From a virus, in IMG/VR virus record IMGVR_UViG_3300048834_000930, positions 1 through 56,648 of that record: 56,648 nucleotides of DNA, one strand, 5' to 3'. Within the stretch, counting starts at the first letter, position 1. Each line of letters opens with the position of its first letter. Positions 1 to 56,648 of the stretch are shown piece by piece. The notes beneath the pieces were generated by a model, which was not told the DNA's origin, did not search any database, and worked only from the letters and a program-made list of their open reading frames with translations. The translations under genes and the position numbers were made by a program.

Positions 1-61
1 ACTGTCGATGTCCGAACGCGAGGCTGCGGCGGTGCGTCGAGTTGCAGCCGAGTGCCGGTGA
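1..61 (+). CDS. 3' end of a gene entering from the left edge (possibly the tape measure C-terminus)
   Basis: Frame 2 is open from the left edge to a TGA at 59-61 and reads LSMSEREAAAVRRVAAECR, a plausible charged helical C-terminus. If the molecule is circular, the last two bases of the window plus base 1 make an AGA codon and the tape measure frame from 54913 continues exactly into this frame, giving a protein of about 598 residues. All three forward frames are open here, so the match is suggestive and no more. It could also be the end of an unrelated gene. Confidence 0.35.
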   Translation, partial: LSMSEREAAAVRRVAAECR

Positions 62-79
62 GTTGCGGCGCAATATGCG

Positions 80-388
80 GTGCGCTACTATCGGCAGGTG
101 CCACCGCGCAAAATCACCACGAGCCCGATGCCAGCACTGATCGGCCCGCTCGTCGCCGCAGCACGGCAGGCCGCTGGAATGACCCAGACCGGTCTAGGCG
201 AGGCCGCAGGCGTCCCGCAGAGCCACGTCGCGGCCATCGAGGGCGGGCGCGCTAACCCGTCCACTGAGATGCTGGCGAGGCTAGGACACGCTCTCGGCGT
301 CGACCCAGGAGCGCTTTTGCCCGACCTTGAGCGGATTCGATCCGAGTTTGGCGCGGATCTCGCTGGTCTGCAGAAAAGTGGAGGCTGA
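80..388 (+). CDS. XRE-family helix-turn-helix regulator
   Basis: A small protein (102 residues from GTG at 80; 86 from the ATG at 128) that is one HTH_3/Cro-C1 domain. The motif runs ARQAAGMTQTGLGEAAGVPQSHVAAIEGG followed, after a short gap, by the usual second part with RANPSTEMLARLGHALGVD. GMTQ..L...AGV is recognition-helix packing and IEGGRANPS the loop after helix 4. It has no sensor or peptidase domain, so it would act as a simple DNA-binding repressor or activator. It stands at the head of a group of small plus-strand genes. Whether it is the lysogeny repressor or a late accessory regulator cannot be told from position; the regulator at 19670-20128 is the other candidate. The start is uncertain: none of GTG 80, GTG 98 or ATG 128 has a strong Shine-Dalgarno. 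Confidence 0.75.
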   Translation: MRYYRQVPPRKITTSPMPALIGPLVAAARQAAGMTQTGLGEAAGVPQSHVAAIEGGRANPSTEMLARLGHALGVDPGALLPDLERIRSEFGADLAGLQKSGG

Positions 389-460
389 CTACTTGCGAAT
401 GATATGCGGCGCGCATATATTCTCATCACCGGGCGACGAGATGGCGCCCGCGAATCCAAG

Positions 461-841
461 ATGACCACCCTGACTCTTTACCGCGCAGCCGATGCCGACA
501 CTTGGAGCGACTGCGCCAGCTTTGCGGAGAGTCGCGAGGCGGCGGAGTGCTACCTCGATAACCCAGGGTTCGGCGGATCGCGACTGTGGGTCACTACGGT
601 CGAGATCGACGAGTCGGCAGTGCTCGATCTGACCGATTGCGATGACGCCGTGGCCGTCATTGCCGACCGCATCGGCAGTGAGCACCCAGGCGCCATCGGG
701 GCCGACGAGTATGCTCCTCGCGTCTCATATGAGCTCCGCGATGCTGGTGTCGAGTGGGTCCGAGTGCGGGAGTCATACCCGGCGGACACGATCACTTGGA
801 TTTTTGTCGGGTCGGATGACCCTGAGTTGGAGGGGATATGA
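461..841 (+). CDS. Hypothetical acidic protein
   Basis: A 126-residue protein starting MTTLTLYRAADADTW. I prefer ATG 461 to an upstream start at 404 because the extra N-terminus looks like read-through of the spacer. The opening strand motif LTLYRA and many short beta segments (WVTTVEID, VSYELRDAG, ITWIFV) recall ADP-ribosyltransferase-like or RES-like small folds that begin with 'LYRA', but I see no catalytic set and do not assign one. Its TGA overlaps the ATG of the next gene (ATGA), so the two are probably translationally coupled. Confidence 0.6.
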   Translation: MTTLTLYRAADADTWSDCASFAESREAAECYLDNPGFGGSRLWVTTVEIDESAVLDLTDCDDAVAVIADRIGSEHPGAIGADEYAPRVSYELRDAGVEWVRVRESYPADTITWIFVGSDDPELEGI

Positions 842-1140
842 ACATTTCAATCGATTACATTTCCACGCATTCATCAACCCATTGCAACGCCTATTGTCAG
901 TTCGTCGCCACCATAGGCGACGAGAAATATGAACTGGCAGCGTCAGTCGGAGCTCGTGACTCCTACGCTGGCACCATCGCAGCCAGCGGCGCTGGTGTGA
1001 CCAAGGCGATGGTCTCGGCCTGGTGCGAAGATCCATCCGACTTCGCCACGGTGCCGCAGGAGCACCGCGAAGCTGTCGAGGAAGCGCTTCTGCGCTCCGC
1101 ATGGCGCCTCTGGCAAGAGGCCGAGTTAGTTCACGATTAG
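838..1140 (+). CDS. Hypothetical protein
   Basis: A 100-residue protein beginning MNISIDYISTHSS and coupled to the preceding gene by an ATGA overlap. I recognise no family. The first half is strand-forming with a repeated YxxxVATIGDEKYEL pattern; the second half is helical and rich in Trp and Glu (HREAVEEALLRSAWRLWQEAE). It has no signal peptide and no membrane segment. It ends 66 nt before the first copy of the hairpin leader. Confidence 0.55.
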   Translation: MNISIDYISTHSSTHCNAYCQFVATIGDEKYELAASVGARDSYAGTIAASGAGVTKAMVSAWCEDPSDFATVPQEHREAVEEALLRSAWRLWQEAELVHD

Positions 1141-1155
1141 GCCGCGCCCACCCCT

Positions 1156-1206
1156 AAGCTCGCCCGCAACGCATCCGAAAGGACGAGCGTGCGGGCTTAG
1201 GGCGTT
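1156..1206 (+). repeat. Hairpin leader, copy 1
   Basis: The stem GCCCGCA (1162-1168) pairs with TGCGGGC (1190-1196), with flanking AAG/CTT adding pairs, and is followed by CTTAGGGCGTT, which runs straight into the ATG at 1207. The 14-nt 3' part GGGCTTAGGGCGTT recurs identically at 1964-1977, and a variant occurs at 24487-24540. The AGGG may act as the ribosome binding site of the gene at 1207. It has no T-run, so it is not a classical intrinsic terminator. Confidence 0.7.
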
Positions 1207-1914
1207 ATGGAGTACAGAGTATGGAACCCTTCAGAGTGCACGGAGGAGGACGCCCGCGTCATCGAGGCTGAGGATGCCTCACAAGCGGAGCTTACAGCTA
1301 TGACCACCATGAGCGAAACCATGAGCGCATCACACTCCGAGGACGGAGGGTCCGGGTCCTGGTCCGGGTCCGAAGTCCAAGCCGCGTTGAGCGGCGTGAA
1401 ATCGTGCTATCACAAGGATGATTGCACGCCATACGCAGAATACAGTGCGCGACTCACCGACGCCATTGAGAGGGCTAGGGCCCTCCTAAAAAAATGGGGG
1501 CCAGGAGAGGTAATTTCCGAGCCATTCGTGTTCATGAATTTGCTACGACGATACGCTCCTAGTGAGCTAGTCGCGGTGGCGGAGCAGAGGTACACGGACC
1601 ACCTGTCTGTTTGCTCCCAGTGTTATGGGCACGGGAGCCAAACAAGTTACGGCCAGTGCCCGTGGTGCCGCAATGGGATTGTCGGCCCGTTGGGGGCCGA
1701 TGATCGAGTTTGGGCCGAGTACTTCCACGGCGATCTCATGATATTGTGGGGCTCCATACGGGAGTATCAGGCCGCCGGATTCGACCCATCGCACGCTCAC
1801 GCCGCCTGGTTGTTCGGGTGGCCTGCGGCGTCCGGCATCGTTGACATAGAGACCATGCGCGCACACGCGTTGCGCATGGTCAAAGTCGAACTGGTATCAA
1901 GACGATCTGCGTAG
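1207..1914 (+). CDS. Hypothetical protein with a four-cysteine zinc motif
   Basis: A 235-residue protein. The N-terminal ~70 residues are low-complexity (Ser/Gly/Glu-rich, with a GSGSWSGSEV stretch). Around residue 137 comes CSQCYGHGSQTSYGQCPWCRNG, split as CxxCxGxG and CPWCRNG, which is the spacing of a DnaJ-type zinc ribbon. Such proteins bind one zinc and usually contact nucleic acid or unfolded protein. The C-terminus is Trp/Tyr-rich. The ATG follows directly after hairpin leader 1. Phages carry many small genes of this kind, and the function is unknown. Confidence 0.6.
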   Translation: MEYRVWNPSECTEEDARVIEAEDASQAELTAMTTMSETMSASHSEDGGSGSWSGSEVQAALSGVKSCYHKDDCTPYAEYSARLTDAIERARALLKKWGPGEVISEPFVFMNLLRRYAPSELVAVAEQRYTDHLSVCSQCYGHGSQTSYGQCPWCRNGIVGPLGADDRVWAEYFHGDLMILWGSIREYQAAGFDPSHAHAAWLFGWPAASGIVDIETMRAHALRMVKVELVSRRSA

Positions 1915-1932
1915 CCTGCCGCAATATTTCAT

Positions 1933-1977
1933 CGCCCGCACCGGCCCGTCAGGGTGTTCGGGCGGGCTTAGGGCGTT
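1933..1977 (+). repeat. Hairpin leader, copy 2
   Basis: GCCCGC-A-CCG (1934-1943) pairs with CGG-GCGGGC (1959-1967), followed by TTAGGGCGTT, identical to copy 1 over the last 14 nt. It lies between the stop at 1914 and the gene at 2010, again as a 5' leader on the plus strand. Confidence 0.7.
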
Positions 1978-2012
1978 GGAGGCCGTCCAGTTTCGTGGAC
2001 GGATACATCATG
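1978..2012 (+). promoter_or_regulatory. Ribosome binding site with a hairpin between Shine-Dalgarno and start
   Basis: GGAGG lies at 1978-1982, then CCGTCCA (1983-1989), loop GTTTCG, and TGGACGG (1996-2002), a perfect 7-bp hairpin. The ATG is at 2010. Linear spacing from Shine-Dalgarno to ATG is too long, but folding out the hairpin brings them to about 7 nt. Alternatively the GTG at 1995 inside the hairpin is the start. Confidence 0.5.
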
Positions 2013-2306
2013 GAAGACATCAAAGCCAAGCGAGATCATGCACTATTTACACGGGGGTCTTTTGCGTCGCTGAGTCACGCCAGTGACTACCGTCACGCCT
2101 TTCATGCGGCGTGGCAGGCGTACTACCGCCGCGCGAAGCTATTGCGGAGATCGATCACCGCAAACCAAGCGGCTATCCGAGCGGGCCACGGTCTCTTGCT
2201 GGACCTGCCTGGAGGCATGCGGGAGGCACGCGCACTTCTCCGCCACGCCGCGGCGCAGCGAGAGCAATACATCTCCACCTACGGCTCGCCGATGGCTGAT
2301 GATTGA
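2010..2306 (+). CDS. Hypothetical basic protein
   Basis: A 98-residue protein from ATG 2010 (103 from GTG 1995), starting MEDIKAKRDHALFTRGSF. It is Arg/Ala/His-rich and predicted mostly helical (YRHAFHAAWQAYYRRAKLLRRS), with no recognisable domain. The start choice rests on the structured ribosome binding site just upstream. It is followed 31 nt later by another small gene. Confidence 0.5.
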   Translation: MEDIKAKRDHALFTRGSFASLSHASDYRHAFHAAWQAYYRRAKLLRRSITANQAAIRAGHGLLLDLPGGMREARALLRHAAAQREQYISTYGSPMADD

Positions 2307-2337
2307 CGCTGGCGCCGACGCGTGGGATCTGTGACCC

Positions 2338-2808
2338 ATGCCCACGCCAGCCCAACTTCGAAGATTCGCCAGGGTCGCGATCTCTGCCGCTCAGGACCCC
2401 TCATTTCAGCGAGATCTCGCGTCGGTCGACGATCATGAAGCAGACCAGCGCATCATGAGATTTTGGGAGCAGGCTCGCGGCTCACTAATTTCAGTGATTC
2501 GCGAAGAGCTTGGAGCTCGGCACGAGTGGGAAAGCCCCGCTCAATTCGAGATCGAGGTCAACAAATGGAGCCAAGCAGGATTTGGGTCTGAAGACGCTGT
2601 TGCGTGGATAAAAGAAACCTCGAATCCACTAGCCGCGCAAATGCTTGCCGAGCGCGGGTGGACGCCGAGAATGCACAAAGAGTGCCGCGTCGGTGGTCGC
2701 ACGGTCTGCGAACTCCTGTCGAGATCTCGCATGGACCCATCCGTGATTCCGCCGATCGAGGTCGCAAAAGCGGCTAGGTCGGCACAGAAGCGTCGTAGGC
2801 ACTCTTGA
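2338..2808 (+). CDS. Hypothetical protein
   Basis: A 156-residue protein, MPTPAQLRRFARVAIS..., soluble and mixed helical, ending in a basic tail (AKAARSAQKRRRHS) that could touch nucleic acid. I recognise no family. It is the last plus-strand gene before the terminator cluster at 2809-3128, and a perfect TTGACA (2805-2810) overlaps its stop codon. Confidence 0.55.
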   Translation: MPTPAQLRRFARVAISAAQDPSFQRDLASVDDHEADQRIMRFWEQARGSLISVIREELGARHEWESPAQFEIEVNKWSQAGFGSEDAVAWIKETSNPLAAQMLAERGWTPRMHKECRVGGRTVCELLSRSRMDPSVIPPIEVAKAARSAQKRRRHS

Positions 2809-2947
2809 CAGCGCGCTACTAGCCTGGCATCCTGCACTCACCGCGGTTTTCCGGGTTTGCATCCGGCCCCATTGAAGATTGTTGTTCCGCGGTGTCGATC
2901 TTTCAGATCGATATTTTCCCGCCCAGAAATGGACGGGCCCCATTGAA

Positions 2948-2995
2948 GCCCACGCAGTCAATATCGCTCGGCGCGTGGGCTTTCGCTTTGATTTT
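2948..2995 (+). terminator. Intrinsic terminator candidate
   Basis: GCCCACGC (2948-2955) pairs with GCGTGGGC (2973-2980) around a 17-nt loop, followed by TTTCGCTTTGATTTT. It would stop plus-strand transcription from the 80-2808 gene group. Confidence 0.65.
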
Positions 2996-3093
2996 CACGG
3001 CGTAGAGTGCCGCTGAATTGCGCCGAGCAGAGCGATGCGCTACATGAGAGTAGCCCCCGACCTTAGCGAGAAATCGCCGAAGTCACCTTTGCT

Positions 3094-3126
3094 CCACGTT
3101 GCCGCGAGGCACGTGGATTTTTTTTT
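3094..3126 (+). terminator. Strong intrinsic terminator
   Basis: CCACGT (3094-3099), one bulged T, GCC, loop GCGA, GGC and ACGTGG (3111-3116), then A and nine T (3118-3126). This is a textbook plus-strand terminator placed right at the stop codon of the convergent endolysin gene. Since another terminator lies 115 nt upstream, it may also end a short RNA initiated in between. Confidence 0.8.
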
Positions 3127-3128
3127 CG

Positions 3129-3533
3129 TTACCCAAGCCGCCGAATCGCTACAATCTTACCCGCATCAAATTGCTTCGCGCGCACGCGCTTCCCCTGATT
3201 CCCACCAAGAATCCAGACCGATTCACCATCGAGACGCACGAAAAGCCCGACGTGATAGCCGCCCGGCCGTTGTAAAACAACGACGTCGCCGGGCAGGGCG
3301 AATCGAGCGTTTGCAATAGCTTCGCCCACGTGTCGCCACGACGCCGCGCGCAAGGCCTTCGGCGGTACCGGAGCGCCGCAGGCGGTGGCGATCACCTGCA
3401 TGAAGATGCCGCACCACGCGAGCCGCTGGCCTTTTGCCCACGGAACAATCTGCGCAATCCAACCTGCGACGATCGGGTCCGATTCTTTGATGCCGTAGTA
3501 ACGATGCGCCTCGTAAAGCAGCGCCTTGTTCAT
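3129..3533 (-). CDS. Endolysin, CHAP-like (TIGR02594-type) peptidoglycan hydrolase
   Basis: A 134-residue protein, MNKALLYEAHRYYGIKESD... The pattern fits the TIGR02594 cysteine hydrolase family: a short helical start, catalytic Cys in LAWCGIFMQ (about residue 40), catalytic His in GGYHVGLFV (about residue 94) and the family's 'ALRAASW' and 'PGDVVVL' elements between. It cleaves peptide bonds in peptidoglycan for lysis. It has no signal peptide, so it needs a holin to reach the wall, and its ATG overlaps the stop of the one-TM ORF at 3530-3661 (ATGA), which fits holin-endolysin coupling. The pair is on the minus strand, opposite to the flanking structural genes. Confidence 0.85.
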   Translation of the reverse strand: MNKALLYEAHRYYGIKESDPIVAGWIAQIVPWAKGQRLAWCGIFMQVIATACGAPVPPKALRAASWRHVGEAIANARFALPGDVVVLQRPGGYHVGLFVRLDGESVWILGGNQGKRVRAKQFDAGKIVAIRRLG

Positions 3534-3661
3534 ACGAGCTTCTCCGCCTTCGCCTTGCGCCAGAGCTTGAAGATCTTGAATGCCGCCAGAACGACGACGG
3601 TCACGATGGGGATGATGAATTCGTCGAGGATGACTTGCACGGCTTCGGCGTCAATGTCCAT
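3530..3661 (-). CDS. Candidate holin, one transmembrane helix
   Basis: A 43-residue ORF that begins MDIDAEAVQVILDEF, continues with one hydrophobic segment (IIPIVTVVVLAAF, residues 16-28) and ends in a strongly basic tail (KIFKLWRKAKAEKLV). A negatively charged N-terminus, a single TM and a positive C-terminus are the features of class III-like small holins. Its TGA overlaps the endolysin ATG. It would permeabilise the inner membrane to release the endolysin. There is no good Shine-Dalgarno; an in-frame TTG six codons upstream is an alternative start. Confidence 0.65.
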   Translation of the reverse strand: MDIDAEAVQVILDEFIIPIVTVVVLAAFKIFKLWRKAKAEKLV

Positions 3662-3711
3662 GCAACCATCGTGATGCAATAGCTCAATCGCGCCGAATCA
3701 AGGCCTTCATT

Positions 3712-5094
3712 TTGCGAATCCCATCGCATTGGCATGATCGCCCCGTGCCAACCGCAGACCGCAAGCACCAGTGCTCAATCGGGGGCATCAAAGTCGTTCA
3801 CAAGTCGAGCTCGCTCAACACGGGTCGCCCGCACAAGACCCACACTTCGGCAACGCGCGACTATTCAGAGGTTGAAGCGCTCCCGTTTCCATCGGAAATG
3901 TTCAGCGAAGAGGTCGACGTCGTCGGCGATAACTTCGATTTGATCGTGCTTCAAATCCTCGAATTGCTCGCGGGCAAGGGGCCGGTCGAGTATGTGCATC
4001 CGACACGCGGGCCACTTTATGTCGTGTTGCAATCGCCGGCGGTGGTGACGGAGCGCCCCGATCGGGTGGTCAACAAGACCCGTCTCCGATTCGATTTCAA
4101 GGTCGCGGCTGTCGAGCCCCCCGTCGGGCCGAAGAAGTTGCCCGCGACGGCGAAGGCCAAAATCGCCATTGCCCAAGAGGGCCTCGACGCTGACTTCGAT
4201 GCCGCGGTCGACACAAACAAACTTGGATTTGCGGACCTCATCAAAAACGTCGTCGGCAAGATTCTCGACGCAGCAGATTTCATCGGGGGCATCAATGGCA
4301 CAGTCGCCGGCAAACTTGCGATCGTGAGCTCGTTGACCTCGGCAATCAAAGAGCTTGAGCGCTCGGTCAATACTTTGGTGCACACGCCGGACCTCGTTCG
4401 CGCGTCGCTCATGTCGCTCGTGATTGCGACGGGAAACCTGGTCAAAACAGCGACCGAACGCTACACCAGCCTTGCACCATTTCGTGCGGCAAACGAGGCA
4501 GCCTCGCAGGGATACGGCCAAGCACTCGGGGCCGTCGGCGGTGCCGATGGGCAAATCAACATCACGCGCCCGGTGGATGCGTCGATCACCATGCTGTCGG
4601 CAATGAAGAAGAGCAACGAGCTTGAGCTCGACGTCTCCGAAATTCCCACGGGTGACGACCAGACGCCGGAGCGCGCGGCCGAGCTCGAAGCGACTCAAGC
4701 GATTCAACGTTGGACTCGAGCGACGCTGGTCATGCAACTCGCGGGTTCGCTCACCAATGTCGAGTGGGAGAGCGAGTCGCAGGTTCGGCATGCGATGGCT
4801 GTCCTGCAGGCTGAAATTGCGAAAGTTCGCGCCGACACTGGTCATTCGCCCGAAACGATTCGATCCCTTCGCGCGGTGACACTTGCCCTCGTTGCCTATC
4901 TCGATTCGCAGCGCTCGCGCTTGCCCGAGCTGCGCATTGTGTCGACGAAGCGGGCGCGCAGCATTGTCTTGCTGGCCTACGATCTCTTCGGTGACGCCTA
5001 CGCCTATCCGCGCCTTCTCTCACGCAACGTCGACTCGATAACCGACCCTGGCCGTCTGCCAAGCGACATCGATCTGGAGGTGCTCGGTGATTAG
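3712..5094 (+). CDS. Mu gpN-like DNA circularisation / tail protein
   Basis: 460 residues from TTG 3712 (AAGG 8 nt upstream) or 449 from GTG 3745. The N-terminal ~110 residues match the DNA_circ_N pattern: a strand pair (CSIGGIKVVHKSSSL), a basic turn, EVDVVGDNFDLIVLQILELLAGKGPVEYVHPTRGPLYVVL in outline, with the GPVEYVHPTRG loop being the clearest signature. The remainder is helical and probably coils in the baseplate. In Mu-like phages gpN sits after the tape measure and builds the baseplate hub region. It opens the 3712-6837 baseplate operon, with its stop overlapping the GTG of the next gene. Confidence 0.8.
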   Translation: MRIPSHWHDRPVPTADRKHQCSIGGIKVVHKSSSLNTGRPHKTHTSATRDYSEVEALPFPSEMFSEEVDVVGDNFDLIVLQILELLAGKGPVEYVHPTRGPLYVVLQSPAVVTERPDRVVNKTRLRFDFKVAAVEPPVGPKKLPATAKAKIAIAQEGLDADFDAAVDTNKLGFADLIKNVVGKILDAADFIGGINGTVAGKLAIVSSLTSAIKELERSVNTLVHTPDLVRASLMSLVIATGNLVKTATERYTSLAPFRAANEAASQGYGQALGAVGGADGQINITRPVDASITMLSAMKKSNELELDVSEIPTGDDQTPERAAELEATQAIQRWTRATLVMQLAGSLTNVEWESESQVRHAMAVLQAEIAKVRADTGHSPETIRSLRAVTLALVAYLDSQRSRLPELRIVSTKRARSIVLLAYDLFGDAYAYPRLLSRNVDSITDPGRLPSDIDLEVLGD

Positions 5095-6124
5095 GTCGCC
5101 AAAACCTCGCTTGCTGGTCGATGGGGAGGAGTACGCGGGCACGATCAAGTCGGTGCAAGTCACCGCGTCGATCGAGCAGGTCGCCCACTTTTTCACGGTT
5201 GAAACCTTCGTCGCTCGCGGTGCTCCGTTTCCCTTCTACGCCTTTGCGAAGGCCCAGCTCTACGACGGCGACAGATTGCTGGTCGACGGCTACCTTGAGC
5301 AACCCGACGACTCACGCTCTTCGGACGGCAGCACGGTGACGCTCACGGGCAAGTCGCGAACGAACCACTTGCAAGAGGCATCGGCTGCACTCGACACGCT
5401 TCAACTCCGCAACGTGACGCTTGAGAAAATCGTCCGCAAGCTCGTGGAGCCGTGGAAGATTCCCGTCAAAGTCACCGCCGGCGTTGATCAAGGTAAACCG
5501 TTCAAGAAGTTTCGGCTCAACGATGGCGAGACGCCGTTTGAGGCGATGGCAAGGGCGGTTCACGAGCGCGGCTTGTTGATTTACACCGAGACCGGCGCCG
5601 AGGTGATCATCGGCGAGCCCACGCGCGGCCCGGCGCTTTTCGTGTTTCCAGACTTCACCGACGTCGACACGATGATTCGCACCGGCGGCGACATCTCCGG
5701 CCTTGGCTCGCAATATAGCGTGACCGGGCACGGTACGCACATGCTTCTTGGCAAAGACCCGGGCAAGGCAATCGCAACCGTGCTCAATCCGGAGATCACC
5801 GAGCATCGGCCGATCATCATTCAAGCGCAGACGGGCACTCAGTTCAAAGAGCTCGTGAAGCAAGCCGAACGCATCCGCCAGTCGAGAATGGGCAAGGCGC
5901 TGACCTGCAACGTTGAGACCGCGGCATGGTACGGACGCACGGGCCAAATCTGGTGGCCGAACCAGCTCATTCACCTGAGGGCCGATGTGCATGTTGGCAA
6001 GAATAAGACGCTTGACGAAGAGATGGTGCTCTCGACGGTTTACTTGCGGTTTTCGAGCGACGAAGGGTCGTCGTCGCAACTCGAGTTCAAACGCCGCGAC
6101 GCATTCTTGACGGAGGGAAAATGA
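5087..6124 (+). CDS. Mu gpP-like baseplate hub protein
   Basis: A 345-residue protein from GTG 5087, overlapping the previous stop by 8 nt. The order of segments is that of gpP (Mu gp44, fold of the T4 gp27 hub): a first barrel (SVQVTASIEQVAHFFTVET), a linker with GYLEQPDDSRSSDG and TLTGKSRTNHLQEASA, a helical domain (LEKIVRKLVEPWKIPV) and a last barrel with VTGHGTHMLLGKD and AWYGRTGQIWWPNQLI. It forms the trimeric hub at the tail tip to which the spike attaches. The next gene encodes that spike, with ATG overlap (AAATGATGG). Confidence 0.85.
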   Translation: MIRSPKPRLLVDGEEYAGTIKSVQVTASIEQVAHFFTVETFVARGAPFPFYAFAKAQLYDGDRLLVDGYLEQPDDSRSSDGSTVTLTGKSRTNHLQEASAALDTLQLRNVTLEKIVRKLVEPWKIPVKVTAGVDQGKPFKKFRLNDGETPFEAMARAVHERGLLIYTETGAEVIIGEPTRGPALFVFPDFTDVDTMIRTGGDISGLGSQYSVTGHGTHMLLGKDPGKAIATVLNPEITEHRPIIIQAQTGTQFKELVKQAERIRQSRMGKALTCNVETAAWYGRTGQIWWPNQLIHLRADVHVGKNKTLDEEMVLSTVYLRFSSDEGSSSQLEFKRRDAFLTEGK

Positions 6125-6837
6125 TGGGACCTCGTGAACTAAGAACATTCATCGACAAGGCAACCGCCACGATCCGCGGGCAAATCCGCGACATGGTGCG
6201 AATCGGAAAAGTTGGGCGACTCAAGGATGACGACGATGTGCAGACGATGCAGGCCGTTGACATGCAAGACCGCACCGAAGACGATGTGATGAACCTGAAT
6301 CACTACGGTCTCTCGACGAATCCACCGGCGGAGAGCAAAGGCCTTCTCGTGTCGATCAACGGCTCAACCGAGCAGTCAGCGATGATCTTCGCGTCGCCAA
6401 GTGGACGCCCAACGGTCGAAGCGGGCGAAGTGATCGTCTGGTCAGTTCATGGGCAGTCGATGAAATTCGCCAAAACCGGTGACGTTTCGATCAGCTGCGC
6501 GGACGATGGCGTCAAGATCGACATGAAGGTGAGCGGCGAAGCGTCGATGGTGGCCAAGACTGGCGCCAAGATCGAGATGAGCACCGCCGGTCAGATCACG
6601 GTGACGTCGCCATCAGCGGCGCTCATCAAGCTCGGCAGTGCGGCCGCCGTGCTCGGCGTTGCTCGATTCACCGATTCGGTAGGTCCTTCGCCCGAGCTCA
6701 TCGCTTACCAGACGTTTTGCGAAGGCCTCTTCAACAGCCTGTTGCCGGGTTCCTTCACGGCGTTCAACAACTTTGCGGCGGTAGTGCTGCGATCTGGAAT
6801 CATCACAGGCGCGAGTGCAAAGACGCTTTCTGCGTAG
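6121..6837 (+). CDS. Mu gp45-like tail spike (central baseplate spike, gpV type)
   Basis: A 238-residue protein. The N-terminus has the OB-fold module of the gp45/gpV spike (MVRIGKVGRLKDDDDVQTMQAVDM, then HYGLSTNPPAESKGLLVSING), and the C-terminal half is a repetitive strand region (VSISCADDGVKIDMKVSGEA, AKIEMSTAGQITVTSPSAA) forming a triple-stranded beta helix. It is the membrane-piercing tip of the contractile tail. Mu gp45 carries a terminal HxH iron site; I do not see an obvious HxH here, so the metal tip may be absent. The following two genes are on the opposite strand. Confidence 0.85.
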   Translation: MMGPRELRTFIDKATATIRGQIRDMVRIGKVGRLKDDDDVQTMQAVDMQDRTEDDVMNLNHYGLSTNPPAESKGLLVSINGSTEQSAMIFASPSGRPTVEAGEVIVWSVHGQSMKFAKTGDVSISCADDGVKIDMKVSGEASMVAKTGAKIEMSTAGQITVTSPSAALIKLGSAAAVLGVARFTDSVGPSPELIAYQTFCEGLFNSLLPGSFTAFNNFAAVVLRSGIITGASAKTLSA

Positions 6838-7401
6838 TCACGGCTCAAGACCGACATGCGAGAGCAAAGTCGCTACCGTTTGTTGATCGAAGCTCTTCTT
6901 GCGAATCAGCTTCGCGGGCAGGTAGTGATCCCAAATCGACTCTGCGTTGCGTTCTGCTTCGGCGCGAATCTCAAGCTCGCTGTATCCCATTTGCTTCATC
7001 GCGCGAAGGCCGGAGCCATACGCCTGGACTTCGTAAATCCACAACTTGCGCGGCCGAGGGTAGATCAGGATTTCGAAGAGGAATCGCTTGGACTCTTGGA
7101 TCGCGTGAGTTGTCTCGTGCACCGCCACTTTGGCTTGCTGATGCTTTGACTTCTTCTCCCAGTTGCTACCCCACCAGACATGGCCGAAGGCGGTCGTCGA
7201 AAATCTGGACTTTCGGCGCTTCACGCTTGTCTCAAAATCCAAACCATCGAGGAGACTGGCGCACTGCCGTAAGATTGCCTCTGGGTCGCGTAACATAGCG
7301 ACGCCCGGTGGAAAGTTGGCTTTTGAAGACGCGAGAGCGATGTGCTTGGGCTTCAGTGTGAGCAACATGGGCAAGAACTTGCCCGCGTCGCCGCAACTCA
7401 C
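6838..7401 (-). CDS. HExxH protein, putative zinc metalloprotease (cargo gene)
   Basis: 187 residues from GTG 7401 (176 from ATG 7368). A zincin motif HETTHAIQ (about residue 95) is followed some 27 residues later by YEVQAYGSGLRAMKQMG, whose Glu could be the third zinc ligand (gluzincin order HExxH...E). The pattern resembles HExxH domains with an 'HExTHAxQ' helix and an 'E..AY' ligand helix, as in eCIS/DUF4157-like proteins. It has no signal peptide. It sits on the minus strand inside the baseplate operon, 15 nt downstream of the macro-like gene, so the two form a separate transcription unit. The substrate is unknown, and it could act on host proteins or be carried in the virion. Confidence 0.55.
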   Translation of the reverse strand: MSCGDAGKFLPMLLTLKPKHIALASSKANFPPGVAMLRDPEAILRQCASLLDGLDFETSVKRRKSRFSTTAFGHVWWGSNWEKKSKHQQAKVAVHETTHAIQESKRFLFEILIYPRPRKLWIYEVQAYGSGLRAMKQMGYSELEIRAEAERNAESIWDHYLPAKLIRKKSFDQQTVATLLSHVGLEP

Positions 7402-7416
7402 GAATTCAAGGCGTGA

Positions 7417-7929
7417 TCACGCGGCCCAAACCGAATTCGCGGCCTCAAGCATTTCGTCCGCAAATTCGGCGCAAACCACGTTGTCGCCGGCGCAAACCAC
7501 GATGCGTTCGACGGCGCCAAAGTAGCCGCGCGCGATGTAGGTGAGTGCCGTGGCGAACTCTTCGATTTCTTCGATCGAGAGGTAGCTGATATCGACTTTG
7601 AGAGACGAAATACCGCGATGCTCCGCGGCGACAAGCGATGCGCTCAGGAAGTACGACCATCCGCACGTTTCTTGGTCCATGTGCGGCTCGGTGCTCGGAG
7701 CAAGAATGAATCGCTCACCGCCGAGAGTGCAAGGGAATGCAGCCCCAAGGGCAATGGGGAGCTTTCGCAGAAGTGTCGCGTTGAGCTCAGGATGCTTTGA
7801 ACACACGCGGCGCAGCGCTTCGGATGCAACCTCTTCGAAGGAGAGGCCAACGCCAATCGGCACAATCGCACACGCGCCGTCGATGTCCGCACACGCCTTC
7901 TCGCTGACCTCAATCTTGAACGGCTTCAT
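7417..7929 (-). CDS. Macro-domain-like protein (cargo gene)
   Basis: 170 residues from ATG 7929 (MKPFKIEVSEKACAD). The second half follows the macro-domain plan: LPIALGAAFPCTLGGERFIL corresponds to the 'G.a..T.ggrl...' strand, then LAPSTEPHMD, a helix SASLVAAEHRGISSLKVDISYLSIEEIEEFATAL and a last strand VERIVVCAGDN. The N-terminal ADP-ribose loop is degenerate (ACAIVPIGVGLSFEEVASEAL). Macro domains bind or remove ADP-ribose. Paired with an HExxH protein it looks like a two-gene moron, possibly an effector or counter-defence pair. The family call is tentative. Confidence 0.45.
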   Translation of the reverse strand: MKPFKIEVSEKACADIDGACAIVPIGVGLSFEEVASEALRRVCSKHPELNATLLRKLPIALGAAFPCTLGGERFILAPSTEPHMDQETCGWSYFLSASLVAAEHRGISSLKVDISYLSIEEIEEFATALTYIARGYFGAVERIVVCAGDNVVCAEFADEMLEAANSVWAA

Positions 7930-8008
7930 AATGAAATTGTAGACGCATCGGCTGAAAACTTTCAAGCCATGATTTTCGCGCGCGACAAAATTAGAGTATT
8001 GGAGCGAC

Positions 8009-8434
8009 ATGCCTCAACTTGCAGTGCGCTACAACCCAGCGGTGGGCGGCCTTGATTTGGTCAAGAGAGGATCGTCGCACGTCCTCGATGAAGGATATCT
8101 GACCGCGGAAATCTTGTCGGTGAAGATCGAAGCTCGCGCGAGTGTGCGCGGAGGTCCGCCGCGCGGTGGATGGTGGGCAAATCCAATCCTCGGCTCAAAG
8201 CTCTGGGCGCTGCTCGGCGACAAAATCGACGATACGTTCGCGGCACGAGTTCGAACCGAGCTGATTGCCACGTTTCAATGGATGGTGGACGCCAAGATTT
8301 GTCGCAAGATCGAGGCGACGGCGGTCGCAAAGTCCAATACCGTGACAGGCACGGTCACGCTTCATCGACGCGCGGAGAGTTTGACGGAAGTTCGTCGTTG
8401 GGAGTTGAGCGCCGGGGAGTTCACCTATGCTTGA
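8009..8434 (+). CDS. Mu gp46-like baseplate wedge protein
   Basis: A 141-residue protein with GGAG 8 nt before the ATG. The Phage GP46 pattern is clear: GGPPRGGWWANPILGSKLWALLGDKID in outline, then FAARVRTELIATFQWMVDAKICRKIEA and a final beta-hairpin (GTVTLHRRAESL). It is a gp25/lysozyme-like wedge component that joins sheath and baseplate. It overlaps the gp47 gene by 8 nt and resumes the plus-strand baseplate operon after the reverse cargo pair. Confidence 0.85.
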   Translation: MPQLAVRYNPAVGGLDLVKRGSSHVLDEGYLTAEILSVKIEARASVRGGPPRGGWWANPILGSKLWALLGDKIDDTFAARVRTELIATFQWMVDAKICRKIEATAVAKSNTVTGTVTLHRRAESLTEVRRWELSAGEFTYA

Positions 8435-9473
8435 AGTGCCAACGCTTGCCACATTGGTCGCCGAGGGCGAGGCTGCGGTCATCGCCGAGACTGACGTCAA
8501 CGAAGTCACGCGCGATCGGTCTGCCGAGAGCATGATCGTTAAGGCCGTCGCCGAAGCGGCGTTTGGTCTGCATTCCGTCGCTGCGCTTGAGACGAGCCGA
8601 TTCCTGTCGCAGCACAATGCACGCCCATGGGCCAGCTTCTACGGCGTGACGCCGAAGGTCGGCGGAAAAGCGCAAGGCTCCATCACGATCACCGGCACGG
8701 ATGGTGCCGTGTTGGCAATCGGGAAAACGTTCTCGTACGCCGTGACGGGGCTCATCTACGAGGTGATGGCGTCGGCGACGATCGTTTCCGGTACCGCGAC
8801 AACAACGGTGCAAGCGCTTGAGAGCGGCAGCGCGGGGAATATCGTTGCCGGTCAAGAGCTCGACTTGCAGGAGTCGACGGCGGGAATCGATCCGACGGCG
8901 ATAATCGATGTCGGTGGCCTGATCGATGGCTCCGAGCCAGAGACGAATGAAGAGCTTTGGGAGCGAATCTTGCTGAAAGTGCAGAGCCCCGGCGAAGCAT
9001 CGACGCCCAAGAACCTCGAACGATGGGCGCGTGAGATCGAAGGCGTGACGCGTGCGAAGTGCATCTCTGGATACTATGGCCCCGGCCACACCTTACTCTT
9101 ACTCGTCAACGACGGCATCACCGGCCTCGTTCCGTCGCCGACGGTGGTGGCCGATGTCTACGATGCAATTTGGCCAAAACTCGATGAGCCGCGCGGTGTG
9201 CTCGTCGTGTCAGCGTCCAACGTCCAGACGGTCAACGTGACCTATGCGAATCTTGGTAGCGTCAACGACGACGAGAAGGCGGCGATCCTCAAACAGCTCA
9301 AGGATTTGTTTCGCCGGCGAGCGGGGTGGGGCGAGTCTTTGTCGCCCGTCGACATCGATGATGCTGCCGCGGCCGTTGTTTCGCGCCTTCGTTTTTCACT
9401 CACGTCGCCGCTCACAGTGCAAACGGCGAACTCAACCGAGGTCCTTGAACTTGGAACGGTGACTTGGACATGA
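8427..9473 (+). CDS. Mu gp47-like baseplate J protein
   Basis: A 348-residue protein of usual Baseplate_J length. Family signs are TNEELWERILLKVQSPGEASTP, the following NLERWAREIEGVTRAKCISGYYGPGHTLLLLV (the 'a..v.gV..v.v.....g.g.v.v.v' stretch) and a C-terminal domain VTYANLGSVNDDEKAAILKQLKDLF. The N-terminus MLEVPTLATLVAEGEAAV also fits. It forms the baseplate wedge with gp46 and gp48. It overlaps both neighbours. Confidence 0.9.
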   Translation: MLEVPTLATLVAEGEAAVIAETDVNEVTRDRSAESMIVKAVAEAAFGLHSVAALETSRFLSQHNARPWASFYGVTPKVGGKAQGSITITGTDGAVLAIGKTFSYAVTGLIYEVMASATIVSGTATTTVQALESGSAGNIVAGQELDLQESTAGIDPTAIIDVGGLIDGSEPETNEELWERILLKVQSPGEASTPKNLERWAREIEGVTRAKCISGYYGPGHTLLLLVNDGITGLVPSPTVVADVYDAIWPKLDEPRGVLVVSASNVQTVNVTYANLGSVNDDEKAAILKQLKDLFRRRAGWGESLSPVDIDDAAAAVVSRLRFSLTSPLTVQTANSTEVLELGTVTWT

Positions 9474-10000
9474 GCGCTCACGACGACATTCTCGAACGCA
9501 TTCAAGATGCGATGCCGGCTGCGTTCTCACGACATCCCGACGCGAACATCACGAAGTTTCTCAAGGGTGCGAGCCATGCTCTGGGTTCGTATCACGAGCA
9601 GTCGCAAGTCGCCTTTGCGCGCGAATTCATTCCGAACAAATCGGTCGACATGATCGAAGAGTGGGAGGTGATTGCCGCTCCGTACGAAGTTGCGAATCGG
9701 CCAGACACGCTCTCCGAACGTCAAGACGCATTGCACGCCAAATTCAACGACGCGGGCGACGTCAAGAATGAAGGGTATCGGCTCTTCGCCGTCGACTTCG
9801 GCTATACGGACGCAGCAATCACGAACTACCACGTCGCACTTTGCACCGACGAATGCACGGTCGAGCTCTACGGGCCCAAATGGCTCTTTGCGATAAGGTT
9901 CGATGCGGCCTCGATTAGCACCGAGCGCGACGCCGTCATGTGCTCTTTGCTCGAAGGTCGGACGCGGCACGGGTGCTACGTGCATTGCAACTTTGCCTGA
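9470..10000 (+). CDS. Mu gp48-like baseplate protein (DUF2313)
   Basis: A 176-residue protein starting MSAHDDILERIQDAMPAAF; the ATG at 9470 overlaps the gp47 stop (ATGA). The pattern of a short helical N-terminus, DMIEEWEVIAAPYEVA (family 'llpdWEr.lGl'), TLSERQDALHAKFNDAGD and a terminal domain that is Cys-rich here fits DUF2313, which joins wedges to tail fibres. It is the last wedge gene before the lipoprotein and fibre genes. Confidence 0.8.
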   Translation: MSAHDDILERIQDAMPAAFSRHPDANITKFLKGASHALGSYHEQSQVAFAREFIPNKSVDMIEEWEVIAAPYEVANRPDTLSERQDALHAKFNDAGDVKNEGYRLFAVDFGYTDAAITNYHVALCTDECTVELYGPKWLFAIRFDAASISTERDAVMCSLLEGRTRHGCYVHCNFA

Positions 10001-10042
10001 CCTTGATTTCGAGAGCGCGAGCAACTGGCGCAAGCTGTCATC

Positions 10043-10360
10043 ATGCAGCGAATCGTTCGTTCACTGGCGCTCTACAACTTCCTTTTCATTGGCGCGATCC
10101 TTCTGAGTTCGGCGGCCGCGGGATGCTCTTCACTGAATGTTCGTAGAGTCCTCAAAGATGTCGACTCTGGACTCGATGTTGCCGACAAAATCGTCGAAGT
10201 GACGAAGGAGCAAGTCGAGGACTTCTGCTCGATCAACCCGAGTTCGAAGCTTTGCGCTCCTACCGTCCAAGCCGAGCTCGCGCCGAAGCTTGAGGCAGGC
10301 CCCGTCGCCGCCGGCGAAATCGAAGCGATCATCAATCAGGAGTCCGCAGTCGCGGAATGA
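10043..10360 (+). CDS. Small phage lipoprotein
   Basis: A 105-residue protein with a basic start (MQRIVRSLALYNF), a hydrophobic core (LFIGAILLSSAAA) and a lipobox-like SSAAAGC with Cys at about residue 28. After lipidation a mostly charged 75-residue domain would remain in the periplasm. Phage lipoproteins of this kind serve superinfection exclusion or lysis (Rz1-like). It is not proline-rich as Rz1 is, and no Rz overlaps it, so exclusion or fibre-associated roles are as likely. Confidence 0.65.
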   Translation: MQRIVRSLALYNFLFIGAILLSSAAAGCSSLNVRRVLKDVDSGLDVADKIVEVTKEQVEDFCSINPSSKLCAPTVQAELAPKLEAGPVAAGEIEAIINQESAVAE

Positions 10361-10363
10361 ACT

Positions 10364-11560
10364 ATGGCCGGCGTACTTTCAAACGACGACGTCGCAGCCT
10401 ATCGGTGGGTCCTGAACAAATACGGGTCGGGCCGACACGGGATGACTGAGGGTGACCCCGTGGCGATCCCACCCGTCTTGCCTTCGTTCTTTCATCCCGA
10501 TTTGCAGGATGAAGACTACCAGGAGATGTTGAATCTCATCGTCGCCCTTGGTGGTACGCCAAGTCGAGAAACGCTGAATCAGGCGGCGACACTTTTGATG
10601 GCGCAATTCGACGATGTTCGCAAGCGAGCGAGATTCGCCGATTGGAATTACGCCTACGTCAGCCCGCTCGCGGGTGGTGCACCTGTCGATCTTTGTGCGA
10701 CGCGTGGGCAAGCATTTGCGCTGATGACAACGAAGTTGATTCGCGTCAACCGTGGGGGCACGATCACCGACACTGGCTACACGGCTGCGTCTCCGCAGTG
10801 GGGTGGCGCGGCGCGAGATGGCTGCATGTATCAAATCTATGCCACGGCTTCCAACGATAGCGTCGCCGGCACAGACAAATTTGATACGATTTCACCGGGA
10901 TCCTCGTTTCATACTACCTCAAATTTCGCGACCAATGACGATTTGACGCGGGTTTACTACGTCCAGACGCCACTCGGCGGAATTGGGACGATGAAGTATC
11001 ATTCGGGCGACCTTGCCGACATTGATACAGGCGAATTAACGCTTGGCGCAAGCGGAGACATCGGGAGCAGCATCCCGGTCAAGGCTTTTGCGACGAACGG
11101 CCGCGTCGTTGCAAGCAAGGATACCGCGACGATGTGGCGAGCAGACGACGGCTCGGGTTCGTGGACGACAAACGCACATTCAACGATCGCCGCCTACTCT
11201 GACTATTGCGCATCGATCAAAACGGCATCTGGCGCCGTGCTTTGCCGGGCAAGTGCGAGTGGATTCGCATATTCGTCCGATTGGGGCGCCACCTGGTCAA
11301 CGGTCTCGTTGCCCGCTGGATTCACCATTTCGGACCTCAAGAGCGATGGCATTGACTTCTATGCCGCGGGTACCGACTCGGGAAAATCGATCGTCTACGT
11401 GAGCCGAGATGGCGCAACGTGGTCATCGAGACCATTGCCAGTTTGGATCGGCACATCACCCAAGATTGCATGCGAAATCTTCGATCCGACCGGCATTCGA
11501 GCGGTTCGGCTTTGGGCAATCGGTTCGGCCAATCTCGTTGCGGTAGGGCGATCATCCTAG
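10364..11560 (+). CDS. Tail fibre / receptor-binding protein with BNR (Asp-box) repeats
   Basis: A 398-residue protein. The N-terminal ~100 residues are helical (ATLLMAQFDDVRKRARFADWN), and the rest is a beta-rich domain with sialidase-type Asp boxes: SSDWGATWST (around residue 305) and SRDGATWSS (around 348), with a degenerate one near ADDGSGSWTT. BNR repeats form beta-propellers common in tail adhesins. Its position after gp48 is where Mu-like phages keep fibre genes. The separate minus-strand fibre operon suggests two adhesins. No catalytic neuraminidase residues could be identified, so this is a binding protein rather than a proven enzyme. Confidence 0.7.
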   Translation: MAGVLSNDDVAAYRWVLNKYGSGRHGMTEGDPVAIPPVLPSFFHPDLQDEDYQEMLNLIVALGGTPSRETLNQAATLLMAQFDDVRKRARFADWNYAYVSPLAGGAPVDLCATRGQAFALMTTKLIRVNRGGTITDTGYTAASPQWGGAARDGCMYQIYATASNDSVAGTDKFDTISPGSSFHTTSNFATNDDLTRVYYVQTPLGGIGTMKYHSGDLADIDTGELTLGASGDIGSSIPVKAFATNGRVVASKDTATMWRADDGSGSWTTNAHSTIAAYSDYCASIKTASGAVLCRASASGFAYSSDWGATWSTVSLPAGFTISDLKSDGIDFYAAGTDSGKSIVYVSRDGATWSSRPLPVWIGTSPKIACEIFDPTGIRAVRLWAIGSANLVAVGRSS

Positions 11561-11574
11561 GGGGGAAAATCAGA

Positions 11575-11913
11575 ATGAACGACACGTTGACGACAATCTT
11601 CGAACTCTCGTCTTCCGCCATCGGTTCCGAATGGTCGAGCGCTGGAGCAATCATCGCTTTCATGATTTGGCTCGTGAAGCGAGTCATGCGGCAAGCGCAA
11701 AAAGACGTGGGCCAGCTCCATCAGCGATTCAACAACCTCGATGCCCGAAATAACACGATCGAATCACAGCTCTCGGAGTTGCGTTCGCTGCGAGAGCGCG
11801 ACATTGGACGAATGCGGGACGTCGAGAAAATGCAGATCGAGACGATGGATCGCGTGACTGAAATCTGCGAACGCGTGGAGAGCTGTCCAAATCTCGCAAA
11901 CGGCCGGGCCTAG
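11575..11913 (+). CDS. Small membrane protein with coiled coil (holin- or XhlA-like)
   Basis: 112 residues from ATG 11575, preceded by GGGGGGAAAA. One TM segment (GAIIAFMIWLVKRV, residues 24-37) is followed by a charged coiled coil (HQRFNNLDARNNTIESQLSELRSLRER, split) and a Cys near the C-terminus. This topology is seen in XhlA-type lysis accessory proteins and phage minor holins. It ends tail to tail with the large minus-strand fibre gene; the stop codons overlap in the palindrome GGCCTAGGCC. Confidence 0.6.
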   Translation: MNDTLTTIFELSSSAIGSEWSSAGAIIAFMIWLVKRVMRQAQKDVGQLHQRFNNLDARNNTIESQLSELRSLRERDIGRMRDVEKMQIETMDRVTEICERVESCPNLANGRA

Positions 11914-14900
11914 GCCACGATCGAAAAGCTCTCGCTGTTCGTCGTTCCTGGCTTTCCTGACGTCGTTCGATAGTCCCAACGCACGGAGACGGTGCCGGCC
12001 TTCGTGCCCGGCGGAAAGTCTTCAGTCTCCCATTCGTACGTCGCAACTCCGGTCGCGACGTCGAAGGTTGTTGCGTTGCGAATCTGCTCGACGCCGCTCT
12101 TCGGCAGTTTGAAAAGCAGTCGAACCGTCGTGTTGTCAATGTCGGCCGGAAGGTCGGACAACGTGCAGATAAGCGGCTTTGCAGTGTCTCCGATGCGTGG
12201 CTGATACGCGGGTGGGATGGTCATTGTTGCGGTCCTCGAATCGATCGAGAAGGTCGATGTTCGCGATGTGATTTCAAACTTCGCACTCGTTGACGTGATT
12301 GCAAAACTCGGGAACGAGCCGGGTGCGGGTGTGTTGGGATTGGCCGCCGGGCTTATCGCTGTCGCCGTGAATGCGCGGGCACGCGGTGAATTGCTTTCAG
12401 GGTAAACCTGCGCGCCGCTGTCGATCGATGCTTCGTTCGCTATGCTCGCGGGAAGTGTTGGCTCAGGCGTGATGTCGACGGTGCCGGTTCCCGTGGCACT
12501 CGCTGCATTCGCCACCGTGGCGGGGGCTGAGCTCGCCGGCGTGATATCTGCCGTGCCAGTCGCGTTGGCCGTCGATGCATTGGCTAGGGCCGCAGGTGCG
12601 GAGCTTGAGGGGGTAAGCTCGCTGCTTCCCGTTGACGTTGCTGTGGTCGCGCTTGCAATCGCACCGGCCGTGTTCGCAGAGGGGCTTGCCGATGCATTGC
12701 CGGACGCAGCGGCCGTCGTCGTGTGAGCGAGCGATGACGCCTCTGTGCCCGATGGGGTTACACTCGAGTTTCCCGTAGCGATGAGTGTGGCGGGGTTTGC
12801 AATTGCGCCGGCCGGCGGACTCTCGGGCGTGACTTCATTACCCTCCCCGGTTGCTGTTGCAGAGTTTGCCGAGGCCGCAGGAGCGCAACCCTCCGGCGTG
12901 ACGGCTGCGTCTCCGTAGGCCGTTGCCGTTGAGGTGTTGGCGATTGCCGCTGAATTGCAGCTCTCGGGCGTGGCAGCCGCATTGCCGGTCGCGTTCGCGG
13001 TGCTGGCGTTGCTGGTCGCGGCAGGATCGGGGCTCGACGGTGTCGCGCTAGCGTCTCCCGTAGCCGTCGAGGTTGATGAATTGGCGATCGACGCAGGACT
13101 GTTGCTCGCGGGTGTGGCGTTTGCGTCTCCGGTAGCCGTCGCGGTCGATGAGTTGGCGATCGATGAGGCCGCAGGACTCTGCGGCTCAGCGGTCGCAGTT
13201 CCGCTTGCCGTCGCCGTCGAAGCAATAGCAATGCTCGCCGCTTCGTTGCTCGCGGGTTCGATTGTTGCCGATCCTGTCGCGCTGGCGGTCGCATCGTTGG
13301 CGATTGCACTGGCCGGAGTGCTCGAGGGCGAGGCGTCGGCGCTGCCGGTACCGACCGCCGTCGCTGAATTGGCAATGGATTGCGGAGAGGTTGCCGCCGG
13401 CGAGGCCGATGCGTCGCCGCTCGCACTTGCCGTCGTGGAGTTGGCGACACTGGCCGCGACGGTTGAGTCGGGCGTGACCGTTTGGTCGGACGCGGCTGCG
13501 GGCAACTTGAGCGCAAGGTAGGCAATCTCAGCAGTGCCCGCGCGCGGCGTGTCCCAAGTGATCGTCGGTGTTCCCGTGAGGCTGAGCGATCCGACATCGA
13601 TGACGCTCCCGCTCGAATCGTAATGGCCGATTGCTCGCGACGTGTCGCTTGCTTGCGTGCCTTCGGTCAGCGACCCGATGAGGTCCGCCCACGTGCGAGC
13701 GTGCGACTGACCGCTTGCATCGGCAACGCCGACGGCCATATTTACGTGGCCAACGATGACGTCTTTAACATCGCCACCGGTGACGACGATCATGAGATCT
13801 GGATCGTCAATCGACCCGATAGACGTCGTCGATGCGCTCGCCGCCTTTGTGACCGTCCCGATGTCAATCTCTGCGCCGTCAAGAAAGAGTGCGAAGTGAG
13901 TAAACGAGTCGCTATCACTACCACTCCATGAGATATCCGAGTATCCTAGCGACGTTGCGCTTGCTGACCAGGTTTCAGCATTGTTATAAATCTGCTCAGA
14001 AAACGCATCGGTTGCGAGTTTTGAGTGAACGTGCGAGCTGCTGCCATCTGGAGAAAATGCTGACCACCCGACGCACCACTGCTTGAGATCGTCGGATATG
14101 TCTTTAGCGATTGCCCCAAACGCGAACATGGGGCCGTCTGTCGACAGAGTAAACGTGTTCGCCGTTGTTGAAACAAGGACGAGGTCTGGAGTAAATTTAG
14201 CTGCGCCAAACGGAAGCGACCCCGAACTTACAGCCGTGGCGTAGTTCCACCATAACATCGTTCGGCCGCCAAAGGCGATCCAGTGGATGATCCTCGACTC
14301 CGTGTCGGTCGTGGTGAAATTTATCGAGAATCCGTCGGATGTTGCAGTTACGGTGCCTAACCGAGATGTGTTGTTGTAGATGTACCCGTAGTTGGATCCG
14401 GCAGCGCGCCGCCCCTTTGTTGCATACGATGCGGCGTCCGCCCGGCCAGCTCCATGATAGCGCCCTGAAGTGGATGCCGAGAAACCGACCCCTTGGCCTG
14501 AAACCTGCGAAGTTCCAGTTCCTGCGGATGTCCACAAGTAGATCGCTTTAGGGGTGAATGACAGCCCGGTGACTACCGATGTGGATCCGGTTGTAGTTGG
14601 CGCGTTAAATGTTCCAGACGCGCAATGGATATCCGGCTGCGAAACCGCGAGCTTACGACTCGGTAAAAATGCATCGCCATTAGCCACGCAGAGATAAAGC
14701 GAGTCCGATTCGTCAAGCGAACCAAACTCAATATCGAACGTGATCGATGTGTCGCTCCACGATGTAACGGTCTGAACAACGGATGTGCCTACGCCGTTTT
14801 GATACGAAGTGCTAAGGATCAGATCATAGGCTTGCGTTGCACCAAATCCAGCGCCAGTAGCAACGACGCTCACCGAGTCTGGACGGGCGAGGTCATTGCA

Positions 14901-14936
14901 GTTGATTGCCGGATCTTTAATGTTGGTGAAGTACAT
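11910..14936 (-). CDS. Large fibre protein with 24-residue repeats
   Basis: A 1008-residue protein. The N-terminal ~115 residues look like an IPT/TIG-type beta sandwich (SVSVVATGAGFGATQAYD). A second domain to about residue 480 has the 'GLSFTPKAIYLWTSAG' phage adhesin pattern. Roughly residues 483-848 are about 15 tandem degenerate repeats of 24 residues (consensus SIANSSTATATGDA-ATP-S-SPA), low-complexity Ala/Thr/Ser. The last ~95 residues (PPAYQPRIGDTAKPL..., PLICTLSDLPADIDNTTVRLLFK) resemble the BppU-type N-terminal domain found in baseplate receptor-binding proteins. It probably forms a long flexible fibre or surface-display stalk. It is on the minus strand, directly after the stop of the gene at 14937-15374. 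Confidence 0.75.
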   Translation of the reverse strand: MYFTNIKDPAINCNDLARPDSVSVVATGAGFGATQAYDLILSTSYQNGVGTSVVQTVTSWSDTSITFDIEFGSLDESDSLYLCVANGDAFLPSRKLAVSQPDIHCASGTFNAPTTTGSTSVVTGLSFTPKAIYLWTSAGTGTSQVSGQGVGFSASTSGRYHGAGRADAASYATKGRRAAGSNYGYIYNNTSRLGTVTATSDGFSINFTTTDTESRIIHWIAFGGRTMLWWNYATAVSSGSLPFGAAKFTPDLVLVSTTANTFTLSTDGPMFAFGAIAKDISDDLKQWCVGWSAFSPDGSSSHVHSKLATDAFSEQIYNNAETWSASATSLGYSDISWSGSDSDSFTHFALFLDGAEIDIGTVTKAASASTTSIGSIDDPDLMIVVTGGDVKDVIVGHVNMAVGVADASGQSHARTWADLIGSLTEGTQASDTSRAIGHYDSSGSVIDVGSLSLTGTPTITWDTPRAGTAEIAYLALKLPAAASDQTVTPDSTVAASVANSTTASASGDASASPAATSPQSIANSATAVGTGSADASPSSTPASAIANDATASATGSATIEPASNEAASIAIASTATASGTATAEPQSPAASSIANSSTATATGDANATPASNSPASIANSSTSTATGDASATPSSPDPAATSNASTANATGNAAATPESCNSAAIANTSTATAYGDAAVTPEGCAPAASANSATATGEGNEVTPESPPAGAIANPATLIATGNSSVTPSGTEASSLAHTTTAAASGNASASPSANTAGAIASATTATSTGSSELTPSSSAPAALANASTANATGTADITPASSAPATVANAASATGTGTVDITPEPTLPASIANEASIDSGAQVYPESNSPRARAFTATAISPAANPNTPAPGSFPSFAITSTSAKFEITSRTSTFSIDSRTATMTIPPAYQPRIGDTAKPLICTLSDLPADIDNTTVRLLFKLPKSGVEQIRNATTFDVATGVATYEWETEDFPPGTKAGTVSVRWDYRTTSGKPGTTNSESFSIVA
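12393..13490 (-). repeat. 72-bp tandem repeat array inside the fibre gene
   Basis: About 15 degenerate copies of a 72-bp unit encoding 24 residues. Nearly every unit has the frame A-N-x-(S/A)-T-x-x-x-T/S-G followed by a T/S-P turn. The copies have diverged at the DNA level, so the array is old or kept diverse. Copy-number change would alter fibre length in whole-repeat steps without loss of frame. Confidence 0.8.
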
Positions 14937-15374
14937 CTAGACCCCAAGCGGCGGAAGTCGTTTGAGTCGCTCAATCTGGGTTGCGAGGGCCGTCTCCCAT
15001 GAAACTGTGCCATCGATTGCCGCCTGCGCAGCATCGCAAAGCTCGTTGGCCAAGTTTTCGAGGAGTCCCAGACCGAAAAGCACGGGGTCGCCGGCGCGCT
15101 GAGCCAATACTTCAGCATGGAGCTCGTCGTAAGCTGCAATGACGCCAGACGTGGACTCCCGCAGCTCAACTTCACCCATCGCTGAGTAATGAGCGATCAG
15201 TGCGCTGAATCTCTGGGGCCGATCTTCGGATATGCCGCCTGCCTGAATCTCCGACATGACGAAGTAAACGGTTACCAATCCAAGAACCCGCACCCGGAGC
15301 TCTGAAACATCCATCGTTGACCAGGTATCGCGGAGCAACGCGAGATGCTCCTCACGTTGGCTTGCGGTGCTCAT
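14937..15374 (-). CDS. Hypothetical structural protein of the minus-strand fibre operon
   Basis: 145 residues from ATG 15374 (MSTASQREEHLALLRDTW), which overlaps the upstream gene's stop (ATGA); a 152-residue version could start at 15395. It is helical, without TM segments or recognisable motifs. Its stop is immediately followed by the fibre ATG at 14936, so the three genes are one operon. A role in fibre assembly or attachment is likely by position only. Confidence 0.6.
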   Translation of the reverse strand: MSTASQREEHLALLRDTWSTMDVSELRVRVLGLVTVYFVMSEIQAGGISEDRPQRFSALIAHYSAMGEVELRESTSGVIAAYDELHAEVLAQRAGDPVLFGLGLLENLANELCDAAQAAIDGTVSWETALATQIERLKRLPPLGV

Positions 15375-15766
15375 GGTTGATTGAGGATGAACCATCCCGC
15401 GGCAGGACAGTTGACGTTTACGCCGCTGCCGTTCGGTGTGAACGCGCAGACGTTGCGTGAGAGCAGGACCGAGGTCGAAGGCGTGCCAGTGTCATGGTAG
15501 ATGTAGACCACCTCAACGGTTGCACCGGTCACGCCGGCGATGTTGGTCGTCGAGCACTTGAACGCGCCATCCGTGACCGTCTTGCCGGCGAGATTGCCCG
15601 ACGTCGCAATGATCGCGCCGCCGGTAATGTCCGAGAGGTAGACGTCGCCATTGTCTTCCGGATGCACGGCTTCATCCACGAGAATCATCTTGATGTCGGC
15701 AGTGAGCAGGTTGAGCGCGCCAGCGACCGCCTCCATCCCTTTCGGGAATACGTAGTTCGTTGCCAT
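15371..15766 (-). CDS. Phage minor structural protein
   Basis: 131 residues from ATG 15766 (MATNYVFPKGMEAV). It follows a phage family whose members read '..aLNLLTADIKMILVDE..', then 'DVYLSDITGGAIIATSGNLAGKTV', then 'VVYIYHDTGTPSTSVLL'. These are small beta proteins encoded near tail-fibre or neck genes. It begins the minus-strand fibre operon. The ATG at 15766 fits the family start better than an in-frame start at 15817. Confidence 0.65.
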   Translation of the reverse strand: MATNYVFPKGMEAVAGALNLLTADIKMILVDEAVHPEDNGDVYLSDITGGAIIATSGNLAGKTVTDGAFKCSTTNIAGVTGATVEVVYIYHDTGTPSTSVLLSRNVCAFTPNGSGVNVNCPAAGWFILNQP

Positions 15767-16175
15767 TGCGTCGAATCTAGAGCGATTGCGAGGACTCGCT
15801 AAATCAAGGCTCGGCAAATCACCTACAGTTCAAACGCGGGATCACGCCGACTAGGACGCGTCAAGACATCCAGCATAACAGCGCATAACAAGCTGCCCCA
15901 AATAGACTAATAAACGTAGGTCTGCGCAGTTTTTCTGGTGCAAATCCTTCTATTCCCGGGCGAAATCGTGCGTCGCAATTTCCGTGCGGACCGGAGAACC
16001 AAACTGAAAGCTTCGATTGCCGAGGGAAATCGCCCTGAATTCCGTTAGTTCAGGTTTTTGTCGAATCGATCGGTGGCCGCGAATTTCGTGGCGCGTCCTA
16101 AGCTGGTTGCCAGTCGCGGCGCTGGGGGTTGATCGCAACGAGAGCGACCCCGTTGCCGACTGGCCTTCTGCGGAT
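15767..16175. other. 409-nt region left of attP, no clear gene
   Basis: This lies between the start of the minus-strand fibre operon (15766) and a weak plus ORF at 16176. It should hold the promoter for the fibre operon. I could not pick a convincing -10/-35 pair. Reading frames on the minus strand (15950-16636) cross the attP core and look like shadows. Confidence 0.4.
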
Positions 16176-16487
16176 ATGCTCGGAAATATGTGTGATTCAC
16201 CATCAGATATTTGCAAATGCGCGGAGCGCCTGCTCCAAGTGCTCGATCTTGAGAAACTGATGCTGCTGACTGGCTCCGATGGCGTGGGTCGCGCATCAAA
16301 CGGGCAATGGATCGCCAGAGTTGGGGAACGAGTCACGCGCGCGGACAGCCTCGAGCTCGCCCTCGTCCAGCATTTGCTCGCAGAAAATCCGAAGGTCACT
16401 TCTACCGTCAACCTCCCGTCAACAAAAAAGCGTGTTCTAGAATTTGGCCGATTAGTCCGCAAGAAGTCTCGAGGATTGATCATGTAG
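16176..16487 (+). CDS. Hypothetical protein overlapping the left attP arm
   Basis: A 103-residue ORF from ATG 16176 (MLGNMCDSPSDICKCAERL). It has a believable helical middle (LLQVLDLEKLMLLTG) and a basic end. The frame crosses the integrase arm sites at 16402-16423 and stops just before the tRNA core, so it may be a small accessory gene or only an open frame. There is no Shine-Dalgarno upstream. Confidence 0.35.
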   Translation: MLGNMCDSPSDICKCAERLLQVLDLEKLMLLTGSDGVGRASNGQWIARVGERVTRADSLELALVQHLLAENPKVTSTVNLPSTKKRVLEFGRLVRKKSRGLIM

Positions 16488-16662
16488 ATTAGCCTCCGAA
16501 GCCGAAGGTCACAAGTTCGAACCTTGTCGCGCGCACCACTGAAAACACTGTTCTGCCGAAGAATGGACCCTAAAACGACCAAAAGAAGTTCTGGCGAATA
16601 GAAGGCGAATAGCAGGCATTTACACCCAAATCGCACTAGGTTACCGTCAACTTACCGTCAAC
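16402..16662 (+). other. attP: arm sites flanking a tRNA-Arg(CCG) 3'-half core
   Basis: The core at 16494-16538 is the 3' part of a tRNA: anticodon loop CTCCGAA (anticodon CCG, Arg), GCCGA, variable AGGTC, T arm ACAAG-TTCGAAC-CTTGT, acceptor CGCGCGC, A and CCA. No 5' half lies upstream. Left arm: CTACCGTCAAC and CTCCCGTCAAC (16402-16423). Right arm: TTACCGTCAAC twice (16641-16662). All are in the same orientation with an 11-bp period, as integrase arm sites are. A second 11-bp-phased pair, GGCGAATAG at 16593 and 16604, may bind an accessory factor. Arms on both sides mean this is an unintegrated attP. Confidence 0.85.
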
Positions 16663-16688
16663 TTCCAGGATGACGGTGAGGTTTCACG

Positions 16689-17909
16689 GTGCCGAAACTT
16701 GTCAAAAAAGTCATCGAGCAGGCCGAGCCTCGAGCCCGGCCGTACGAGATCATGGATGACGAATTGCGGGGCTTCGGGGTCCGCATTCAGCCGTCATGCG
16801 CTCGCACGCCGAAGGGCACGCGTGTGTTTTTCGTGCGCGTGTACCCGCGAGGAACCGATCGAGAGAAGAAGGTTACGCTCGGCGTCTATGGCGTGATCAC
16901 TATCGACGCCGCCCGCGACAAGGCAATTCAGATCCTTGCTACTGCGCACGAGGGTGGTGACGTTCGACCGGCGCCGTTACCAAGCGTGATGACGGTGGCG
17001 GAATTGGCGAGAATCTATCTCGATCAGCACCTTGCAGTGCACGGAACGAGATCGACGCAGGTGGCGGCCAAGTCACTTTTCAATCGACACCTCATTCCGC
17101 GCTATGGCGAGTATGACGTCGAGAAAATCGATTTCGCGGCGGTGGCCAAACACCATTCGGAGCTTGGCGCGACGAATCCAGAGGTGGCCAATCGGATGGT
17201 CACGATGCTCGCCGCGGTTCTTGCGTGGGGCACCTCGCACGGTCATCGGCGGTCGGCGACGACGCCATGCAAGTGGGACAAGCGCGGGCGAGTCGGAGTC
17301 CGCAAATTTCAGGAGAAGCCACGCGAACGATTCCTGACCGAGGAGCAGGTGCAAAAGCTTGAGATGGCCTTGCGAAACGCGGAGAGCATCGACGGCAAGC
17401 GCAAGGGAGCGGTAAAGATCGATACCTGTGAACTGATCCGCCTCTTTCTCTATACCGGCGCGAGGTTCGGCGAGCTCCACAAGATCACTTGGTCGTTCGT
17501 GGACTTGGAGAATCGAAGGTTGCGTCTCTATCAAACGAAAGAAAAGAAACCAAAGTTCATTCCGCTCAGTGATGGCGCATTCGAGATTTTGGAACGACAC
17601 AAGAATCGAAGGAAGAACGAGCCAAGCGATCGCGTGTTCGACTGCTACAACCCACAACGATCGTGGTCAAAAATCATTCGACCCGCCGCCGGTCTTGATG
17701 CGACCGAGGACGAGCAGGCTTTCACCATTCACGGCTTTCGACACAATCTCGCGTCAATGGGCTTGAACGACGGGCTCTCGCTCCGGACGATCGGTCAATT
17801 GTTGGGTCATTCAAGCGAGAAGACAACCGCTCGCTATGCCCACTTTGCGGACCAGACTTTGACCGACGCCATGCAGCGCATCGGCGACAAGATTAAGCGA
17901 AAGAGCTAG
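16689..17909 (+). CDS. int: Tyrosine recombinase integrase
   Basis: A 406-residue protein from GTG 16689. The N-terminal ~90 residues are the DUF4102-like arm-binding domain of tRNA-targeting integrases (VKKVIEQAEPRARPYEIMDDELRGFGVRI, split; TLGVYGVITIDAARDKA). A SAM-like core-binding domain follows (VAELARIYLDQHLAVHG). The catalytic domain shows Arg in YTGARFGEL (about residue 260), the beta-hairpin Lys in YQTKEKKPKF, HGFRHN, LGHSS and the nucleophile Tyr in ARYAHF (about 386). It recombines attP with the 3' end of host tRNA-Arg(CCG). The gene starts 27 nt after the right arm sites, so integrase binding could repress its own promoter. Confidence 0.95.
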   Translation: MPKLVKKVIEQAEPRARPYEIMDDELRGFGVRIQPSCARTPKGTRVFFVRVYPRGTDREKKVTLGVYGVITIDAARDKAIQILATAHEGGDVRPAPLPSVMTVAELARIYLDQHLAVHGTRSTQVAAKSLFNRHLIPRYGEYDVEKIDFAAVAKHHSELGATNPEVANRMVTMLAAVLAWGTSHGHRRSATTPCKWDKRGRVGVRKFQEKPRERFLTEEQVQKLEMALRNAESIDGKRKGAVKIDTCELIRLFLYTGARFGELHKITWSFVDLENRRLRLYQTKEKKPKFIPLSDGAFEILERHKNRRKNEPSDRVFDCYNPQRSWSKIIRPAAGLDATEDEQAFTIHGFRHNLASMGLNDGLSLRTIGQLLGHSSEKTTARYAHFADQTLTDAMQRIGDKIKRKS

Positions 17910-18136
17910 GCCGCGTCACTGAGCTCGTCCGGCTCGATGCTGGCGACCGTGAGAAGCTCTGCGATCGCGGCCATCACTTCGTTTGTGCAGTGCACGATCA
18001 TCGATCGCGCGATGGCGCCGTCGTGATTGGCGAGTGTCTCCGCGTGCAGGTTGGCCGCCCATTGGACGACGCGCATGGAGAGGCAGGGGAGGACTGGGTT
18101 GAGGACCATAGGCCGTGCTCGACCAGCGGCCGACAT
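17906..18136 (-). CDS. Hypothetical protein
   Basis: A 76-residue protein, MSAAGRARPMVLNPV..., on the minus strand, ending tail to tail with the integrase (4-nt overlap). It is helical (VQWAANLHAETLANHDGAIARSM) with no recognised motif. It is the last gene of the 17906-20128 minus-strand block. Confidence 0.45.
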   Translation of the reverse strand: MSAAGRARPMVLNPVLPCLSMRVVQWAANLHAETLANHDGAIARSMIVHCTNEVMAAIAELLTVASIEPDELSDAA

Positions 18137-18192
18137 GTGTTGCGTAAGCTAGGCGAAGGCAGCGAGATTTTATTTGCGTTCAATTGTTACGG

Positions 18193-18339
18193 TTACTTCT
18201 TTTGCTGATCAGTTGGCGGCCGCGGATTTGAATCGACGCCACTCCGCCTGGTATCGAGATTCTTCGGATCGGCAGGCGGAATCGGGTTTGGCTTGCGCGT
18301 GATAGTAAGAGGCTCACCCTTAGTCTGATCCTGTGACAT
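18193..18339 (-). CDS. Small proline-rich protein, partner of SLATT-like copy A
   Basis: A 48-residue ORF from ATG 18339 (MSQDQTKGEPLTITRKPNPI) overlapping the end of the two-TM gene at 18320-18847 by 20 nt. It is polar and Pro/Lys-rich, without TM. Its start resembles that of the ORF at 18932-19108, which overlaps the paralogous two-TM gene in the same way: both begin MS-x4-x-EP-(L/F)-T. The repeated arrangement argues that both are real. Confidence 0.5.
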   Translation of the reverse strand: MSQDQTKGEPLTITRKPNPIPPADPKNLDTRRSGVDSNPRPPTDQQKK

Positions 18340-18847
18340 TATGCGACTTTTGCACACCTGCGGCAGAAATTCCAAGTGCATCATGGGCTTCGCGCTGAAA
18401 TTTGAGAATGCGCCGCTTGGAGTCGCTAACACTGTTCTGCAGCTTACCTATGGCCATAAGTTCCGATTCAAGCCTTTGAATTTCTTCGTCAGAGATCTCG
18501 TGGCCAAGCTCGCATTTTCGCCAAAGCTCCTTCGTTTTTTGCACCAAATCGGTCCAGCGAGGAATGGATAGCGAGAGGCAGACGATCTTTTCTCGCAAGC
18601 ATAGCCATCGCTCAAGACTAACAAGTGCAGCTGGCAATGCGGCCAAAATTGAAGTTGCAAGCGGCTCCTTGCCAGCATAGGACAGCAAACTTGTCAGACC
18701 CGTGGAGATTACCCCGCCTGCGTAAGCAATGCCGAGCAGCCTTCGGCTCCAGTCGTACATCGACTTTGCTTGCAACAGATTGGCCAGCGAGTCACATCTG
18801 AGATCGTTAATGGCAATTCGAACTGGCTCTGGATTGATGCTCACCAT
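18320..18847 (-). CDS. Two-TM SLATT-like membrane protein, copy A
   Basis: 175 residues from ATG 18847 (MVSINPEPVRIAINDLR). A helical N-terminus is followed by two TM segments (LLGIAYAGGVISTGLTSLLSY and, less clearly, LATSILAALPAALVSL) and a long cytoplasmic coiled coil (RWTDLVQKTKELWRKCELGHE; IQRLESELMAIGKLQ). This is the SLATT layout (SMODS- and SLOG-associating two-TM effectors). It is paralogous to copy B at 19041-19607: LPAALVSLERWLCLREKIVCL against IPAVLVALERSLGLREQIVIL. SLATT proteins are thought to form pores in defence systems. In a prophage it could give superinfection exclusion. No nucleotide-sensing partner is adjacent. Confidence 0.6.
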   Translation of the reverse strand: MVSINPEPVRIAINDLRCDSLANLLQAKSMYDWSRRLLGIAYAGGVISTGLTSLLSYAGKEPLATSILAALPAALVSLERWLCLREKIVCLSLSIPRWTDLVQKTKELWRKCELGHEISDEEIQRLESELMAIGKLQNSVSDSKRRILKFQREAHDALGISAAGVQKSHNVTGSD

Positions 18848-18892
18848 GCGTCTGATGATCGCAGAGTGAGGCCAAAAAAACAAAACCAAGGC

Positions 18893-18917
18893 TCACTCCC
18901 CATCCAATTTCGACGGC
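18893..18917 (-). repeat. 25-bp repeat upstream of copy A
   Basis: Matches 19670-19694 at 24 of 25 positions. On the minus strand it encodes the last residues (PPSKLDGE-stop) of a truncated copy of the regulator gene's 3' end, and lies 45 nt before the start of SLATT-like copy A. It marks the boundary of an old tandem duplication. Confidence 0.85.
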
Positions 18918-18931
18918 GGGCGCATCACGAC

Positions 18932-19108
18932 TTACTCGGCCGGCTTAGGCGGATTGCTTCCGGATGGGTCGCTTGGCAATGAAGGCGAGGGAGTTGGCTG
19001 CGGGCGAGGCAGTGTTGCCGGTCGCTGCAACTTTGTATCCTCACGTCGTTCGGGTGTTGTTGCTGGGCGAAGTGGCTTCGTAAAGGGCTCTCTCTCGTTT
19101 CCGGACAT
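18932..19108 (-). CDS. Small proline-rich protein, partner of SLATT-like copy B
   Basis: A 58-residue ORF from ATG 19108 (MSGNEREPFTKPLRPATTPE), overlapping the 3' end of copy B by 68 nt in another frame. It is strongly proline-rich (PATLPRPQPTPSPSLPSDP), so probably disordered or SH3-ligand-like. It is the counterpart of the ORF at 18193-18339. Because Pro-rich frames can arise as shadows in G+C-rich DNA, the case rests on the repeated arrangement. Confidence 0.45.
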   Translation of the reverse strand: MSGNEREPFTKPLRPATTPERREDTKLQRPATLPRPQPTPSPSLPSDPSGSNPPKPAE

Positions 19109-19607
19109 GAGGCAGCATTTTAGCGTCTGGAGGCAGCAGGCCAAGTGCAATTTCGGCCTTTATTAGAAACTCAGCCGACGCCTTCTCGTCATCTGGAAGT
19201 GACGCCTGGGCACTCTCAATCGCGTCACGCTTAGATTCGAGGCGCCTGATGTCATCTTTTAAAACCAGCTCGCCGGAGATCACCTCTCGGTAGAGATCGC
19301 ACGCCTCACGATCTAGTTCGAGCCACTGACTATGCGTTCTGCCAAGGATCACAATCTGCTCTCTTAGGCCAAGGCTTCGCTCAAGAGCCACCAGAACCGC
19401 TGGAATCCCGGTCAATACTGTTAGCAGCAGCTTCTCCCAGCCGACGCTTGCGCCGTATGCAGTAACAAGAGACATGACTGCTCCAGTGAACATCATGGCA
19501 TTGAGATACCTCCGCGCACGGTCAAGATTCGCCTTGCACTGCAAATAATTCATCCGAGCATAAACACGCAGTTCATTCGCTGAGATCTGAATCGGAGTCA
19601 ATTCCAT
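19041..19607 (-). CDS. Two-TM SLATT-like membrane protein, copy B
   Basis: 188 residues from ATG 19607 (MELTPIQISANELRVYARMN), with GGGAAGG upstream. Same plan as copy A: an N-terminal helix with N-LR, two TM segments (LNAMMFTGAVMSLVTAYGA; LLLTVLTGIPAVLVAL), then LERSLGLREQIVILG and a coiled coil (DDIRRLESKRDAIESAQ), ending in ALGLLPPD. Identity to copy A is moderate by eye, highest after the second TM, so the duplication is old. It lies 62 nt downstream of the regulator gene on the same strand and may share its promoter. Confidence 0.6.
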   Translation of the reverse strand: MELTPIQISANELRVYARMNYLQCKANLDRARRYLNAMMFTGAVMSLVTAYGASVGWEKLLLTVLTGIPAVLVALERSLGLREQIVILGRTHSQWLELDREACDLYREVISGELVLKDDIRRLESKRDAIESAQASLPDDEKASAEFLIKAEIALGLLPPDAKMLPHVRKRERALYEATSPSNNTRTT

Positions 19608-19669
19608 GTGCGAACCTTCCCGCAAATCACTCTGAAAGCAAACTCAAGGATCATCCCCGCCATCGGCGA

Positions 19670-19694
19670 TCACTCCCCATCCAATTTCGGCGGC
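19670..19694 (-). repeat. 25-bp repeat upstream of copy B
   Basis: Partner of the repeat at 18893-18917. Here it is the intact 3' end of the regulator gene (…PPKLDGE-stop), 62 nt before the start of copy B. Spacing between copies is 777 bp, the length of the duplicated unit. Confidence 0.85.
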
Positions 19695-20128
19695 CACTCA
19701 CCTTCCCAACCCGGAGGACGGCCGGCCTTGAGCACACCCGCCGTGAGCATCCATCGGCCCACGGTTGCGGTTCCCATCGCATTGCATGCTTTCGACCACT
19801 TTTCGATGGCCAGTCGCAAGGCTGGATCTATTTCGATGCTGATTTTCGGGCTCTTGGTTCTTGGGGTCTTGGTGGCAGACGAGTCAATCTCAAGATTGCC
19901 AAAAAGAACCTCTCGTTGCGCCTCTTCCTCTAGCGTTATGGCCTTGTCGCGACGGCGGCCACCCTCAGATGTCTTTTCTCGAGAGAGAGCATCAAGCGTC
20001 GCTGCGTCGAGCTCTGCCTCTGCCACCCTCATCTCCTGTGTCATGGCGGCAATAGCCTCCTGATCGCCGGAGGATAGGATTTCAACGAGGGAATCCGTCG
20101 CTTCCTGCAGTCGCCGAGTTGCGGCCAT
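19670..20128 (-). CDS. Putative DNA-binding regulator (RHH-like C-terminus)
   Basis: 152 residues from ATG 20128 (MAATRRLQEATDSLVEIL); a TTG at 20158 is possible. The first two thirds are a charged coiled coil (MTQEMRVAEAELDAATLDALSRE) with a basic patch (GGRRRDKAITLEEEAQREV; TKTPRTKSPKISIEID). The end, ISIEIDPALRLAIEKWSKA followed by VGRWMLTAGVLKAG, has strand-helix-helix spacing like a ribbon-helix-helix domain. It is divergent from the excisionase-like gene at 20350, the position of a lysogeny repressor. A structural match would be needed to exclude other roles. Confidence 0.5.
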   Translation of the reverse strand: MAATRRLQEATDSLVEILSSGDQEAIAAMTQEMRVAEAELDAATLDALSREKTSEGGRRRDKAITLEEEAQREVLFGNLEIDSSATKTPRTKSPKISIEIDPALRLAIEKWSKACNAMGTATVGRWMLTAGVLKAGRPPGWEGEWPPKLDGE

Positions 20129-20311
20129 GAGTCGCCGCGTTCGAGGGACAAGGGTCAAGGCGCGGAGTATGCCAAAGTCGAACGCTTGTGCACCTGAACG
20201 GATTATCAGTGCTTTAGATCCTAGAATTCACGCTTTCTGGGCCGCACGTTCATTTCCGCTCGAAATGCGCGCTATGTCCGCATTTAATACCACGAAATTA
20301 CTCCCACGTAA

Positions 20312-20340
20312 TTGCATGGCAATACAAAAGAGCGTATACC
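20312..20340 (+). promoter_or_regulatory. Candidate early promoter with an embedded palindrome
   Basis: TTGCAT (20312-20317), 17-nt spacer, TATACC (20335-20340). The palindrome ATTGC-ATG-GCAAT (20311-20323) covers the -35 box and could be an operator for the divergent regulator. The ATG of the next gene is at 20350, about where transcription would start plus a few nt, and it has no Shine-Dalgarno, so the transcript may be nearly leaderless. Confidence 0.4.
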
Positions 20341-20349
20341 CAATAGCAG

Positions 20350-20709
20350 ATGCCTGAATCCAAACGACAGCCGGACTACGGCTTTCTGGCCGAACTCGAA
20401 AATGCCGGCCAACAGCTACTCACCCCGGCCGAGGCGAGTCGCGTCCTCGGAATTACCGAGTCAGCGCTCTACCAACGCCGACGCCAAGGCGTCGCGCCGA
20501 ACTACAACAAGCGCGAGGACGGTCGCGTGGTCTATCTGCTCGAAGTTATCAGTGTGTACCTGCGAGGCGCGAGCACGGCTTCCACAACTGAATCGCGTGC
20601 GCGGAGACTCGGCCTTCTGCCCGCCAAAACCATCACGAAGTCGCGGGGCTCCAAATCTCAGCCAGTAATCAGCCGCAAGCCAGGCGAGGGGGTCTCCCGT
20701 GACCGGTGA
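20350..20709 (+). CDS. Excisionase-like / helix-turn-helix protein
   Basis: A 119-residue protein with a MerR/HTH_17-type winged helix in residues 22-70: QQLLTPAEASRVLGITESAL (helix-turn-helix), YQRRRQGVAPNYNKREDGRVVYLLEVISVYL (wing and last helix). Xis proteins and phage transcription factors share this fold. It is the first gene of the rightward early operon, divergent from the regulator at 19670-20128. It could direct excision with Int, or open early transcription. The basic tail (TITKSRGSKSQPVISRK) is probably disordered. Confidence 0.7.
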   Translation: MPESKRQPDYGFLAELENAGQQLLTPAEASRVLGITESALYQRRRQGVAPNYNKREDGRVVYLLEVISVYLRGASTASTTESRARRLGLLPAKTITKSRGSKSQPVISRKPGEGVSRDR

Positions 20710-20929
20710 GCCGACGCCTGAGCCAGTGCCCGATCTCGCGGCTTACAACGCGTTTCGGGAATTCGTCACTGAACGCACCAATGTGGCCAACGCCGCAAAC
20801 GCCAAACTGGAAACCGTGAAGACTCATGTCGAAGCAATCCGAACCCTCCACACCGCCGGAAACACCCCATCGACCACCGAGGCCATTGAGGCTCTCGCAA
20901 CATTTCTCGGCATGCCCCCGGGAGTTTAG
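20699..20929 (+). CDS. Hypothetical small helical protein
   Basis: 76 residues from GTG 20699, overlapping the previous gene by 11 nt. An acidic Pro-rich N-terminus (MTGEPTPEPVPD) precedes a coiled-coil-like helix (TERTNVANAANAKLETVKTHVEAI). No motif. Downstream, 20934-21002 contains a 22-codon ORF (MFPHCAKQVLTVG...) that I would not call a gene. Confidence 0.5.
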   Translation: MTGEPTPEPVPDLAAYNAFREFVTERTNVANAANAKLETVKTHVEAIRTLHTAGNTPSTTEAIEALATFLGMPPGV

Positions 20930-21054
20930 GCCGATGTTCCCGCATTGCGCCAAGCAAGTGCTCACCGTCGGCAAGATGACCGGCGCTCTCGTTAGTCACT
21001 AAACAACTTTCATAGACTGTTTTTGCATGCGTGAAATATCGCCACGGGATTCTT

Positions 21055-21219
21055 ATGTCTTGGAATCAGCCACTTTACGACGATGACAGCGATTTTGATC
21101 AGCGCGAATGGCTGGACCCTAGCGAGCTTCCGCGCCCGAAATGCCGGTTTTGCGGCGGCCAAGGCTGGACTTGGGAAGGCGGCCCATGCGGCTGCGACGA
21201 GCGAGAGAAGGCCGAATAG
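21055..21219 (+). CDS. Small CxxC zinc-motif protein
   Basis: 54 residues from ATG 21055 (MSWNQPLYDDDSDF). The C-terminal half, CRFCGGQGWTWEGGPCGCDE, has the CxxCxGxGW and CxC arrangement of half a DnaJ-type zinc finger. Small single-zinc proteins like this recur in the early regions of phages. The function is unknown. Confidence 0.5.
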   Translation: MSWNQPLYDDDSDFDQREWLDPSELPRPKCRFCGGQGWTWEGGPCGCDEREKAE

Positions 21220-21296
21220 GCCAATCGAGGTTTGCCCCTCGAATCCAGCGTTCACGTCGTGAACATTGGCTTCGGTGCGCAAAAAGGAGTTCGAAT

Positions 21297-21809
21297 ATGG
21301 AAATTGTTTCAAGAATAGAAGTTAGAGGTCGCGCAGCGTCGCGGGAAGTGGCAAATCGCTACCGCGTGCTCGCGGATGAATGCGAGGAAAAGGCGACGCA
21401 CATCGAGCGCGCGTCCGCCTACAACCCCAATGCAACCATCGAGTTCGCCGGCGGCCAATGGGTTGCTGGAATGACGATCGAAGGCTGTGGCATCCATTGG
21501 GAAGTCGAAGCTGCGGCCGACGATCCGCTTTCGGCTTCCATCGCGCTGTCGGATCGTGTCCTCGCTCGCGCAACCTTTCTTGATGTTGCGATATTGCCAA
21601 GCTTCGAGGTTCGGGCGGTCACGAATCTTGGTTGCTTTCGCGGCAAACTCATCCATTGGACGTCTCAACTGACGTTCGCCGCAAAGCTTGATGAGGATGA
21701 CCTTGCCGCGCTTGAGGATCTCGGCATCGAGGTTGATGCCGCAAATGGTGGATTTTTGATCGTCAAGGATCGCTATTCGAGCGATGGGAAGTCGAGGCCC
21801 AAGGTATGA
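21297..21809 (+). CDS. Hypothetical protein
   Basis: 170 residues from ATG 21297, preceded by AAAAAGGAG. A short helical lead (SREVANRYRVLADECEEKATHIE) is followed by strands (IEFAGGQWVAGMTIEGCGIHW; FEVRAVTNLGCFRGKLIHW). No family recognised. It overlaps the methyltransferase gene by 4 nt, so the two are coupled. Confidence 0.55.
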   Translation: MEIVSRIEVRGRAASREVANRYRVLADECEEKATHIERASAYNPNATIEFAGGQWVAGMTIEGCGIHWEVEAAADDPLSASIALSDRVLARATFLDVAILPSFEVRAVTNLGCFRGKLIHWTSQLTFAAKLDEDDLAALEDLGIEVDAANGGFLIVKDRYSSDGKSRPKV

Positions 21810-22438
21810 GCGACACACTTTTTGCCGAGGTTCCGAGCGAGAAGCGACTAGCCAAGTTCGAGGTCAACTACACGCCGATCAGTGTCGTGCGCCAATGTCT
21901 AACCAAATTGAAGCAGCGCCACGACCTGAAAGTGAAGTCGTTTCTCGACCCGTCGGCTGGGTCTGGCGTGTATTGCAAAGTGGTCCGCGAACTTTGGCCG
22001 AGCGCCTACATTTGCGCGGTTGAACCACGCGAGGAAGAGCGGGAGGGGCTGCTCAAGCTGGCTGACGATGTGACGATCGATACATTCGACCACGCGAGCT
22101 GGTCTCCCAACTCGTTTGATCTCATCGCAACAAATCCACCTTTCACTTTCACTCACGCCTTGGTGCGATCAATCATCGAGAACGGCCTCTGCGATATGCT
22201 CTTTCTTCTCGACAAAACGCAGGCGTTTCAACGCAGCAAAGCCGGCGTCAAATTGCTTGAGGACTGCCCGCCGGCCGAGGAGTATCGCATCGCCCAATCG
22301 ATACGGTTTCGCGCTAAAGGATCGGGCGACAGCATCTGTTATTCTCATTGGCTTTGGAACTTAAACACCGCGTCGCTTGGCCATTGGAACGCGATTCAAC
22401 TGCCCCTCTTGGACGCGGCGGAAAGGCGTCACCGATGA
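21806..22438 (+). CDS. N6-adenine-type DNA methyltransferase
   Basis: A 210-residue protein. SAM-binding motif I is FLDPSAGSGVYCKVV (about residues 48-62), with DPSAGSG as in Dam/M.TaqI-type enzymes; an acidic residue of motif II lies in AVEPREEE; motif IV is TNPPF (about residue 110), the N6-adenine or N4-cytosine catalytic tetrapeptide. It has no separate target recognition domain and is short for a stand-alone restriction-modification enzyme, so it is likely an orphan phage MTase that protects phage DNA. No endonuclease gene is adjacent. Confidence 0.8.
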   Translation: MSDTLFAEVPSEKRLAKFEVNYTPISVVRQCLTKLKQRHDLKVKSFLDPSAGSGVYCKVVRELWPSAYICAVEPREEEREGLLKLADDVTIDTFDHASWSPNSFDLIATNPPFTFTHALVRSIIENGLCDMLFLLDKTQAFQRSKAGVKLLEDCPPAEEYRIAQSIRFRAKGSGDSICYSHWLWNLNTASLGHWNAIQLPLLDAAERRHR

Positions 22439-22662
22439 GTAAGCCGCGAACAAAGCCGATTCCGCCCTTCATCGCCATGTATCGCACGCCTCGCGTCTCC
22501 GATACCGACACTTTCGGGCGCGTGCTCGTTTGGGATGGCGTTGGGTATCAACCGCGAGCCGTCGAATTGATGGACGACCGCGACATTTGGGTCCCGATGC
22601 CGCGCCGACCCACAAAGGCGTTACTCGCCCGCGCTGCGAAAGTTGAAAAGGTTGCATCATGA
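22435..22662 (+). CDS. Hypothetical small protein
   Basis: 75 residues from ATG 22435 (MSKPRTKPIPPFIAMYRTP), in an ATGA overlap with the methyltransferase stop and with its own stop overlapping the exonuclease start. Basic, with a short beta middle (GRVLVWDGVGYQPRAVEL). No family. Confidence 0.5.
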   Translation: MSKPRTKPIPPFIAMYRTPRVSDTDTFGRVLVWDGVGYQPRAVELMDDRDIWVPMPRRPTKALLARAAKVEKVAS

Positions 22663-23291
22663 ATCTCACCGACATCGACGGCCTTGTGCTCTTCTTCGAC
22701 ACCGAGACCACTGGTCTGCCCGACGATCGTTTGCCTTACGAGCACCCCTCGCAGCCGCACATTGTTCAGCTGGCGTGGTGCCTTGCGCGACCTGGCGGCG
22801 GCATTTCGAGTGAGGGCGGTTTCATTATCGACGCGGGCGTGCCGGTGCCAAATGCCGCAGCGAAAGTGCACGGCATCACGACGGAACGCGCCAAAGCAGA
22901 GGGAATCGCAGCCCGCAGTGCCCTGCATATCTTCTGCGCGCTGGCGAAGAAGGCTGTCGCCGTGTGCTGCCACAATGTCGAGTTCGACTTGCTCATGATC
23001 GACATCGCGCTCCACCGTTGCGAGCAGGGCAGGGCGCGAGACGCCATTCGGGCAATGCCCAAGATTTGCACAATGGAGCTCTCACGCGACATCTGCAAGA
23101 TTCCACCAACCGAGCGAATGATCGCGGCTGGCAGGACTGGATTCAAATCGCCTTCGCTCATGGAGGCGCACAAAATCGTCGTGGGCTACGAATTCGATGG
23201 TGCACATGATGCGCGGTACGATGTTCGCGCGTGTCGAAACATTTTTGAACAATTGCGAATTATTGAGCACGGTGCTATTTTGGCGAGATAG
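22659..23291 (+). CDS. DnaQ-like 3'-5' exonuclease
   Basis: A 210-residue protein of the DEDDh type. ExoI: FFDTETTGLP (Asp and Glu, residues 10-16); ExoII: CCHNVEFDLLMIDIAL (Asp near 110); ExoIII: HDARYDVRACRNIF (His and Asp near 190). Spacing and length fit the DNA polymerase III epsilon-type exonuclease fold, used by phages for replication or repair end-processing. It lies in the recombination-replication operon; no polymerase is encoded in the window. Confidence 0.85.
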   Translation: MNLTDIDGLVLFFDTETTGLPDDRLPYEHPSQPHIVQLAWCLARPGGGISSEGGFIIDAGVPVPNAAAKVHGITTERAKAEGIAARSALHIFCALAKKAVAVCCHNVEFDLLMIDIALHRCEQGRARDAIRAMPKICTMELSRDICKIPPTERMIAAGRTGFKSPSLMEAHKIVVGYEFDGAHDARYDVRACRNIFEQLRIIEHGAILAR

Positions 23292-23298
23292 GATTGGT

Positions 23299-23523
23299 AT
23301 GAACTATCGGCAGGTAAACAATGATATCGGCAAAGAGGCTCGCATTTTTGTCCCGGATGGGATGCCGCCGCTGAGCGTCGACTTTGCTCCGTCTAGCGAT
23401 GGGGTTGGCTACTCGGCGGACGGGTGGCACTGCAAGTGTTACGATAGAGGTGATATTGCCCTGGGTCCGCGATGGGAATATCACAAGTCGCCCAAGCAGC
23501 GGCGCGGTCACCCGATCAAGTAG
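23299..23523 (+). CDS. Hypothetical small protein
   Basis: 74 residues from ATG 23299 (MNYRQVNNDIGKEARIFVPD). Beta-rich with a basic end (SPKQRRGHPIK). No motif beyond a single Cys-Lys-Cys. It lies 7 nt after the exonuclease stop. Confidence 0.5.
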   Translation: MNYRQVNNDIGKEARIFVPDGMPPLSVDFAPSSDGVGYSADGWHCKCYDRGDIALGPRWEYHKSPKQRRGHPIK

Positions 23524-23595
23524 GCCAAGCAAATAGACCGTAGATCGACCGGATTCCTACGCTTGCGCGTGAAAGGGCCGGCTAAGGCATTGGTT

Positions 23596-24474
23596 ATGAG
23601 CGCTATCGCAACTACATCCACACCGCCATCGATCCTCAGCCTCTCCGCCGACACGCTCGGCGAGATTGCAAAGCTCAATACGTCGCTTGCCGAGTTCGCC
23701 ACGACGGAGATCACGGACTCGAACTTCGCCGCCGCAAATGCGGCCGTCGCAAAGTCTGCCAAAATCAAAAAGGCGATCGAGGCTGAAGCGAAGGAGCGCA
23801 AGCGCAAGATCGATGCACAAAAAAAGCTCGTTGATGCCGCTGTCGAGTCGGCGCTCGGCGAGCTCACGGCCGCCCTGAAGCCCATCAACCAAAGCCTCGC
23901 GGCCTACGCCGCCCGCAAGGAAGAGGAACGCCAGGCCGCCATCGCGGAAGCTCGCCGCATCGAAGCCGAGGAACGAGCCCGCAAAGCCGAGGAAGCTCGC
24001 ATCGCCGCCGAGGCCCGTGCCGCCCAAGCTCGACGAGAGGCCGAGGCTCGCGCGGAGGCAGTGCGCCAGGCCGAGGAGTTGCGACGCATTGAGTTGGCTC
24101 GCCAAGCCGCGCTCAAGGCCGGTGAGCCGCTGCCGCCCAAGCCGATTGAGGTCGTCACTGCTGCGGCCGCGGAGCCCGATCCATGGGATGTGCCGGAACC
24201 CACGCCGGCAATCGTCCCCGAAGTCGTGTGCGCCGATCTTGGCCGCGTCACGCCGGTCGCGAGGCCGGTCATCCCTGCGGCCGTGAAGACGGCTGTCCGC
24301 ACTCGAACGGTTCAAAAACTCGAAATCTTTGATGAGTCCGCCATCCCGGCAATCGCCTTGAACGGCGCGGTGCTACGCAAGGTCGATAATGCAGCGGTAA
24401 CCGCTGCGCTCAAGGCCGGCATCAATGTGCCAGGTGCGAGACTTGTATCGGAGGAGTTGACCTACAACGCATAG
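23596..24474 (+). CDS. Coiled-coil phage protein of the recombination operon
   Basis: 292 residues from ATG 23596. A long Ala/Glu/Arg coiled coil (about residues 40-170: KIKKAIEAEAKERKRKIDAQ, then ERARKAEEARIAAEARAAQ) follows a short N-terminus. The end, VQKLEIFDESAIPAIALNGAVLRKVDNAAV and AALKAGINVPGARLV, is the compact C-terminal domain ('v.d...iP..yl...d...I..al..G..ipG') of phage proteins that sit beside exonuclease/SSAP pairs. The middle is Pro-rich (PLPPKPIEVV; DVPEPTPAIV). It probably supports recombination; the biochemical role is unknown. Confidence 0.65.
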   Translation: MSAIATTSTPPSILSLSADTLGEIAKLNTSLAEFATTEITDSNFAAANAAVAKSAKIKKAIEAEAKERKRKIDAQKKLVDAAVESALGELTAALKPINQSLAAYAARKEEERQAAIAEARRIEAEERARKAEEARIAAEARAAQARREAEARAEAVRQAEELRRIELARQAALKAGEPLPPKPIEVVTAAAAEPDPWDVPEPTPAIVPEVVCADLGRVTPVARPVIPAAVKTAVRTRTVQKLEIFDESAIPAIALNGAVLRKVDNAAVTAALKAGINVPGARLVSEELTYNA

Positions 24475-24486
24475 CACCGCTCGCCC

Positions 24487-24540
24487 GAGCTCGCCCGCAC
24501 CGTGTCGCATTTGCGATGATCGGGCGGGCTCAAGGCGTTG
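24487..24540 (+). repeat. Hairpin leader, copy 3
   Basis: GAGC-tc-GCCCGC-a-CCG pairs with CGG-GCGGGC-TC, enclosing an inner hairpin TCGCA-TT-TGCGA, then CAAGGCGTTG. It matches copies 1 and 2 in stem and tail and again lies directly before a gene, here the YqaJ exonuclease, 22 kb away from the others. Confidence 0.7.
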
Positions 24541-24555
24541 AGGAAAAGGAAAAGA

Positions 24556-25500
24556 ATGCTAACTGAAGCGCAAAAAATTGTCCGTCTCGGACGCATGACT
24601 TCATCAGTTGTCTCGGGTGCGCTCGGCGTAAACCCTCACATGACACCGATCGCAGCATGGGAATCGATCCGCGGCGAGTCACTTTTTGAGGGCAACAAGG
24701 CCACTGAGCGGGGCAATCTGCTCGAAGAGCCGATCTTGCAATACCCGTGCGAGGCAATGGGCCTTGTTCGCGGCCCGGTCAACTTCGTTTCGATCGAAGA
24801 TTGGGCCGGCGATTCAACCGATGCCACCTATTACCAAGATGGCAAACTCATCGCCATTGGCGAAGGCAAGTCCGTCGCGCAGGGAGCTGAGAAAGGCTGG
24901 GGCGAACCCGGCACCGATCAGGTTCCGCCGCACGTTGCCATTCAATGCCACTGGCACTTGATCCACTGGCCCGAGGCTGAGCGGTGTTTGGTCCCTGTGC
25001 TATTCGGCGGCTACGATTTTCGATTCGAAATCTACATCGTCGAGCGTGACTCGGAGATCGAAGAGCATCTTTGGGCGCAAGCGAAGGCGTGGCACGAAGA
25101 ATACGTGATCGGCAACGTGCGACCTCCAGTCAATGGCGGCGACATGGCATGGCTCAAGGCGCGGCATCCATGCAACTTCCGCGACGAGCTTGAGTTTAGC
25201 CCCACGCTGGATGAGCTATGCTTTCAAGCCTTGGAGGCGACCGAGAATCGCAAGGCGTATGAGCTGATTGAAGAGTCGGCCAAAGCTCGGGTCATGGACT
25301 GGCTCGGAGACTACGGCACGCATCGCGGCGCACTGACGCAAGTAACGTGGCGCAACAACAAAGACTCGCTCAAGACAGACTGGGAGGCTGTTGCAATGGC
25401 CTTGGGGGCAACGCCCGAGCTGATTGCCGCCCACTCGGAAATGAAGCAAGGCACTCGCGTCTTGAAAATTTCGCAAGCAAAATTGAAAGGTAAAAAATGA
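24556..25500 (+). CDS. YqaJ-type viral recombinase (exonuclease)
   Basis: 314 residues from ATG 24556, with GAGGAAAAGGAAAAG upstream; a TTG at 24538 would add six basic residues. It has the PD-(D/E)xK plan of the lambda-Exo/YqaJ family: RLGRMTSSVVSGALGVNPH near the start, ERGNLLEEPI (Glu of motif I), Asp in GDSTDATYYQDGKLI and AIGEGKSV (ExK). VPPHVAIQCHWHL is the conserved 'p.y..Q.q..l' helix. It degrades one DNA strand to produce 3' tails for annealing. It is coupled to the next gene by an ATGA overlap. Confidence 0.85.
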   Translation: MLTEAQKIVRLGRMTSSVVSGALGVNPHMTPIAAWESIRGESLFEGNKATERGNLLEEPILQYPCEAMGLVRGPVNFVSIEDWAGDSTDATYYQDGKLIAIGEGKSVAQGAEKGWGEPGTDQVPPHVAIQCHWHLIHWPEAERCLVPVLFGGYDFRFEIYIVERDSEIEEHLWAQAKAWHEEYVIGNVRPPVNGGDMAWLKARHPCNFRDELEFSPTLDELCFQALEATENRKAYELIEESAKARVMDWLGDYGTHRGALTQVTWRNNKDSLKTDWEAVAMALGATPELIAAHSEMKQGTRVLKISQAKLKGKK

Positions 25501-26843
25501 TTAAAGGGTTCACACCGCAACTTGCCGAGGGTGGCAAGATCAAAATCGGCGGGCTCGGAGAGGCTCGCAAAAGCAAGAATGGCAACGAATTTCGAATGCC
25601 GGTAAAGCACGACCATTTTCTCGTGACCGAGACCGAGCGCGATCCGGCGACGAGCAACTTTCGCGTGCGCGAGAGCGTGATGGAGCAACTGAAAAAAGAC
25701 GATGATGGGCAGGTTCGCGAGATTCCAATTTTCGTTCACTCGGATGAAATCGAAGAGGTGTTTCCGACTGCATACGCGCTTTACTCCGGTCGGAGAATGC
25801 AGTGCCGTGGCGATGGAGAAGAGGCGATGCGCAAGAATGATGCCGGCGTGGCGGTGAAGGTCGCTTGCCCATGCGATCGCCTTGTGAAGCGGGAATGTAA
25901 GCCGCACGGCACGTTGCATTGCTCGATACGCGTGCCTGGCCAGGGACTTGCCGGCGCGGTCTACAAAGTGCGCACGACGTCCGAGATTACGATTCGTCGC
26001 ATCATCGGTTCGCTGATTCAGATTCGGCAGACGGTTGGAGTTTTGCGCGGGCTGCCGCTCGTGCTTTGTCTGAAGCCTGTCGACGTCAATCCTGGCGGCG
26101 TCGCGTCGAAGGTCTACGTGCTTCATATCGAGCTCCGCGAAGAGAATCTGATTGAAGTTCAGCGCCAAGCGATCGAGTCGGCGAAGATGCGCGCGAGCGT
26201 GATGCGAGCGTACGACATTGACTACAAGCAGCTGATTCAGGGGCCTGGACTTGATGAGGATGACGATGAACAGGACCACCTCAACCAAGAGTATTCCCCG
26301 GAAACGGTGAATCCGGGCGAGGTGTCCGTTGTCACTGTCGAGTCGCTCACGCAAAAGGTGCGAGAGGCTGGCAGTGCTGGCGCGCAGAGCGTTCGAGAAA
26401 AGCTTGGCATGGGCAATGCTGCGCCGCCGAAGCAGCTTGAGCAGCCGAAGCCGGTCGCATCGAACCAGGTCGCCGCGTTGCCTGTCAGTGATCGCGTCAA
26501 ATCAGCATTCGCATGGCTCGGCGCGAAGGGGCTGAAAGAGAAAGTCGTGCTCGGCAACATTGGGCGCGAATCTCTTGCCGATGTCACCGACGACGATTTT
26601 GCAATCCTTCGCATCGCCGTCAAGGCGATCCAAGGTGGGGGCAAGCCGGAGCTCGCGCTCATCTCGGCATGTTGGGCGTCGAGGGGTGTGCGAGACGATG
26701 AGCTTGCGCAGATCCTCGGCCGAATAACGATCGACGAGATCGACGATCACGATCGAGAGGCTCTCATTCGGGCGGCGAAGTACGATGACCCGAAGAGATT
26801 TCTGCTTGGTGTTGTTGGAGCTGAAGAGAAAGAGGCAGGATAA
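25497..26843 (+). CDS. Gp3/recombination directionality factor-like protein
   Basis: A 448-residue protein. The N-terminal ~260 residues resemble the Gp3-like (phiC31 RDF-related) family: GGKIKIGGLGEARKSKNGNEFRMPVKHDHF in outline, REIPIFVHSDEIEEVFPTAYALYSG, then CRGDGEEAMRK and CPCDRLVKRECKPHGTL (Cys cluster). The C-terminal third is acidic then helical (SRGVRDDELAQILGRITIDEI). It occupies the place between exonuclease and SSB where a single-strand annealing protein (RecT, Erf, Bet) normally sits, and no other annealing protein is present. It may anneal DNA rather than steer an integrase. The phage has a tyrosine integrase, so a serine-integrase RDF role makes little sense. Confidence 0.6.
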   Translation: MIKGFTPQLAEGGKIKIGGLGEARKSKNGNEFRMPVKHDHFLVTETERDPATSNFRVRESVMEQLKKDDDGQVREIPIFVHSDEIEEVFPTAYALYSGRRMQCRGDGEEAMRKNDAGVAVKVACPCDRLVKRECKPHGTLHCSIRVPGQGLAGAVYKVRTTSEITIRRIIGSLIQIRQTVGVLRGLPLVLCLKPVDVNPGGVASKVYVLHIELREENLIEVQRQAIESAKMRASVMRAYDIDYKQLIQGPGLDEDDDEQDHLNQEYSPETVNPGEVSVVTVESLTQKVREAGSAGAQSVREKLGMGNAAPPKQLEQPKPVASNQVAALPVSDRVKSAFAWLGAKGLKEKVVLGNIGRESLADVTDDDFAILRIAVKAIQGGGKPELALISACWASRGVRDDELAQILGRITIDEIDDHDREALIRAAKYDDPKRFLLGVVGAEEKEAG

Positions 26844-27271
26844 TGGCCGGAATCAATAAAGTCATCATCATCGGGCGATTGGGGCGAGACCCAGAAATTC
26901 GCTACACCCAAGGCGGGCAACCTGTCTGCAATCTCAACGTCGCAACCTCGCGGCAGTGGCTCAACAAGCAGACCAATCAAAAAGAGGAAGAGACCGAATG
27001 GCACCGTGTGGTGGTGTGGGGCAAGACGGCCGAGCACTGCAATAACTACTTAGCCAAAGGTCGCGAGGTCTACGTGGAAGGCCGCCTTAAAACATCGTCG
27101 TACGACAAGGATGGGCAGAAGCACTATTCAACCGACATCGTTGCTGAAGTCGTGCAATTCCTCGGTGGCGTCGGTGATGGAAAGGGAGCAAAGCGCGACG
27201 ACGAAACGCGTGACAGTCGCGACCCGCAGGAGAATTATTCGGCGCGGGATGACGATGACATTCCTTTTTGA
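26843..27271 (+). CDS. ssb: Single-stranded DNA-binding protein
   Basis: A 142-residue OB-fold SSB: MAGINKVIIIGRLGRDPEIRY, ATSRQWLNK, EWHRVVVWGKTAEHCNNYL, KGREVYVEGRLKTSSYDKDG, IVAEVVQFLGG. A short linker leads to an acidic tip DDDDIPF like the bacterial DDDIPF tail that recruits replication and repair proteins. It protects single strands during replication and in the exonuclease-driven pathway. It follows the RDF-like gene with a 1-nt overlap and ends 10 nt before a GC-rich hairpin (GCCCGC-CAC-GCGGGC, 27282-27296). Confidence 0.95.
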   Translation: MAGINKVIIIGRLGRDPEIRYTQGGQPVCNLNVATSRQWLNKQTNQKEEETEWHRVVVWGKTAEHCNNYLAKGREVYVEGRLKTSSYDKDGQKHYSTDIVAEVVQFLGGVGDGKGAKRDDETRDSRDPQENYSARDDDDIPF

Positions 27272-27301
27272 TGTATACTGAGCCCGCCACGCGGGCCCAA
27301 C

Positions 27302-27391
27302 GCAAAGGATGCACGGTAGGCGGTAGCCGGTGAGTTGTTGATTTATGCGTTTCAGTCAACTCAGATCGTTGGTTCGACTCCAACCCTTTGC
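27302..27391 (+). tRNA. tRNA-like gene, enlarged (amino acid not assigned)
   Basis: Acceptor GCAAAGG (27302-27308) pairs perfectly with CCTTTGC (27385-27391), then A. The T arm is canonical: GTTGG-TTCGACT-CCAAC (27368-27384). A D-like arm CGG-TAGGCGGTAG-CCG carries the GCGGTA usual in D loops. The anticodon helix GTTGA/TCAAC closes a 14-nt loop instead of 7 (or TGAGTTG/CAACTCA closes 19 nt), so I cannot assign an anticodon. Length 90 nt. It is either a degenerate tRNA, one with loop insertions, or a tRNA mimic. Confidence 0.45.
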
Positions 27392-27594
27392 ACTTTCACA
27401 ATTCGAAACCCTGTTTGTGGGCAGGCGCGGGCGGACGTGGCGAACGATGTCCGGGTTCGAGAGGACTACGAGCGGGGCGAAACGAGCGTCCGTGCATTTT
27501 TTCGGGAGCAGAATAACCGGGTGGGGCATCCCATTGGCGAAAGTGGCCCCTGCGAACTGAGTCGAAATGGAGGATTTATGTAACCGCTAAATAC

Positions 27595-27666
27595 GTGACG
27601 CCTTGCCCCCGATACGGGCACCTGCGACGAAAGGTTCATCCGGGTTCGATTCCCGGCGTCGCACCA
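27595..27666 (+). tRNA. tRNA-like gene with encoded CCA, miniature arms
   Basis: A 72-nt cloverleaf can be drawn: acceptor GTGACG with CGTCGC (one G-T pair) and ACCA 3' end; arm TGCCC-CCGATAC-GGGCA; arm ACCT-GCGACGAA-AGGT; canonical T arm CCGGG-TTCGATT-CCCGG. Alternatively TGCGACG (27623-27629) pairs 7 of 7 with CGTCGCA, giving a 44-nt acceptor/T-arm minihelix. The 17-nt arm with a CCGATAC loop would read GAT (Ile) but lacks U33. No normal tRNA fold satisfies all arms. Confidence 0.4.
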
Positions 27667-27809
27667 TCGGCCGTAAACGAAAAGGGACGGTCAATGCAGG
27701 AGGAACGCCGCGAGTTCCTGGGCCTAGGCGAGGCCAAAAGCAGATAGCGGATGTGAAGCGCAAACAGCCCCGTCGGTCGGATAGCCGGCGGGGCACCTAG
27801 AGGAGAATT
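27667..27809 (+). ncRNA. Structured RNA or 5' leader with three consecutive hairpins
   Basis: Hairpins AGGAAC/GTTCCT (27701-27719), GGCCT/AGGCC (27721-27735) and the strong GCCCCG-t-CGG/CCG-g-CGGGGC (27767-27794), the last just before the Shine-Dalgarno AGGAG at 27801. Together with the tRNA-like elements and a GGGGC/GCCCC hairpin (27523-27550), the whole 27272-27809 interval appears to code RNA only. No poly-T follows the last hairpin, so transcription may run into the gene at 27810. Confidence 0.4.
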
Positions 27810-28112
27810 ATGAAAAACGATGAACTGCTCTCTGAGCTTATTGCGTTGCAAAAAACCATGCGCATGGAACAGTCGCCAGTTGTATCTGTCATTCTTAATC
27901 ATGATACGACGATGCAGATTGAGGGTCGCAAATATGTTTACTTACACCGGCAAGGCGAACATTTTTGCATTGGCACTATCATATCACCGGTGATTGGCGA
28001 GCTAAAAGCCTTTATTGGAAAGGCGATCGAAGATGAGATCGCTAAACTCCGAAAGCAAGCCGGAGATGACATCAGGACATTCGCCCTCATTTCCTCGGGG
28101 GTGACGCCATGA
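27810..28112 (+). CDS. Hypothetical protein
   Basis: A 100-residue protein (MKNDELLSELIALQKTMRME) with AGGAG 5 nt upstream. A helical start is followed by a strand pair (VSVILNHDTTMQIEGRKYVYL) and a charged helical end. No recognised family. It opens the long run of small overlapping early genes after the RNA locus; its stop overlaps the next ATG. Confidence 0.55.
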   Translation: MKNDELLSELIALQKTMRMEQSPVVSVILNHDTTMQIEGRKYVYLHRQGEHFCIGTIISPVIGELKAFIGKAIEDEIAKLRKQAGDDIRTFALISSGVTP

Positions 28113-28459
28113 AACTTGAATGGAAATCATCAACGACGGCCGTCGACGGCGTCAGTATGCCTTACCACTACCTCAATACGCCGACCGGTGTCGTGCTTGC
28201 GGGTGTCAAGCATGCCAGCCACGTCAAGATCGACGGATGCAACCTCACCGACGAAGGCGAGTTTGTGCCGGCCCAGGGGTTTGGGAGCTATGTCACCATC
28301 GGCCGCGAAACCGCGATAATCATTCTCAACAACATGATGTGCGTAAGAGGCAACGATCTATTGTCCGAGGATTTTGAGGCCGCGCTAGCTGATCTTGGCT
28401 GGCAGCTAGGGGAAGAGGTGACAGCACCCAATGGCCAGCAAGGTGACGTACAAGGGTGA
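28109..28459 (+). CDS. Hypothetical protein
   Basis: A 116-residue beta-rich protein (MKLEWKSSTTAVDGVSMPYHYL; VVLAGVKHASHVKIDGCNLTDEG). No motif. Coupled to the gene before by an ATGA overlap, and overlapping the next gene by 29 nt. Confidence 0.5.
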   Translation: MKLEWKSSTTAVDGVSMPYHYLNTPTGVVLAGVKHASHVKIDGCNLTDEGEFVPAQGFGSYVTIGRETAIIILNNMMCVRGNDLLSEDFEAALADLGWQLGEEVTAPNGQQGDVQG

Positions 28460-28928
28460 ACAATGGCTCGTGATTGAGCACCTGCACGAGTATCAGTGCA
28501 TGGCGCTCAAACACAACGAGCGCGACGAATTTCTTTTGGGAATCAAGGAAAGTGAAGTTGAAATGACCCACGAACTAACCTATGAGCAAGCCGAGTTCCT
28601 CCGCGCGGTTGCTAAGTTTCACATTGAGGCGACGTGTCTAGATGCGTCTGATTGGCGACCGCTGCTTGACGCTGGCCTAATCTGCGACCCAAGCGATTGG
28701 CCGGACTTGCACTTCGCTTTGACCGACGCCGGCCGCGAAGCCCTCATCGAGTGCAATCGCAAGTTCGTCACGGCCCCACGCGACGACATCGACTACGTGA
28801 TGAGATGCCTGAAAACCCGCATCGATATATTGGAGAAGCGATTAGTGGAACACCCTATTGAGCTGGCCGTTGTCGATGACATTCGCGATACGCTCAATGC
28901 TCTCATGAGAGTATTGGAGGCTAAATGA
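28431..28928 (+). CDS. Hypothetical protein, winged-helix-like, possibly two starts
   Basis: A 165-residue protein. Residues 45-115, from an internal ATG at 28563 (MTHELTYEQAEFLRAVAKFH), match the plan of the proteins at 32559 and 31838: 'ELTxxQaxxLRA...', a middle 'LL(D/V)xGL', then 'W..lh.aLTxAGrEAL'. This looks like a small winged helix. The N-terminal 44 residues are a separate strand-rich piece (VTYKGEQWLVIEHLHEYQCM). The C-terminus is a coiled coil. DNA binding is inferred only. Confidence 0.5.
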   Translation: MASKVTYKGEQWLVIEHLHEYQCMALKHNERDEFLLGIKESEVEMTHELTYEQAEFLRAVAKFHIEATCLDASDWRPLLDAGLICDPSDWPDLHFALTDAGREALIECNRKFVTAPRDDIDYVMRCLKTRIDILEKRLVEHPIELAVVDDIRDTLNALMRVLEAK

Positions 28929-29107
28929 CCAAAGAAGAATACATCAAGCGATTCGTCGCTCGCATGTGCGAGGCCGCTGCACTCTATCCCGACGATGAGA
29001 CCGCACTTGCCGAAGCGGAAACGTTTTGGGATGAGTACGCATGCAAAGATGACAATCCAGACCCAGAGAGCGACGCCGATGAGGCGATGTTGTTTTGGAG
29101 TGAGTGA
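28925..29107 (+). CDS. Hypothetical acidic small protein
   Basis: 60 residues, MTKEEYIKRFVARMCEAAAL, with an acidic end (ACKDDNPDPESDADEAMLFW). ATGA overlaps on both sides. No family; an acidic mimic-type protein is possible but unsupported. Confidence 0.5.
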   Translation: MTKEEYIKRFVARMCEAAALYPDDETALAEAETFWDEYACKDDNPDPESDADEAMLFWSE

Positions 29108-29607
29108 AAATGGACAACAAACAAACCGTACTCGTCAGCGCCGTAGTCCACGCAAAGGCTGAATACAATTTTCACTTCGAGTTTGACGGCGACACGTCAG
29201 ATGAGGATGCGATGAAAGATGCGGCATGGTCTGCGCTCAACTCGGAGGCGATGATTGGACCTTTGGAGTGCTTGAGTCATGAGTTCGTAGATGAGGAGCA
29301 GTACAACACGGCGATGACTCTCGAAGTTGTCGACGGCTCGCCCGACGATTATCGGCCAGCGCCTAAAACACCATCCAAAGCCAAGCTCTGGCGGCGCGTG
29401 GCGAGGTTGGCTGGCGAGGTCATCATGAGAAATGATCCGGCCCTTTGCACGTACGGCCCGTCAATGAATGTGCTAAGTGGAGCCAGCGCTGTTAGAGAGT
29501 TGATTCGAGTTGTCCATGAATTTGAAGCGCAGGGGCTCGCCACGACCAGAAAAAAGCTTCTGAGCAGACTTGAAGCAGCACTCAAGGAATGGGAGGCAGC
29601 GCAATGA
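29104..29607 (+). CDS. Hypothetical protein
   Basis: 167 residues. The N-terminal half is strand-rich (TVLVSAVVHAKAEYNFHFEF), a linker is rich in Pro (SPDDYRPAPKTPSKAK), and the C-terminal half is helical (LWRRVARLAGEVIMRND; AVRELIRVVHEFEAQG). No family recognised. Coupled to both neighbours by overlaps. Confidence 0.5.
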   Translation: MKMDNKQTVLVSAVVHAKAEYNFHFEFDGDTSDEDAMKDAAWSALNSEAMIGPLECLSHEFVDEEQYNTAMTLEVVDGSPDDYRPAPKTPSKAKLWRRVARLAGEVIMRNDPALCTYGPSMNVLSGASAVRELIRVVHEFEAQGLATTRKKLLSRLEAALKEWEAAQ

Positions 29608-29675
29608 CCCCCAAAATCAACCTCACACTCCAAGTCGACGCCCCGGCGCCGGCGGTTGAGGAGATTTGCAGATGA
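29604..29675 (+). CDS. 23-codon leader ORF
   Basis: ATG 29604 overlaps the previous stop (ATGA) and the frame (MTPKINLTLQVDAPAPAVEE...) runs to a TGA at 29673-29675 that overlaps the next ATG at 29672. It carries ribosomes across what would otherwise be a 64-nt gap and delivers them at the repeated initiation region, so it may serve coupling more than a peptide function. Confidence 0.4.
   Translation: MTPKINLTLQVDAPAPAVEEICR
29656..29675 (+). repeat. 20-bp translation-initiation repeat, copy 1
   Basis: TTGAGGAGATTTGCAGATGA, with GAGGAG as Shine-Dalgarno and ATG at 29672. Identical to 29977-29996. Confidence 0.85.
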
Positions 29676-29980
29676 ACATTGGACCGACAGTTTGGCTATA
29701 CTACCCGTACGCGAATCACCACAAAGATGGCATAAGCGAGGCAAGGGTCGTAAAAGTCGGTAACAAACTCGCGCATCTTTTCGACGGACGAAAGATCGAT
29801 ATCGAAACGCTTGCCATGCGCGACCATTCGTCGATTCAGGTATTCCTCACGCGTGCGGATCTTGATGCGTACCTGCAACACATTGCAGATTTTTCGCGGA
29901 TGCAAAACCGAGTTACAAGGCTTCGCTCTCACGATGTGACGCGTGAGCAAGTTATGAGAATTCTTGAGATTCTGAATTGA
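29672..29980 (+). CDS. Hypothetical protein
   Basis: 102 residues from ATG 29672 (MNIGPTVWLYYPYANHHKDG). A beta-rich first half (EARVVKVGNKLAHLFDGRK, SH3/KOW-like) is followed by a helical second half (LDAYLQHIADFSRMQNRVTR). No clear family. It starts within the first copy of the 20-bp initiation repeat and ends inside the second. Confidence 0.5.
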   Translation: MNIGPTVWLYYPYANHHKDGISEARVVKVGNKLAHLFDGRKIDIETLAMRDHSSIQVFLTRADLDAYLQHIADFSRMQNRVTRLRSHDVTREQVMRILEILN

Positions 29981-29996
29981 GGAGATTTGCAGATGA
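29977..29996 (+). repeat. 20-bp translation-initiation repeat, copy 2
   Basis: Identical to 29656-29675, here giving ATG 29993 for the zinc-ribbon gene. The copy suggests that a ribosome-binding cassette was duplicated together with gene shuffling. Confidence 0.85.
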
Positions 29997-30193
29997 TTTG
30001 CGCGGTATGCAACAACGATGTCGACACGAAAAAAGTGTGTACTTGCAAGGCGCTCGGACCAGGAAGCGAGTGCGTCGCGTGTGAGGTTTGGAAGTGTCGA
30101 AAGTGCCTAAAGGTTTACGGGTGGCTTGAGAGCGGCAAGGAAGACGGCGATGGTGTTTGCGATGCCTGCTGGGCGAAAGATGAGGAGGTTTGA
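29993..30193 (+). CDS. Small zinc-ribbon protein
   Basis: 66 residues, MICAVCNNDVDTKKVCTC..., with four Cys pairs: CAVC, CTC, CVAC/CRKC and CDAC near the C-terminus. Two zinc sites are likely. Proteins like this bind nucleic acid or proteins. No closer assignment. Confidence 0.55.
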   Translation: MICAVCNNDVDTKKVCTCKALGPGSECVACEVWKCRKCLKVYGWLESGKEDGDGVCDACWAKDEEV

Positions 30194-30195
30194 AA

Positions 30196-30795
30196 ATGAC
30201 CAATCCAACCTACGAAACATTCCAGCGCGACGTCGCTGAGCACGAGCTTCGAATCTTGCACGACGACGGCATTTATCGCCACGTTCAGGGACGGCGCAAA
30301 TCTGGGAGCAGCGCCATGCATTTCAATGTCGTCACCTTCCCAGGCTACCTCGCGTACACCGGAGACTGCGGCGCGTTCACATTTTGGCGGACGACTGACA
30401 TGTTCACCTTTTTTCGCACGAAGGATCCATCGCAAATTAATCCACACTATTGGGCGCAGAAACTAGAGGCCACGCGCCGCACTGATGGCTTCAAAGAGTT
30501 CAGCCATGAGTCTCTAACGAGCCACTGTTGGGACTATATGCGGCAGTTTCAAGGGGATTTCGACGCAAAGAAGCGCGGTGAGATTGGCCAGGCGATCATC
30601 GACGAAGTGCTTTGTGCGGATAGTCTTGAGGATGCGCATGAAAGGCTTCGAGATTTTGAGGTCGACGGGGAGCAATTCTTCAGCGACTCATGGGAATGGG
30701 ATTTGACAGATTACACCGCGCGATTCATCTGGTGCTGCTACGCCATTGTTTGGGCGATTGCGCGGTACGATGAGCAGAAAGGACAATCAACATGA
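30196..30795 (+). CDS. Conserved phage/plasmid hypothetical protein
   Basis: 199 residues from ATG 30196 (MTNPTYETFQRDVAEHELRI), Shine-Dalgarno GAGG upstream. I recognise the pattern 'f.rDva.H.l.ilhDDGlYRH', 'F.vvTfPGyLAytGDcGaftF.R..DMF.FF' of a family common in phages and mobile elements, with no established function. The conserved GDxG and DMFxFF blocks suggest an enzyme or a binding fold. The C-terminus is helical with Trp (YAIVWAIARYDEQ). Confidence 0.65.
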   Translation: MTNPTYETFQRDVAEHELRILHDDGIYRHVQGRRKSGSSAMHFNVVTFPGYLAYTGDCGAFTFWRTTDMFTFFRTKDPSQINPHYWAQKLEATRRTDGFKEFSHESLTSHCWDYMRQFQGDFDAKKRGEIGQAIIDEVLCADSLEDAHERLRDFEVDGEQFFSDSWEWDLTDYTARFIWCCYAIVWAIARYDEQKGQST

Positions 30796-31160
30796 CCATA
30801 TTCAACCTTTCACAATCCGCTATAAACTGGCTCGCAGATGGCGAACGCGGACTGAGCAGCGAGCAGATGTTTGAGACATTCACCGGTCTCCCATGTGTAT
30901 CGAGGGATTTTCGAAATCCCCCGTGTCATCCGCATGACCCAGACGACCTGCGCCGCTGCATGGCGTTGCTGAAAGATGTTCCCGAGTTTCGTGGGATAAT
31001 GCATGAGATGCGCAAGGTTTCGCCGGCGTGGTCTCGTCTAGTCGATCGATGGGATGAATTGGCTGCGTTGCTGGAGCAAGAGATGGCTGACAGGAGCAAC
31101 AAAGGCAGGGCTACCAAGACCTACGACTTGATGAAAGAGATTTTGAGAGGAGCACAATGA
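30792..31160 (+). CDS. Conserved phage hypothetical protein
   Basis: 122 residues. It follows a known phage pattern: 'W...GerGlSSe.mf...tG', 'HPhDPdDLrRC..LL...PefR', 'msp.W..Lvd.WdeL..lle.E'. The family is often encoded beside other early genes and has no known function. ATGA overlaps on both sides. Confidence 0.6.
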   Translation: MTIFNLSQSAINWLADGERGLSSEQMFETFTGLPCVSRDFRNPPCHPHDPDDLRRCMALLKDVPEFRGIMHEMRKVSPAWSRLVDRWDELAALLEQEMADRSNKGRATKTYDLMKEILRGAQ

Positions 31161-31414
31161 TCACCATCGACCAACTAAACGCAATCTCTGGGCGGCCAAG
31201 CGAGCTGCAGTGGCATCCGATCGCCGAAGGAACTGCCTTCGAGTTGGACCGGCCAGACACCGGACACTGGTTCATCCGTGTCAAGGCGGACGCATCGGCG
31301 CTGAAGTTCTATCTTAGCACGTATCCGGCGACGCCGACCGAGCTACTCGCATTCGCAACCTACATCCGCCGCGTCGAGATCGAGATTGAGCGGATGAAGG
31401 AGGCGGTCGAATGA
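31157..31414 (+). CDS. Hypothetical protein
   Basis: 85 residues, MITIDQLNAISGRPSELQW. A mixed alpha/beta small domain (GHWFIRVKADASALKFYL) ending in a charged helix (RVEIEIERMKEAVE). No motif. ATGA overlaps on both sides. Confidence 0.5.
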   Translation: MITIDQLNAISGRPSELQWHPIAEGTAFELDRPDTGHWFIRVKADASALKFYLSTYPATPTELLAFATYIRRVEIEIERMKEAVE

Positions 31415-31659
31415 CCTACCGCCAAAAACAATCACTCCGCAAAGCAAGACGCGTCATGCGTCGACCTCGGCGAAAGCGATGGTGCAGACTTTGCTCTGAT
31501 GGGATGGGCAGCTGCTGCTATCAGTTGTATAACACATTTGCACTTCATGCCTTCGGCATTCGATATGGCAAGATGCTATCTATGATAGAAGAATCACCAG
31601 GCAACGGAACATTCACCCACTGCCTGCATTGCGGGAATCCACCGAGGAGCATGAGATGA
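31411..31659 (+). CDS. Basic Cys-containing hypothetical protein
   Basis: 82 residues. A highly basic start (YRQKQSLRKARRVMRRPRRK, residues 3-22), then RLCSDGMGSCCYQ and a C-terminal HCLHCGNPP, which together could form one zinc site. Nucleic-acid binding is likely from charge alone. Confidence 0.5.
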   Translation: MTYRQKQSLRKARRVMRRPRRKRWCRLCSDGMGSCCYQLYNTFALHAFGIRYGKMLSMIEESPGNGTFTHCLHCGNPPRSMR

Positions 31660-31841
31660 CCAACCTCGATCGCCAGCGCCTAGCCCTTGAAGAGTACCTC
31701 AAGTCGCCGCAGGTGCAGCAAGTTATCGCTGATTCGAATGCTAGGATTCGCGAGTTTATCCTTTTGCTGCAACGCGCCGAAACGATTGATCCGGAAATCG
31801 TGAGACGCAAGCTCATTTCGAGCGAAGGAGAACCATCATGA
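31656..31841 (+). CDS. Hypothetical small helical protein
   Basis: 61 residues from ATG 31656 (MTNLDRQRLALEEYLKSPQV). All-helical, coiled-coil-like, no motif. Overlaps both neighbours. Confidence 0.45.
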   Translation: MTNLDRQRLALEEYLKSPQVQQVIADSNARIREFILLLQRAETIDPEIVRRKLISSEGEPS

Positions 31842-32287
31842 CCCGCCTAGAACTAACTCCAGAAGAACGCGCCGTCATGTGTCATGCCATTGGCCTGAAA
31901 AGCCCGCACACGGGGTGCGAAACCCAAAATATCGGCTGGCGAAATCGCTACGTCTGCGATCCGAGCGAAGTCTGGTCCGGCCTAGTTGATCGCGGCCTGG
32001 CGAGACAGCATCGATCTTCGCTGTTGCCAGCAAGTGAGGTGTGGTATTCAGTGACCGAGCTTGGTTGGTCCAAATTGATCCCTGGTGTGCCGTATCAGGA
32101 TTTTGAATCGTCTGGCATCAAGATCTCAGGCGATCAGGCCAGCGATGCGCTCGGCGAGCCTCGGAGGAAAAGGCTAACCCGTAGTCAAATGCGCTATCAG
32201 AGGTATCGTAAGTTTGGCGACGGGTTCGATAGCTTCATTGAATTTTGCCGGTGGGATTCGGAGAAAGGACGTCCATGGAACGCCTAG
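31838..32287 (+). CDS. Winged-helix-like hypothetical protein
   Basis: A 149-residue protein. Residues 1-85 share the plan of the proteins at 28563 and 32559: MTRLELTPEERAVMCHAIGL, then a 'W.gLvdRGLA' helix and W-YSVTELGWSKL, the wing-like 'W.lT..G...L'. The C-terminal basic part (PRRKRLTRSQMRYQRYRKFG) may bind nucleic acid. Overlaps the next gene by 13 nt. Confidence 0.5.
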   Translation: MTRLELTPEERAVMCHAIGLKSPHTGCETQNIGWRNRYVCDPSEVWSGLVDRGLARQHRSSLLPASEVWYSVTELGWSKLIPGVPYQDFESSGIKISGDQASDALGEPRRKRLTRSQMRYQRYRKFGDGFDSFIEFCRWDSEKGRPWNA

Positions 32288-32550
32288 AACGCTTCCGCCT
32301 AGCCATCGTCAACCAAGGATTCACCGGTGTCGTTTGCACCGCGACGCCTTGCGGGTGCGACCCCGTTGAAGACTTCGCGCCGTGCTACGGCAGCGACTGG
32401 ACGTCGAACAATACGGCCGCGATCCTAGAGCACTGCCGCGGCGGGTACAAACACCAAGACCCGAGTGGTCGACATCCGCATCCGGTGTTTTCGACCGGAA
32501 AAGAACCGATCGAACAGGAAGAGTACGACAGGATTTCAAACCTGGCATAG
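32275..32550 (+). CDS. Hypothetical protein
   Basis: 91 residues from ATG 32275 (MERLERFRLAIVNQGFTGVV). Several Cys (VCTATPCGCDP, APCYGSDW, LEHCRGG) and His near the end (KHQDPSGRHPHPVF) could bind metal. No family recognised. Confidence 0.5.
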   Translation: MERLERFRLAIVNQGFTGVVCTATPCGCDPVEDFAPCYGSDWTSNNTAAILEHCRGGYKHQDPSGRHPHPVFSTGKEPIEQEEYDRISNLA

Positions 32551-32558
32551 GAGTTCAA

Positions 32559-32948
32559 ATGACAATCGAATTGACACACACGCAAGCAGCTATCCTTCGC
32601 GCTATCAACTCCGACGCTTGGGAAGCTCGTTATATCGGCAGCCCCCTAATCGGCAGCGACGATTTCTCGTGGGCCATCGAGAGGCTTGAGGTGGGGGCTG
32701 GCTACTTATGGACGCTTACCAATGCTGGTCAGGAAGCCCTCGCAGCCTACGACGCCAAATGGGTCCCCGTCGAGAAATGGCGCCTGGAAGAAGTGGCCAA
32801 CTACGTTTCCGAGTGCACGCCACTCACCAGCGTGAGCGATGAGGAGATTGTTGCCGACGTTGTCGCCCGTGCACATTGCGAGATCATGCTCACTGGAATC
32901 GGCATGTGGGGTGAACCGACGGATGGTTCGAAGGAGGTGAAATCATGA
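32559..32948 (+). CDS. Winged-helix-like hypothetical protein
   Basis: 129 residues from ATG 32559 (MTIELTHTQAAILRAINSDA). It shares with 28563-28928 the start 'MTxELTxxQAxxLRA' and the later 'WTLTNAGQEALAAYDAKWV'. A helical tail follows (VEKWRLEEVANYVSE). A small wHTH fold is plausible; the function is unknown. Confidence 0.5.
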   Translation: MTIELTHTQAAILRAINSDAWEARYIGSPLIGSDDFSWAIERLEVGAGYLWTLTNAGQEALAAYDAKWVPVEKWRLEEVANYVSECTPLTSVSDEEIVADVVARAHCEIMLTGIGMWGEPTDGSKEVKS

Positions 32949-33182
32949 GCCAAAGTCGTCGAATGTCCGCAAATGGAAACGTGCCTTTCAACGGCGATCG
33001 GATACGCCGTGGCGATGGCGACGCAGGCGGTCGTATTCCCGCTTTTCGGAATCCACGCCTCAGCTTCGGCACAATTTGAAATCGCCCTAATCTTCACCGT
33101 CGTGTCCATTCTGCGGGGGTATGCAGTGCGACGGTTCTTTGTCTTTTTGCATGGAAGGACAGGTCGGTGCTCCCCACCCTAA
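32945..33182 (+). pseudogene. Two-TM small phage protein (DUF7220-like) interrupted by a frameshift
   Basis: The frame from ATG 32945 reads MSQSRRMSA and then goes off; the +1 frame from 32973 reads METCLSTAIGYAVAMATQ, VVFPLFGIHAS, FEIALIFTVVSILRGYAVRRFF. Joined, they give the usual form of a small phage membrane family that begins MSQSRxMS and has two TM segments ending in 'vsivRsYalRRlF'. One extra A in the AAA at 32971-32973 breaks the frame. It may be a true mutation, a recoding site, or the +1 part may be translated alone from ATG 32973 (69 residues). Confidence 0.6.
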
Positions 33183-34035
33183 TCCTCGCCGCCATCCTGC
33201 AAGTCCAAGTGGAGTCAACGTGTGGATAGTCAGCAAAGCCCTTTGCGAGAGCTCGCCCTGTTCGCCGGCGCCGGCGGAAGCATCCTCGCCGGACGCAATC
33301 TTGGTTGGCGAACTGTCTGCGCAGTGGAGTTCGATCGGTACCGGCAAGCGGTCTTGGTCGCGCGACAAAACGACGGGAGCTTGGATCCATTCCCCATCTG
33401 GGATGACGTTCGAACTTTCGACGGAAGACCTTGGCACGGCCTTGTTGACATCATTTCGGGCGGGTTTCCGTGCCAAGATATCTCAGCAGCTGGCGGTGGC
33501 GCCGGCATCGATGGTGCTCGCTCCGGCCTTTGGTCGGAGATGGCACGCATTGTCGATGAAGTTCGACCTGGATTCGTCTTCGTGGAGAACTCACCAATGC
33601 TTGTTTCCCGAGGTCTTACCCGAGTCCTCAGTGATCTTGCCTCGCTCGGGTATGATGCAACGTGGGGAGTGTTGGGAGCTTCCGACGTTGGGGCGTGGCA
33701 CCGACGCGAGCGCATCTGGATCCTTGCTGCCAACGCTTACGCGCTGCGGGAACTACAATCGCAAGGGTCTGAGCGAACAAAGCGGGGACGGATTGCACAC
33801 TGTGCTGCGCACTTTTCCGACGCTCACGAAATCCGACGCGAGGCGAGGTGGCGGACGAAAACCTCGAGGGCGCAGCGAGGGGCAAAATCTATCCGAGGTC
33901 ATCGAGGGCAGTCCTGGGCCGCTGAACCCAACGTGGTGCGAATGGTTCATGGGCTGGCCAATGGGCTGGACCGAGTTGAGGCGCTGGGAGACGGGTGGGT
34001 GCCACAGTGTGGCGCGGAGGCATTTCTTCGTTTGA
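33121..34035 (+). CDS. Overlapping-frame ORF resembling a phage methyltransferase-associated protein
   Basis: A 304-codon frame lying across the C5 methyltransferase gene in another register. Besides being open, it carries blocks I know from phage proteins: PSGMTFELSTEDLG, KFDLDSSSWRTHQCLF, ILPRSGMMQRGECWELPT, SLLPTLTRCGNYNRKGLS with SGDGLHT, and PLNPTWCEWFMGWPMGWTEL near the end, the last being the 'LnPtwVEWLMGwPiGWT' signature. The N-terminal ~80 residues look like pure shadow. It could be a translated overprinted gene or the remains of a frame that was once part of the methyltransferase. Long open frames are common in this DNA, so the motif match is the evidence. Confidence 0.45.
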   Translation: MQCDGSLSFCMEGQVGAPHPNPRRHPASPSGVNVWIVSKALCESSPCSPAPAEASSPDAILVGELSAQWSSIGTGKRSWSRDKTTGAWIHSPSGMTFELSTEDLGTALLTSFRAGFRAKISQQLAVAPASMVLAPAFGRRWHALSMKFDLDSSSWRTHQCLFPEVLPESSVILPRSGMMQRGECWELPTLGRGTDASASGSLLPTLTRCGNYNRKGLSEQSGDGLHTVLRTFPTLTKSDARRGGGRKPRGRSEGQNLSEVIEGSPGPLNPTWCEWFMGWPMGWTELRRWETGGCHSVARRHFFV

Positions 34036-34055
34036 GTGAAAGGTTTGCTCAATGA
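33222..34055 (+). CDS. C5-cytosine DNA methyltransferase
   Basis: 277 residues from GTG 33222, with GTGGAG upstream. Motif I LALFAGAGGSILAGRN; acidic ligand in CAVEFDRYRQ; motif IV GGFPCQDISAAGGG with the catalytic Cys; GLWSEMARIVDEVRP; motif VI FVENSPMLV; motif VIII HRRERIWILA; and a motif X-like end VEALGDGWVPQCGAEAF (usually GNxxVPQ). The target-recognition region is short and oddly basic (RTKRGRIAHCAAHFSDAHEI), coinciding with the strongest part of the overlapping frame. No nuclease is adjacent, so it is an orphan MTase probably protecting phage DNA. Confidence 0.85.
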   Translation: MDSQQSPLRELALFAGAGGSILAGRNLGWRTVCAVEFDRYRQAVLVARQNDGSLDPFPIWDDVRTFDGRPWHGLVDIISGGFPCQDISAAGGGAGIDGARSGLWSEMARIVDEVRPGFVFVENSPMLVSRGLTRVLSDLASLGYDATWGVLGASDVGAWHRRERIWILAANAYALRELQSQGSERTKRGRIAHCAAHFSDAHEIRREARWRTKTSRAQRGAKSIRGHRGQSWAAEPNVVRMVHGLANGLDRVEALGDGWVPQCGAEAFLRLSERFAQ

Positions 34056-34104
34056 GCCGCTACGCACGCTCTTTATTGCTGGAACAGAATGAGATTAGTG
34101 AGAT

Positions 34105-34416
34105 ATGAAAACCGACGGCACCTTTGAGTTACTTGTGAATGAGGTCGATGCCTCGAAAACCCTTCTCGATCACACGAATGTGGGAAATAAAGATTCATAC
34201 ATCACTGCCGCATTGGCGCTGATCGATCACTTCAAGAGTGATGATTTTGCATTTGCGGTTTTTAGCGCGGGGTTTCGCGCTGGAGTTGCCTCAGTCCTTT
34301 TCGATGAGAATAAAGTAATTCGAAAGCACATCTATGAAGCGGCAAAAGAGCTCAACGACAGGAGAGTCAAGGGAAGTGAACGCACTGATAGCGGAAAGAA
34401 CGAGGCCACAACATGA
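34105..34416 (+). CDS. Hypothetical protein
   Basis: 103 residues, MKTDGTFELLVNEVDASKTL, with GAGTGAGAT-type weak initiation upstream. Helical with one mildly hydrophobic stretch (FAFAVFSAGFRAGVASVLF). No family. Its stop overlaps the next start. Confidence 0.5.
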   Translation: MKTDGTFELLVNEVDASKTLLDHTNVGNKDSYITAALALIDHFKSDDFAFAVFSAGFRAGVASVLFDENKVIRKHIYEAAKELNDRRVKGSERTDSGKNEATT

Positions 34417-34691
34417 ACACTTTCAAAAAGCACACCGTCGTGATCGACAACATCGCCTACGAATTCGAGGCGGCCAACTTCCCGACCTATTGCCTCGTGC
34501 GCGGAGGAGGCGAGCCGTCGCTTCATCCGGGGTGGAATGTGGATGAGAATGGGGAGTTTGTGCGAGTCGACGACGCAGTGGTCAGGGAGATCGAGATCTA
34601 TTGCAAGGACACCCTTGACTGTGCAATCACTGAAAAAGGGCAGCAATTTTGCGCGGCAAAGATTCTTGAAATCATCAAGGAGAAAAGATGA
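34413..34691 (+). CDS. Hypothetical protein
   Basis: 92 residues, MNTFKKHTVVIDNIAYEFEA. Beta-rich first half, acidic middle (NVDENGEFVRVDDAVVREIE) and helical end. No motif. ATGA overlaps on both sides. Confidence 0.5.
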   Translation: MNTFKKHTVVIDNIAYEFEAANFPTYCLVRGGGEPSLHPGWNVDENGEFVRVDDAVVREIEIYCKDTLDCAITEKGQQFCAAKILEIIKEKR

Positions 34692-35200
34692 AGGATTTTA
34701 TCACATGGGACGATAGTGTTATTGATACGGCGGCGACTTGCGCCAGGAATGATCTTACCCAATGGAGCTGGTCTATCCCTCATTTGGAGCAACCCATCGA
34801 CACTGGGATTGAAATGCTATCTGCCGTGCTTCAACACGCAAAGAGACCGCGAAGCAGCATGTTAGTCTTCGAGTGCTTTCTGCTCGTCGCGCTACCTTCG
34901 CTTGTTTTGAGCCGGCTCGGTCTGAAGCAGAAAAAACAATGGCGATTCCTCGTTGCGCCAGCAGAGCTCAAATACCGATCGCTCGAAGACATGGGTCTGG
35001 ACTGGTACAGTATGATTCGCGCAGCCAAGAGCCAGAATGTGATCGTGGAAAATGCATGCGGCGAATGGTCGGCGGGCAAATCTGCGAGCGAACCGATATT
35101 CACCGCATTGGAGGCTCGTACCATGGTTGCGTGGTCTTGCGTCGCTGAGTTTGGCGCACAGGCTGAAAAACGACCCGGAGGATTGCCATGCGAATCCTAG
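34688..35200 (+). CDS. Hypothetical protein
   Basis: 170 residues, MKDFITWDDSVIDTAATCAR. One hydrophobic stretch (MLVFECFLLVALPSLVLSRLG, about residues 58-78) could be a TM helix or a buried core. Otherwise unremarkable. It overlaps the SLOG gene by 13 nt. Confidence 0.5.
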   Translation: MKDFITWDDSVIDTAATCARNDLTQWSWSIPHLEQPIDTGIEMLSAVLQHAKRPRSSMLVFECFLLVALPSLVLSRLGLKQKKQWRFLVAPAELKYRSLEDMGLDWYSMIRAAKSQNVIVENACGEWSAGKSASEPIFTALEARTMVAWSCVAEFGAQAEKRPGGLPCES

Positions 35201-35598
35201 TCACCGGCGATCGCGAATACCCAAGTAAGGCCCGCGTTTGGGCTGTCCTCGATGACCTTCATACAAAATACGGCATCACATTTCTCGCGCACGGATGCTG
35301 CCCGACCGGCGTCGACTTTTTCGCCGATCAATGGGCAGGTGACCGCGGCGTTCCAACTCGCGGCTGGGCGGCAAATTGGTACCCGAACGCAGGCTTGCAT
35401 GGACGTGGCCGACTCGACCCGACGGCTGGTCCACGTCGCAACCTGAAAATGATTGCTGAGGCCGACGCAACGATACTTGTCGCTTTCAGTGGGCAGGATG
35501 GCACTCGTGATTGCATCGCTCAGGCCCGGCGTCGCGGCCTTCCTGTGATCGAAGTGGACAACCAGCAGCAGGAGCTTTGGTCGCACACGTTCGCGTAA
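35188..35598 (+). CDS. SLOG-superfamily protein (DUF2493/YspA-like)
   Basis: 136 residues. A Rossmann-like SLOG domain: MRILVTGDREY (first strand and turn), LHTKYGITFLAHGCCPTGVDFFADQWA ('h.....v.hG.a.GaD.lA..wA'), GRLDPTAGPRRNLKMIAEADATILVAF ('aGp.RN..M....D..iaf'), then GTRDCIAQARRRGLPVIEV. SLOG domains bind nucleotide-derived ligands. Single-domain forms are frequent in phages, function unknown. The phage also encodes SLATT-like proteins 15 kb away, and SLOG/SLATT pairs occur in defence systems, but these are not linked here. Confidence 0.75.
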   Translation: MRILVTGDREYPSKARVWAVLDDLHTKYGITFLAHGCCPTGVDFFADQWAGDRGVPTRGWAANWYPNAGLHGRGRLDPTAGPRRNLKMIAEADATILVAFSGQDGTRDCIAQARRRGLPVIEVDNQQQELWSHTFA

Positions 35599-35661
35599 AT
35601 TCCCAACCTTGCTTGGCCAACAAATTTGGCAATCGCTAAAAAACTTGGAGCTGAGAAAATC

Positions 35662-36174
35662 ATGAGTACCAGAAAGACTCGCCACGCAACTTTGCCATAC
35701 AACATTGCCTCAAAGGCCCGCCGAAGCGAAGAGGCAGCGCAGATCAAAAGGCTGCGGATTGACGGGCCGCACAATCCAACACGCGGCTTCGTCGTGGCGA
35801 CACTTGCAGAAATCCTGGACAAAATTCAGCGCACGTTTCCACTTTTCGGAGCGTTCGCATTTCGTGAGGTTGACCTCAAGGTCTGGTGTTGCGGCCCACG
35901 AGAATGCACGGATCATATTCATCGGCAGGGAGCATCGATCATGGCCCGAGAAGTTGGGACGCGAACGACCGCCTGGGATTTCATTGTTACGGGTAGGTAC
36001 GTGCAGATAAACTACATCCGCACCGAATTTGGCTTCGTCGCACTCTGCTTCGCCACCGCTCGCACCTGCATTACTTCGACCGACAGCATGGTGGGCCAGT
36101 TGCTAACTTCGCTGAAAAACGCTGTCGCACGGGACGCCGCGCACTCCGAACAAAGAGAGTTGATCGCCAAGTAG
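35662..36174 (+). CDS. Hypothetical protein
   Basis: 170 residues from ATG 35662 (MSTRKTRHATLPYNIASKAR), GGAG 12 nt upstream. A basic N-terminus precedes a beta-alpha domain (AFAFREVDLKVWCCGPRECT; VQINYIRTEFGFVALCFAT). Not recognised. Confidence 0.5.
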   Translation: MSTRKTRHATLPYNIASKARRSEEAAQIKRLRIDGPHNPTRGFVVATLAEILDKIQRTFPLFGAFAFREVDLKVWCCGPRECTDHIHRQGASIMAREVGTRTTAWDFIVTGRYVQINYIRTEFGFVALCFATARTCITSTDSMVGQLLTSLKNAVARDAAHSEQRELIAK

Positions 36175-36183
36175 GAAACCAAT

Positions 36184-36615
36184 ATGCACTTCACACCTCA
36201 AAGCCACGTCAATCATTTTCTGAACTCAACGCGAAGGTTCGAGCAGATTGAGCGCTTGCCAACCTACTCGCCGGAATGGTTTCAGATCAAGCACCCAAAC
36301 GTTTGCCTCTATGCCCCATCGTTTCCGCGGCCGCACGCTGGGCCTGCTGAGTTTTCGCTTGCGACGGCGATGTATCACCGGTTTTGCATGGAGCTTGGGC
36401 AGACTGAAGCGATGACGAAGCTGCGGATTGACGGCATCGGCTGGGTTTACATCCAATTTTGCCGCTCACCTGATCACGGTGCGACAGCGATTGCATATCG
36501 CGAAAACGATCCGGTCGCCAAATCGGCGAAACGAATGTGCCGCTTTGCCGCGAAGTATCAGGCGGACTGGGTTATCTGCGGTCGAATTCGCTATGCCTCC
36601 GAGGATGAACGATGA
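36184..36615 (+). CDS. Hypothetical protein
   Basis: 143 residues, MHFTPQSHVNHFLNSTRRFE, Tyr/Pro-rich in the first half (PEWFQIKHPNVCLYAPSFPR). No motif recognised. Its stop overlaps the next ATG. Confidence 0.5.
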   Translation: MHFTPQSHVNHFLNSTRRFEQIERLPTYSPEWFQIKHPNVCLYAPSFPRPHAGPAEFSLATAMYHRFCMELGQTEAMTKLRIDGIGWVYIQFCRSPDHGATAIAYRENDPVAKSAKRMCRFAAKYQADWVICGRIRYASEDER

Positions 36616-36932
36616 TGACTCCACGCCTCACCGCAATTCACGACTGCCGTCGCGCGGTCGAAAAGGCGTGGTCTGAATACCTCAACGGGCACCGGGCCAA
36701 ATTCGGCAACTCCCGTGGTGCAAAAGCGGCGCGAACCCTCGCGCGTCGTGCCTTGAACATGACCGTCGACGCCATCGCAGGTCTCGCCGTCGACGAGCTT
36801 CGCGAAATCGAACGAAGCGGTGGCGAAATTGACTGGCAGGGCTTACGTCCGCGACATTCGCCGCCCACTGCGGCTGCGACTATCTGGCCGATCGAGAAAG
36901 TGCCAAGCTCGGAGTCCTCATGCGACTCGTAA
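36612..36932 (+). CDS. Hypothetical helical basic protein
   Basis: 106 residues. Arg/Ala-rich helices (CRRAVEKAWSEYLNGHRAKF; SRGAKAARTLARRALNM), then GLAVDELREIERSGG. It may bind nucleic acid by charge. Overlaps the next gene by 13 nt. The long minus-strand frame across 36638-37597 is its shadow. Confidence 0.5.
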   Translation: MMTPRLTAIHDCRRAVEKAWSEYLNGHRAKFGNSRGAKAARTLARRALNMTVDAIAGLAVDELREIERSGGEIDWQGLRPRHSPPTAAATIWPIEKVPSSESSCDS

Positions 36933-37393
36933 ATGCAACCCAAAGCGATCGTCAACGCATTCGCGATGCGGAGGTCATTGACGGGCCCAATCCGCACGAC
37001 GCCGAGGCGCAAGCGCAGCGACTCGCCGAACTCGAGGAGATTGTCGAGCGACTGCGCCACGATCGCGATGTCGACGGTTTTCGCCGCGAGACCGAACTGC
37101 TGAGGGAAATTGCAACGCTCCGGCGTGAGGCCATCCAAGATCGGGCGCTTTACGGTGAAAATCGGACATCGATCATGAATCAGCCGGATTGGGGCAATTT
37201 CTGGCTTTCGGCGCTCCAGATGTGGCCGTGCGGCGTCTTGCTCTGCGGCTTCACGTACCTGATTTTCTTGCTCGCCAGTGTGTTCGCGGGAAGCTGGCTC
37301 GCGTGGCTGATCGGTCTGTTTGCGTTTGGCGCGGGATGCCAAGCGTTGACCTGCTTTGCGATTCCGTTCGCACACCTCCGGAGGCTGACTTGA
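36920..37393 (+). CDS. Two-TM membrane protein with a coiled coil
   Basis: 157 residues. An N-terminal coiled coil (LAELEEIVERLRHDRDVDGF; ETELLREIATLRREA) precedes two TM helices (LLCGFTYLIFLLASVFAG and WLAWLIGLFAFGAGC). The inside-to-outside order is inverted relative to the SLATT-like proteins. An inner-membrane accessory protein of unknown role. Confidence 0.55.
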   Translation: MRLVNATQSDRQRIRDAEVIDGPNPHDAEAQAQRLAELEEIVERLRHDRDVDGFRRETELLREIATLRREAIQDRALYGENRTSIMNQPDWGNFWLSALQMWPCGVLLCGFTYLIFLLASVFAGSWLAWLIGLFAFGAGCQALTCFAIPFAHLRRLT

Positions 37394-37429
37394 TTTCGTC
37401 CATTTCGCGTGTCGTGATCCATTGCGAGC

Positions 37430-38023
37430 GTGGAGGTCTGTCTCACCGTTCCAATGGTCGCGCGCGCAAACACGCGATATCTCACCCGCAAATTCGTCCT
37501 CTCGCCGGAGCACAGATGCTTCAAAGCGGCCACGGTCGCCGAATTGGCGAAAATGGGATTTCCGCGCCTCTCCGGCCCACTGGTGGTCGAATTGCACACA
37601 TACTGGCCGCGGCTCCGATGGCTCGACGATGGCGGCTATCCACTTGGCGACATCGACGCGACGATCAAAAGCACGCTCGATGCGATCAGCGATGGGGCGC
37701 CCAAGCGCCCACTAAATATCGACCGCACAATTCGCGGTTTATTCGACGACGACATTCGCGTCGTTGAACTTCATGCGTTCAAACACTATGATGCAACGGG
37801 TCACCGCATTGAGGTGATTGTTAGACCATGCGCAAGTTTCGTGCCGGTACCAGCTCAAAAAAAGAGGCAGACGAGTTCGAGCTCGCCTGCCTTCGAGAGT
37901 TTGGCCGCCGCAGATGGAAGCTGTCCAAAAGCCTCCATCAAAGCCGGAAAACAAAGCTCCGGCGGTCCTGCAGTGAAAACTACCAGGACTCGAAAACATT
38001 CCAACTTGCGGTGTGGTCGCTGA
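37430..38023 (+). CDS. RusA-like Holliday junction resolvase
   Basis: 197 residues from GTG 37430. The RusA pattern is visible in residues 45-135: SGPLVVELHTYWP, then GDIDATIKSTLDAISDG ('nDlDN..K.ilDal'), the acidic pair in LFDDDIRVVELHAFKHY ('i.DDsqV..l...k') and a last strand HRIEVIVRP. The C-terminal 60 residues are basic and low-complexity. It would cut branched intermediates before packaging. The usual Asn of 'ND' is replaced by Gly, so the Asp set should be checked. It precedes the replication initiator. Confidence 0.65.
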   Translation: MEVCLTVPMVARANTRYLTRKFVLSPEHRCFKAATVAELAKMGFPRLSGPLVVELHTYWPRLRWLDDGGYPLGDIDATIKSTLDAISDGAPKRPLNIDRTIRGLFDDDIRVVELHAFKHYDATGHRIEVIVRPCASFVPVPAQKKRQTSSSSPAFESLAAADGSCPKASIKAGKQSSGGPAVKTTRTRKHSNLRCGR

Positions 38024-38048
38024 ATTTTTGCGAAGGAAAACGGCGCAG

Positions 38049-39734
38049 ATGTCGCGACAAAGAAATGAAGTTGGGATTTATCGGAGCACCCCTCTTGCAA
38101 TCCAGGCTGACCCGCGCTTTCGGGCGTTGAGTGTCACCGGCAAGTTGATACTCCACACGCTTTTCGCGGGGATGCCGACATCGCAGATTCCGGGTGTGAT
38201 TGCAGCGGCCCCCGGGACAGTGGCGCACCACCTTGGCATTTCAATCGAGCAGTTCATGGATTGCTGGCGGTCTGAGATCGAAGAGATGGATTGGGCCCGA
38301 GCCGATTGGGCCGCCGGCTTCATCTATGTGCCGTCGGCGATCGAACTTGCGCTGCCAGCGAGGGTGAACATCGTTCGCACTTGGCGACGAACTTGGGAGC
38401 TTCTCCCGGGGTGTGCGCTGAAGGATGAGGCCGCGGACGCAATTCTGCGGTCGCTCGACTGTGCGTCGATTCCAGCCGGAAATGCATTTCGAAAAATCCT
38501 CGGGTCGGCACCGATCGAGAAAAAAGAGAAAATCGAACCGAAAATCGAAAATAATTCGAGTGAAAATCATTTGAAAATTCGGACCGAATTATTTTCTGAA
38601 AATAAAAAAAAGCGGGGTCGTCCGAGAAAAAATCCCGAATTAAAAAAGGATTTTTTCCCGACCCCATTTTTCGACCCGACTTTTCCTGGAAACCGGATAA
38701 TCGCCAGCGAGGATAAAACGGCGTTCAGCGGCGAGAATCTTGCACCTATCTATAGTTTCGCGAGTGGCGCCGCTGAGGTTGAAAAAATCGAAGAAAAAAA
38801 AGAACCATGCCGCGGCCAGGATCAGGATCAGGATCAGGAACAGAAGCAGGAACAGGATCAGGAATATATTCTTAAGAGAGAAGAGCAGATCGGTGATTCT
38901 TACGAATCACCTCAGTGTCGTGTTGGCGGAAAAAGCGCGAAAACAGTCGAGTCGGAGGGGAATTCCGACCATGGGCAAGTTCCGTCGGTCGACGAGGTCA
39001 CCGAGCCAAGCTCAGAGTCGATGTCGTCGATCGAGACGCCGACGCAGCGTCGCTCGGGACCCTCGACACCACCCCCAATCCAACGGGCGCTCTTCGGGCC
39101 GGCAGTGGCTTCGCGAGTCGAGCAGCGGGAGCCAGCACCCAAGCCGAAAAAAGCGAAGAGTGCGCTCAAGTTTCCTGACCTTTGCCGGAGGGTTGTCGAC
39201 GAACTCAACCGAGCACGGTCCGCGGTGGCGCCGCAGAAGAATCTGCGCGGGCTCGAGTCGGCATCGGACTCAGGACTGCAATTGCTCGACGGCCGAATCG
39301 CCGAGCTGATGGGCAAATTTGGCGAGGCGGACGAGGTGGTCGGAATCTTGTCGGACGTGGTGTGGGCCCGAGCCTGGGAGCTTGGAATTGCGCCGCGTGG
39401 CGGCAACGAGCTCGAAGACTGGCACGGAAAATTCAAGTGGCTGAACCTGAGCGCGCCGTTCACCGGTCCGCACGGTGGCAAGCAAGGCGGGTGGATCATG
39501 AGTGAGGCGATTCGCGCCGAATGGATCGAGGCAGGGCGGCCTGAGCCCTACCAGAAGCGTGCGCGTGTTCGAGATATTCGCCAGGGTTCGATCGTCGCTG
39601 CGTACGACCCTGAGGACTTTGCAAATGTGGAGGCGATTCACAACCATCGCCAGGCGGAGATGCGACGAGAGTACATCGAGAAATTGACACGCGAGGGGAA
39701 AGAAATCCCGGAGTACATTTTGAATGAATATTGA
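38049..39734 (+). CDS. Phage replication initiation protein
   Basis: 561 residues from ATG 38049 (AAGGA upstream); a GTG at 38013 overlapping the resolvase stop is possible. The N-terminal ~130 residues (YRSTPLAIQADPRFRALSVTG; AAAPGTVAHHLGISIEQFMD; WAAGFIYVPSAIELALPARV) follow the winged-helix initiator domain of phage replication proteins. A long Lys/Glu/Asn linker covers the A+T-rich dyad and a DQDQDQEQKQEQDQE repeat, with an AT-hook-like KKRGRPRKN. The C-terminal ~130 residues are a DnaT/DnaD-like helical domain (LADLMGKF-type, GNELEDWHGKFKWLN). It is followed by the helicase loader, as in lambda O-P type modules. Confidence 0.75.
   Translation: MSRQRNEVGIYRSTPLAIQADPRFRALSVTGKLILHTLFAGMPTSQIPGVIAAAPGTVAHHLGISIEQFMDCWRSEIEEMDWARADWAAGFIYVPSAIELALPARVNIVRTWRRTWELLPGCALKDEAADAILRSLDCASIPAGNAFRKILGSAPIEKKEKIEPKIENNSSENHLKIRTELFSENKKKRGRPRKNPELKKDFFPTPFFDPTFPGNRIIASEDKTAFSGENLAPIYSFASGAAEVEKIEEKKEPCRGQDQDQDQEQKQEQDQEYILKREEQIGDSYESPQCRVGGKSAKTVESEGNSDHGQVPSVDEVTEPSSESMSSIETPTQRRSGPSTPPPIQRALFGPAVASRVEQREPAPKPKKAKSALKFPDLCRRVVDELNRARSAVAPQKNLRGLESASDSGLQLLDGRIAELMGKFGEADEVVGILSDVVWARAWELGIAPRGGNELEDWHGKFKWLNLSAPFTGPHGGKQGGWIMSEAIRAEWIEAGRPEPYQKRARVRDIRQGSIVAAYDPEDFANVEAIHNHRQAEMRREYIEKLTREGKEIPEYILNEY
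38540..38875. other. Candidate replication origin inside the initiator gene
   Basis: An A+T-rich segment (about 38540-38665) unlike the surrounding G+C-rich DNA contains a nested dyad: GGGGTCG (38614-38620) with CGACCCC (38659-38665), and inside it GAAAAAATCC (38626-38635) with GGATTTTTTC (38648-38657). From about 38818 follow short direct repeats of CAGGAT/CAGGAA with a 6-bp step (eight or more copies). Melting region plus repeats within the initiator gene is the lambda-type layout. Confidence 0.5.
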
Positions 39735-40560
39735 AGATCAAATCAATAATGTGTCTGACTCGGAATTGGGACGCGTGATGAAGGCAGCATTGCACGAAAT
39801 GCTGCGGCGCGGCTTTTCTGAACCGACACCCGAGGAAGATGGCGAATCGGCGCGGATACGCGATTGCAAGTTCCTGCGGGAGCGGTCTGTGCCGGAGAAT
39901 ATTGCCGTAGATGCGACGGATCCGGATCGTCGAAGTACACCGGTTCTCGCTGCGGTGATGATGTGGAAGGACGTGGTCTATCCAAAAGTGTTACAGGCAT
40001 TGAAAGATAAGACCCGAATGCCGTCGAACGCATGGCCAATTCTGTTTGGACCGCCGGGGCGCGGAAAGTCAGTAGCGGCGGCGTGGCTCTTGCTGAACGT
40101 GAAGTCGGACGGGTACAACGAATACTTTCCGACATGGGCTCAAGCCTCGGAATATGTCCGAATTCGCCCGAGCAACAGGGATGAAGACGCCGCTCGGGTG
40201 CGCAAGATTGAGCGCTCGCCATTCCTTGTCCTTGACGACATTGGCCGTGAGCATGTTGGCGGTACCGCGTACGCTTCGGGTGCCATTGGCGAACTCCTGA
40301 GTCTGAGGCATAGCGAACGACGCATCACTGTTCTTACCGCCAACCTTCCCGAAGAAATGATGCGTCAGGGGCTGTCTGGGAAAACTGCCCTGATCGAAGG
40401 TGTTCTATCGCGGTACGACTCAGTTTTGGCGTCACGCGTCAATGAGTTTGGATCGTTGTTTGAGGCAACCGGGCCTGATCTTCGCGCCATGCAGGATGGA
40501 GTGACGAATACCGCTCGCCACTCGCCGCCGATGAGACCGGGAACTCGTGCAAGACGATGA
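39724..40560 (+). CDS. DnaC/IstB-like helicase loader ATPase
   Basis: 278 residues, overlapping the initiator by 11 nt. Walker A FGPPGRGKSVAAAWLL (about residue 105), Walker B SPFLVLDDIGREHVG (about 162), sensor RRITVLTANLPEEMM, and arginine-finger region SRYDSVLASRVNEFG. These are the DnaC/DnaI/IstB AAA+ features. The N-terminus is a short helicase-contact domain with an acidic stretch. It loads the host replicative helicase at the origin; no phage helicase is seen. Confidence 0.85.
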   Translation: MNIEDQINNVSDSELGRVMKAALHEMLRRGFSEPTPEEDGESARIRDCKFLRERSVPENIAVDATDPDRRSTPVLAAVMMWKDVVYPKVLQALKDKTRMPSNAWPILFGPPGRGKSVAAAWLLLNVKSDGYNEYFPTWAQASEYVRIRPSNRDEDAARVRKIERSPFLVLDDIGREHVGGTAYASGAIGELLSLRHSERRITVLTANLPEEMMRQGLSGKTALIEGVLSRYDSVLASRVNEFGSLFEATGPDLRAMQDGVTNTARHSPPMRPGTRARR

Positions 40561-40639
40561 CCTTGATTTGACGGCGGAACTCTCGCAGTAAATACGATGG
40601 TCGATTGAATGAATTTCGTTTGGGTGGTAGATTTAGTGA

Positions 40640-41641
40640 ATGGATCTGAAACAGTATCACCGCGAGGTTGCGCGGACGTTTCCGAGCGATGAGCAGCATG
40701 GCGCCACTTCGGCGTGCGAGATTCACTACCTCTGCTCGTGCATCGCTGATGCCATGCGGGATAGTTGCTGTGTCGAGCGGCGCAAGAAGACAGCTTTTTA
40801 CGCCGGCTCAATGACGGATGAGAAGCGGAATCGACTGATTGAGAAGCAGGTGTCGATGCTCAATCGGCTAGATCCGGCAATGAAGACTTTGGAGCAAAGA
40901 TGCAGTGTTGATCGCGAATGTAGCGCGCAGGCCCGCAACACGCTCCATGCTCTGGCGGGCGTATGCGGTGAGATCCATGAAATCGCCATTGTACTCGCCG
41001 AGGACAAGGGGGGCCTGATGCTTGCCGATGAGGTTGGCGATATCCTGTTCTACCTCACGGCACTTTGCAACGCGAATGGCATTACCCTCGAAGATGCGAT
41101 GCGCGCAAACGTGGCCAAGCTTCGCGCTCGGTACCCTGATGGATTCTCGGCTGATAAGGCGGTGAACAAAGACGAGGCTGCGGAAGAATTGGCGATGGGG
41201 GCAGAGGTGCGCGCAAACACCAATACTGAATCGACGATCAATGAAAAGCAACTTCTTGACGCCGCTCGTGTCATCTCTAAGGCGCGCGGGTGCACGCTTG
41301 GTCAGGGTGTCGATGCCATATTTCGTGCGGCTGAGCTGCTAGATAAGCCTGAGAAGGTGCTTGAGATGTCACGCGATAGGTCATCGCCTAGCGAGGTGGG
41401 GATTGAGGTTGGGTATGTGTACGCACACAAGAAGAGTGGGTCCACTTACAGTGTGCTTCACATTGCCACTGATGCTACAAACTCGCGCGATGGCAACTTG
41501 GTTGTCGTTTACAGGCGATATGACCCAAAGACGCGCGAGTGTGGCGTTCAGGTGTTCGTGCGTGACATCAATGAGTTTCGAGAGAAGTTCGATTGTGGAG
41601 GGGTAAGCGACTGTCCGGAGAAGGTGAGCAGTGGACGTTGA
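40640..41641 (+). CDS. MazG-like nucleotide pyrophosphohydrolase fused to a DUF1653-like domain
   Basis: A 333-residue protein. Residues 95-185 are MazG/all-alpha NTPase-like: LHALAGVCGEIHEIAIVLAED (the ExxE pair is partly kept as GEIHE), LADEVGDILFYLTALCNANG (ExxD metal motif) and DAMRANVAKLRARYPDGFS. The last ~75 residues, VGYVYAHKKSGSTYSVLHIA, GNLVVVYRRYDPKTRECGV and QVFVRDINEFREKF, match the DUF1653 strand pattern. The N-terminal 80 residues are unassigned and Cys-rich. MazG enzymes hydrolyse NTPs or (p)ppGpp-like nucleotides. DUF1653 is a small beta domain of unknown role. Confidence 0.7.
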   Translation: MDLKQYHREVARTFPSDEQHGATSACEIHYLCSCIADAMRDSCCVERRKKTAFYAGSMTDEKRNRLIEKQVSMLNRLDPAMKTLEQRCSVDRECSAQARNTLHALAGVCGEIHEIAIVLAEDKGGLMLADEVGDILFYLTALCNANGITLEDAMRANVAKLRARYPDGFSADKAVNKDEAAEELAMGAEVRANTNTESTINEKQLLDAARVISKARGCTLGQGVDAIFRAAELLDKPEKVLEMSRDRSSPSEVGIEVGYVYAHKKSGSTYSVLHIATDATNSRDGNLVVVYRRYDPKTRECGVQVFVRDINEFREKFDCGGVSDCPEKVSSGR

Positions 41642-41984
41642 AATCGAAACCCGCGTGATCAGCATTTCGACGGGGAAACCGGTTGAAGTGAGTGATTTGC
41701 CAGTCGATCCGGATAGTGATGCGCCGTTCTTTGCAGCGCCTGGTCCGGGTGGGTGCAAGCATCTCTGTGTCCCGTACAACGTCGATCTTGCTCGTGGTAT
41801 TTGCACTTGCTCAAAATGCAAAGCGACGCTGTCACCATTTTTTGTGCTGCAGAAGCTGATGAGTCAAGAAAGCCTCTGGAGAAATAGCGAGAAGCGGGCA
41901 AAAGAAGCGGCGGAGGTTGTTATTAATAAGCGGTCCTGCAAGTGCATTCACTGCGGTAAAATGACGACGATTCCGGTGAGGTGA
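41631..41984 (+). CDS. Zinc-ribbon protein
   Basis: 117 residues from GTG 41631. Cys/His pairs GCKHLCVP, CTCSKCKATL and SCKCIHCGKMTTIP suggest two zinc sites, the second a C-terminal ribbon. Phage zinc proteins of this form have no known function. It overlaps the MazG gene end by 11 nt. Confidence 0.55.
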   Translation: MDVEIETRVISISTGKPVEVSDLPVDPDSDAPFFAAPGPGGCKHLCVPYNVDLARGICTCSKCKATLSPFFVLQKLMSQESLWRNSEKRAKEAAEVVINKRSCKCIHCGKMTTIPVR

Positions 41985-41987
41985 GTG

Positions 41988-42509
41988 ATGGAGAAAGAAA
42001 GTCAAAAACACGATGAACGATTGCCTGCATCGCCGCAGCATTGCCCGATGCCATGTCCGCATTGCGTTGGATCCGGCGTGCCAATCGGTGACTGGGGTTC
42101 GCCGATGAAATGTGAAGGCTGCGGCAAGCTCTTCAACTGCGATGAAGTTGGTGCAACATGGCCGATTTGCGAAAGGTGCAATGGGACGTTGATGGTTGAC
42201 GGCGAGGCGTGTGGCCAGTGCAATGGAAATGGCTTTATCGATAAGGATGACGGGGTGAGTTTCCGCCTCAGATTTTTAGCGCAGGATACTTTGATTTTGA
42301 TACTTCGCGACGAGGCTGGAAAATGGCGACGGCTCCACACCGAATGCCAAATCGAGAACAATCGGCTGCTTGAGGAGAATCGGCGGTTGAAAGCAGATCG
42401 CCAGCAGGCGGAAGATGTGCAGAGAAATATCGAGGCGTTTAAAGCATCGGTGCGGGCAATGAATGATTTGAAGCCTGGGTTTGGCGCGACGACTGGAGAG
42501 CCAACATGA
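41988..42509 (+). CDS. DnaJ-type zinc-finger protein with coiled coil
   Basis: 173 residues from ATG 41988. Three CxxC modules: CPHCVGSGVP, CEGCGKLFNC and CERCNGTLM with CGQCNGNGF, two of them with the DnaJ-like CxxCxGxG spacing. The C-terminal third is a coiled coil (ENNRLLEENRRLKADRQQAE). This could be a scaffold or nucleic-acid protein; no J domain is present. Confidence 0.6.
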   Translation: MEKESQKHDERLPASPQHCPMPCPHCVGSGVPIGDWGSPMKCEGCGKLFNCDEVGATWPICERCNGTLMVDGEACGQCNGNGFIDKDDGVSFRLRFLAQDTLILILRDEAGKWRRLHTECQIENNRLLEENRRLKADRQQAEDVQRNIEAFKASVRAMNDLKPGFGATTGEPT

Positions 42510-42706
42510 GAAAAGAAAAAGAAATGAAGGCGCTCGCACAAAAGCGCCTCCTGCAAAGCCTCACGCTGCGCAAGGTGAAGAGCGCCTTGCTTGGCGACGA
42601 AGGGCTTGAGGAGCGAATTCGGCTGGCTGTTGTAGCGATTGCTGAGCTTGAGCTCAAACTTTCAATCATTTCGACGCCGGAGGAATTTATCGATGCTCCT
42701 AGGTGA
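42506..42706 (+). CDS. Hypothetical small helical protein
   Basis: 66 residues, MRKEKEMKALAQKRLLQSLT, basic then acidic helices. ATGA overlap with the previous gene and 14-nt overlap with the next. Confidence 0.45.
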   Translation: MRKEKEMKALAQKRLLQSLTLRKVKSALLGDEGLEERIRLAVVAIAELELKLSIISTPEEFIDAPR

Positions 42707-43241
42707 AATGACATCCTTCATCGACGACCCGCGCGCGCCATCCGGGGCCGGCACGAAGAAGCCGATGCAGCTCGTTGACGCGGTCTGCGTCCGGGCGGAA
42801 CCTAGCGAGAACTCGCTGCAGGTTGCTGGGTGGGAGCCGTCGCTTGACCGGGGAAACATCCGCTGGCTGACGCGGCAGGTTGGGCGAGGTGACGTGGTGC
42901 AATTTTCAAAGGTGTTGTTGCCTTCGATTGAACAGGCGCCGATCAACGAGGGGTCGAGCGACGACGAGAAATTGGACGCGGACTATGTTGATGATGTCGA
43001 CGATGGGATTGCGAACGAAAACCGACACTCAATACCGACGGGGTTTCAGCGCTTGACCACGCGGGCGGTCGAGATCGACCTGGGTTGTTCGTATTGCGTG
43101 GAGATTGCGACGAGGAAGTCGCGGCACACATTGCCGCCGAGGGTTTCGCGGTCGAAAGCGGCGGTGATGAAACGGGCGAAGGTAGTTGAGGATGATGGGG
43201 CGCAGACGGGGCTGTTTGGGGGGAACGATGGGGCACCTTGA
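42693..43241 (+). CDS. Hypothetical protein
   Basis: 182 residues from ATG 42693 (MLLGEMTSFIDDPRAPSGAG), with GGAGG 9 nt upstream. An acidic middle (DEKLDADYVDDVDDGIANE) and a basic end (RKSRHTLPPRVSRSKAAVM). No family recognised. An acidic linker between two parts suggests a DNA-mimic or adaptor, without proof. Confidence 0.45.
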   Translation: MLLGEMTSFIDDPRAPSGAGTKKPMQLVDAVCVRAEPSENSLQVAGWEPSLDRGNIRWLTRQVGRGDVVQFSKVLLPSIEQAPINEGSSDDEKLDADYVDDVDDGIANENRHSIPTGFQRLTTRAVEIDLGCSYCVEIATRKSRHTLPPRVSRSKAAVMKRAKVVEDDGAQTGLFGGNDGAP

Positions 43242-43503
43242 CCTAAGCGAAATCGTCACGCCGCCGCGGTACGATGCATCGGAACGAGAGCGGGAGCTTT
43301 ACACGAGGCTTTGCCGTGAGCAGGGGCGATCGGATCGATTGAGAATTGAGCGCGACAAAATTCGGCGCTCGTGCAAGATCTCGAATGTCCTCCTGATTTT
43401 CAATACCACCCTCTTAATCTTGGAAGCTGCGAATGCGTGGCCAGTTCTCCGAACGGTCAGCATCTCGGCGTTGGATGCGATTTTGAATTGGGTCGGGTTG
43501 TGA
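43228..43503 (+). CDS. Small membrane protein
   Basis: 91 residues from ATG 43228 (MGHLDLSEIVTPPRYDASER), GGGGGGAACG upstream. A charged coiled-coil-like segment (ERELYTRLCREQGRSDRLRI) precedes one TM region (ISNVLLIFNTTLLILEAANAW). It could be an accessory holin or spanin-like protein; it is far from the lysis pair. Confidence 0.5.
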   Translation: MGHLDLSEIVTPPRYDASERERELYTRLCREQGRSDRLRIERDKIRRSCKISNVLLIFNTTLLILEAANAWPVLRTVSISALDAILNWVGL

Positions 43504-43518
43504 TTGTGATTTTCGAAA

Positions 43519-43995
43519 ATGGAGACGTTCAACATGGCTGAAACGGATCAAGATAAACTAAACGCGATGCATGATGAGCTTGAGCGGGTCAAGAGCTCGC
43601 TAAATGCCGCATTTCTTGTTGCCGGCCAGATTGCCGTGCAGATGTACTCAGACACTTGTAAGCGTGTGGATTGCGAAAATAACCTGCGATCCGAGCTTGA
43701 GAGTTTGATTCGGCGACATGATCATCTTGTAGGCGAGCTTGAGCTCAGTCGCGCAAAGGAAAAGGAGCGTGAGGGTCTTCTTGATCTGAACTACAAGAGG
43801 CAAGAGGAGCTTGAGGGTCTTCTTGATCTGAACTACAAGAGGCAAGAAGAGCTTGAGCGTGAGAACGCAGAGTTGCGAATCAGCATGCAGAATGAAATCA
43901 ACCTCGCAAATTCTGAGGCTTGCGAATTGCGCATAGAGCTTGATGGCGTCAAGGATGCGAATCTCATGCGGGACCCGCATGTGCGGCTGTCGTGA
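43519..43995 (+). CDS. Coiled-coil protein with an internal duplication
   Basis: 158 residues from ATG 43519 (a second ATG at 43534 is possible). Almost entirely heptad coiled coil (MHDELERVKSSLNAAFLVAG; LRSELESLIRRHDHLVGELE). Two consecutive copies of EGLLDLNYKRQEEL arise from a 42-bp tandem duplication. It ends 101 nt before the terminase genes. Confidence 0.55.
   Translation: METFNMAETDQDKLNAMHDELERVKSSLNAAFLVAGQIAVQMYSDTCKRVDCENNLRSELESLIRRHDHLVGELELSRAKEKEREGLLDLNYKRQEELEGLLDLNYKRQEELERENAELRISMQNEINLANSEACELRIELDGVKDANLMRDPHVRLS
43771..43854 (+). repeat. 42-bp tandem duplication
   Basis: 43771-43812 and 43813-43854 differ at one base (GAG to GAA). In frame, adding exactly two coiled-coil turns pairs of 7 (14 residues) and so keeping the heptad register. 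The near identity indicates a recent event. Confidence 0.95.
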
Positions 43996-44096
43996 CCTGT
44001 CTAGTCGACAATCACGCCAAATTCGGTCAACAATTCAGGAATTTTGGCCAGCCTAAACTTTGAGCGAAATGCCATTCGGATTATGGTAAACGCAGG

Positions 44097-44876
44097 ATGG
44101 GTCGTAGTTCGCAAACTGAAGAATCAAAGTGGCGCAAGAGGGCTATTGCGCTTGAAAACCGACTGAGTGACCAGGAGCGGCGCTATGCCATCGCTCGTGC
44201 TGCAGGGCTGCCGAAGGGTGAGTCGGCGATAGCGGCCGGTTATTCAAAGAAATCGGCTCCGTCGATTGCTTCGAGGTGCGAGTCGAGGGGGCGGGTGCAG
44301 GAATATATTTCGCTACTTCGACGAGGTGTGGTCACGAAGACAGCGCTGTCGACGAAGAATATTGATGCACTCATCCGTCGCAATGAGGAAAACGATGAGT
44401 TCGAGCAGTCGTTAGATCGGTTGCGCATGAAGGTCCTCCAGCCCGACATCGATCTCATTTCGGCCGATCCAAGCGACATCTTCACCGTCGAGAACGGGCG
44501 AGTCATTTGCAAGGACTTTAAGGACCTCACGCCATCGCAGCGCAAGCGAATCTCGGGCTTCAAATATCAATTCGAGCCTGGTGAGAATGGGAAGTCGTTT
44601 CTCATCGTCGAGCTCTACAGCCGCGACAAGGCGCTCGATCGACTGCACTCGTACCTCGGCTTGAAGGGTAAGGGGGCGATCCTCGGTGAGCTGATTTCGC
44701 CGCCGAAGAAGCCGGAACAGGAAGCGGATGCGCCGGCAAAGGGTATTGAGCGCGGCATCTCGAAGGCCGCCGCCGACATGGTCAAGGCCAGCATCCTCGG
44801 GGTTGACGCACTGCCCAGTGACGAGGAGGCGAAAGATCTGCTCGGGGACCAAGACGAACCGAAGGACGACGCATGA
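44097..44876 (+). CDS. Terminase small subunit
   Basis: 259 residues. The N-terminal HTH pattern of phage TerS: SDQERRYAIARAAGLPKGESAIAAGYSKKSAPSIASR in outline ('A.AyaaGys..sA...a.....'). The middle and C-terminal parts match Mu-like gp27-type proteins (ADPSDIFTVENGRVICKDFKDLTPSQRKRIS, split; LYSRDKALDRLHSYLGLKG, the 'd...al..l...lg' helix). It recognises the packaging site. It starts the late operon after a 101-nt gap at 43996-44096 that probably carries the late promoter, and overlaps TerL by 4 nt. Confidence 0.8.
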   Translation: MGRSSQTEESKWRKRAIALENRLSDQERRYAIARAAGLPKGESAIAAGYSKKSAPSIASRCESRGRVQEYISLLRRGVVTKTALSTKNIDALIRRNEENDEFEQSLDRLRMKVLQPDIDLISADPSDIFTVENGRVICKDFKDLTPSQRKRISGFKYQFEPGENGKSFLIVELYSRDKALDRLHSYLGLKGKGAILGELISPPKKPEQEADAPAKGIERGISKAAADMVKASILGVDALPSDEEAKDLLGDQDEPKDDA

Positions 44877-46384
44877 GCGTGCCAGTTCTCTTGCCCTACC
44901 AGCAGCGGTGGATTGCCGATCGCTCGCAAGTGAAGATTGCGGAGAAAAGTCGGCGAATCGGGCTAACCTGGGCTGAGGCGGCGGATTGTGTGTTGCGAGC
45001 AGCAACTCGAAAGCGCGACGGTGGCGAGGATTGCTACTACGTCGGATACAACAAAGAGCTCGCGCTTGAATTCATCATGACGTGCGCCGAGTGGGCGCGG
45101 TCGTTCTCACTGGTCTTCAGGCAATCGGTTGCGGTTCTCGATGAGGATGGTGCTGAACGGATCATCACGGCGGGGCAGGAGATGGTCTTGCGCGACGATC
45201 GGTCGATTCTCGTGTTCCGGATTCACTTCGATTCGGGATTTCGCATTGTCGCATTGAGCTCGAAGCCCTCGAACTTGCGCGGCAAGCAAGGGCATGTCGT
45301 GGTCGACGAGGCGGCGTTTCACTCGAACGTGCCCGAGCTGCTCAAGGCCGCGATGGCACTGACGATTTGGGGTGGATCGCTGGCCATCATCTCAACACAC
45401 AACGGAGTCGACAACGACTTCAACAAGCTCTGCGAGGATGCGAAACTTGGGGTCAAGCCGTTCTCGGTGCATCGCATCACGTTCGACGACGCGGTGAGTG
45501 ATGGGCTGTTCAAGCGGATTTGCCTGGTCCAGCGCAAGAGGTGGACTCAGGCCGGGCAAGACGAGTTTGCCGCGGGCATCCGCGCCCTCTATGGCGAGGG
45601 GGCGGAAGAGGAGCTCGACGTTGTACCAGCTCGATCCGGGGGGCAATTCATCTCCCGGCCATTGGTCGAGAGCTGCATGACCCTGGCTACTCACGAGGGT
45701 GTTGTCCTCCGATTCACCCTCGAGGATGGGAGCGGCGATGCGTGGATCGATCAGTGCAAGGCGAAGGCGCAGCACTGGCTAGACCACGATGTGATTCCGC
45801 GCGTGAAGAAGCTGCGAGTGCATCAAGATCACTTCTTCGGTGTCGACTTCGGGCGCGTGGCCAACTTGACCGTGCTGGCGATCGGCGAGCTCGAGCAAAG
45901 CCTCAAGCGGCTCGTGCCGATCATCATCGAGCTGGAGAACTGCCCATTTGCCGTTCAAGAGCTCGTGCTCATGACGACCATCGACGCGCTTAGCAGGTTG
46001 TGCGGAGGCAAGCTAGACAACGGCGGACTTGGCCGCGAGATGAGCGAGAAGATCTGCAACAGGTTCGGCCAGACTATCGAGGCCGTGAACTTCACCGAGG
46101 CGTGGTACCTGGAGAATATGCCGCCGATGAAGGCGCTTTTTGAAGACGGGGCGGTGGCGATGCCAAAAGACGCAGACGTGCTCAACGACCTCACGGCGAT
46201 CCAACGCATCAAGGGCGTGCCGAAGTTGCCGAAGCAAACGACGAAGTCGACGCAAAGGCAGAAGCGGCATGGTGACGCTGCGATTGCATTGGCCTTGCTC
46301 TTCGCAGCCTTCGGACCGCGTCGACCGAAACGTGCGCTTGGCAGCGTGCCTTCACTTGGTGGTAAGCGAGGCGGATTCTTGTGA
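44873..46384 (+). CDS. Terminase large subunit, Mu gp28-like
   Basis: 503 residues. ATPase: Q-motif-like LLPYQQRWIADRS, a deviant Walker A of the gp28 type KIAEKSRRIGLTWAEA (about residue 27), Walker B GHVVVDEAAFH (about 145) and the coupling motif LAIISTHNG. Nuclease: FFGVDFGR (about 322) and KRHGDAAIALALLFA near the end, the RNase H-like Asp residues. It packages DNA into the prohead. The portal gene starts 47 nt downstream. Confidence 0.9.
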   Translation: MSVPVLLPYQQRWIADRSQVKIAEKSRRIGLTWAEAADCVLRAATRKRDGGEDCYYVGYNKELALEFIMTCAEWARSFSLVFRQSVAVLDEDGAERIITAGQEMVLRDDRSILVFRIHFDSGFRIVALSSKPSNLRGKQGHVVVDEAAFHSNVPELLKAAMALTIWGGSLAIISTHNGVDNDFNKLCEDAKLGVKPFSVHRITFDDAVSDGLFKRICLVQRKRWTQAGQDEFAAGIRALYGEGAEEELDVVPARSGGQFISRPLVESCMTLATHEGVVLRFTLEDGSGDAWIDQCKAKAQHWLDHDVIPRVKKLRVHQDHFFGVDFGRVANLTVLAIGELEQSLKRLVPIIIELENCPFAVQELVLMTTIDALSRLCGGKLDNGGLGREMSEKICNRFGQTIEAVNFTEAWYLENMPPMKALFEDGAVAMPKDADVLNDLTAIQRIKGVPKLPKQTTKSTQRQKRHGDAAIALALLFAAFGPRRPKRALGSVPSLGGKRGGFL

Positions 46385-46431
46385 GCTCGCCTTGACTTCG
46401 TCGAATCAATATTCGCCGCTATGCAAGACGG

Positions 46432-47727
46432 GTGCCCCAAGATCCGATTATTTACGGCCCAAACGGCAAGCCGGTTGATCGTGCCAGAGTTGAGAAAACC
46501 TTGGTTCGGCCGCAATCGTTCCCCGGAAAGAACGAATGGCAGGAGCAAATTGCTGGTGGGCTGTCGCCAGCGGACCTTGCATCGATTTACCAAGATGCTG
46601 CGAATATTGACGGCGACCCATCGAGATTTTTGAACTTTGCTGAGGAGCTTGAGGAGCGCGACGGCCACTATGCCGGCATCCTCTCCACGCGTAAGCACGC
46701 GGTTGCCGGCGTCGAATATTCGTTCGTTGGCCCCGATAAGGCGTTGGCTGAGGAAATTGCGTCGATGCTCAAACTTGTCTTGGTCGACGCGATTGATGCT
46801 TTGCTTGACGGCATTGGCAAGGGATATTCGGTCGTCAAAATCCTTTGGGGCCTCAACGAAAAGCGGTGGGCGATTGCCGGGTTTGAGTGGGTCGATCCGC
46901 ATTGGCTGCGATGGAAGGGCAATATTCCGATGCTGCTCAGCGCGGATGGTAAGAAGACGACGGATCTGCCGCCATTTACCTTTGCGGTGCACTTGCCTCG
47001 ATTGAAGTGCGGTGCGCCTATTCGCGGCGGCCTTGCGCGCCGGTGTGGCTTCTTGCACCTCGCCAAGTCCTACTCGCTAAAAGACTGGCTCGGCCTTGCG
47101 CGTGTGTATGGGATGCCAGTTCCGACGGGCCAGTATCCGCGAAGTTCAACAAAGGAAGAAATTGACGACCTGCTTAGAGTTGTCAAAAATCTTAGATCCT
47201 ACGGCGGCGGCGTTTATCCGGACAATGCGAAGGTGGCATTTGAGCACTCGTCGGCCGCGGCAAACGGCAAGTCGATGTTTGGCGATCTCTTCGAGATGAT
47301 GAACGCTGAGATGTCAAAGGCGGTGCTTGGCCAGGTCGGGACATCCGATGGCGGTCAAGGCAACTCGCGCCAAACCGAGATGGGCAAGGTGCGACGCGAC
47401 ATTTTGGAGCATGACGCGAAGTCGCTGGCGATCACGCTCACGAGGTGGATCGTGCAGCCGTATTGCTGGCTCAACTATGGGACTGTCGAGAACGCGCCGG
47501 TTGTCGTGCCGGGCATTTCTTCGATCGAAGACATCTTGGCGTTCTCGCGTTCCGTTGGCGAGCTTGTCGATGTCGGTCTCCCGATTGGTGTCGACGCGGT
47601 CTACGAGCACTTGCCGATCCGGCCGGCCGCCGAGGGCGAAGCTTTGTTGACGCCTCGAGTTGCGGTTGGCCCCGCGCCGAGTCCTGACGATTCAAATGAC
47701 AACGAGGGTGATGATGGCAAAAAGTAA
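46432..47727 (+). CDS. Portal protein, Mu gp29-like (DUF935)
   Basis: 431 residues from GTG 46432. DUF935 signs: LSPADLASIYQDAANID, FAEELEERDGHYAGILSTRKHAVAG, LDGIGKGYSVVKILWG, KSYSLKDWLGLARVYGMPVPTG and the long terminal region LGQVGTSDGGQGNSRQ, DAKSLAITLTRWIVQPYCWLNYG. It forms the dodecameric DNA channel. The Mu gpF-type head morphogenesis gene that normally follows is absent; the protease-scaffold gene overlaps directly. Confidence 0.9.
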   Translation: MPQDPIIYGPNGKPVDRARVEKTLVRPQSFPGKNEWQEQIAGGLSPADLASIYQDAANIDGDPSRFLNFAEELEERDGHYAGILSTRKHAVAGVEYSFVGPDKALAEEIASMLKLVLVDAIDALLDGIGKGYSVVKILWGLNEKRWAIAGFEWVDPHWLRWKGNIPMLLSADGKKTTDLPPFTFAVHLPRLKCGAPIRGGLARRCGFLHLAKSYSLKDWLGLARVYGMPVPTGQYPRSSTKEEIDDLLRVVKNLRSYGGGVYPDNAKVAFEHSSAAANGKSMFGDLFEMMNAEMSKAVLGQVGTSDGGQGNSRQTEMGKVRRDILEHDAKSLAITLTRWIVQPYCWLNYGTVENAPVVVPGISSIEDILAFSRSVGELVDVGLPIGVDAVYEHLPIRPAAEGEALLTPRVAVGPAPSPDDSNDNEGDDGKK

Positions 47728-48790
47728 AGACGAACAAGTCACGAGTTTTGATCTCGGCATCGAGTTTTCCGTTGCGAATAACGCTGCTCAGGTTGCCGGT
47801 GAGGGGACGACGAGCGAACCTCCGAGTGAGTTTCTCCTGATCCCTGACGAGCCGACGATTTACGCGCGGGATGGTCGGGTGTTCCGCGTCTATGACCGTA
47901 CCGCGTTGCTCGAAGCGTTCGCGGCGAATCAGGCTGAGTTGCCGATCGACGTCAATCACAACGAGTTTTCGTGGTCCTCGAATGTAGACCGACGAGCCTA
48001 CGGTTGGATCGGCGGCCTCGAAGCGGTCGGGAATTTCGGAATCAAAGCGACGAAGGTCGTGTGGACCGAGCTCGGCATTGAAGCGCTCACGAAGAAATTC
48101 TACCGCTACATCTCCGGCGCCTTCGCTGTGTCGTGGCTCGACGAAGCCGACGGAACTGAAGTCGCCTTGATTACGCGGGTTCTCAACGCCGGGTTAGTCA
48201 ATAGGGGAGCAATGGTCCTGCCCGCGCTAGCAAGTGAACGGCGGGACAACTCAACCGGAGAGAGCACAGGTGAAACGATGACTCCCAAGATTCTGCAAGT
48301 ACTCGGTCTCTTAGCGACCGCAACCGAAACTCAAGTGTGCGAGGCAATCGCCACACTGCAACAAAAAGCGACGGCGACCACTGGCGTTGACCCGCTGAAG
48401 TTCGCGCCAATCGAAGACTATCGTGTCGCGCTGGCTCGCGCTGAGCGTGCCGAGTCAGAGCTGCGAACCTCGCAAGCGACGGCTCTTGCCAGCGAGGCAA
48501 AGTCGCAGATCGACCTCGCAATCTCGCAGGGTAAGGCTCCGCCCTCGATGCGGCCCATGTTCGAGCAGCTCTGCTCAAGCCGTGAAGGGCTTGAGGCGTT
48601 CAAGGTCAACATGGCTGGCGTGCAGCCCATTGTTGGACTCGTGTCGCATGTGTCCGGCGGGGTGAAGCCGCCTGGCGCATCGGATGATTCTGGCGGCGCG
48701 GCCCTAACCTCCGATGAGCGAGCAATCGCCAAGCAGCTCGGCATCTCCGATGACGAATACCTTGCAAGTAAGAAAGGTGCGAAGCAATGA
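47714..48790 (+). CDS. Prohead protease-scaffold, Mu gpI-like
   Basis: 358 residues from ATG 47714 (GAGGGTG upstream); ATG 47711 is also possible. The protease domain has LPIDVNHNEFSW (conserved His and Asn), AYGWIGGLEAVGNFG and FYRYISGAFAVSW, with LNAGLVNRGAMVLPAL after it: the catalytic His and Ser region of the gpI family. The C-terminal ~170 residues form a helical scaffold (EDYRVALARAERAESELRTS) ending in ISDDEYLASKK. It overlaps the portal by 14 nt and the next gene by 4 nt. The C-terminal part is probably also made alone. Confidence 0.85.
   Translation: MAKSKDEQVTSFDLGIEFSVANNAAQVAGEGTTSEPPSEFLLIPDEPTIYARDGRVFRVYDRTALLEAFAANQAELPIDVNHNEFSWSSNVDRRAYGWIGGLEAVGNFGIKATKVVWTELGIEALTKKFYRYISGAFAVSWLDEADGTEVALITRVLNAGLVNRGAMVLPALASERRDNSTGESTGETMTPKILQVLGLLATATETQVCEAIATLQQKATATTGVDPLKFAPIEDYRVALARAERAESELRTSQATALASEAKSQIDLAISQGKAPPSMRPMFEQLCSSREGLEAFKVNMAGVQPIVGLVSHVSGGVKPPGASDDSGGAALTSDERAIAKQLGISDDEYLASKKGAKQ
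48278..48790 (+). CDS. Internal-start scaffold protein (gpZ-like)
   Basis: An in-frame ATG at 48278 (MTPKILQVLGLLATATETQ) preceded by CACAGGTGAAACG, with AGG 7 nt upstream and GGAGAG further up, begins exactly at the junction between protease and scaffold regions. The product would be 170 residues. Mu makes its scaffold gpZ the same way from the 3' end of gene I. Confidence 0.6.
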   Translation: MTPKILQVLGLLATATETQVCEAIATLQQKATATTGVDPLKFAPIEDYRVALARAERAESELRTSQATALASEAKSQIDLAISQGKAPPSMRPMFEQLCSSREGLEAFKVNMAGVQPIVGLVSHVSGGVKPPGASDDSGGAALTSDERAIAKQLGISDDEYLASKKGAKQ

Positions 48791-49203
48791 CCGCAGCAAC
48801 ACAAGACCTCGGCTCCAAGCAGCGGATTGGCACGTTCTATGAACTTCCGCCAAAGGCTGCAACCACGCACTACATCGGAACGCTCGCCGGCGACAAAGCC
48901 GGAGAAGCATTGCCCGTCGTCGCTGACGTGCTGATCAAGCGCATCGGCGTCGTCGAAGCGATTGGCGGGCCGCAAGGCGCTCCAACTCGCATCAAGGTAT
49001 GCGTCGATCCGACGAAGATCTTTGGCCCATTCGCAAACTCGACGGCCGGTGACGCGCTCGCCGAAGCGGATGTGGGCGCCGTCGTCTATGGCGTCGACAA
49101 TCAAACTCTCGCCAAAACGGACGGATCCGCGACGCGGCCGGCTGTTGGCTACCTCCACAGCGTCACCGCTGAAGGCGTCTTTTTCACGAAGGTGAAGTAC
49201 TAA
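48787..49203 (+). CDS. Head decoration / capsid cement protein
   Basis: 138 residues, MTAATQDLGSKQRIGTFYEL. Small beta protein between protease and major capsid genes, the usual place of a decoration protein. ADVLIKRIGVVEAIGGPQGA and FGPFANSTAGDALAEADVGA, then VVYGVDNQTLAK and VGYLHSVTAEGVFF, fit the 'a...i..G..v..v.dn..v..ta' cement pattern. It would trimerise on the capsid surface. Overlaps the protease gene by 4 nt. Confidence 0.6.
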   Translation: MTAATQDLGSKQRIGTFYELPPKAATTHYIGTLAGDKAGEALPVVADVLIKRIGVVEAIGGPQGAPTRIKVCVDPTKIFGPFANSTAGDALAEADVGAVVYGVDNQTLAKTDGSATRPAVGYLHSVTAEGVFFTKVKY

Positions 49204-49204
49204 C

Positions 49205-50089
49205 ATGCTCAACTCAGAAAACCTCACCGCCGTTCGAACGGCGCTCAACGTTCACTATCAAAAGGGCATTTCTCGATTCCACGCGAACCTTTTGAATCAG
49301 CCAGCTATCCCAGACTGGAAGCTCATCGCTGAGGAAGTGCGATCGCAGACGGACACTGAGGAATATGCTTGGGTCCGCGACGTTCCAACGATTCGGGAAT
49401 GGCTCGGCCCCCGCGAAGTTCAGATGATCTCCGCGGCCAAGTACATCCTCACGAACCGGGACTTCGAGGGAACCATGGGCGTCGATCGAAATGCGTTCGA
49501 CGACAACAAGCTCTATCAGTACGCGAAGCCGGCAGAATTGCTTGGCGTCGCCGCGGCCGAGCATCCTTACAAGAAGATTTGGAACCTCCTTCCTGGCGGA
49601 TTGGCGACTTTGTGCCATGATGGAGTTCCGTTCTTCTCGGCGTCGCATCCGCTGAAGACGGGAACTTTCTCGAACCTCGATTCCTCGGGCAGCACTGAAT
49701 ACTGGTTCCTCGCCGATTTCAGCAAGCCGATGCTTCCGCTCGTGCATCAGATTCGTAAGGATCCCGAGTTCACGAATGAAGATCGCGTCTTCGAGGAGAA
49801 GAAATACCTTTTCGGCGTCGATGACCGCCGGGCGTTTGGCTACACACTGCCGCAACTCATGTTTGCGTCGAACAAGACGCTGGATGTGACCAACTTCGAG
49901 GCCGCCTTCAATGCGATGGCCGACTTTACGAGTTGGGAGGGTCGCAAGCTTGGCATTCGCGCCACGCACCTCATTTTCCCGACGAAGCTTCGCGGCAAGG
50001 CGATGGCGATCGTCAAGGAGAAGCTCGCCGGCGGCGAAGACAACACTTGGCACAACGGCATCAACCTCGTGGAGTGCGCTTACCTATGA
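49205..50089 (+). CDS. Major capsid protein, Mu gpT-like
   Basis: 294 residues. Family signature throughout: AIPDWKLIAEEVRSQTDTEEYAWVRDVPTIREWLGPRE in outline, YILTNRDFEGTMGVDRNAFDDNKL, LLPGGLATLCHDGVPFFSASHPLK and RATHLIFPTKLRGKAMAIVKE. It has the HK97 fold and forms the icosahedral shell. Length is as in Mu. It starts 2 nt after the decoration gene and overlaps the next by 4 nt. Confidence 0.95.
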   Translation: MLNSENLTAVRTALNVHYQKGISRFHANLLNQPAIPDWKLIAEEVRSQTDTEEYAWVRDVPTIREWLGPREVQMISAAKYILTNRDFEGTMGVDRNAFDDNKLYQYAKPAELLGVAAAEHPYKKIWNLLPGGLATLCHDGVPFFSASHPLKTGTFSNLDSSGSTEYWFLADFSKPMLPLVHQIRKDPEFTNEDRVFEEKKYLFGVDDRRAFGYTLPQLMFASNKTLDVTNFEAAFNAMADFTSWEGRKLGIRATHLIFPTKLRGKAMAIVKEKLAGGEDNTWHNGINLVECAYL

Positions 50090-50406
50090 GCGACCTGCCA
50101 TTGGCGATCATTACCCCTTCGCCGGGTAAGGTTTCGCCAAAGAAGCCCGGATCCAATGAGCAACTTTCTCGTGATGGCGAAGTGCTGCGCGTGGATAGCT
50201 TTTGGCGGTGGGCTGCCGATGAGCGGCTGGTCAGCATCAACTTTGACCAGTCCGCTATCGAGGCTCGGTTGTCGAATTCCGTCGTCGAGAAAACCTCGAC
50301 AGACGAAGTCGAACAGGTCGACGATGTCGAAATGCAAGCCACTGAAGACGCGTCGGACGAAGACGGCGATTCGGCCAAGGCAAAGGCTAAGAAGGGCAAG
50401 AAATGA
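50086..50406 (+). CDS. Mu gp35-like hypothetical protein
   Basis: 106 residues from ATG 50086 (MSDLPLAIITPSPGKVSPKK), ATGA overlap with the capsid stop. The body is short (FWRWAADERLVSINF) with an acidic then lysine-rich tail (EDASDEDGDSAKAKAKKGKK). It sits where Mu-like phages have gp35 (HI1506-type) proteins, function unknown. Confidence 0.55.
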   Translation: MSDLPLAIITPSPGKVSPKKPGSNEQLSRDGEVLRVDSFWRWAADERLVSINFDQSAIEARLSNSVVEKTSTDEVEQVDDVEMQATEDASDEDGDSAKAKAKKGKK

Positions 50407-50822
50407 CCATCGGACCATTCGTAACTAACGAGGAGCTTGTCGAGTACTTCGGCGAAAACGAAGTTCGGCTCGCGGTTACGGGTGGTGCTATTGGTTCGCC
50501 CGTCGACCTTTCAGAGCCGGAGTGGCAGACGAGGATCACCGCCGCTCTCGAAGATGCGAGCGGGCTGATCTCCACTTACATCGACGTGACAAAGGTTGAT
50601 TCATCCGTGTTGAGCAACTGGTGCCGCGACATCGCGTTTTACAAGCTTGGCCGAAAGCCCAAGAATGTGACGGAGGAAACGCGAAAGCGGTACGAGGATG
50701 CAATGGAGCAGATTAAACTCGCGGGGCAAGTGCAGCGCGCGGATGCACGCGAAGATCGAGCCATCTCGGCAAGCGGGAAGTCTTACACGCTGACGTCCGG
50801 CGAAAATGAGTGGAGCGTATGA
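50403..50822 (+). CDS. Mu gp36-like head completion protein (DUF1320)
   Basis: 139 residues. DUF1320 pattern: FVTNEELVEYFGENEVRLAV, ITAALEDASGLISTYIDV, LSNWCRDIAFYKLGRKP and the terminal SYTLTSGENEWSV. It is a neck or head-completion protein on the portal. ATGA overlaps with both neighbours. Confidence 0.85.
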   Translation: MTIGPFVTNEELVEYFGENEVRLAVTGGAIGSPVDLSEPEWQTRITAALEDASGLISTYIDVTKVDSSVLSNWCRDIAFYKLGRKPKNVTEETRKRYEDAMEQIKLAGQVQRADAREDRAISASGKSYTLTSGENEWSV

Positions 50823-51280
50823 GCGGCCTTCGTCTGCGCGCCAAAACCCGCCAAAAGCGGATGCTGATGACGCTGCGAAGGCTGGCAAATTGGCGGCCGA
50901 ATGATCTGCTTGCGTCGCTGGCATCCATTGCGTTGGAGCGGGCGCGCGCGCGGATTTTGTCGACAAAGGTGGCGCCGAGTGGCGAGTCTTGGCCACGTTG
51001 GTCGCCGCGTTACGACGCTTGGCGGGCTAAACATGCGCCGACCGGCGGCATTTTGTTCTTGTCCGGCGAGCTCGAGAAGTCGCTGGAGATTTTTGAAACG
51101 AAGTCGGCAGGGGGTCGCTACTCGGCTTTGATGGGCAGCGCGCTCGTCTATGCCGCGGCGCACAACAGCCCAAGCCCAAAAAGCAAGTTGCCGAAGCGCG
51201 AGTTTCTTGGCCTGAGCTCGCTCGACCGCGAGGAAGTTCGCCAAAAGATCCTCGATGCAATGAAAAGAGAGGCCCGATGA
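50819..51280 (+). CDS. Virion morphogenesis protein, gpG-like (phage_tail_S)
   Basis: 153 residues from ATG 50819. Signs: SGESWPRWSPRYDAWRAKHA, ILFLSGELEKSL ('iL..tG.L..sl'), ALMGSALVYAAAHN ('vgs...YA..hq') and LPKREFLGLSSLDREEV ('iPaR.fLGls..d...i'). It takes part in tail-completion and head-tail joining. In Mu gpG is encoded near gpF; here it is placed between gp36 and gp37. Confidence 0.85.
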   Translation: MSGLRLRAKTRQKRMLMTLRRLANWRPNDLLASLASIALERARARILSTKVAPSGESWPRWSPRYDAWRAKHAPTGGILFLSGELEKSLEIFETKSAGGRYSALMGSALVYAAAHNSPSPKSKLPKREFLGLSSLDREEVRQKILDAMKREAR

Positions 51281-51882
51281 TCACCGAAGCGCAGCTTGTT
51301 TCCCATTTCGTCGACGGCTTGACCGGTCTTTGCGCCGAATTTGGCATCCCGGTGCATCTGGTCAGCGAGGCGGTGAACGGCGAATTGCTCGGTCGACTTG
51401 CCATGCAGGACGTGACGATCTTGTTTGGCGTCGAGCGCTTGCGGTCGATGAATGACACGCTCATGGATTCAGCCATGTACGAGGCCAGCTTTGCGGTTGG
51501 AATCGTCGTCGATGATGCAATGCTCGCGCGCGACAAATCGATCGGCCTTCGTTTGGCGGGTGCGGTGCGCAGTGCCGTGCTTTATCTAGCGGGCAATTGC
51601 GCCGAGGGAAGCGTCACCGGTATCGCGCTCGCACCGGATGGTCGGCTGATCGAGGGGTCCGGTTGCACGATGTGGATCCTTGCGTTCGACATGGAAGACA
51701 TCGAGCTCGCCACGGAGACGAGCCTTGATTTCGTCAAACATCTCTTCAGTTCGACACTCGCCGTTGCAGGAGGAACGACCGTCCCGGATGCTCCCGAGTA
51801 TCCTGAGTTGTCGAGTTTCGAGGTTGACGTGTTCAACGATGATGACGACGAAGAACCAGCGGTCGAAGTGCTGATCGAGTGA
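51277..51882 (+). CDS. Mu gp37-like tail completion protein (DUF1834)
   Basis: 201 residues. DUF1834-like: MITEAQLVSHFVDGLTGLC, a central DVTILFGVERLRSMND, RLAGAVRSAVLYLAGNCAEG and CTMWILAFDMEDIEL strand. The C-terminus is very acidic (FEVDVFNDDDDEEPAVEV). It terminates the tail. ATGA overlap with gpG. Confidence 0.75.
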   Translation: MITEAQLVSHFVDGLTGLCAEFGIPVHLVSEAVNGELLGRLAMQDVTILFGVERLRSMNDTLMDSAMYEASFAVGIVVDDAMLARDKSIGLRLAGAVRSAVLYLAGNCAEGSVTGIALAPDGRLIEGSGCTMWILAFDMEDIELATETSLDFVKHLFSSTLAVAGGTTVPDAPEYPELSSFEVDVFNDDDDEEPAVEVLIE

Positions 51883-52139
51883 AAGTAAAGATTACCCCGA
51901 AGCCGGGTCACAAGTGTCACCGATGGGACGGGAAAGTGATTCCGCCCGAAGGTGAAATCGTTGATTTGAACACCACCGAGAAATCGATTTGGGCATCTCG
52001 CCTTGTCGATTGCCACGGTGATGCAACGCGCGAAGAGGTCAAGGATGCGCCCGCAAAAGCAGCGCCTCCCATGGCTGAACTCGGCAACGACCAGACTCGC
52101 GCTCGCGCGAAGGGAAAGGAGGTGAGCGATGATCGTTGA
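51879..52139 (+). CDS. Mu gp38-like DUF2635 protein
   Basis: 86 residues from GTG 51879. DUF2635 core: MKVKITPKPGHKCHRWDGKVIPPEG in outline, then ATREEVKDAPAKAA. Usually about 60 residues; here it has an extra basic tail (RARAKGKEVSDDR). The family is always encoded next to the tail sheath; function unknown. Overlaps the sheath gene by 11 nt. Confidence 0.8.
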   Translation: MKVKITPKPGHKCHRWDGKVIPPEGEIVDLNTTEKSIWASRLVDCHGDATREEVKDAPAKAAPPMAELGNDQTRARAKGKEVSDDR

Positions 52140-53556
52140 ATTCGACCCAACCAGTCAGCTTGTTCCCGGAATTCTCACGCAATTCACCACGGGCTCGTCG
52201 CTGGGACCGGTGAGCCCAGATCGCAAGGTGCTCATCATCTCGACGATGCTCACCGGTGCGGGCGGCACCACGGGCGAGGTTGTGCGCACGTATTCGCCGG
52301 CCGACGGTGAAGCGTGGGGTAAAGGCGGGCCGATCGACGCGATGGTGCGGGCGGTCTACCGCATGGCAGCCTCAGCGAAGGTCTACGTTCTCGCACTTGC
52401 AGAAGATGCCGCTGGCACAAAGGCCAAGGTCGACGTTACATTTGCCGGCACCGCGACCGAAGCGGGTACCGCCGAATTACTCATCGCCGGCCAGCTCGTG
52501 CGATTTGCGGTGGCGAGCGGCGACGCTGCGGCAGCGGTAGCGAGCGCGGCAAGTGCAGCGATCAACAAGGTCGCGTCATTGCCAGTCGTTGGCTCGGTGG
52601 CGAGCGCAGTGGCAACGGCCACGGCGAAGTGGAAGGGATTGAGCGGCTCGTACATCGGTGTCGAAGTGCTCAACCTCCCCGCTGGCCTCACTGCGACTCC
52701 GGCCGCTACGGCTGGTACAGCGGACCCGGACGCAACGGGTGCGGTGGCGGTGCTGCAGGGCGTCCCCACCCATTTCACGCAGCTGGTCACCGACTGGACT
52801 GCGGACGCGAACATGGACTTGCTCGAAACGGAGATTGCTCGGCGCGACACGGCGCCGGTCGGGCTCGGAGGCATTCTCTACGTGGGCGTGTCGGGCACAA
52901 AAGGCACGATGCTCACGTGGGCGGATGATCGCAATGCGCGGCTCGTCTGCGCTGTCGGTGTTGGCAAAATGCCCAACGCGCCTTGGGAGGCCGCGGCGAT
53001 GGTTGCCGGTGCTCGAGCAGGTGTCGCCGATGTGGATGTGTCTTCGCTCGGCACGCCGATGCCCGGTATTCGTCCGCCGACACTGACGAGTCAATGGCTC
53101 GACGCGATCGATCGCAACGAGTTGCTCGGTGCTGGCATCTCGACGCTTCGAGTGGGCGCCGATGGCAACGTCTACATCGAGCGCCTTGTCACGACCAAGA
53201 CACTCGACGGTGCCGGCAATCCATTCGCCGAAGATCGCAACGTGATGGATCAGGAGGTGAACGCGGTGATCCGGCTGACGATCGCCGCCAAAGGCTACAA
53301 CGCCATTCTTGGCAAGAAGTTCGTGGCCGACGATGCGCCTGAAACCGACGGTCGCGTCTCGGCGCTGACGCTGCGGGCATTCATTCAAGGCGTCATTACG
53401 GGCGATCTTGGGAAATATGCCTTCGATCCCAAAGCGAGCGCCGCGACTGTGGTCGTTGAAACGGTGCCCGGCAATATCAACGCGCGCAAGGTGAAATTCA
53501 GTTTTGCGCGTATTAAAGAGGCCTTTGGTCTCTTCAATGATGTGGAGGTGAACTAA
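52129..53556 (+). CDS. Tail sheath protein, Mu gpL-like
   Basis: 475 residues. gpL/Phage_sheath_1 pattern: VEFDPTSQLVPGILTQFTTG, KVLIISTMLTGAGG, PIDAMVRAVYRMAASAKVYVLAL, an insertion of Ala-rich strands (about residues 100-210), ITVN-type region VDVSSLGTPMPGIRPPTLTSQWLDAI and the C-terminal RKVKFSFARIKEAFGLFNDV. It contracts to drive the tube through the envelope. The stop overlaps the tube ATG by 1 nt. Confidence 0.9.
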   Translation: MIVEFDPTSQLVPGILTQFTTGSSLGPVSPDRKVLIISTMLTGAGGTTGEVVRTYSPADGEAWGKGGPIDAMVRAVYRMAASAKVYVLALAEDAAGTKAKVDVTFAGTATEAGTAELLIAGQLVRFAVASGDAAAAVASAASAAINKVASLPVVGSVASAVATATAKWKGLSGSYIGVEVLNLPAGLTATPAATAGTADPDATGAVAVLQGVPTHFTQLVTDWTADANMDLLETEIARRDTAPVGLGGILYVGVSGTKGTMLTWADDRNARLVCAVGVGKMPNAPWEAAAMVAGARAGVADVDVSSLGTPMPGIRPPTLTSQWLDAIDRNELLGAGISTLRVGADGNVYIERLVTTKTLDGAGNPFAEDRNVMDQEVNAVIRLTIAAKGYNAILGKKFVADDAPETDGRVSALTLRAFIQGVITGDLGKYAFDPKASAATVVVETVPGNINARKVKFSFARIKEAFGLFNDVEVN

Positions 53557-53933
53557 TGGCTCAGAGAACACCATTTTCGATCACGATTAGCGGTACAACC
53601 TACCCGCTGAAGGCAAAGCCTGGGTACGGCGTCGGCGGAACTTCGTACAAGCCGGCAGTCGCCTCGGACGGCAGTGAGGTGGCGGATGCATCGGAAGCGA
53701 TGATCTACCTGCCACGCATTTCCGGAGCTGAACTTATGATGGGCGGCAAGTCGCTGGCGACACTGACCAACGACCTGAGCGCCGGGAAGCTGCTCGTCAT
53801 TCTGAAGATTCGCGCCGGCGGTGCGATTTCTACGTTCACCCTCTCGGACACGAATTGCACGACTGAAAACGTCGAAGAGAAAGAAGGCGTCGTTTCGCTG
53901 GACTTCGAAGGTGGAACGGCAACTGCAACCTGA
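53556..53933 (+). CDS. Tail tube protein, Mu gpM-like
   Basis: 125 residues. Beta-barrel tube protein: PFSITISGTTYPLKAKPGYG, SYKPAVASDGSEVADASEA, KLLVILKIRAGGAISTFTL and VSLDFEGGTATAT. Position after the sheath and length agree with gpM. Hexameric rings form the DNA conduit. Confidence 0.85.
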   Translation: MAQRTPFSITISGTTYPLKAKPGYGVGGTSYKPAVASDGSEVADASEAMIYLPRISGAELMMGGKSLATLTNDLSAGKLLVILKIRAGGAISTFTLSDTNCTTENVEEKEGVVSLDFEGGTATAT

Positions 53934-54099
53934 TGAAAAGCAAGCGTTGCACGAGATTGAAGAAATCTTTGCAGCGCTTTCGCTGACGCTCGACATGATT
54001 CACGCGCCGCAGCTCACCGTTGACGGGCTGCGGAACATGCGACGCGTTGTCGAGAAGGGCCACGCGCGGGCTGTAATGCTCAAGGAACGACTCCAATGA
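53911..54099 (+). CDS. Small helical tail-region protein
   Basis: 62 residues from GTG 53911 (MERQLQPDEKQALHEIEEIF), overlapping the tube gene end by 23 nt in another frame; its stop overlaps the next ATG. Helical throughout (LSLTLDMIHAPQLTVDGLRNM). It may be an additional chaperone or a helper of the protein that follows. Confidence 0.55.
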   Translation: MERQLQPDEKQALHEIEEIFAALSLTLDMIHAPQLTVDGLRNMRRVVEKGHARAVMLKERLQ

Positions 54100-54782
54100 C
54101 CGAAATTCAAGAAGATAACGAGTGGGTAAATCGCGTTCGAGTCGAAGACGATCGGCTCATCTTGCAAGTTGGCGGCAAAGAGATCGTGTTTCGCACGCGG
54201 CTTTACACCGATGATTGGGTATACCGCGACGAATTTGAGAGCGACGACGGCGACGGTATCAACGTCACGATGTACCAGTTCGAGCTGGCGCAGCGGATGA
54301 CCGGCGAATTGCCCGACGCGTTCTATCTCCTCGATGAGTTCGATTCGGCACTGGTGCAAACGGCGGTGAGCGGACTTATCGATGCTGCTTTTGACGACGC
54401 AGAGGCCGGCGTCGACCATCGCGACGGCGAAGTTTGGGCGTCGATTCGCTATCCGTTGCGGCCGCAAACTACCTCCGAGATTGAGCTGCACGGCCGCGAC
54501 GTGAAGGGACTAGAGCCTCGCAACGTCAAGTTCCGGCCAGTTCTTGCACGCGATTTGGTTCGCGCGGATGGTGCAGGTTCGCCGACGGCTCGAATCGTCA
54601 AACTGATCTCCTGCGTGACCGAGATTCCGGAGCATCAGGTGATGCGCATGGATATGCGGGACTTCGCAGCGCTGGAATCCGCGTATCGGCTGGTAAAAAA
54701 AAATCCGAGCGAAGCCGCAAGGATGACGATGAGGATGTGGATTCAGGCGCGGGCGCGAGCGCTTGCAGCTGGTGCGAATTAG
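54096..54782 (+). CDS. Tail assembly chaperone, Mu gp41/gpE-like
   Basis: 228 residues. The first ~110 residues are an extra domain (WVNRVRVEDDRLILQVGGKE; YQFELAQRMTGELPDAFYLL). Residues 123-205 match the Mu gp41 chaperone pattern: IRYPLRPQTTSEIELHGRDVKGLEPRNVKF in outline, then ARIVKLISCVTEIPEHQVMRMDMRDFAALESA. It coats the tape measure before tube assembly. A run of nine A near the 3' end allows a -1 frameshift to a longer form. Confidence 0.8.
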   Translation: MTEIQEDNEWVNRVRVEDDRLILQVGGKEIVFRTRLYTDDWVYRDEFESDDGDGINVTMYQFELAQRMTGELPDAFYLLDEFDSALVQTAVSGLIDAAFDDAEAGVDHRDGEVWASIRYPLRPQTTSEIELHGRDVKGLEPRNVKFRPVLARDLVRADGAGSPTARIVKLISCVTEIPEHQVMRMDMRDFAALESAYRLVKKNPSEAARMTMRMWIQARARALAAGAN

Positions 54783-54916
54783 TCGTCGAGCTGGCAACGG
54801 AGGGTCTCGGGTCGGTCGCTGAATTGGAAGCGATGGAGCCTGAGGCTCTCAATTTTTATGGGCGGGCACTGGGGCGCGTGTATGGGCGTCGAGCAAAGCG
54901 AGGGAATCAATCATGA
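54096..54916 (+). CDS. Frameshifted long form of the tail assembly chaperone (gpE' / GT-type)
   Basis: After GTA AAA AAA in the 0 frame a -1 shift enters a frame open from 54695 to a TGA at 54914-54916, adding about 70 residues: an acidic linker (DDEDVDSGAGAS) and then ELVVELATEGLGSVAELEAM, ALNFYGRALGRVYGRR. The extension fills the otherwise gene-free 54783-54912 and its stop overlaps the tape measure ATG (ATGA). This is the layout of lambda G/GT, P2 E/E' and Mu 41. Predicted length about 273 residues. Confidence 0.8.
54695..54703 (+). promoter_or_regulatory. Slippery site for -1 frameshift
   Basis: Nine consecutive A. In the 0 frame it reads GTA AAA AAA AAT, containing the heptamer A-AAA-AAA (X XXY YYZ). 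Either ribosomal -1 slippage or transcriptional slippage on A9 would work. The next 30 nt (CGAGCGAAGCC...) give no strong hairpin that I can see. Confidence 0.75.
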
Positions 54917-56648
54917 GCGAAAACAGCAAACGAGCAGAGTTTGAACTTGCGTTTCTTTACGACCCCGAAAGCGCCAAAAGGGCTGCTGCCGACGTCGAGG
55001 CACTCAAGAAGGCGATGGACGAGCTTGGCAGGAAGAACGCCAAGGCAGCAAGTTCGGCCAATGCCACAGGGGCGCGCGGCGGTGCCCAGCGGGTCAAGAC
55101 CGCGGAGCAAGAGCTTGCCATTCAGGCCAAGGCGCAAAAGCGCGATCAGAAACGGCGTGACGACTATGTGAACTCGCTTGAAAAGGAGTTCAAGGCCAGG
55201 GACCGCGAGGGCGAGAAGCGGGTGCGGGAGGTCAACAAACTGCGCGAGGCAGAGGAGAAGATCGCCGAAAGGCAATCGAAAGAGACGGAGCGCGAGGCGA
55301 AGGCCGTCGAGCAACGGGCAAAGCGGACTCAAAAAGAAATCGAAGCAATCGAGAAGCGGGCGACAAAGGAACAGGAACGCGCCGACAAAGCCCGCCATCG
55401 CGAAGAATTGCAGGCAACGAAACGAGTGACCGCCGAGCAGCTTCGCGAGAATCGACGGATCGACCAGGAGCGCCGTGCAAGTGAACGCCGGGCGCTGGCC
55501 CACGAGCGGCAAATTGCTCGGATTAAAGAACGAACGGAGAAGGCCGAGTGGCGGCACAACCTTCGAATGCAGGCGAAGCGCGACGGAATGGTTCGCGAAG
55601 GCATCTCGCGGGCTGGATCTGGCATTCGGACCGGGCTGATGCGTGCGGGTGCGGGGACCTTGGCTGCGGGGGCGCTGGGGGTGCAGGCGCACTTGGAGAT
55701 GTCGAAGTCGACGGCGGAGATTCAGACGCTCAAGCCTGGGTTTACTGAGGAAGAATCCAAGAAGATGATCAAGGATGGCATGGCGACGTACGGTGGCGAC
55801 ACTGGCACGACTGGCAAGGCGATTTACGATATAGTTTCGGCAGGTTACGGGAACTCGCTTCAACAAACGCAAGATGTTTTCGATGCAGCATCGGCCCTCG
55901 CTGTCGGTGGCGTCACTGATGTTTCGACGGCGGCCGACGGCTTGACGAGTGCGCTCAATGCTTGGAAGGATAAAGGTTATTCGGCAACGGACGTGACCGA
56001 TCAGTTCTTTCAGGCGGTCAAGTTGGGCAAAACCACAGTTAGCGAGCTATCTGGTGCAATCGGGACGTTTGCTCCGATGGCACAGTCTGCGGGCGTGGAC
56101 CTCTCTGAGAGTATGGCGGTGATCGTAGAGGTGACGAAACAGGGCGTGAAGTCGGCATCGGCCGCGAGTGGCCTTCGCCAGATGATCAAGTCGATCACAA
56201 GCCCGACGAAACAGGCGGAGGATGCTGCGAAATCGATGGGGATTAAAGTTGGCGCATCGGCCATTCGAGACGCTGGCGGGCTCGATTCTTGGCTGTCCGC
56301 GATGATGAACTCGAAGAAGTTCAGCGAGGACAAGATGAGCGACATATTCTCCGATGTGGACGGCCGTGTCATCGTCGATGCCCTTCGATCGCTGGGAAAA
56401 GGCGGATTTGCGACAGCCGTGGCGAATCAGCGGGGGGCAGGTGGGGCGACGAAGGCCGCGGTCGACACGATGATGAATTCGGATTACATGCGGGCGCAAA
56501 AGATTATGGGAGAGGTCAAGGTCGCGCTCGTCGAATTTGGCGAGGCGCTGATGCCTTTGGTGAGGGATGTCATGCCGGGTGTGACCAAGGGGATCCAGGA
56601 TTTTAGATCGTGGCTTGAGAGTCCGGAAAATCGTGAGTTTCTCGCAAG
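54913..56648 (+). CDS. Tail tape measure protein (cut by the right edge)
   Basis: 578 complete codons from ATG 54913; no stop before the window end. The N-terminal ~250 residues are a long charged coiled coil (REVNKLREAEEKIAERQSKE; RIDQERRASERRALAHERQ), with a glycine-rich hydrophobic hinge (GIRTGLMRAGAGTLAAGALG). A PhageMin_Tail/TP901-type domain follows: EMSKSTAEIQTLKPGFTEEE, DIVSAGYGNSLQQTQDVFDA, ADGLTSALNAWKDKGYSATD, QSAGVDLSESMAVIVEVTKQG and DVDGRVIVDALRSLGKGG. It sets tail length. If the molecule is circular the frame continues at base 1 to the stop at 59-61. Confidence 0.9.
   Translation, partial: MSENSKRAEFELAFLYDPESAKRAAADVEALKKAMDELGRKNAKAASSANATGARGGAQRVKTAEQELAIQAKAQKRDQKRRDDYVNSLEKEFKARDREGEKRVREVNKLREAEEKIAERQSKETEREAKAVEQRAKRTQKEIEAIEKRATKEQERADKARHREELQATKRVTAEQLRENRRIDQERRASERRALAHERQIARIKERTEKAEWRHNLRMQAKRDGMVREGISRAGSGIRTGLMRAGAGTLAAGALGVQAHLEMSKSTAEIQTLKPGFTEEESKKMIKDGMATYGGDTGTTGKAIYDIVSAGYGNSLQQTQDVFDAASALAVGGVTDVSTAADGLTSALNAWKDKGYSATDVTDQFFQAVKLGKTTVSELSGAIGTFAPMAQSAGVDLSESMAVIVEVTKQGVKSASAASGLRQMIKSITSPTKQAEDAAKSMGIKVGASAIRDAGGLDSWLSAMMNSKKFSEDKMSDIFSDVDGRVIVDALRSLGKGGFATAVANQRGAGGATKAAVDTMMNSDYMRAQKIMGEVKVALVEFGEALMPLVRDVMPGVTKGIQDFRSWLESPENREFLA

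What the first reader, a model, noticed from the sequence alone, without database searches (positions are those of the whole stretch)
18193..19694. Duplicated two-gene module: two-TM SLATT-like protein plus overlapping proline-rich mini-protein
Two adjacent minus-strand units have the same design. Each has a 25-bp element (24/25 identical), a two-TM coiled-coil membrane protein, and a short Pro-rich ORF overlapping its 3' end in another frame. The membrane proteins align over their whole length (strongest after TM2, LPAALVSLERWLCLREK against IPAVLVALERSLGLREQ), and both small ORFs begin MS-x-EP-(L/F)-T. Unit A also retains a remnant (PPSKLDGE-stop) of the regulator gene's 3' end, which shows the direction of duplication. 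The proteins have diverged far more than the 25-bp element, so the element may be under its own selection. In a prophage lysogeny region this looks like an exclusion or abortive-infection device.
Basis: partly seen in the sequence, partly recalled or inferred. Interest (0 to 1): 0.75.

Follow-up and report, generated by a model that had tools for sequence, protein, structure and literature searches.

The report
Stacked pair of prophage membrane genes
Next to its integrase, a virus that lives inside bacteria carries two distantly related copies of a small gene set, each a membrane protein plus a tiny proline-rich peptide, which probably help the infected cell to resist rival viruses, although this is untested.

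Summary
Two adjacent minus-strand genes in a temperate phage's lysogeny region encode homologous two-TM proteins: 53 of 153 aligned residues identical, score 215 against at most 47 in 500 shuffles. Each is preceded by the same 25-bp element (24/25). Each is overlapped at its 3' end, in the same phase, by a short Pro-rich ORF. Taken from their ATGs, both small ORFs have a composition that 0 of 1506 simulated ORFs reached. Their claimed shared N-terminal motif is not significant.

SLATT has moderate support. Both AlphaFold models retrieve SLATT-named viral proteins (8 and 6 of 50 rows, none at E<=0.001), and one protein matches NCBIfam SLATT_4 at E 0.0024, far below its cut-off. Profile tests failed. 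No relative was found in the collections searched, with limited sensitivity.

The element is the last codons of the upstream gene and carries a Shine-Dalgarno-like sequence. The membrane genes share only 45% of their DNA, so equal-age duplication does not explain it; recombination stacking two diverged alleles, or selection on the element, does.

Most likely function: lysogen-expressed membrane effectors of superinfection exclusion or abortive infection, Rex-like by position (inferred, 0.4). A SLOG-family gene 16 kb away is a possible partner.

The parts
19041..19607 (-). Membrane protein B, 188 aa, two predicted TM helices then a coiled-coil-like helical region; start ATG 19607 with GGGAAGG 7 nt upstream
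   Evidence: weak NCBIfam SLATT_4 match E 0.0024, 17.7 bits, cut-off 55; Foldseek BFVD: 8 of the 50 listed rows are SLATT-named
18320..18847 (-). Membrane protein A, 175 aa from ATG 18847; an in-frame TTG at 18889 (189 aa) lies 6 nt after GGGGAG of the element and is an alternative start
   Evidence: Foldseek BFVD: 6 of the 50 listed rows are SLATT-named
18932..19108 (-). Small ORF B, 58 aa, 15 Pro, no Cys; overlaps the 3' end of B by 68 bases in phase +1; no Shine-Dalgarno sequence evident by eye
   Evidence: composition outlier; codon usage score reached by 30% of 67 out-of-frame ORFs (scored from the preceding codon at 19111)
18193..18339 (-). Small ORF A, 48 aa, 9 Pro, no Cys; overlaps the 3' end of A by 20 bases in phase +1; an in-frame ATG 15 codons further upstream is an alternative start (63 aa)
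   Evidence: composition outlier from this ATG; codon usage score reached by 3% of 67 out-of-frame ORFs
19670..19694 (-). 25-bp element, copy 1: the last codons and stop of the upstream gene; carries GGGGAG, 9 nt before a 21-codon leader ORF (19598-19663) that overlaps the start of B
18893..18917 (-). 25-bp element, copy 2 (24/25 identical), a remnant of the 3' end of the upstream gene placed before unit A; GGGGAG 6 nt before TTG 18889
19670..20158 (-). First gene of the same-strand gene run, 162 aa from TTG (or from ATG 20128); no family found; possible lysogeny regulator by position only
   Evidence: divergent to an HTH-like gene at 20350-20709 (HTH_17 E 1.6e-4, 22.3 bits, below its cut-off of 27)
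17906..18136 (-). 76-aa ORF after unit A; codon usage score above all 67 out-of-frame ORFs; unknown function
16689..17909 (+). Tyrosine integrase that defines the lysogeny region (context)
   Evidence: Pfam PF00589 E 9.2e-25, phrog_1 E 1.9e-58

Best explanation
This is a lysogenic-conversion ('moron') cassette in a temperate phage. It holds two diverged alleles of one module, placed in tandem behind the same upstream gene by recombination through that gene's 3' end. Each module makes a SLATT-like two-TM membrane protein, with a helical hairpin in the membrane and a long helix in the cytoplasm, and, overlapping its 3' end, a disordered Pro-rich peptide. In a lysogen the membrane protein most likely sits as an inactive oligomer. 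Infection by another phage opens it, depolarising the membrane and blocking or aborting that infection; the Pro-rich peptide acts as its inhibitor or sensor. Shown: homology and selection on the two membrane proteins, two hydrophobic helices, repeat, overlap, unusual composition of the small ORFs. Moderately supported: SLATT-like fold. Inferred: expression in the lysogen, topology, oligomer or pore, role of the small peptide, exclusion function.
For: Homology and selection on the proteins. Helical two-TM models with SLATT-named structural neighbours for both proteins and a weak SLATT_4 hit. Position: in a lysogeny region beside the integrase, convergent with it and behind a gene divergent to an HTH-like gene. 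Third-position GC of 0.53-0.56 against 0.68 in 18 of the phage's main genes, as for acquired genes. Small ORFs of the same unusual composition. Precedents, from passages: TIR-SLATT pairs in firmicute phages, and the suggestion that viral TIR domains may limit superinfection (PMC9503650); a SLATT protein required for defence in DRT10 (PMC12632851); a prophage RexAB in an operon whose first gene is the putative repressor, with a growth-suppressing membrane effector (PMC12894663); Sbash gp30/31, where the membrane protein is proposed to be an ion channel (PMC6426596).
Against: Sequence tests for SLATT mostly fail, and Pfam, PHROGs and PADLOC show nothing below E 0.05 for A or B. Helical hairpins are a common shape: PDB neighbours were unrelated helical proteins, none at E<=0.001. 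The two models come from the same two-row alignment, so searches are not independent, and no other two-TM protein was folded as a control. No nucleotide-signal enzyme (TIR, NTase) was recognised beside the module, whereas 3 of 8 SLATT_4 matches read here stand next to one by eye. No relative was found, so conservation of the pair could not be tested. Small ORF B has ordinary out-of-frame codon usage.
Confidence: 0.4

Rival explanations
1. Tandem duplication of one module in place, followed by long divergence, with the 25-bp element kept by its own selection as a ribosome-binding and translation-coupling site (or unknown operator).
For: Both copies put GGGGAG close before a start codon: TTG 18889 in frame with A, and a leader ORF that overlaps the start of B. 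Unit order and phase are the same.
Against: A Shine-Dalgarno sequence needs about 6 bases, not 24 of 25. Upstream of A the codons are no longer part of a long gene, yet the last 20 bases, stop included, are identical. Probability 7e-8 if the element diverged like the genes.
Confidence: 0.25
2. The Pro-rich ORF is not a separate peptide but the C-terminal tail of the membrane protein, reached by +1 ribosomal frameshifting.
For: Same phase in both copies and the frame is open upstream for 36 and 17 codons. No Shine-Dalgarno sequence is seen by eye before either ATG. One SLATT_4 protein above the family cut-off, L106, has a Pro-rich C-terminal tail in frame: 9 Pro in its last 44 residues.
Against: The Pro-rich, hydrophobe-poor composition begins at the ATG in both copies, by eye. 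No recognised slippery sequence was seen by eye; no systematic search for one was made.
Confidence: 0.2
3. The membrane proteins serve the phage's own cycle (a holin or antiholin-like function or membrane anchoring of replication) and not defence against others.
For: Two-TM helical proteins can be holins (recalled). No holin or endolysin was recognised among the ORFs scanned, which are a part of the window's ORFs.
Against: The genes lie in the lysogeny region and run against the late genes. Part of the genome is missing from the window, about 5.7 kb seen in G001, and lysis genes may lie there or among unscanned ORFs. There are two diverged copies.
Confidence: 0.15
4. The module works with the phage's own SLOG-family gene at 35188-35598, which would make or bind an ADP-ribose-type signal that gates the SLATT-like proteins.
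For: PF10686 YAcAr (SLOG), 65.5 bits, cut-off 28.2. SLATT is predicted to be an ADP-ribose-derivative-regulated effector (PMC9503650).
Against: The gene is 16 kb away on the other strand. SLOG domains are reported in 7, 19 and 31% of small, medium and jumbo phages and are argued to counter host signalling.
Confidence: 0.1

Closest known systems
SLATT 2TM effectors (NCBIfam SLATT_4, NF033632)
   Same: Two TM helices with a short loop, then a long helical C-terminal part. Both models retrieve SLATT-named proteins, those listed being of viruses of eukaryotes. In firmicute phages SLATT stands with TIR.
   Different: Below the curated cut-off and no profile-profile match. No recognised signal enzyme adjoins it; a tiny Pro-rich ORF overlaps it instead, seen after 0 of 8 SLATT_4 matches.
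Prophage RexAB-type systems (lambda RexAB; Pseudomonas putida RexABpp; Sbash gp30/31)
   Same: A membrane protein with a partner, encoded in a prophage; RexABpp lies in the operon that begins with the putative repressor.
   Different: RexB, RexBpp and Sbash gp31 have four predicted TM helices, these have two. [quoted passage not shown] the partner here is a 48-58 aa Pro-rich peptide.
Rz/Rz1 spanins (recalled)
   Same: A short Pro-rich ORF overlapping the 3' end of a coiled-coil membrane protein gene.
   Different: The small ORFs have no Cys, so no lipobox. The membrane proteins have two TM helices, and the locus is not a late lysis cassette.
DRT10 (UG17 reverse transcriptase with SLATT)
   Same: A SLATT-domain protein needed for anti-phage defence.
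   Different: No reverse transcriptase was recognised among the window ORFs scanned.

Membership tests
SLATT (NCBIfam SLATT_4) | Score above the curated cut-off of 55 bits | tested here: not met
   B 17.7 bits (E 0.0024), A none at E<=10
SLATT (NCBIfam SLATT_4) | Profile similarity to SLATT_4 matches | tested here: not met
   hhalign with 7 SLATT_4 matches, of which 3 pass the cut-off: probability 4.6% over 20 columns (one comparison in two orders). Home-made profile of 6 of them: B at E 9, below shuffled sequences; A not among the 25 best of 743. Both profiles are small and diverse, so the test is weak
SLATT (NCBIfam SLATT_4) | Two TM helices followed by a long helix | tested here: met
   Hydropathy and models; membrane topology itself not tested
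SLATT (NCBIfam SLATT_4) | Fold similarity | tested here: inconclusive
   8 and 6 of 50 listed BFVD rows SLATT-named; best named row E 1.8e-3 for B and 9.7e-2 for A; PDB gives no match at E<=0.001 and only helical bundles in the second look
SLATT (NCBIfam SLATT_4) | Adjacent nucleotide-signal or RT partner gene | tested here: not met
   Adjacent ORFs scanned show no such family; a SLOG gene lies 16 kb away
Rex-like exclusion system | Four-TM RexB and DNA-binding RexA | tested here: not met
   Two hydrophobic helices and Pro-rich peptides
Rex-like exclusion system | Placed in the immunity operon and expressed in the lysogen | tested here: inconclusive
   Same-strand run behind an unidentified gene in the lysogeny region; expression not testable here
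Rz/Rz1 spanin | Rz1 lipobox Cys and single-TM Rz | tested here: not met
   No Cys in either small ORF; two hydrophobic helices
Anti-phage defence system | Protection against phages in an assay | not testable with these tools
   No PADLOC match for the five proteins given

The most novel reading that the evidence does not exclude
A new kind of prophage exclusion system: a stand-alone SLATT-like pore gated by a Pro-rich micropeptide encoded across its own 3' end, with no nucleotide-signal enzyme. Such modules would be stacked as diverged alleles by recombination through the 3' end of a conserved neighbouring gene, giving one prophage several specificities.
Probability: 0.15. Interest if true: 0.7.

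Novelty: new variant of a known kind. Interest (0 to 1): 0.45.

Why it matters
If it works as proposed, it is a minimal two-part exclusion device in which a micropeptide takes the place of the signal enzyme often found beside SLATT-type effectors. It would also show how prophages collect alternative versions of a defence gene at one site. Tiny overlapping ORFs like these are easily missed by annotation.

Tried and rejected
Relatives of A and B: tblastn in phages with B and A and in plasmids with B only, two viral-contig scans and one genome-contig scan found none; those scans need exact or nearly exact 8-9 residue patterns and see close relatives only. The two phage records G001 and G002: none. 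HMM searches in 24 genomes at E<=0.1, 385 and 369 at E<=0.01 and 198 at E<=0.001 gave 1, 5, 4 and 0 genomes with a partial match, none full length, about what chance allows at those limits.

Host: terminase relatives are spread over Proteobacteria in the wide sense at 40-49% identity (80 best of 101 kept). The tRNA 3' half at the probable attP was not found with up to 1 mismatch in 240 and 229 genomes of two classes, nor exactly in viral contigs. The host remains unknown.

Relatives of the upstream gene: none in viral contigs, phages or PDB. Exact 20-base core of the element in viral contigs: none. RNA structure over the two leaders: not more stable than shuffles (z 0.94 and -0.50). Promoter-like sites 1 found, 1.1 expected; terminator-like 6 found, 3.1 expected, sd 2.0, not followed. 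Rfam at gathering scores: nothing. Rz/Rz1 spanin rejected (no Cys, two TM helices, position). Integrase and exonuclease relatives gave only distant matches. The PDB second look listed BAR-type and other helical bundles; no SLATT family appeared there, which excludes nothing.

Full report
What the window is. The record is a 56,648-base virus record. It carries a terminase, portal, protease, major head protein and sheath, a tyrosine integrase at 16689-17909 and a RecE-like exonuclease. A second viral record, G001, is 99.9% identical over window 41005-56648 and 1-15988 and has about 5.7 kb between window end and window start. The window is thus probably a permuted, slightly incomplete phage genome. 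G001 does not reach the module region, so its lack of a match says nothing about the module.

The observation. On the minus strand, 20158 to 17906, runs an unidentified gene (162 aa), then unit B, unit A and a 76-aa ORF. The 25-bp element is at 19670-19694 and 18893-18917 and nowhere else in the window. The two membrane proteins align over 153 residues with 53 identities, score 215 against a maximum of 47 in 500 shuffles. Identity by codon position is 45%, 58% and 33%, expected 25-26% from composition. Both genes have therefore been kept for their protein sequence, and third positions are near saturation.

The small ORFs. The chance of an ATG ORF of 48 codons or more in a given phase near a gene end is 7.8% in a Markov model. 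Two in the same phase, either one, is about 1%. Composition is: from their ATGs both are Pro-rich and poor in hydrophobic residues to a degree reached by 0 of 1506 simulated ORFs of the region, and jointly by 0 of 1504 ORFs from a model trained on the small ORFs' own DNA (in that model 4% reach small A's Pro content and 0.2% small B's). Of 67 out-of-frame ORFs inside confident genes, 1 and 0 reach their Pro content and none their low hydrophobic content. Codon usage supports small ORF A (3% of 67 reach it) and not B (30%). No Shine-Dalgarno sequence precedes either ATG (by eye).

The element. In copy 1 it is the last codons and stop of the upstream gene. In copy 2 it is a stump of the same, in frame after the stop of small ORF B. 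It contains GGGGAG, 6 nt before TTG 18889, which is in frame with A, and 9 nt before a leader ORF (19598-19663) whose stop overlaps the start of B. It therefore has a plausible translation role. But the genes behind it have only 45% DNA identity, and 24 of 25 identical at that divergence has probability 7e-8. I conclude that the two units were probably already diverged alleles when one junction placed a second copy of the upstream gene's 3' end between them. A phage with a RecE-like exonuclease could do this through short homology; that step is inference.

Is it SLATT? For: NCBIfam SLATT_4 hit for B, E 0.0024. The AlphaFold models (pLDDT 72.6 and 74.2, both from the same two rows) find SLATT-named proteins of viruses of eukaryotes in 8 and 6 of the 50 rows listed. 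Against: the cut-off is not reached; hhalign with seven SLATT_4 matches, three of them above the family cut-off, gives 4.6%; a home-made profile of six of them ranks B among shuffled sequences; no BFVD row has E<=0.001; no control two-TM protein was folded. PDB comparisons are uninformative. I call it SLATT-like in fold, not a member.

How it differs from known SLATT loci. Of eight SLATT_4 matches whose flanks were read (three above the cut-off), by eye the gene next to L105 and L102 looks like a nucleotidyltransferase and that next to L110 like a TIR protein, overlapping by a few bases. None of the eight has a Pro-rich mini-ORF there by the criteria. One, L106, has a Pro-rich C-terminal tail in frame, which keeps the frameshift rival alive. 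In the window, no such enzyme was recognised next to the module. A SLOG-family (YAcAr) gene stands at 35188-35598.

Literature seen. Passages only: PMC9503650 (phage TIR-SLATT pairs, SLOG in phages), PMC12632851 (SLATT required for DRT10 defence), PMC12483538, PMC8934634, PMC7159879, PMC9122126, PMC12220804, PMC6426596 (Sbash), PMC12894663 (P. putida RexAB). The library holds no paper with both words SLATT and proline-rich. Searches for SLATT with phage, prophage, CBASS, superinfection or SLOG terms (two searches listed 20 of 59 and 20 of 57 papers, many irrelevant) listed none that, by title and start of abstract, describes such a pair. Subscription papers are mostly not in that library.

Verdict. 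The structure is real, and the fold assignment is plausible but not proven. The function is inferred from position and precedent. Interest is moderate: no relatives were found, so nothing yet shows that the pair travels as a unit beyond this phage.

Noticed in passing
window 16499-16538: Probable attP: the sequence reads by eye as the 3' half of a tRNA gene (Arg CCG?) ending in CACCA, flanked by TACCGTCAAC repeats at 16403-16423 and 16642-16662 that look like integrase arm sites. ARAGORN finds no whole tRNA.
   Followed up: partly
window 35188-35598: YAcAr (SLOG) family protein, PF10686, 65.5 bits: possible nucleotide-ligand partner for SLATT-like proteins.
   Followed up: partly
window 11910-14936: 1008-aa minus-strand ORF with a long Ala/Ser/Thr-rich repetitive region, following two smaller minus-strand ORFs (14937-15395, 15371-15817); function not looked up.
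   Followed up: no
window 29666-29980: Phage ProQ C-terminal-like domain protein (PF24203, E 5e-8).
   Followed up: no
   Followed up: no
window 25497-26843: Recombination-directionality-factor-like protein (PF18897, E 1.1e-27) with no tblastn match in the phage collection.
   Followed up: no
window 43754-43857: Local direct repeat with an offset of about 40 bases, seen as two shifted 62-64-base blast matches before the terminase genes.
   Followed up: no

Follow-up and report, generated by a model that had tools for sequence, protein, structure and literature searches.

The methyltransferase locus and its two reading frames

The window, i.e., the whole stretch of DNA that was analysed, is a virus record of 56,648 bases. 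On its plus strand, two long reading frames lie over the same DNA, as the initial annotation had stated: one of 277 amino acids at 33222..34055, and one in the +1 frame, listed as 33121..34035 (304 amino acids), which opens upstream of 33121. Their products are referred to here as alpha and beta, respectively.

Alpha starts with GTG and has the character of the catalytic subunit of a C5-cytosine DNA methyltransferase, with motifs I–VIII and X. It is matched by PF00145 in a Pfam search (residues 11–186, E 3e-32) and by phrog_363 in a PHROGs search (E 4e-64). Motif I (LFAGAGG, 33258..33278) consists of invariant alignment columns; motif IV (GFPCQDIS, 33462..33485) contains the catalytic Pro-Cys, with P83, C84 and Q85 invariant; motif VI (ENS, 33585..33593) has invariant E122 and N123; and motif VIII (HRRERIWILA, 33699..33728), read from the sequence, is conserved among relatives. 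Motif X (LGDGWVPQ, 33984..34007) is deviant, in that GDGWVP stands in place of the GNGQVP of relatives, but it is still in alpha's frame. The closest relative, L002, which is 82% identical to the window in nucleotides, has a TAG at the motif X tryptophan (L002 3798). Because of the deviant motif X and this TAG, the window's copy of the enzyme may be impaired, and likewise that of the L002 lineage. Short stretches of the window (32549–32771, 28556–28607 and 29377–29420) are similar to the L002 region just upstream of the methyltransferase, which suggests that sequence in the neighbourhood of these genes has been repeated or shuffled.

In the AlphaFold2 (AF2) model of alpha, residues 11–170 and 261–277 are confident and the stretch between them is poor, with 193–207 and 212–249 scoring below 50; structure alignment of the model with M.HhaI gave a Z of 23.4 across 193 residues of a 327-residue chain. 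Since the PF00145 match ends at residue 186, and the middle of the protein is unconserved and modelled with low confidence, alpha as modelled is without motif IX and without a confidently folded recognition domain. The conventional single-chain layout, i.e., motifs I–X and the recognition domain in one frame, was not found in the window, as it is the +1 frame that holds motif IX together with the conserved part of the recognition region.

Beta (33220..34035, 271 amino acids) is the probable recognition-domain/motif IX subunit. It probably starts at GTG 33220, 2 nt ahead of alpha's GTG at 33222, since the N-terminus that follows is conserved in relatives; thus, of the extent given in the initial annotation, the end at 34035 stands and the start at 33121 probably does not. 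The N-terminal peptide MWIVSKAL (33220..33243) is conserved in the window's group even though it lies over alpha's leader: beta begins MWIVSKALCE in the window, and MTWLISKAL, MSWLISRAL and similar in relatives. An alternative start is the internal ATG 33403, as conservation across the whole family begins there. The sequence GGAG at 33211..33214, with spacings of 5 nt to GTG 33220 and 7 nt to GTG 33222, may be a shared Shine-Dalgarno sequence; a scan of 32800–34400 found neither promoter nor terminator.

The usual start in relatives is NTG-N-ATG-AG(C/T)T, in which the ATG of beta is 4 nt downstream of the start of alpha. This type of pattern occurs at 132 of 249 deduplicated loci, and a ATGCGTGAGYTG pattern at 6 further ones. 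In most relatives, the beta sequence MSWLFSQALVEEYS overlies ELALFAGAGGG of alpha. In the window's group, alpha has a leader, and the equivalent beta N-terminus (MTWLISKALMDSY, MSWLISRALMEAY) overlies that leader instead. That one and the same beta N-terminus is found over alpha in two different registers is strong evidence for beta itself.

The resemblance of the second frame to a phage protein family, noted in the initial annotation, was borne out in the PHROGs search: beta is matched by phrog_1008, which is labelled DNA methyltransferase (E 1e-11), and by phrog_26627 (E 5e-11). There were no matches in Pfam or NCBIfam. AF2 modelling of beta alone gave a poor result (mean pLDDT 56); a poor fold might be expected if beta folds on its partner, but proves nothing.

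Constraint on the second frame

The openness of the +1 frame was assessed against a null in which the methyltransferase amino acids were kept and synonymous codons were shuffled. Across 117 distinct relatives, 265 stops were counted in the +1 frame where 668 were expected, and stops in the +2 frame are not depleted (1746 vs 1561 expected). The longest +1 open run is significant (P < 0.01) in 85 of the 117, so that the second frame is open in relatives. In 163 representatives there is a single +1 stop over alpha codons 91–150 and none over 151–231, and about 200 open +1 codons are found even in relatives with 40% GC and about 30% methyltransferase identity. Single-chain methyltransferases, used as controls, have no deficit of +1 stops (8 vs 9.2, 11 vs 10.5 and 6 vs 4.9).

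Conservation of the encoded sequence points in the same direction. Identity in the alternative frame is 0.42 against a null of 0.26 (300 random pairs), and between motifs VIII and X the alternative frame is more conserved (0.46, null 0.20) than alpha (0.33). For the window against 162 relatives, alternative-frame conservation has a mean z of 5.4; it is at the null level over alpha codons 1–60, except for the N-terminal peptide, and positive from codon 61. Identity in the +2 frame also exceeds its null (0.35 vs 0.24), by a smaller margin than in +1, as is expected where constraint on the +1 frame freezes nucleotides.

The region in which beta is more conserved than alpha is 33738..33914, where beta has CGNYNRKG and the blocks following it, and alpha has a basic, Gln/Arg-rich stretch that appears to be a passenger and over which AF2 confidence is low. 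The initial annotation had drawn attention to this stretch as the place where the second frame is most motif-like, and the information content agrees: over alpha codons ~173–231, successive blocks have 1.50, 1.41 and 0.99 bits in alpha and 1.83, 1.87 and 1.05 bits in beta. Between the window and L002, codons 175–232 of alpha differ at 24, 11 and 12 first, second and third positions, respectively, leaving alpha 48% and beta 71% identical. This codon-position pattern is that of the second frame. In a +1 overlap, each third-position change in alpha hits the second position of a beta codon; in line with this, 61 of 829 fourfold sites of alpha differ (7%) in six close pairs. In neighbouring genes the figure is 353 of 1288 (27%), taken from pairs that partly coincide with those six, so that the comparison is not matched pair by pair throughout; the pair L143/L248 shows no difference.

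If the methyltransferase frame alone were coding, the second frame would be a shadow of conserved methyltransferase DNA and GC-rich codons, and phrog_1008 an artefact of gene calling. The window taken by itself would allow this, as its longest +1 run of 270 codons is not significant under synonymous shuffling (P = 0.11), and the leak of some constraint into the +2 frame is also in its favour. However, the synonymous-shuffle nulls are exceeded for both stops and identity, the alternative frame is more conserved than the methyltransferase frame between VIII and X, fourfold sites are suppressed, the single-chain controls have no stop deficit, and the N-terminus of beta occurs in two registers. 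A shadow was rejected on the shuffle nulls, the stop counts, the codon-position patterns and the single-chain controls, and is left with hardly any probability. Thus, the proposal in the initial annotation that the overprinting is real is supported by the shuffle nulls, the stop deficit and the fourfold suppression, and the substitution patterns indicate selection in both frames rather than in the methyltransferase frame only.

Beta and the known C5-methyltransferases

A profile was built from two single-chain methyltransferases with motifs I–X in one open reading frame, prophiGD91-2 gp27 and Daenerys gp70. It matches actinophage betas (E 1e-24 to 1e-39), the beta of L201 (5e-9) and many alternative-frame proteins, and no shuffled decoy was among the matches listed for it. 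The window's own beta is matched at E 1e-3, so that the homology rests mainly on relatives. Alignment to the single-chain enzymes places the motif IX-like block LNPTWCEWFMGWPMGWTEL (33922..33978) on PRLAPAFSEWMMGWPAGWVTDV, i.e., on the same part of those proteins. Because of this alignment and these profile matches, the C-terminus of beta is, by sequence comparison, a homologue of that part of single-chain C5-methyltransferases which holds the recognition domain and motif IX, and beta is most likely the enzyme's other subunit; phrog_1008 is then probably the other half of the enzyme and not an independent methyltransferase. Searches of PDB sequences with the L100 beta and with the beta-family profile gave nothing credible.

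The position of motif X varies among the relatives. It is in alpha's frame at 229 of 249 loci. In L100, L113, L114, L120, L201 and L215, alpha stops after motif VIII and the beta frame continues through motifs IX and X (KAIGNGQVP); motifs IX and X are both on the second polypeptide at 9 loci other than that of the window, at one of them (L057) by a frame-swapping indel. The annotated actinophage pairs Zaka gp91/90, Andrew gp43/44 and RemusLoopin gp34/35 likewise have the recognition part, IX and X on beta. In L057, L065 and L068, a single indel swaps both frames, joining the N-terminal part of beta to the C-terminal part of alpha. A frame-swapping indel also breaks the methylase of Mycobacterium phage Llama (gp74/gp75, L301), which is one gene in Spikelee.

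These layouts bear on the question of whether a programmed frameshift could fuse motifs I–VIII of alpha to the C-terminus of beta, yielding one full-length chain and not two subunits. At loci such as L201 and L100, alpha is cut short just past motif VIII, and the recognition domain, IX and X follow in the +1 frame, so a single shift there would rebuild the classical enzyme. Yet at the 229 loci with motif X in alpha's frame a single shift would lose that motif, and beta is open and conserved back to the start of alpha, with a conserved start codon and N-terminus of its own. Fusion by frameshifting is therefore very unlikely, and two separate chains are preferred.

A precedent for such a motif split, which the initial annotation had missed, is M.EcoHK31I, the small polypeptide of which is reportedly encoded in a different frame within the large open reading frame. 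According to the account of Lee, Kam and Shaw (1995) cited in PMC3404938, its large subunit has motifs I–VIII and X, and its small polypeptide has motif IX. As described there, the split is the same as that in the window, where alpha has I–VIII and X without IX and beta has IX (the score of the window's own beta being weak); the second polypeptide is out of frame within the first in the window and in relatives. Unlike the small polypeptide of M.EcoHK31I, the window's beta approaches alpha in length and has its start next to that of alpha, and whereas the recognition domain of M.EcoHK31I is predicted to be on the large subunit, conservation here suggests that it is on beta. A search for an M.EcoHK31I-like locus in plasmids and Escherichia coli genomes found only prophage-like or unlabelled methyltransferases.

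M.AquI is a natural two-polypeptide C5-methyltransferase comprising a catalytic part and a recognition/IX part, with IX and X on beta, as outlined in PMC3404938. The six loci with IX and X on beta (L100, L113, L114, L120, L201 and L215) and the actinophage pairs resemble it; the window differs in having motif X in alpha's frame and frames that overlap almost completely, and its arrangement is not that of M.AquI. In the actinophage pairs and in phage Diva (gp50), a catalytic half is likewise followed by an out-of-frame recognition/IX half and the genes overlap, but the overlap of the pairs is partial and the Diva beta begins inside alpha, whereas that of the window's family is almost complete. 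In mycobacteriophage ShiLan, an out-of-frame HNH insertion lies in a methylase (PMC11855218). There too a phage methylase gene contains the code for a second protein in another frame, but ShiLan has a homing insertion, whereas the window's second frame covers the methylase core. An HNH homing insertion in the window was rejected, as searches of Pfam, NCBIfam and PHROGs yielded no HNH match and the frame overlies the conserved core.

Distribution of the overlap and the proposed enzyme

The initial annotation had raised the question of whether the family of the second frame always overlaps a dcm-like gene. It does so with few exceptions: 290 of 294 beta-profile loci overlap a methyltransferase in +1, and the remaining four show this arrangement in a split-domain form, the relatives having been collected with a beta or an alpha query, which limits "always" to what such queries detect. 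The beta profile is present in 31 of 392 and 22 of 398 whole genomes of two bacterial families, where the overlap with a methyltransferase in +1 is seen at 55 of 61 loci, some of which represent the same place more than once. The few non-overlapping cases are split-domain variants or weak or degraded pieces; no convincing standalone beta without a methyltransferase was found among the 294 loci and 790 whole genomes. Judged from the sequences, the full overlap recurs across hundreds of phages and prophages.

Two further groups were noted. A divergent C5-methyltransferase subfamily in two bacterial families (L312–L334, L350–L352 and L354) has an HFFAGIG-type motif I, preceded in some members by a motif II-like piece, and a +1 open reading frame inside the methyltransferase, ending in a [21 protein letters not shown]-like sequence. 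Methyltransferases of another type, with QRRRRIF-like motif VIII (L140 3212–3712 and L355–L357), have long +1 open reading frames of different sequence type; the +1 stop count of L140 is not below expectation.

Could beta instead be a protein with a function of its own, e.g. in regulation or anti-restriction, whose gene overlaps that of a methyltransferase without contributing to the enzyme? Outside the overlap, no homologue of the N-terminal half of beta turned up, and AF2 gives beta alone no confident fold, both of which would suit such a protein. Set against these are the C-terminal homology to the recognition/IX part of C5-methyltransferases, the location of motif X on beta at some loci, the lack of motif IX and of a folded recognition region in alpha, and the methyltransferase that accompanies beta at nearly every locus. 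An independent beta is thus unlikely.

It is likely that the locus encodes a two-polypeptide C5-cytosine DNA methyltransferase, with subunits translated from frames that coincide over nearly their whole extent; the initial annotation had not recognised that a single enzyme is probably divided between the two frames. Alpha would supply the AdoMet and catalytic motifs I–VIII and X, and beta the target-recognition/motif IX part, with its N-terminal half overprinted on the catalytic core of alpha. A common ribosome binding site and adjacent start codons (GTGTG in the window, NTG-N-ATG-AG in most relatives) would permit initiation in either frame, and both chains, made from the same RNA, would assemble into a heterodimer that methylates DNA. 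Translation of beta, the heterodimer and DNA methylation are what we infer for this locus; that the enzyme protects the phage or takes part in regulation may be supposed by analogy with phage methyltransferases in general.

The likely history would be a frameshift fission of a single-chain enzyme, after which each frame was extended over the other. In Mycobacterium phage Empress (gp68/gp69, L303), a frameshift seems recently to have split the single-chain methylase that is still intact in Daenerys (gp70, L305); the split and overlapping forms may have begun from a split of this type. The overprinting is real and old, its two products being most likely subunits of a single enzyme, and the locus is a variant, widespread in phages, of a kind already known. 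On balance, it seems that near-full-length mutual overprinting has arisen in hundreds of phages and prophages, with the specificity half moved to the second frame, the recognition region of alpha left as a passenger, and one ribosome binding site serving starts 2–4 nt apart.

Annotation usually records one protein of the two, so that the overlap is publicly visible only in part. In OQ471969, MW722521 and E. coli PT62, a single cytosine methyltransferase is annotated at the locus (alpha and not beta in the two former records); in PP083311, beta is annotated and alpha is not; in Paenibacillus phages both frames are annotated; and Diva gp50 carries the remark "g49 internal gene". Thus, phrog_1008 is an alternative-frame family, of the type that the initial annotation had suggested might be present in databases. 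Searches of largely open-access literature on overlapping genes and methyltransferases found no report of the overlap, the nearest being the ShiLan insertion.

Long conserved same-strand overlaps of cooperating proteins are rare, and this one is common in phages. The series from single-chain enzyme to partial and then full overlap makes the origin of overprinting directly testable. Furthermore, many annotated phage methyltransferases may be half-enzymes, which would fail if cloned alone.
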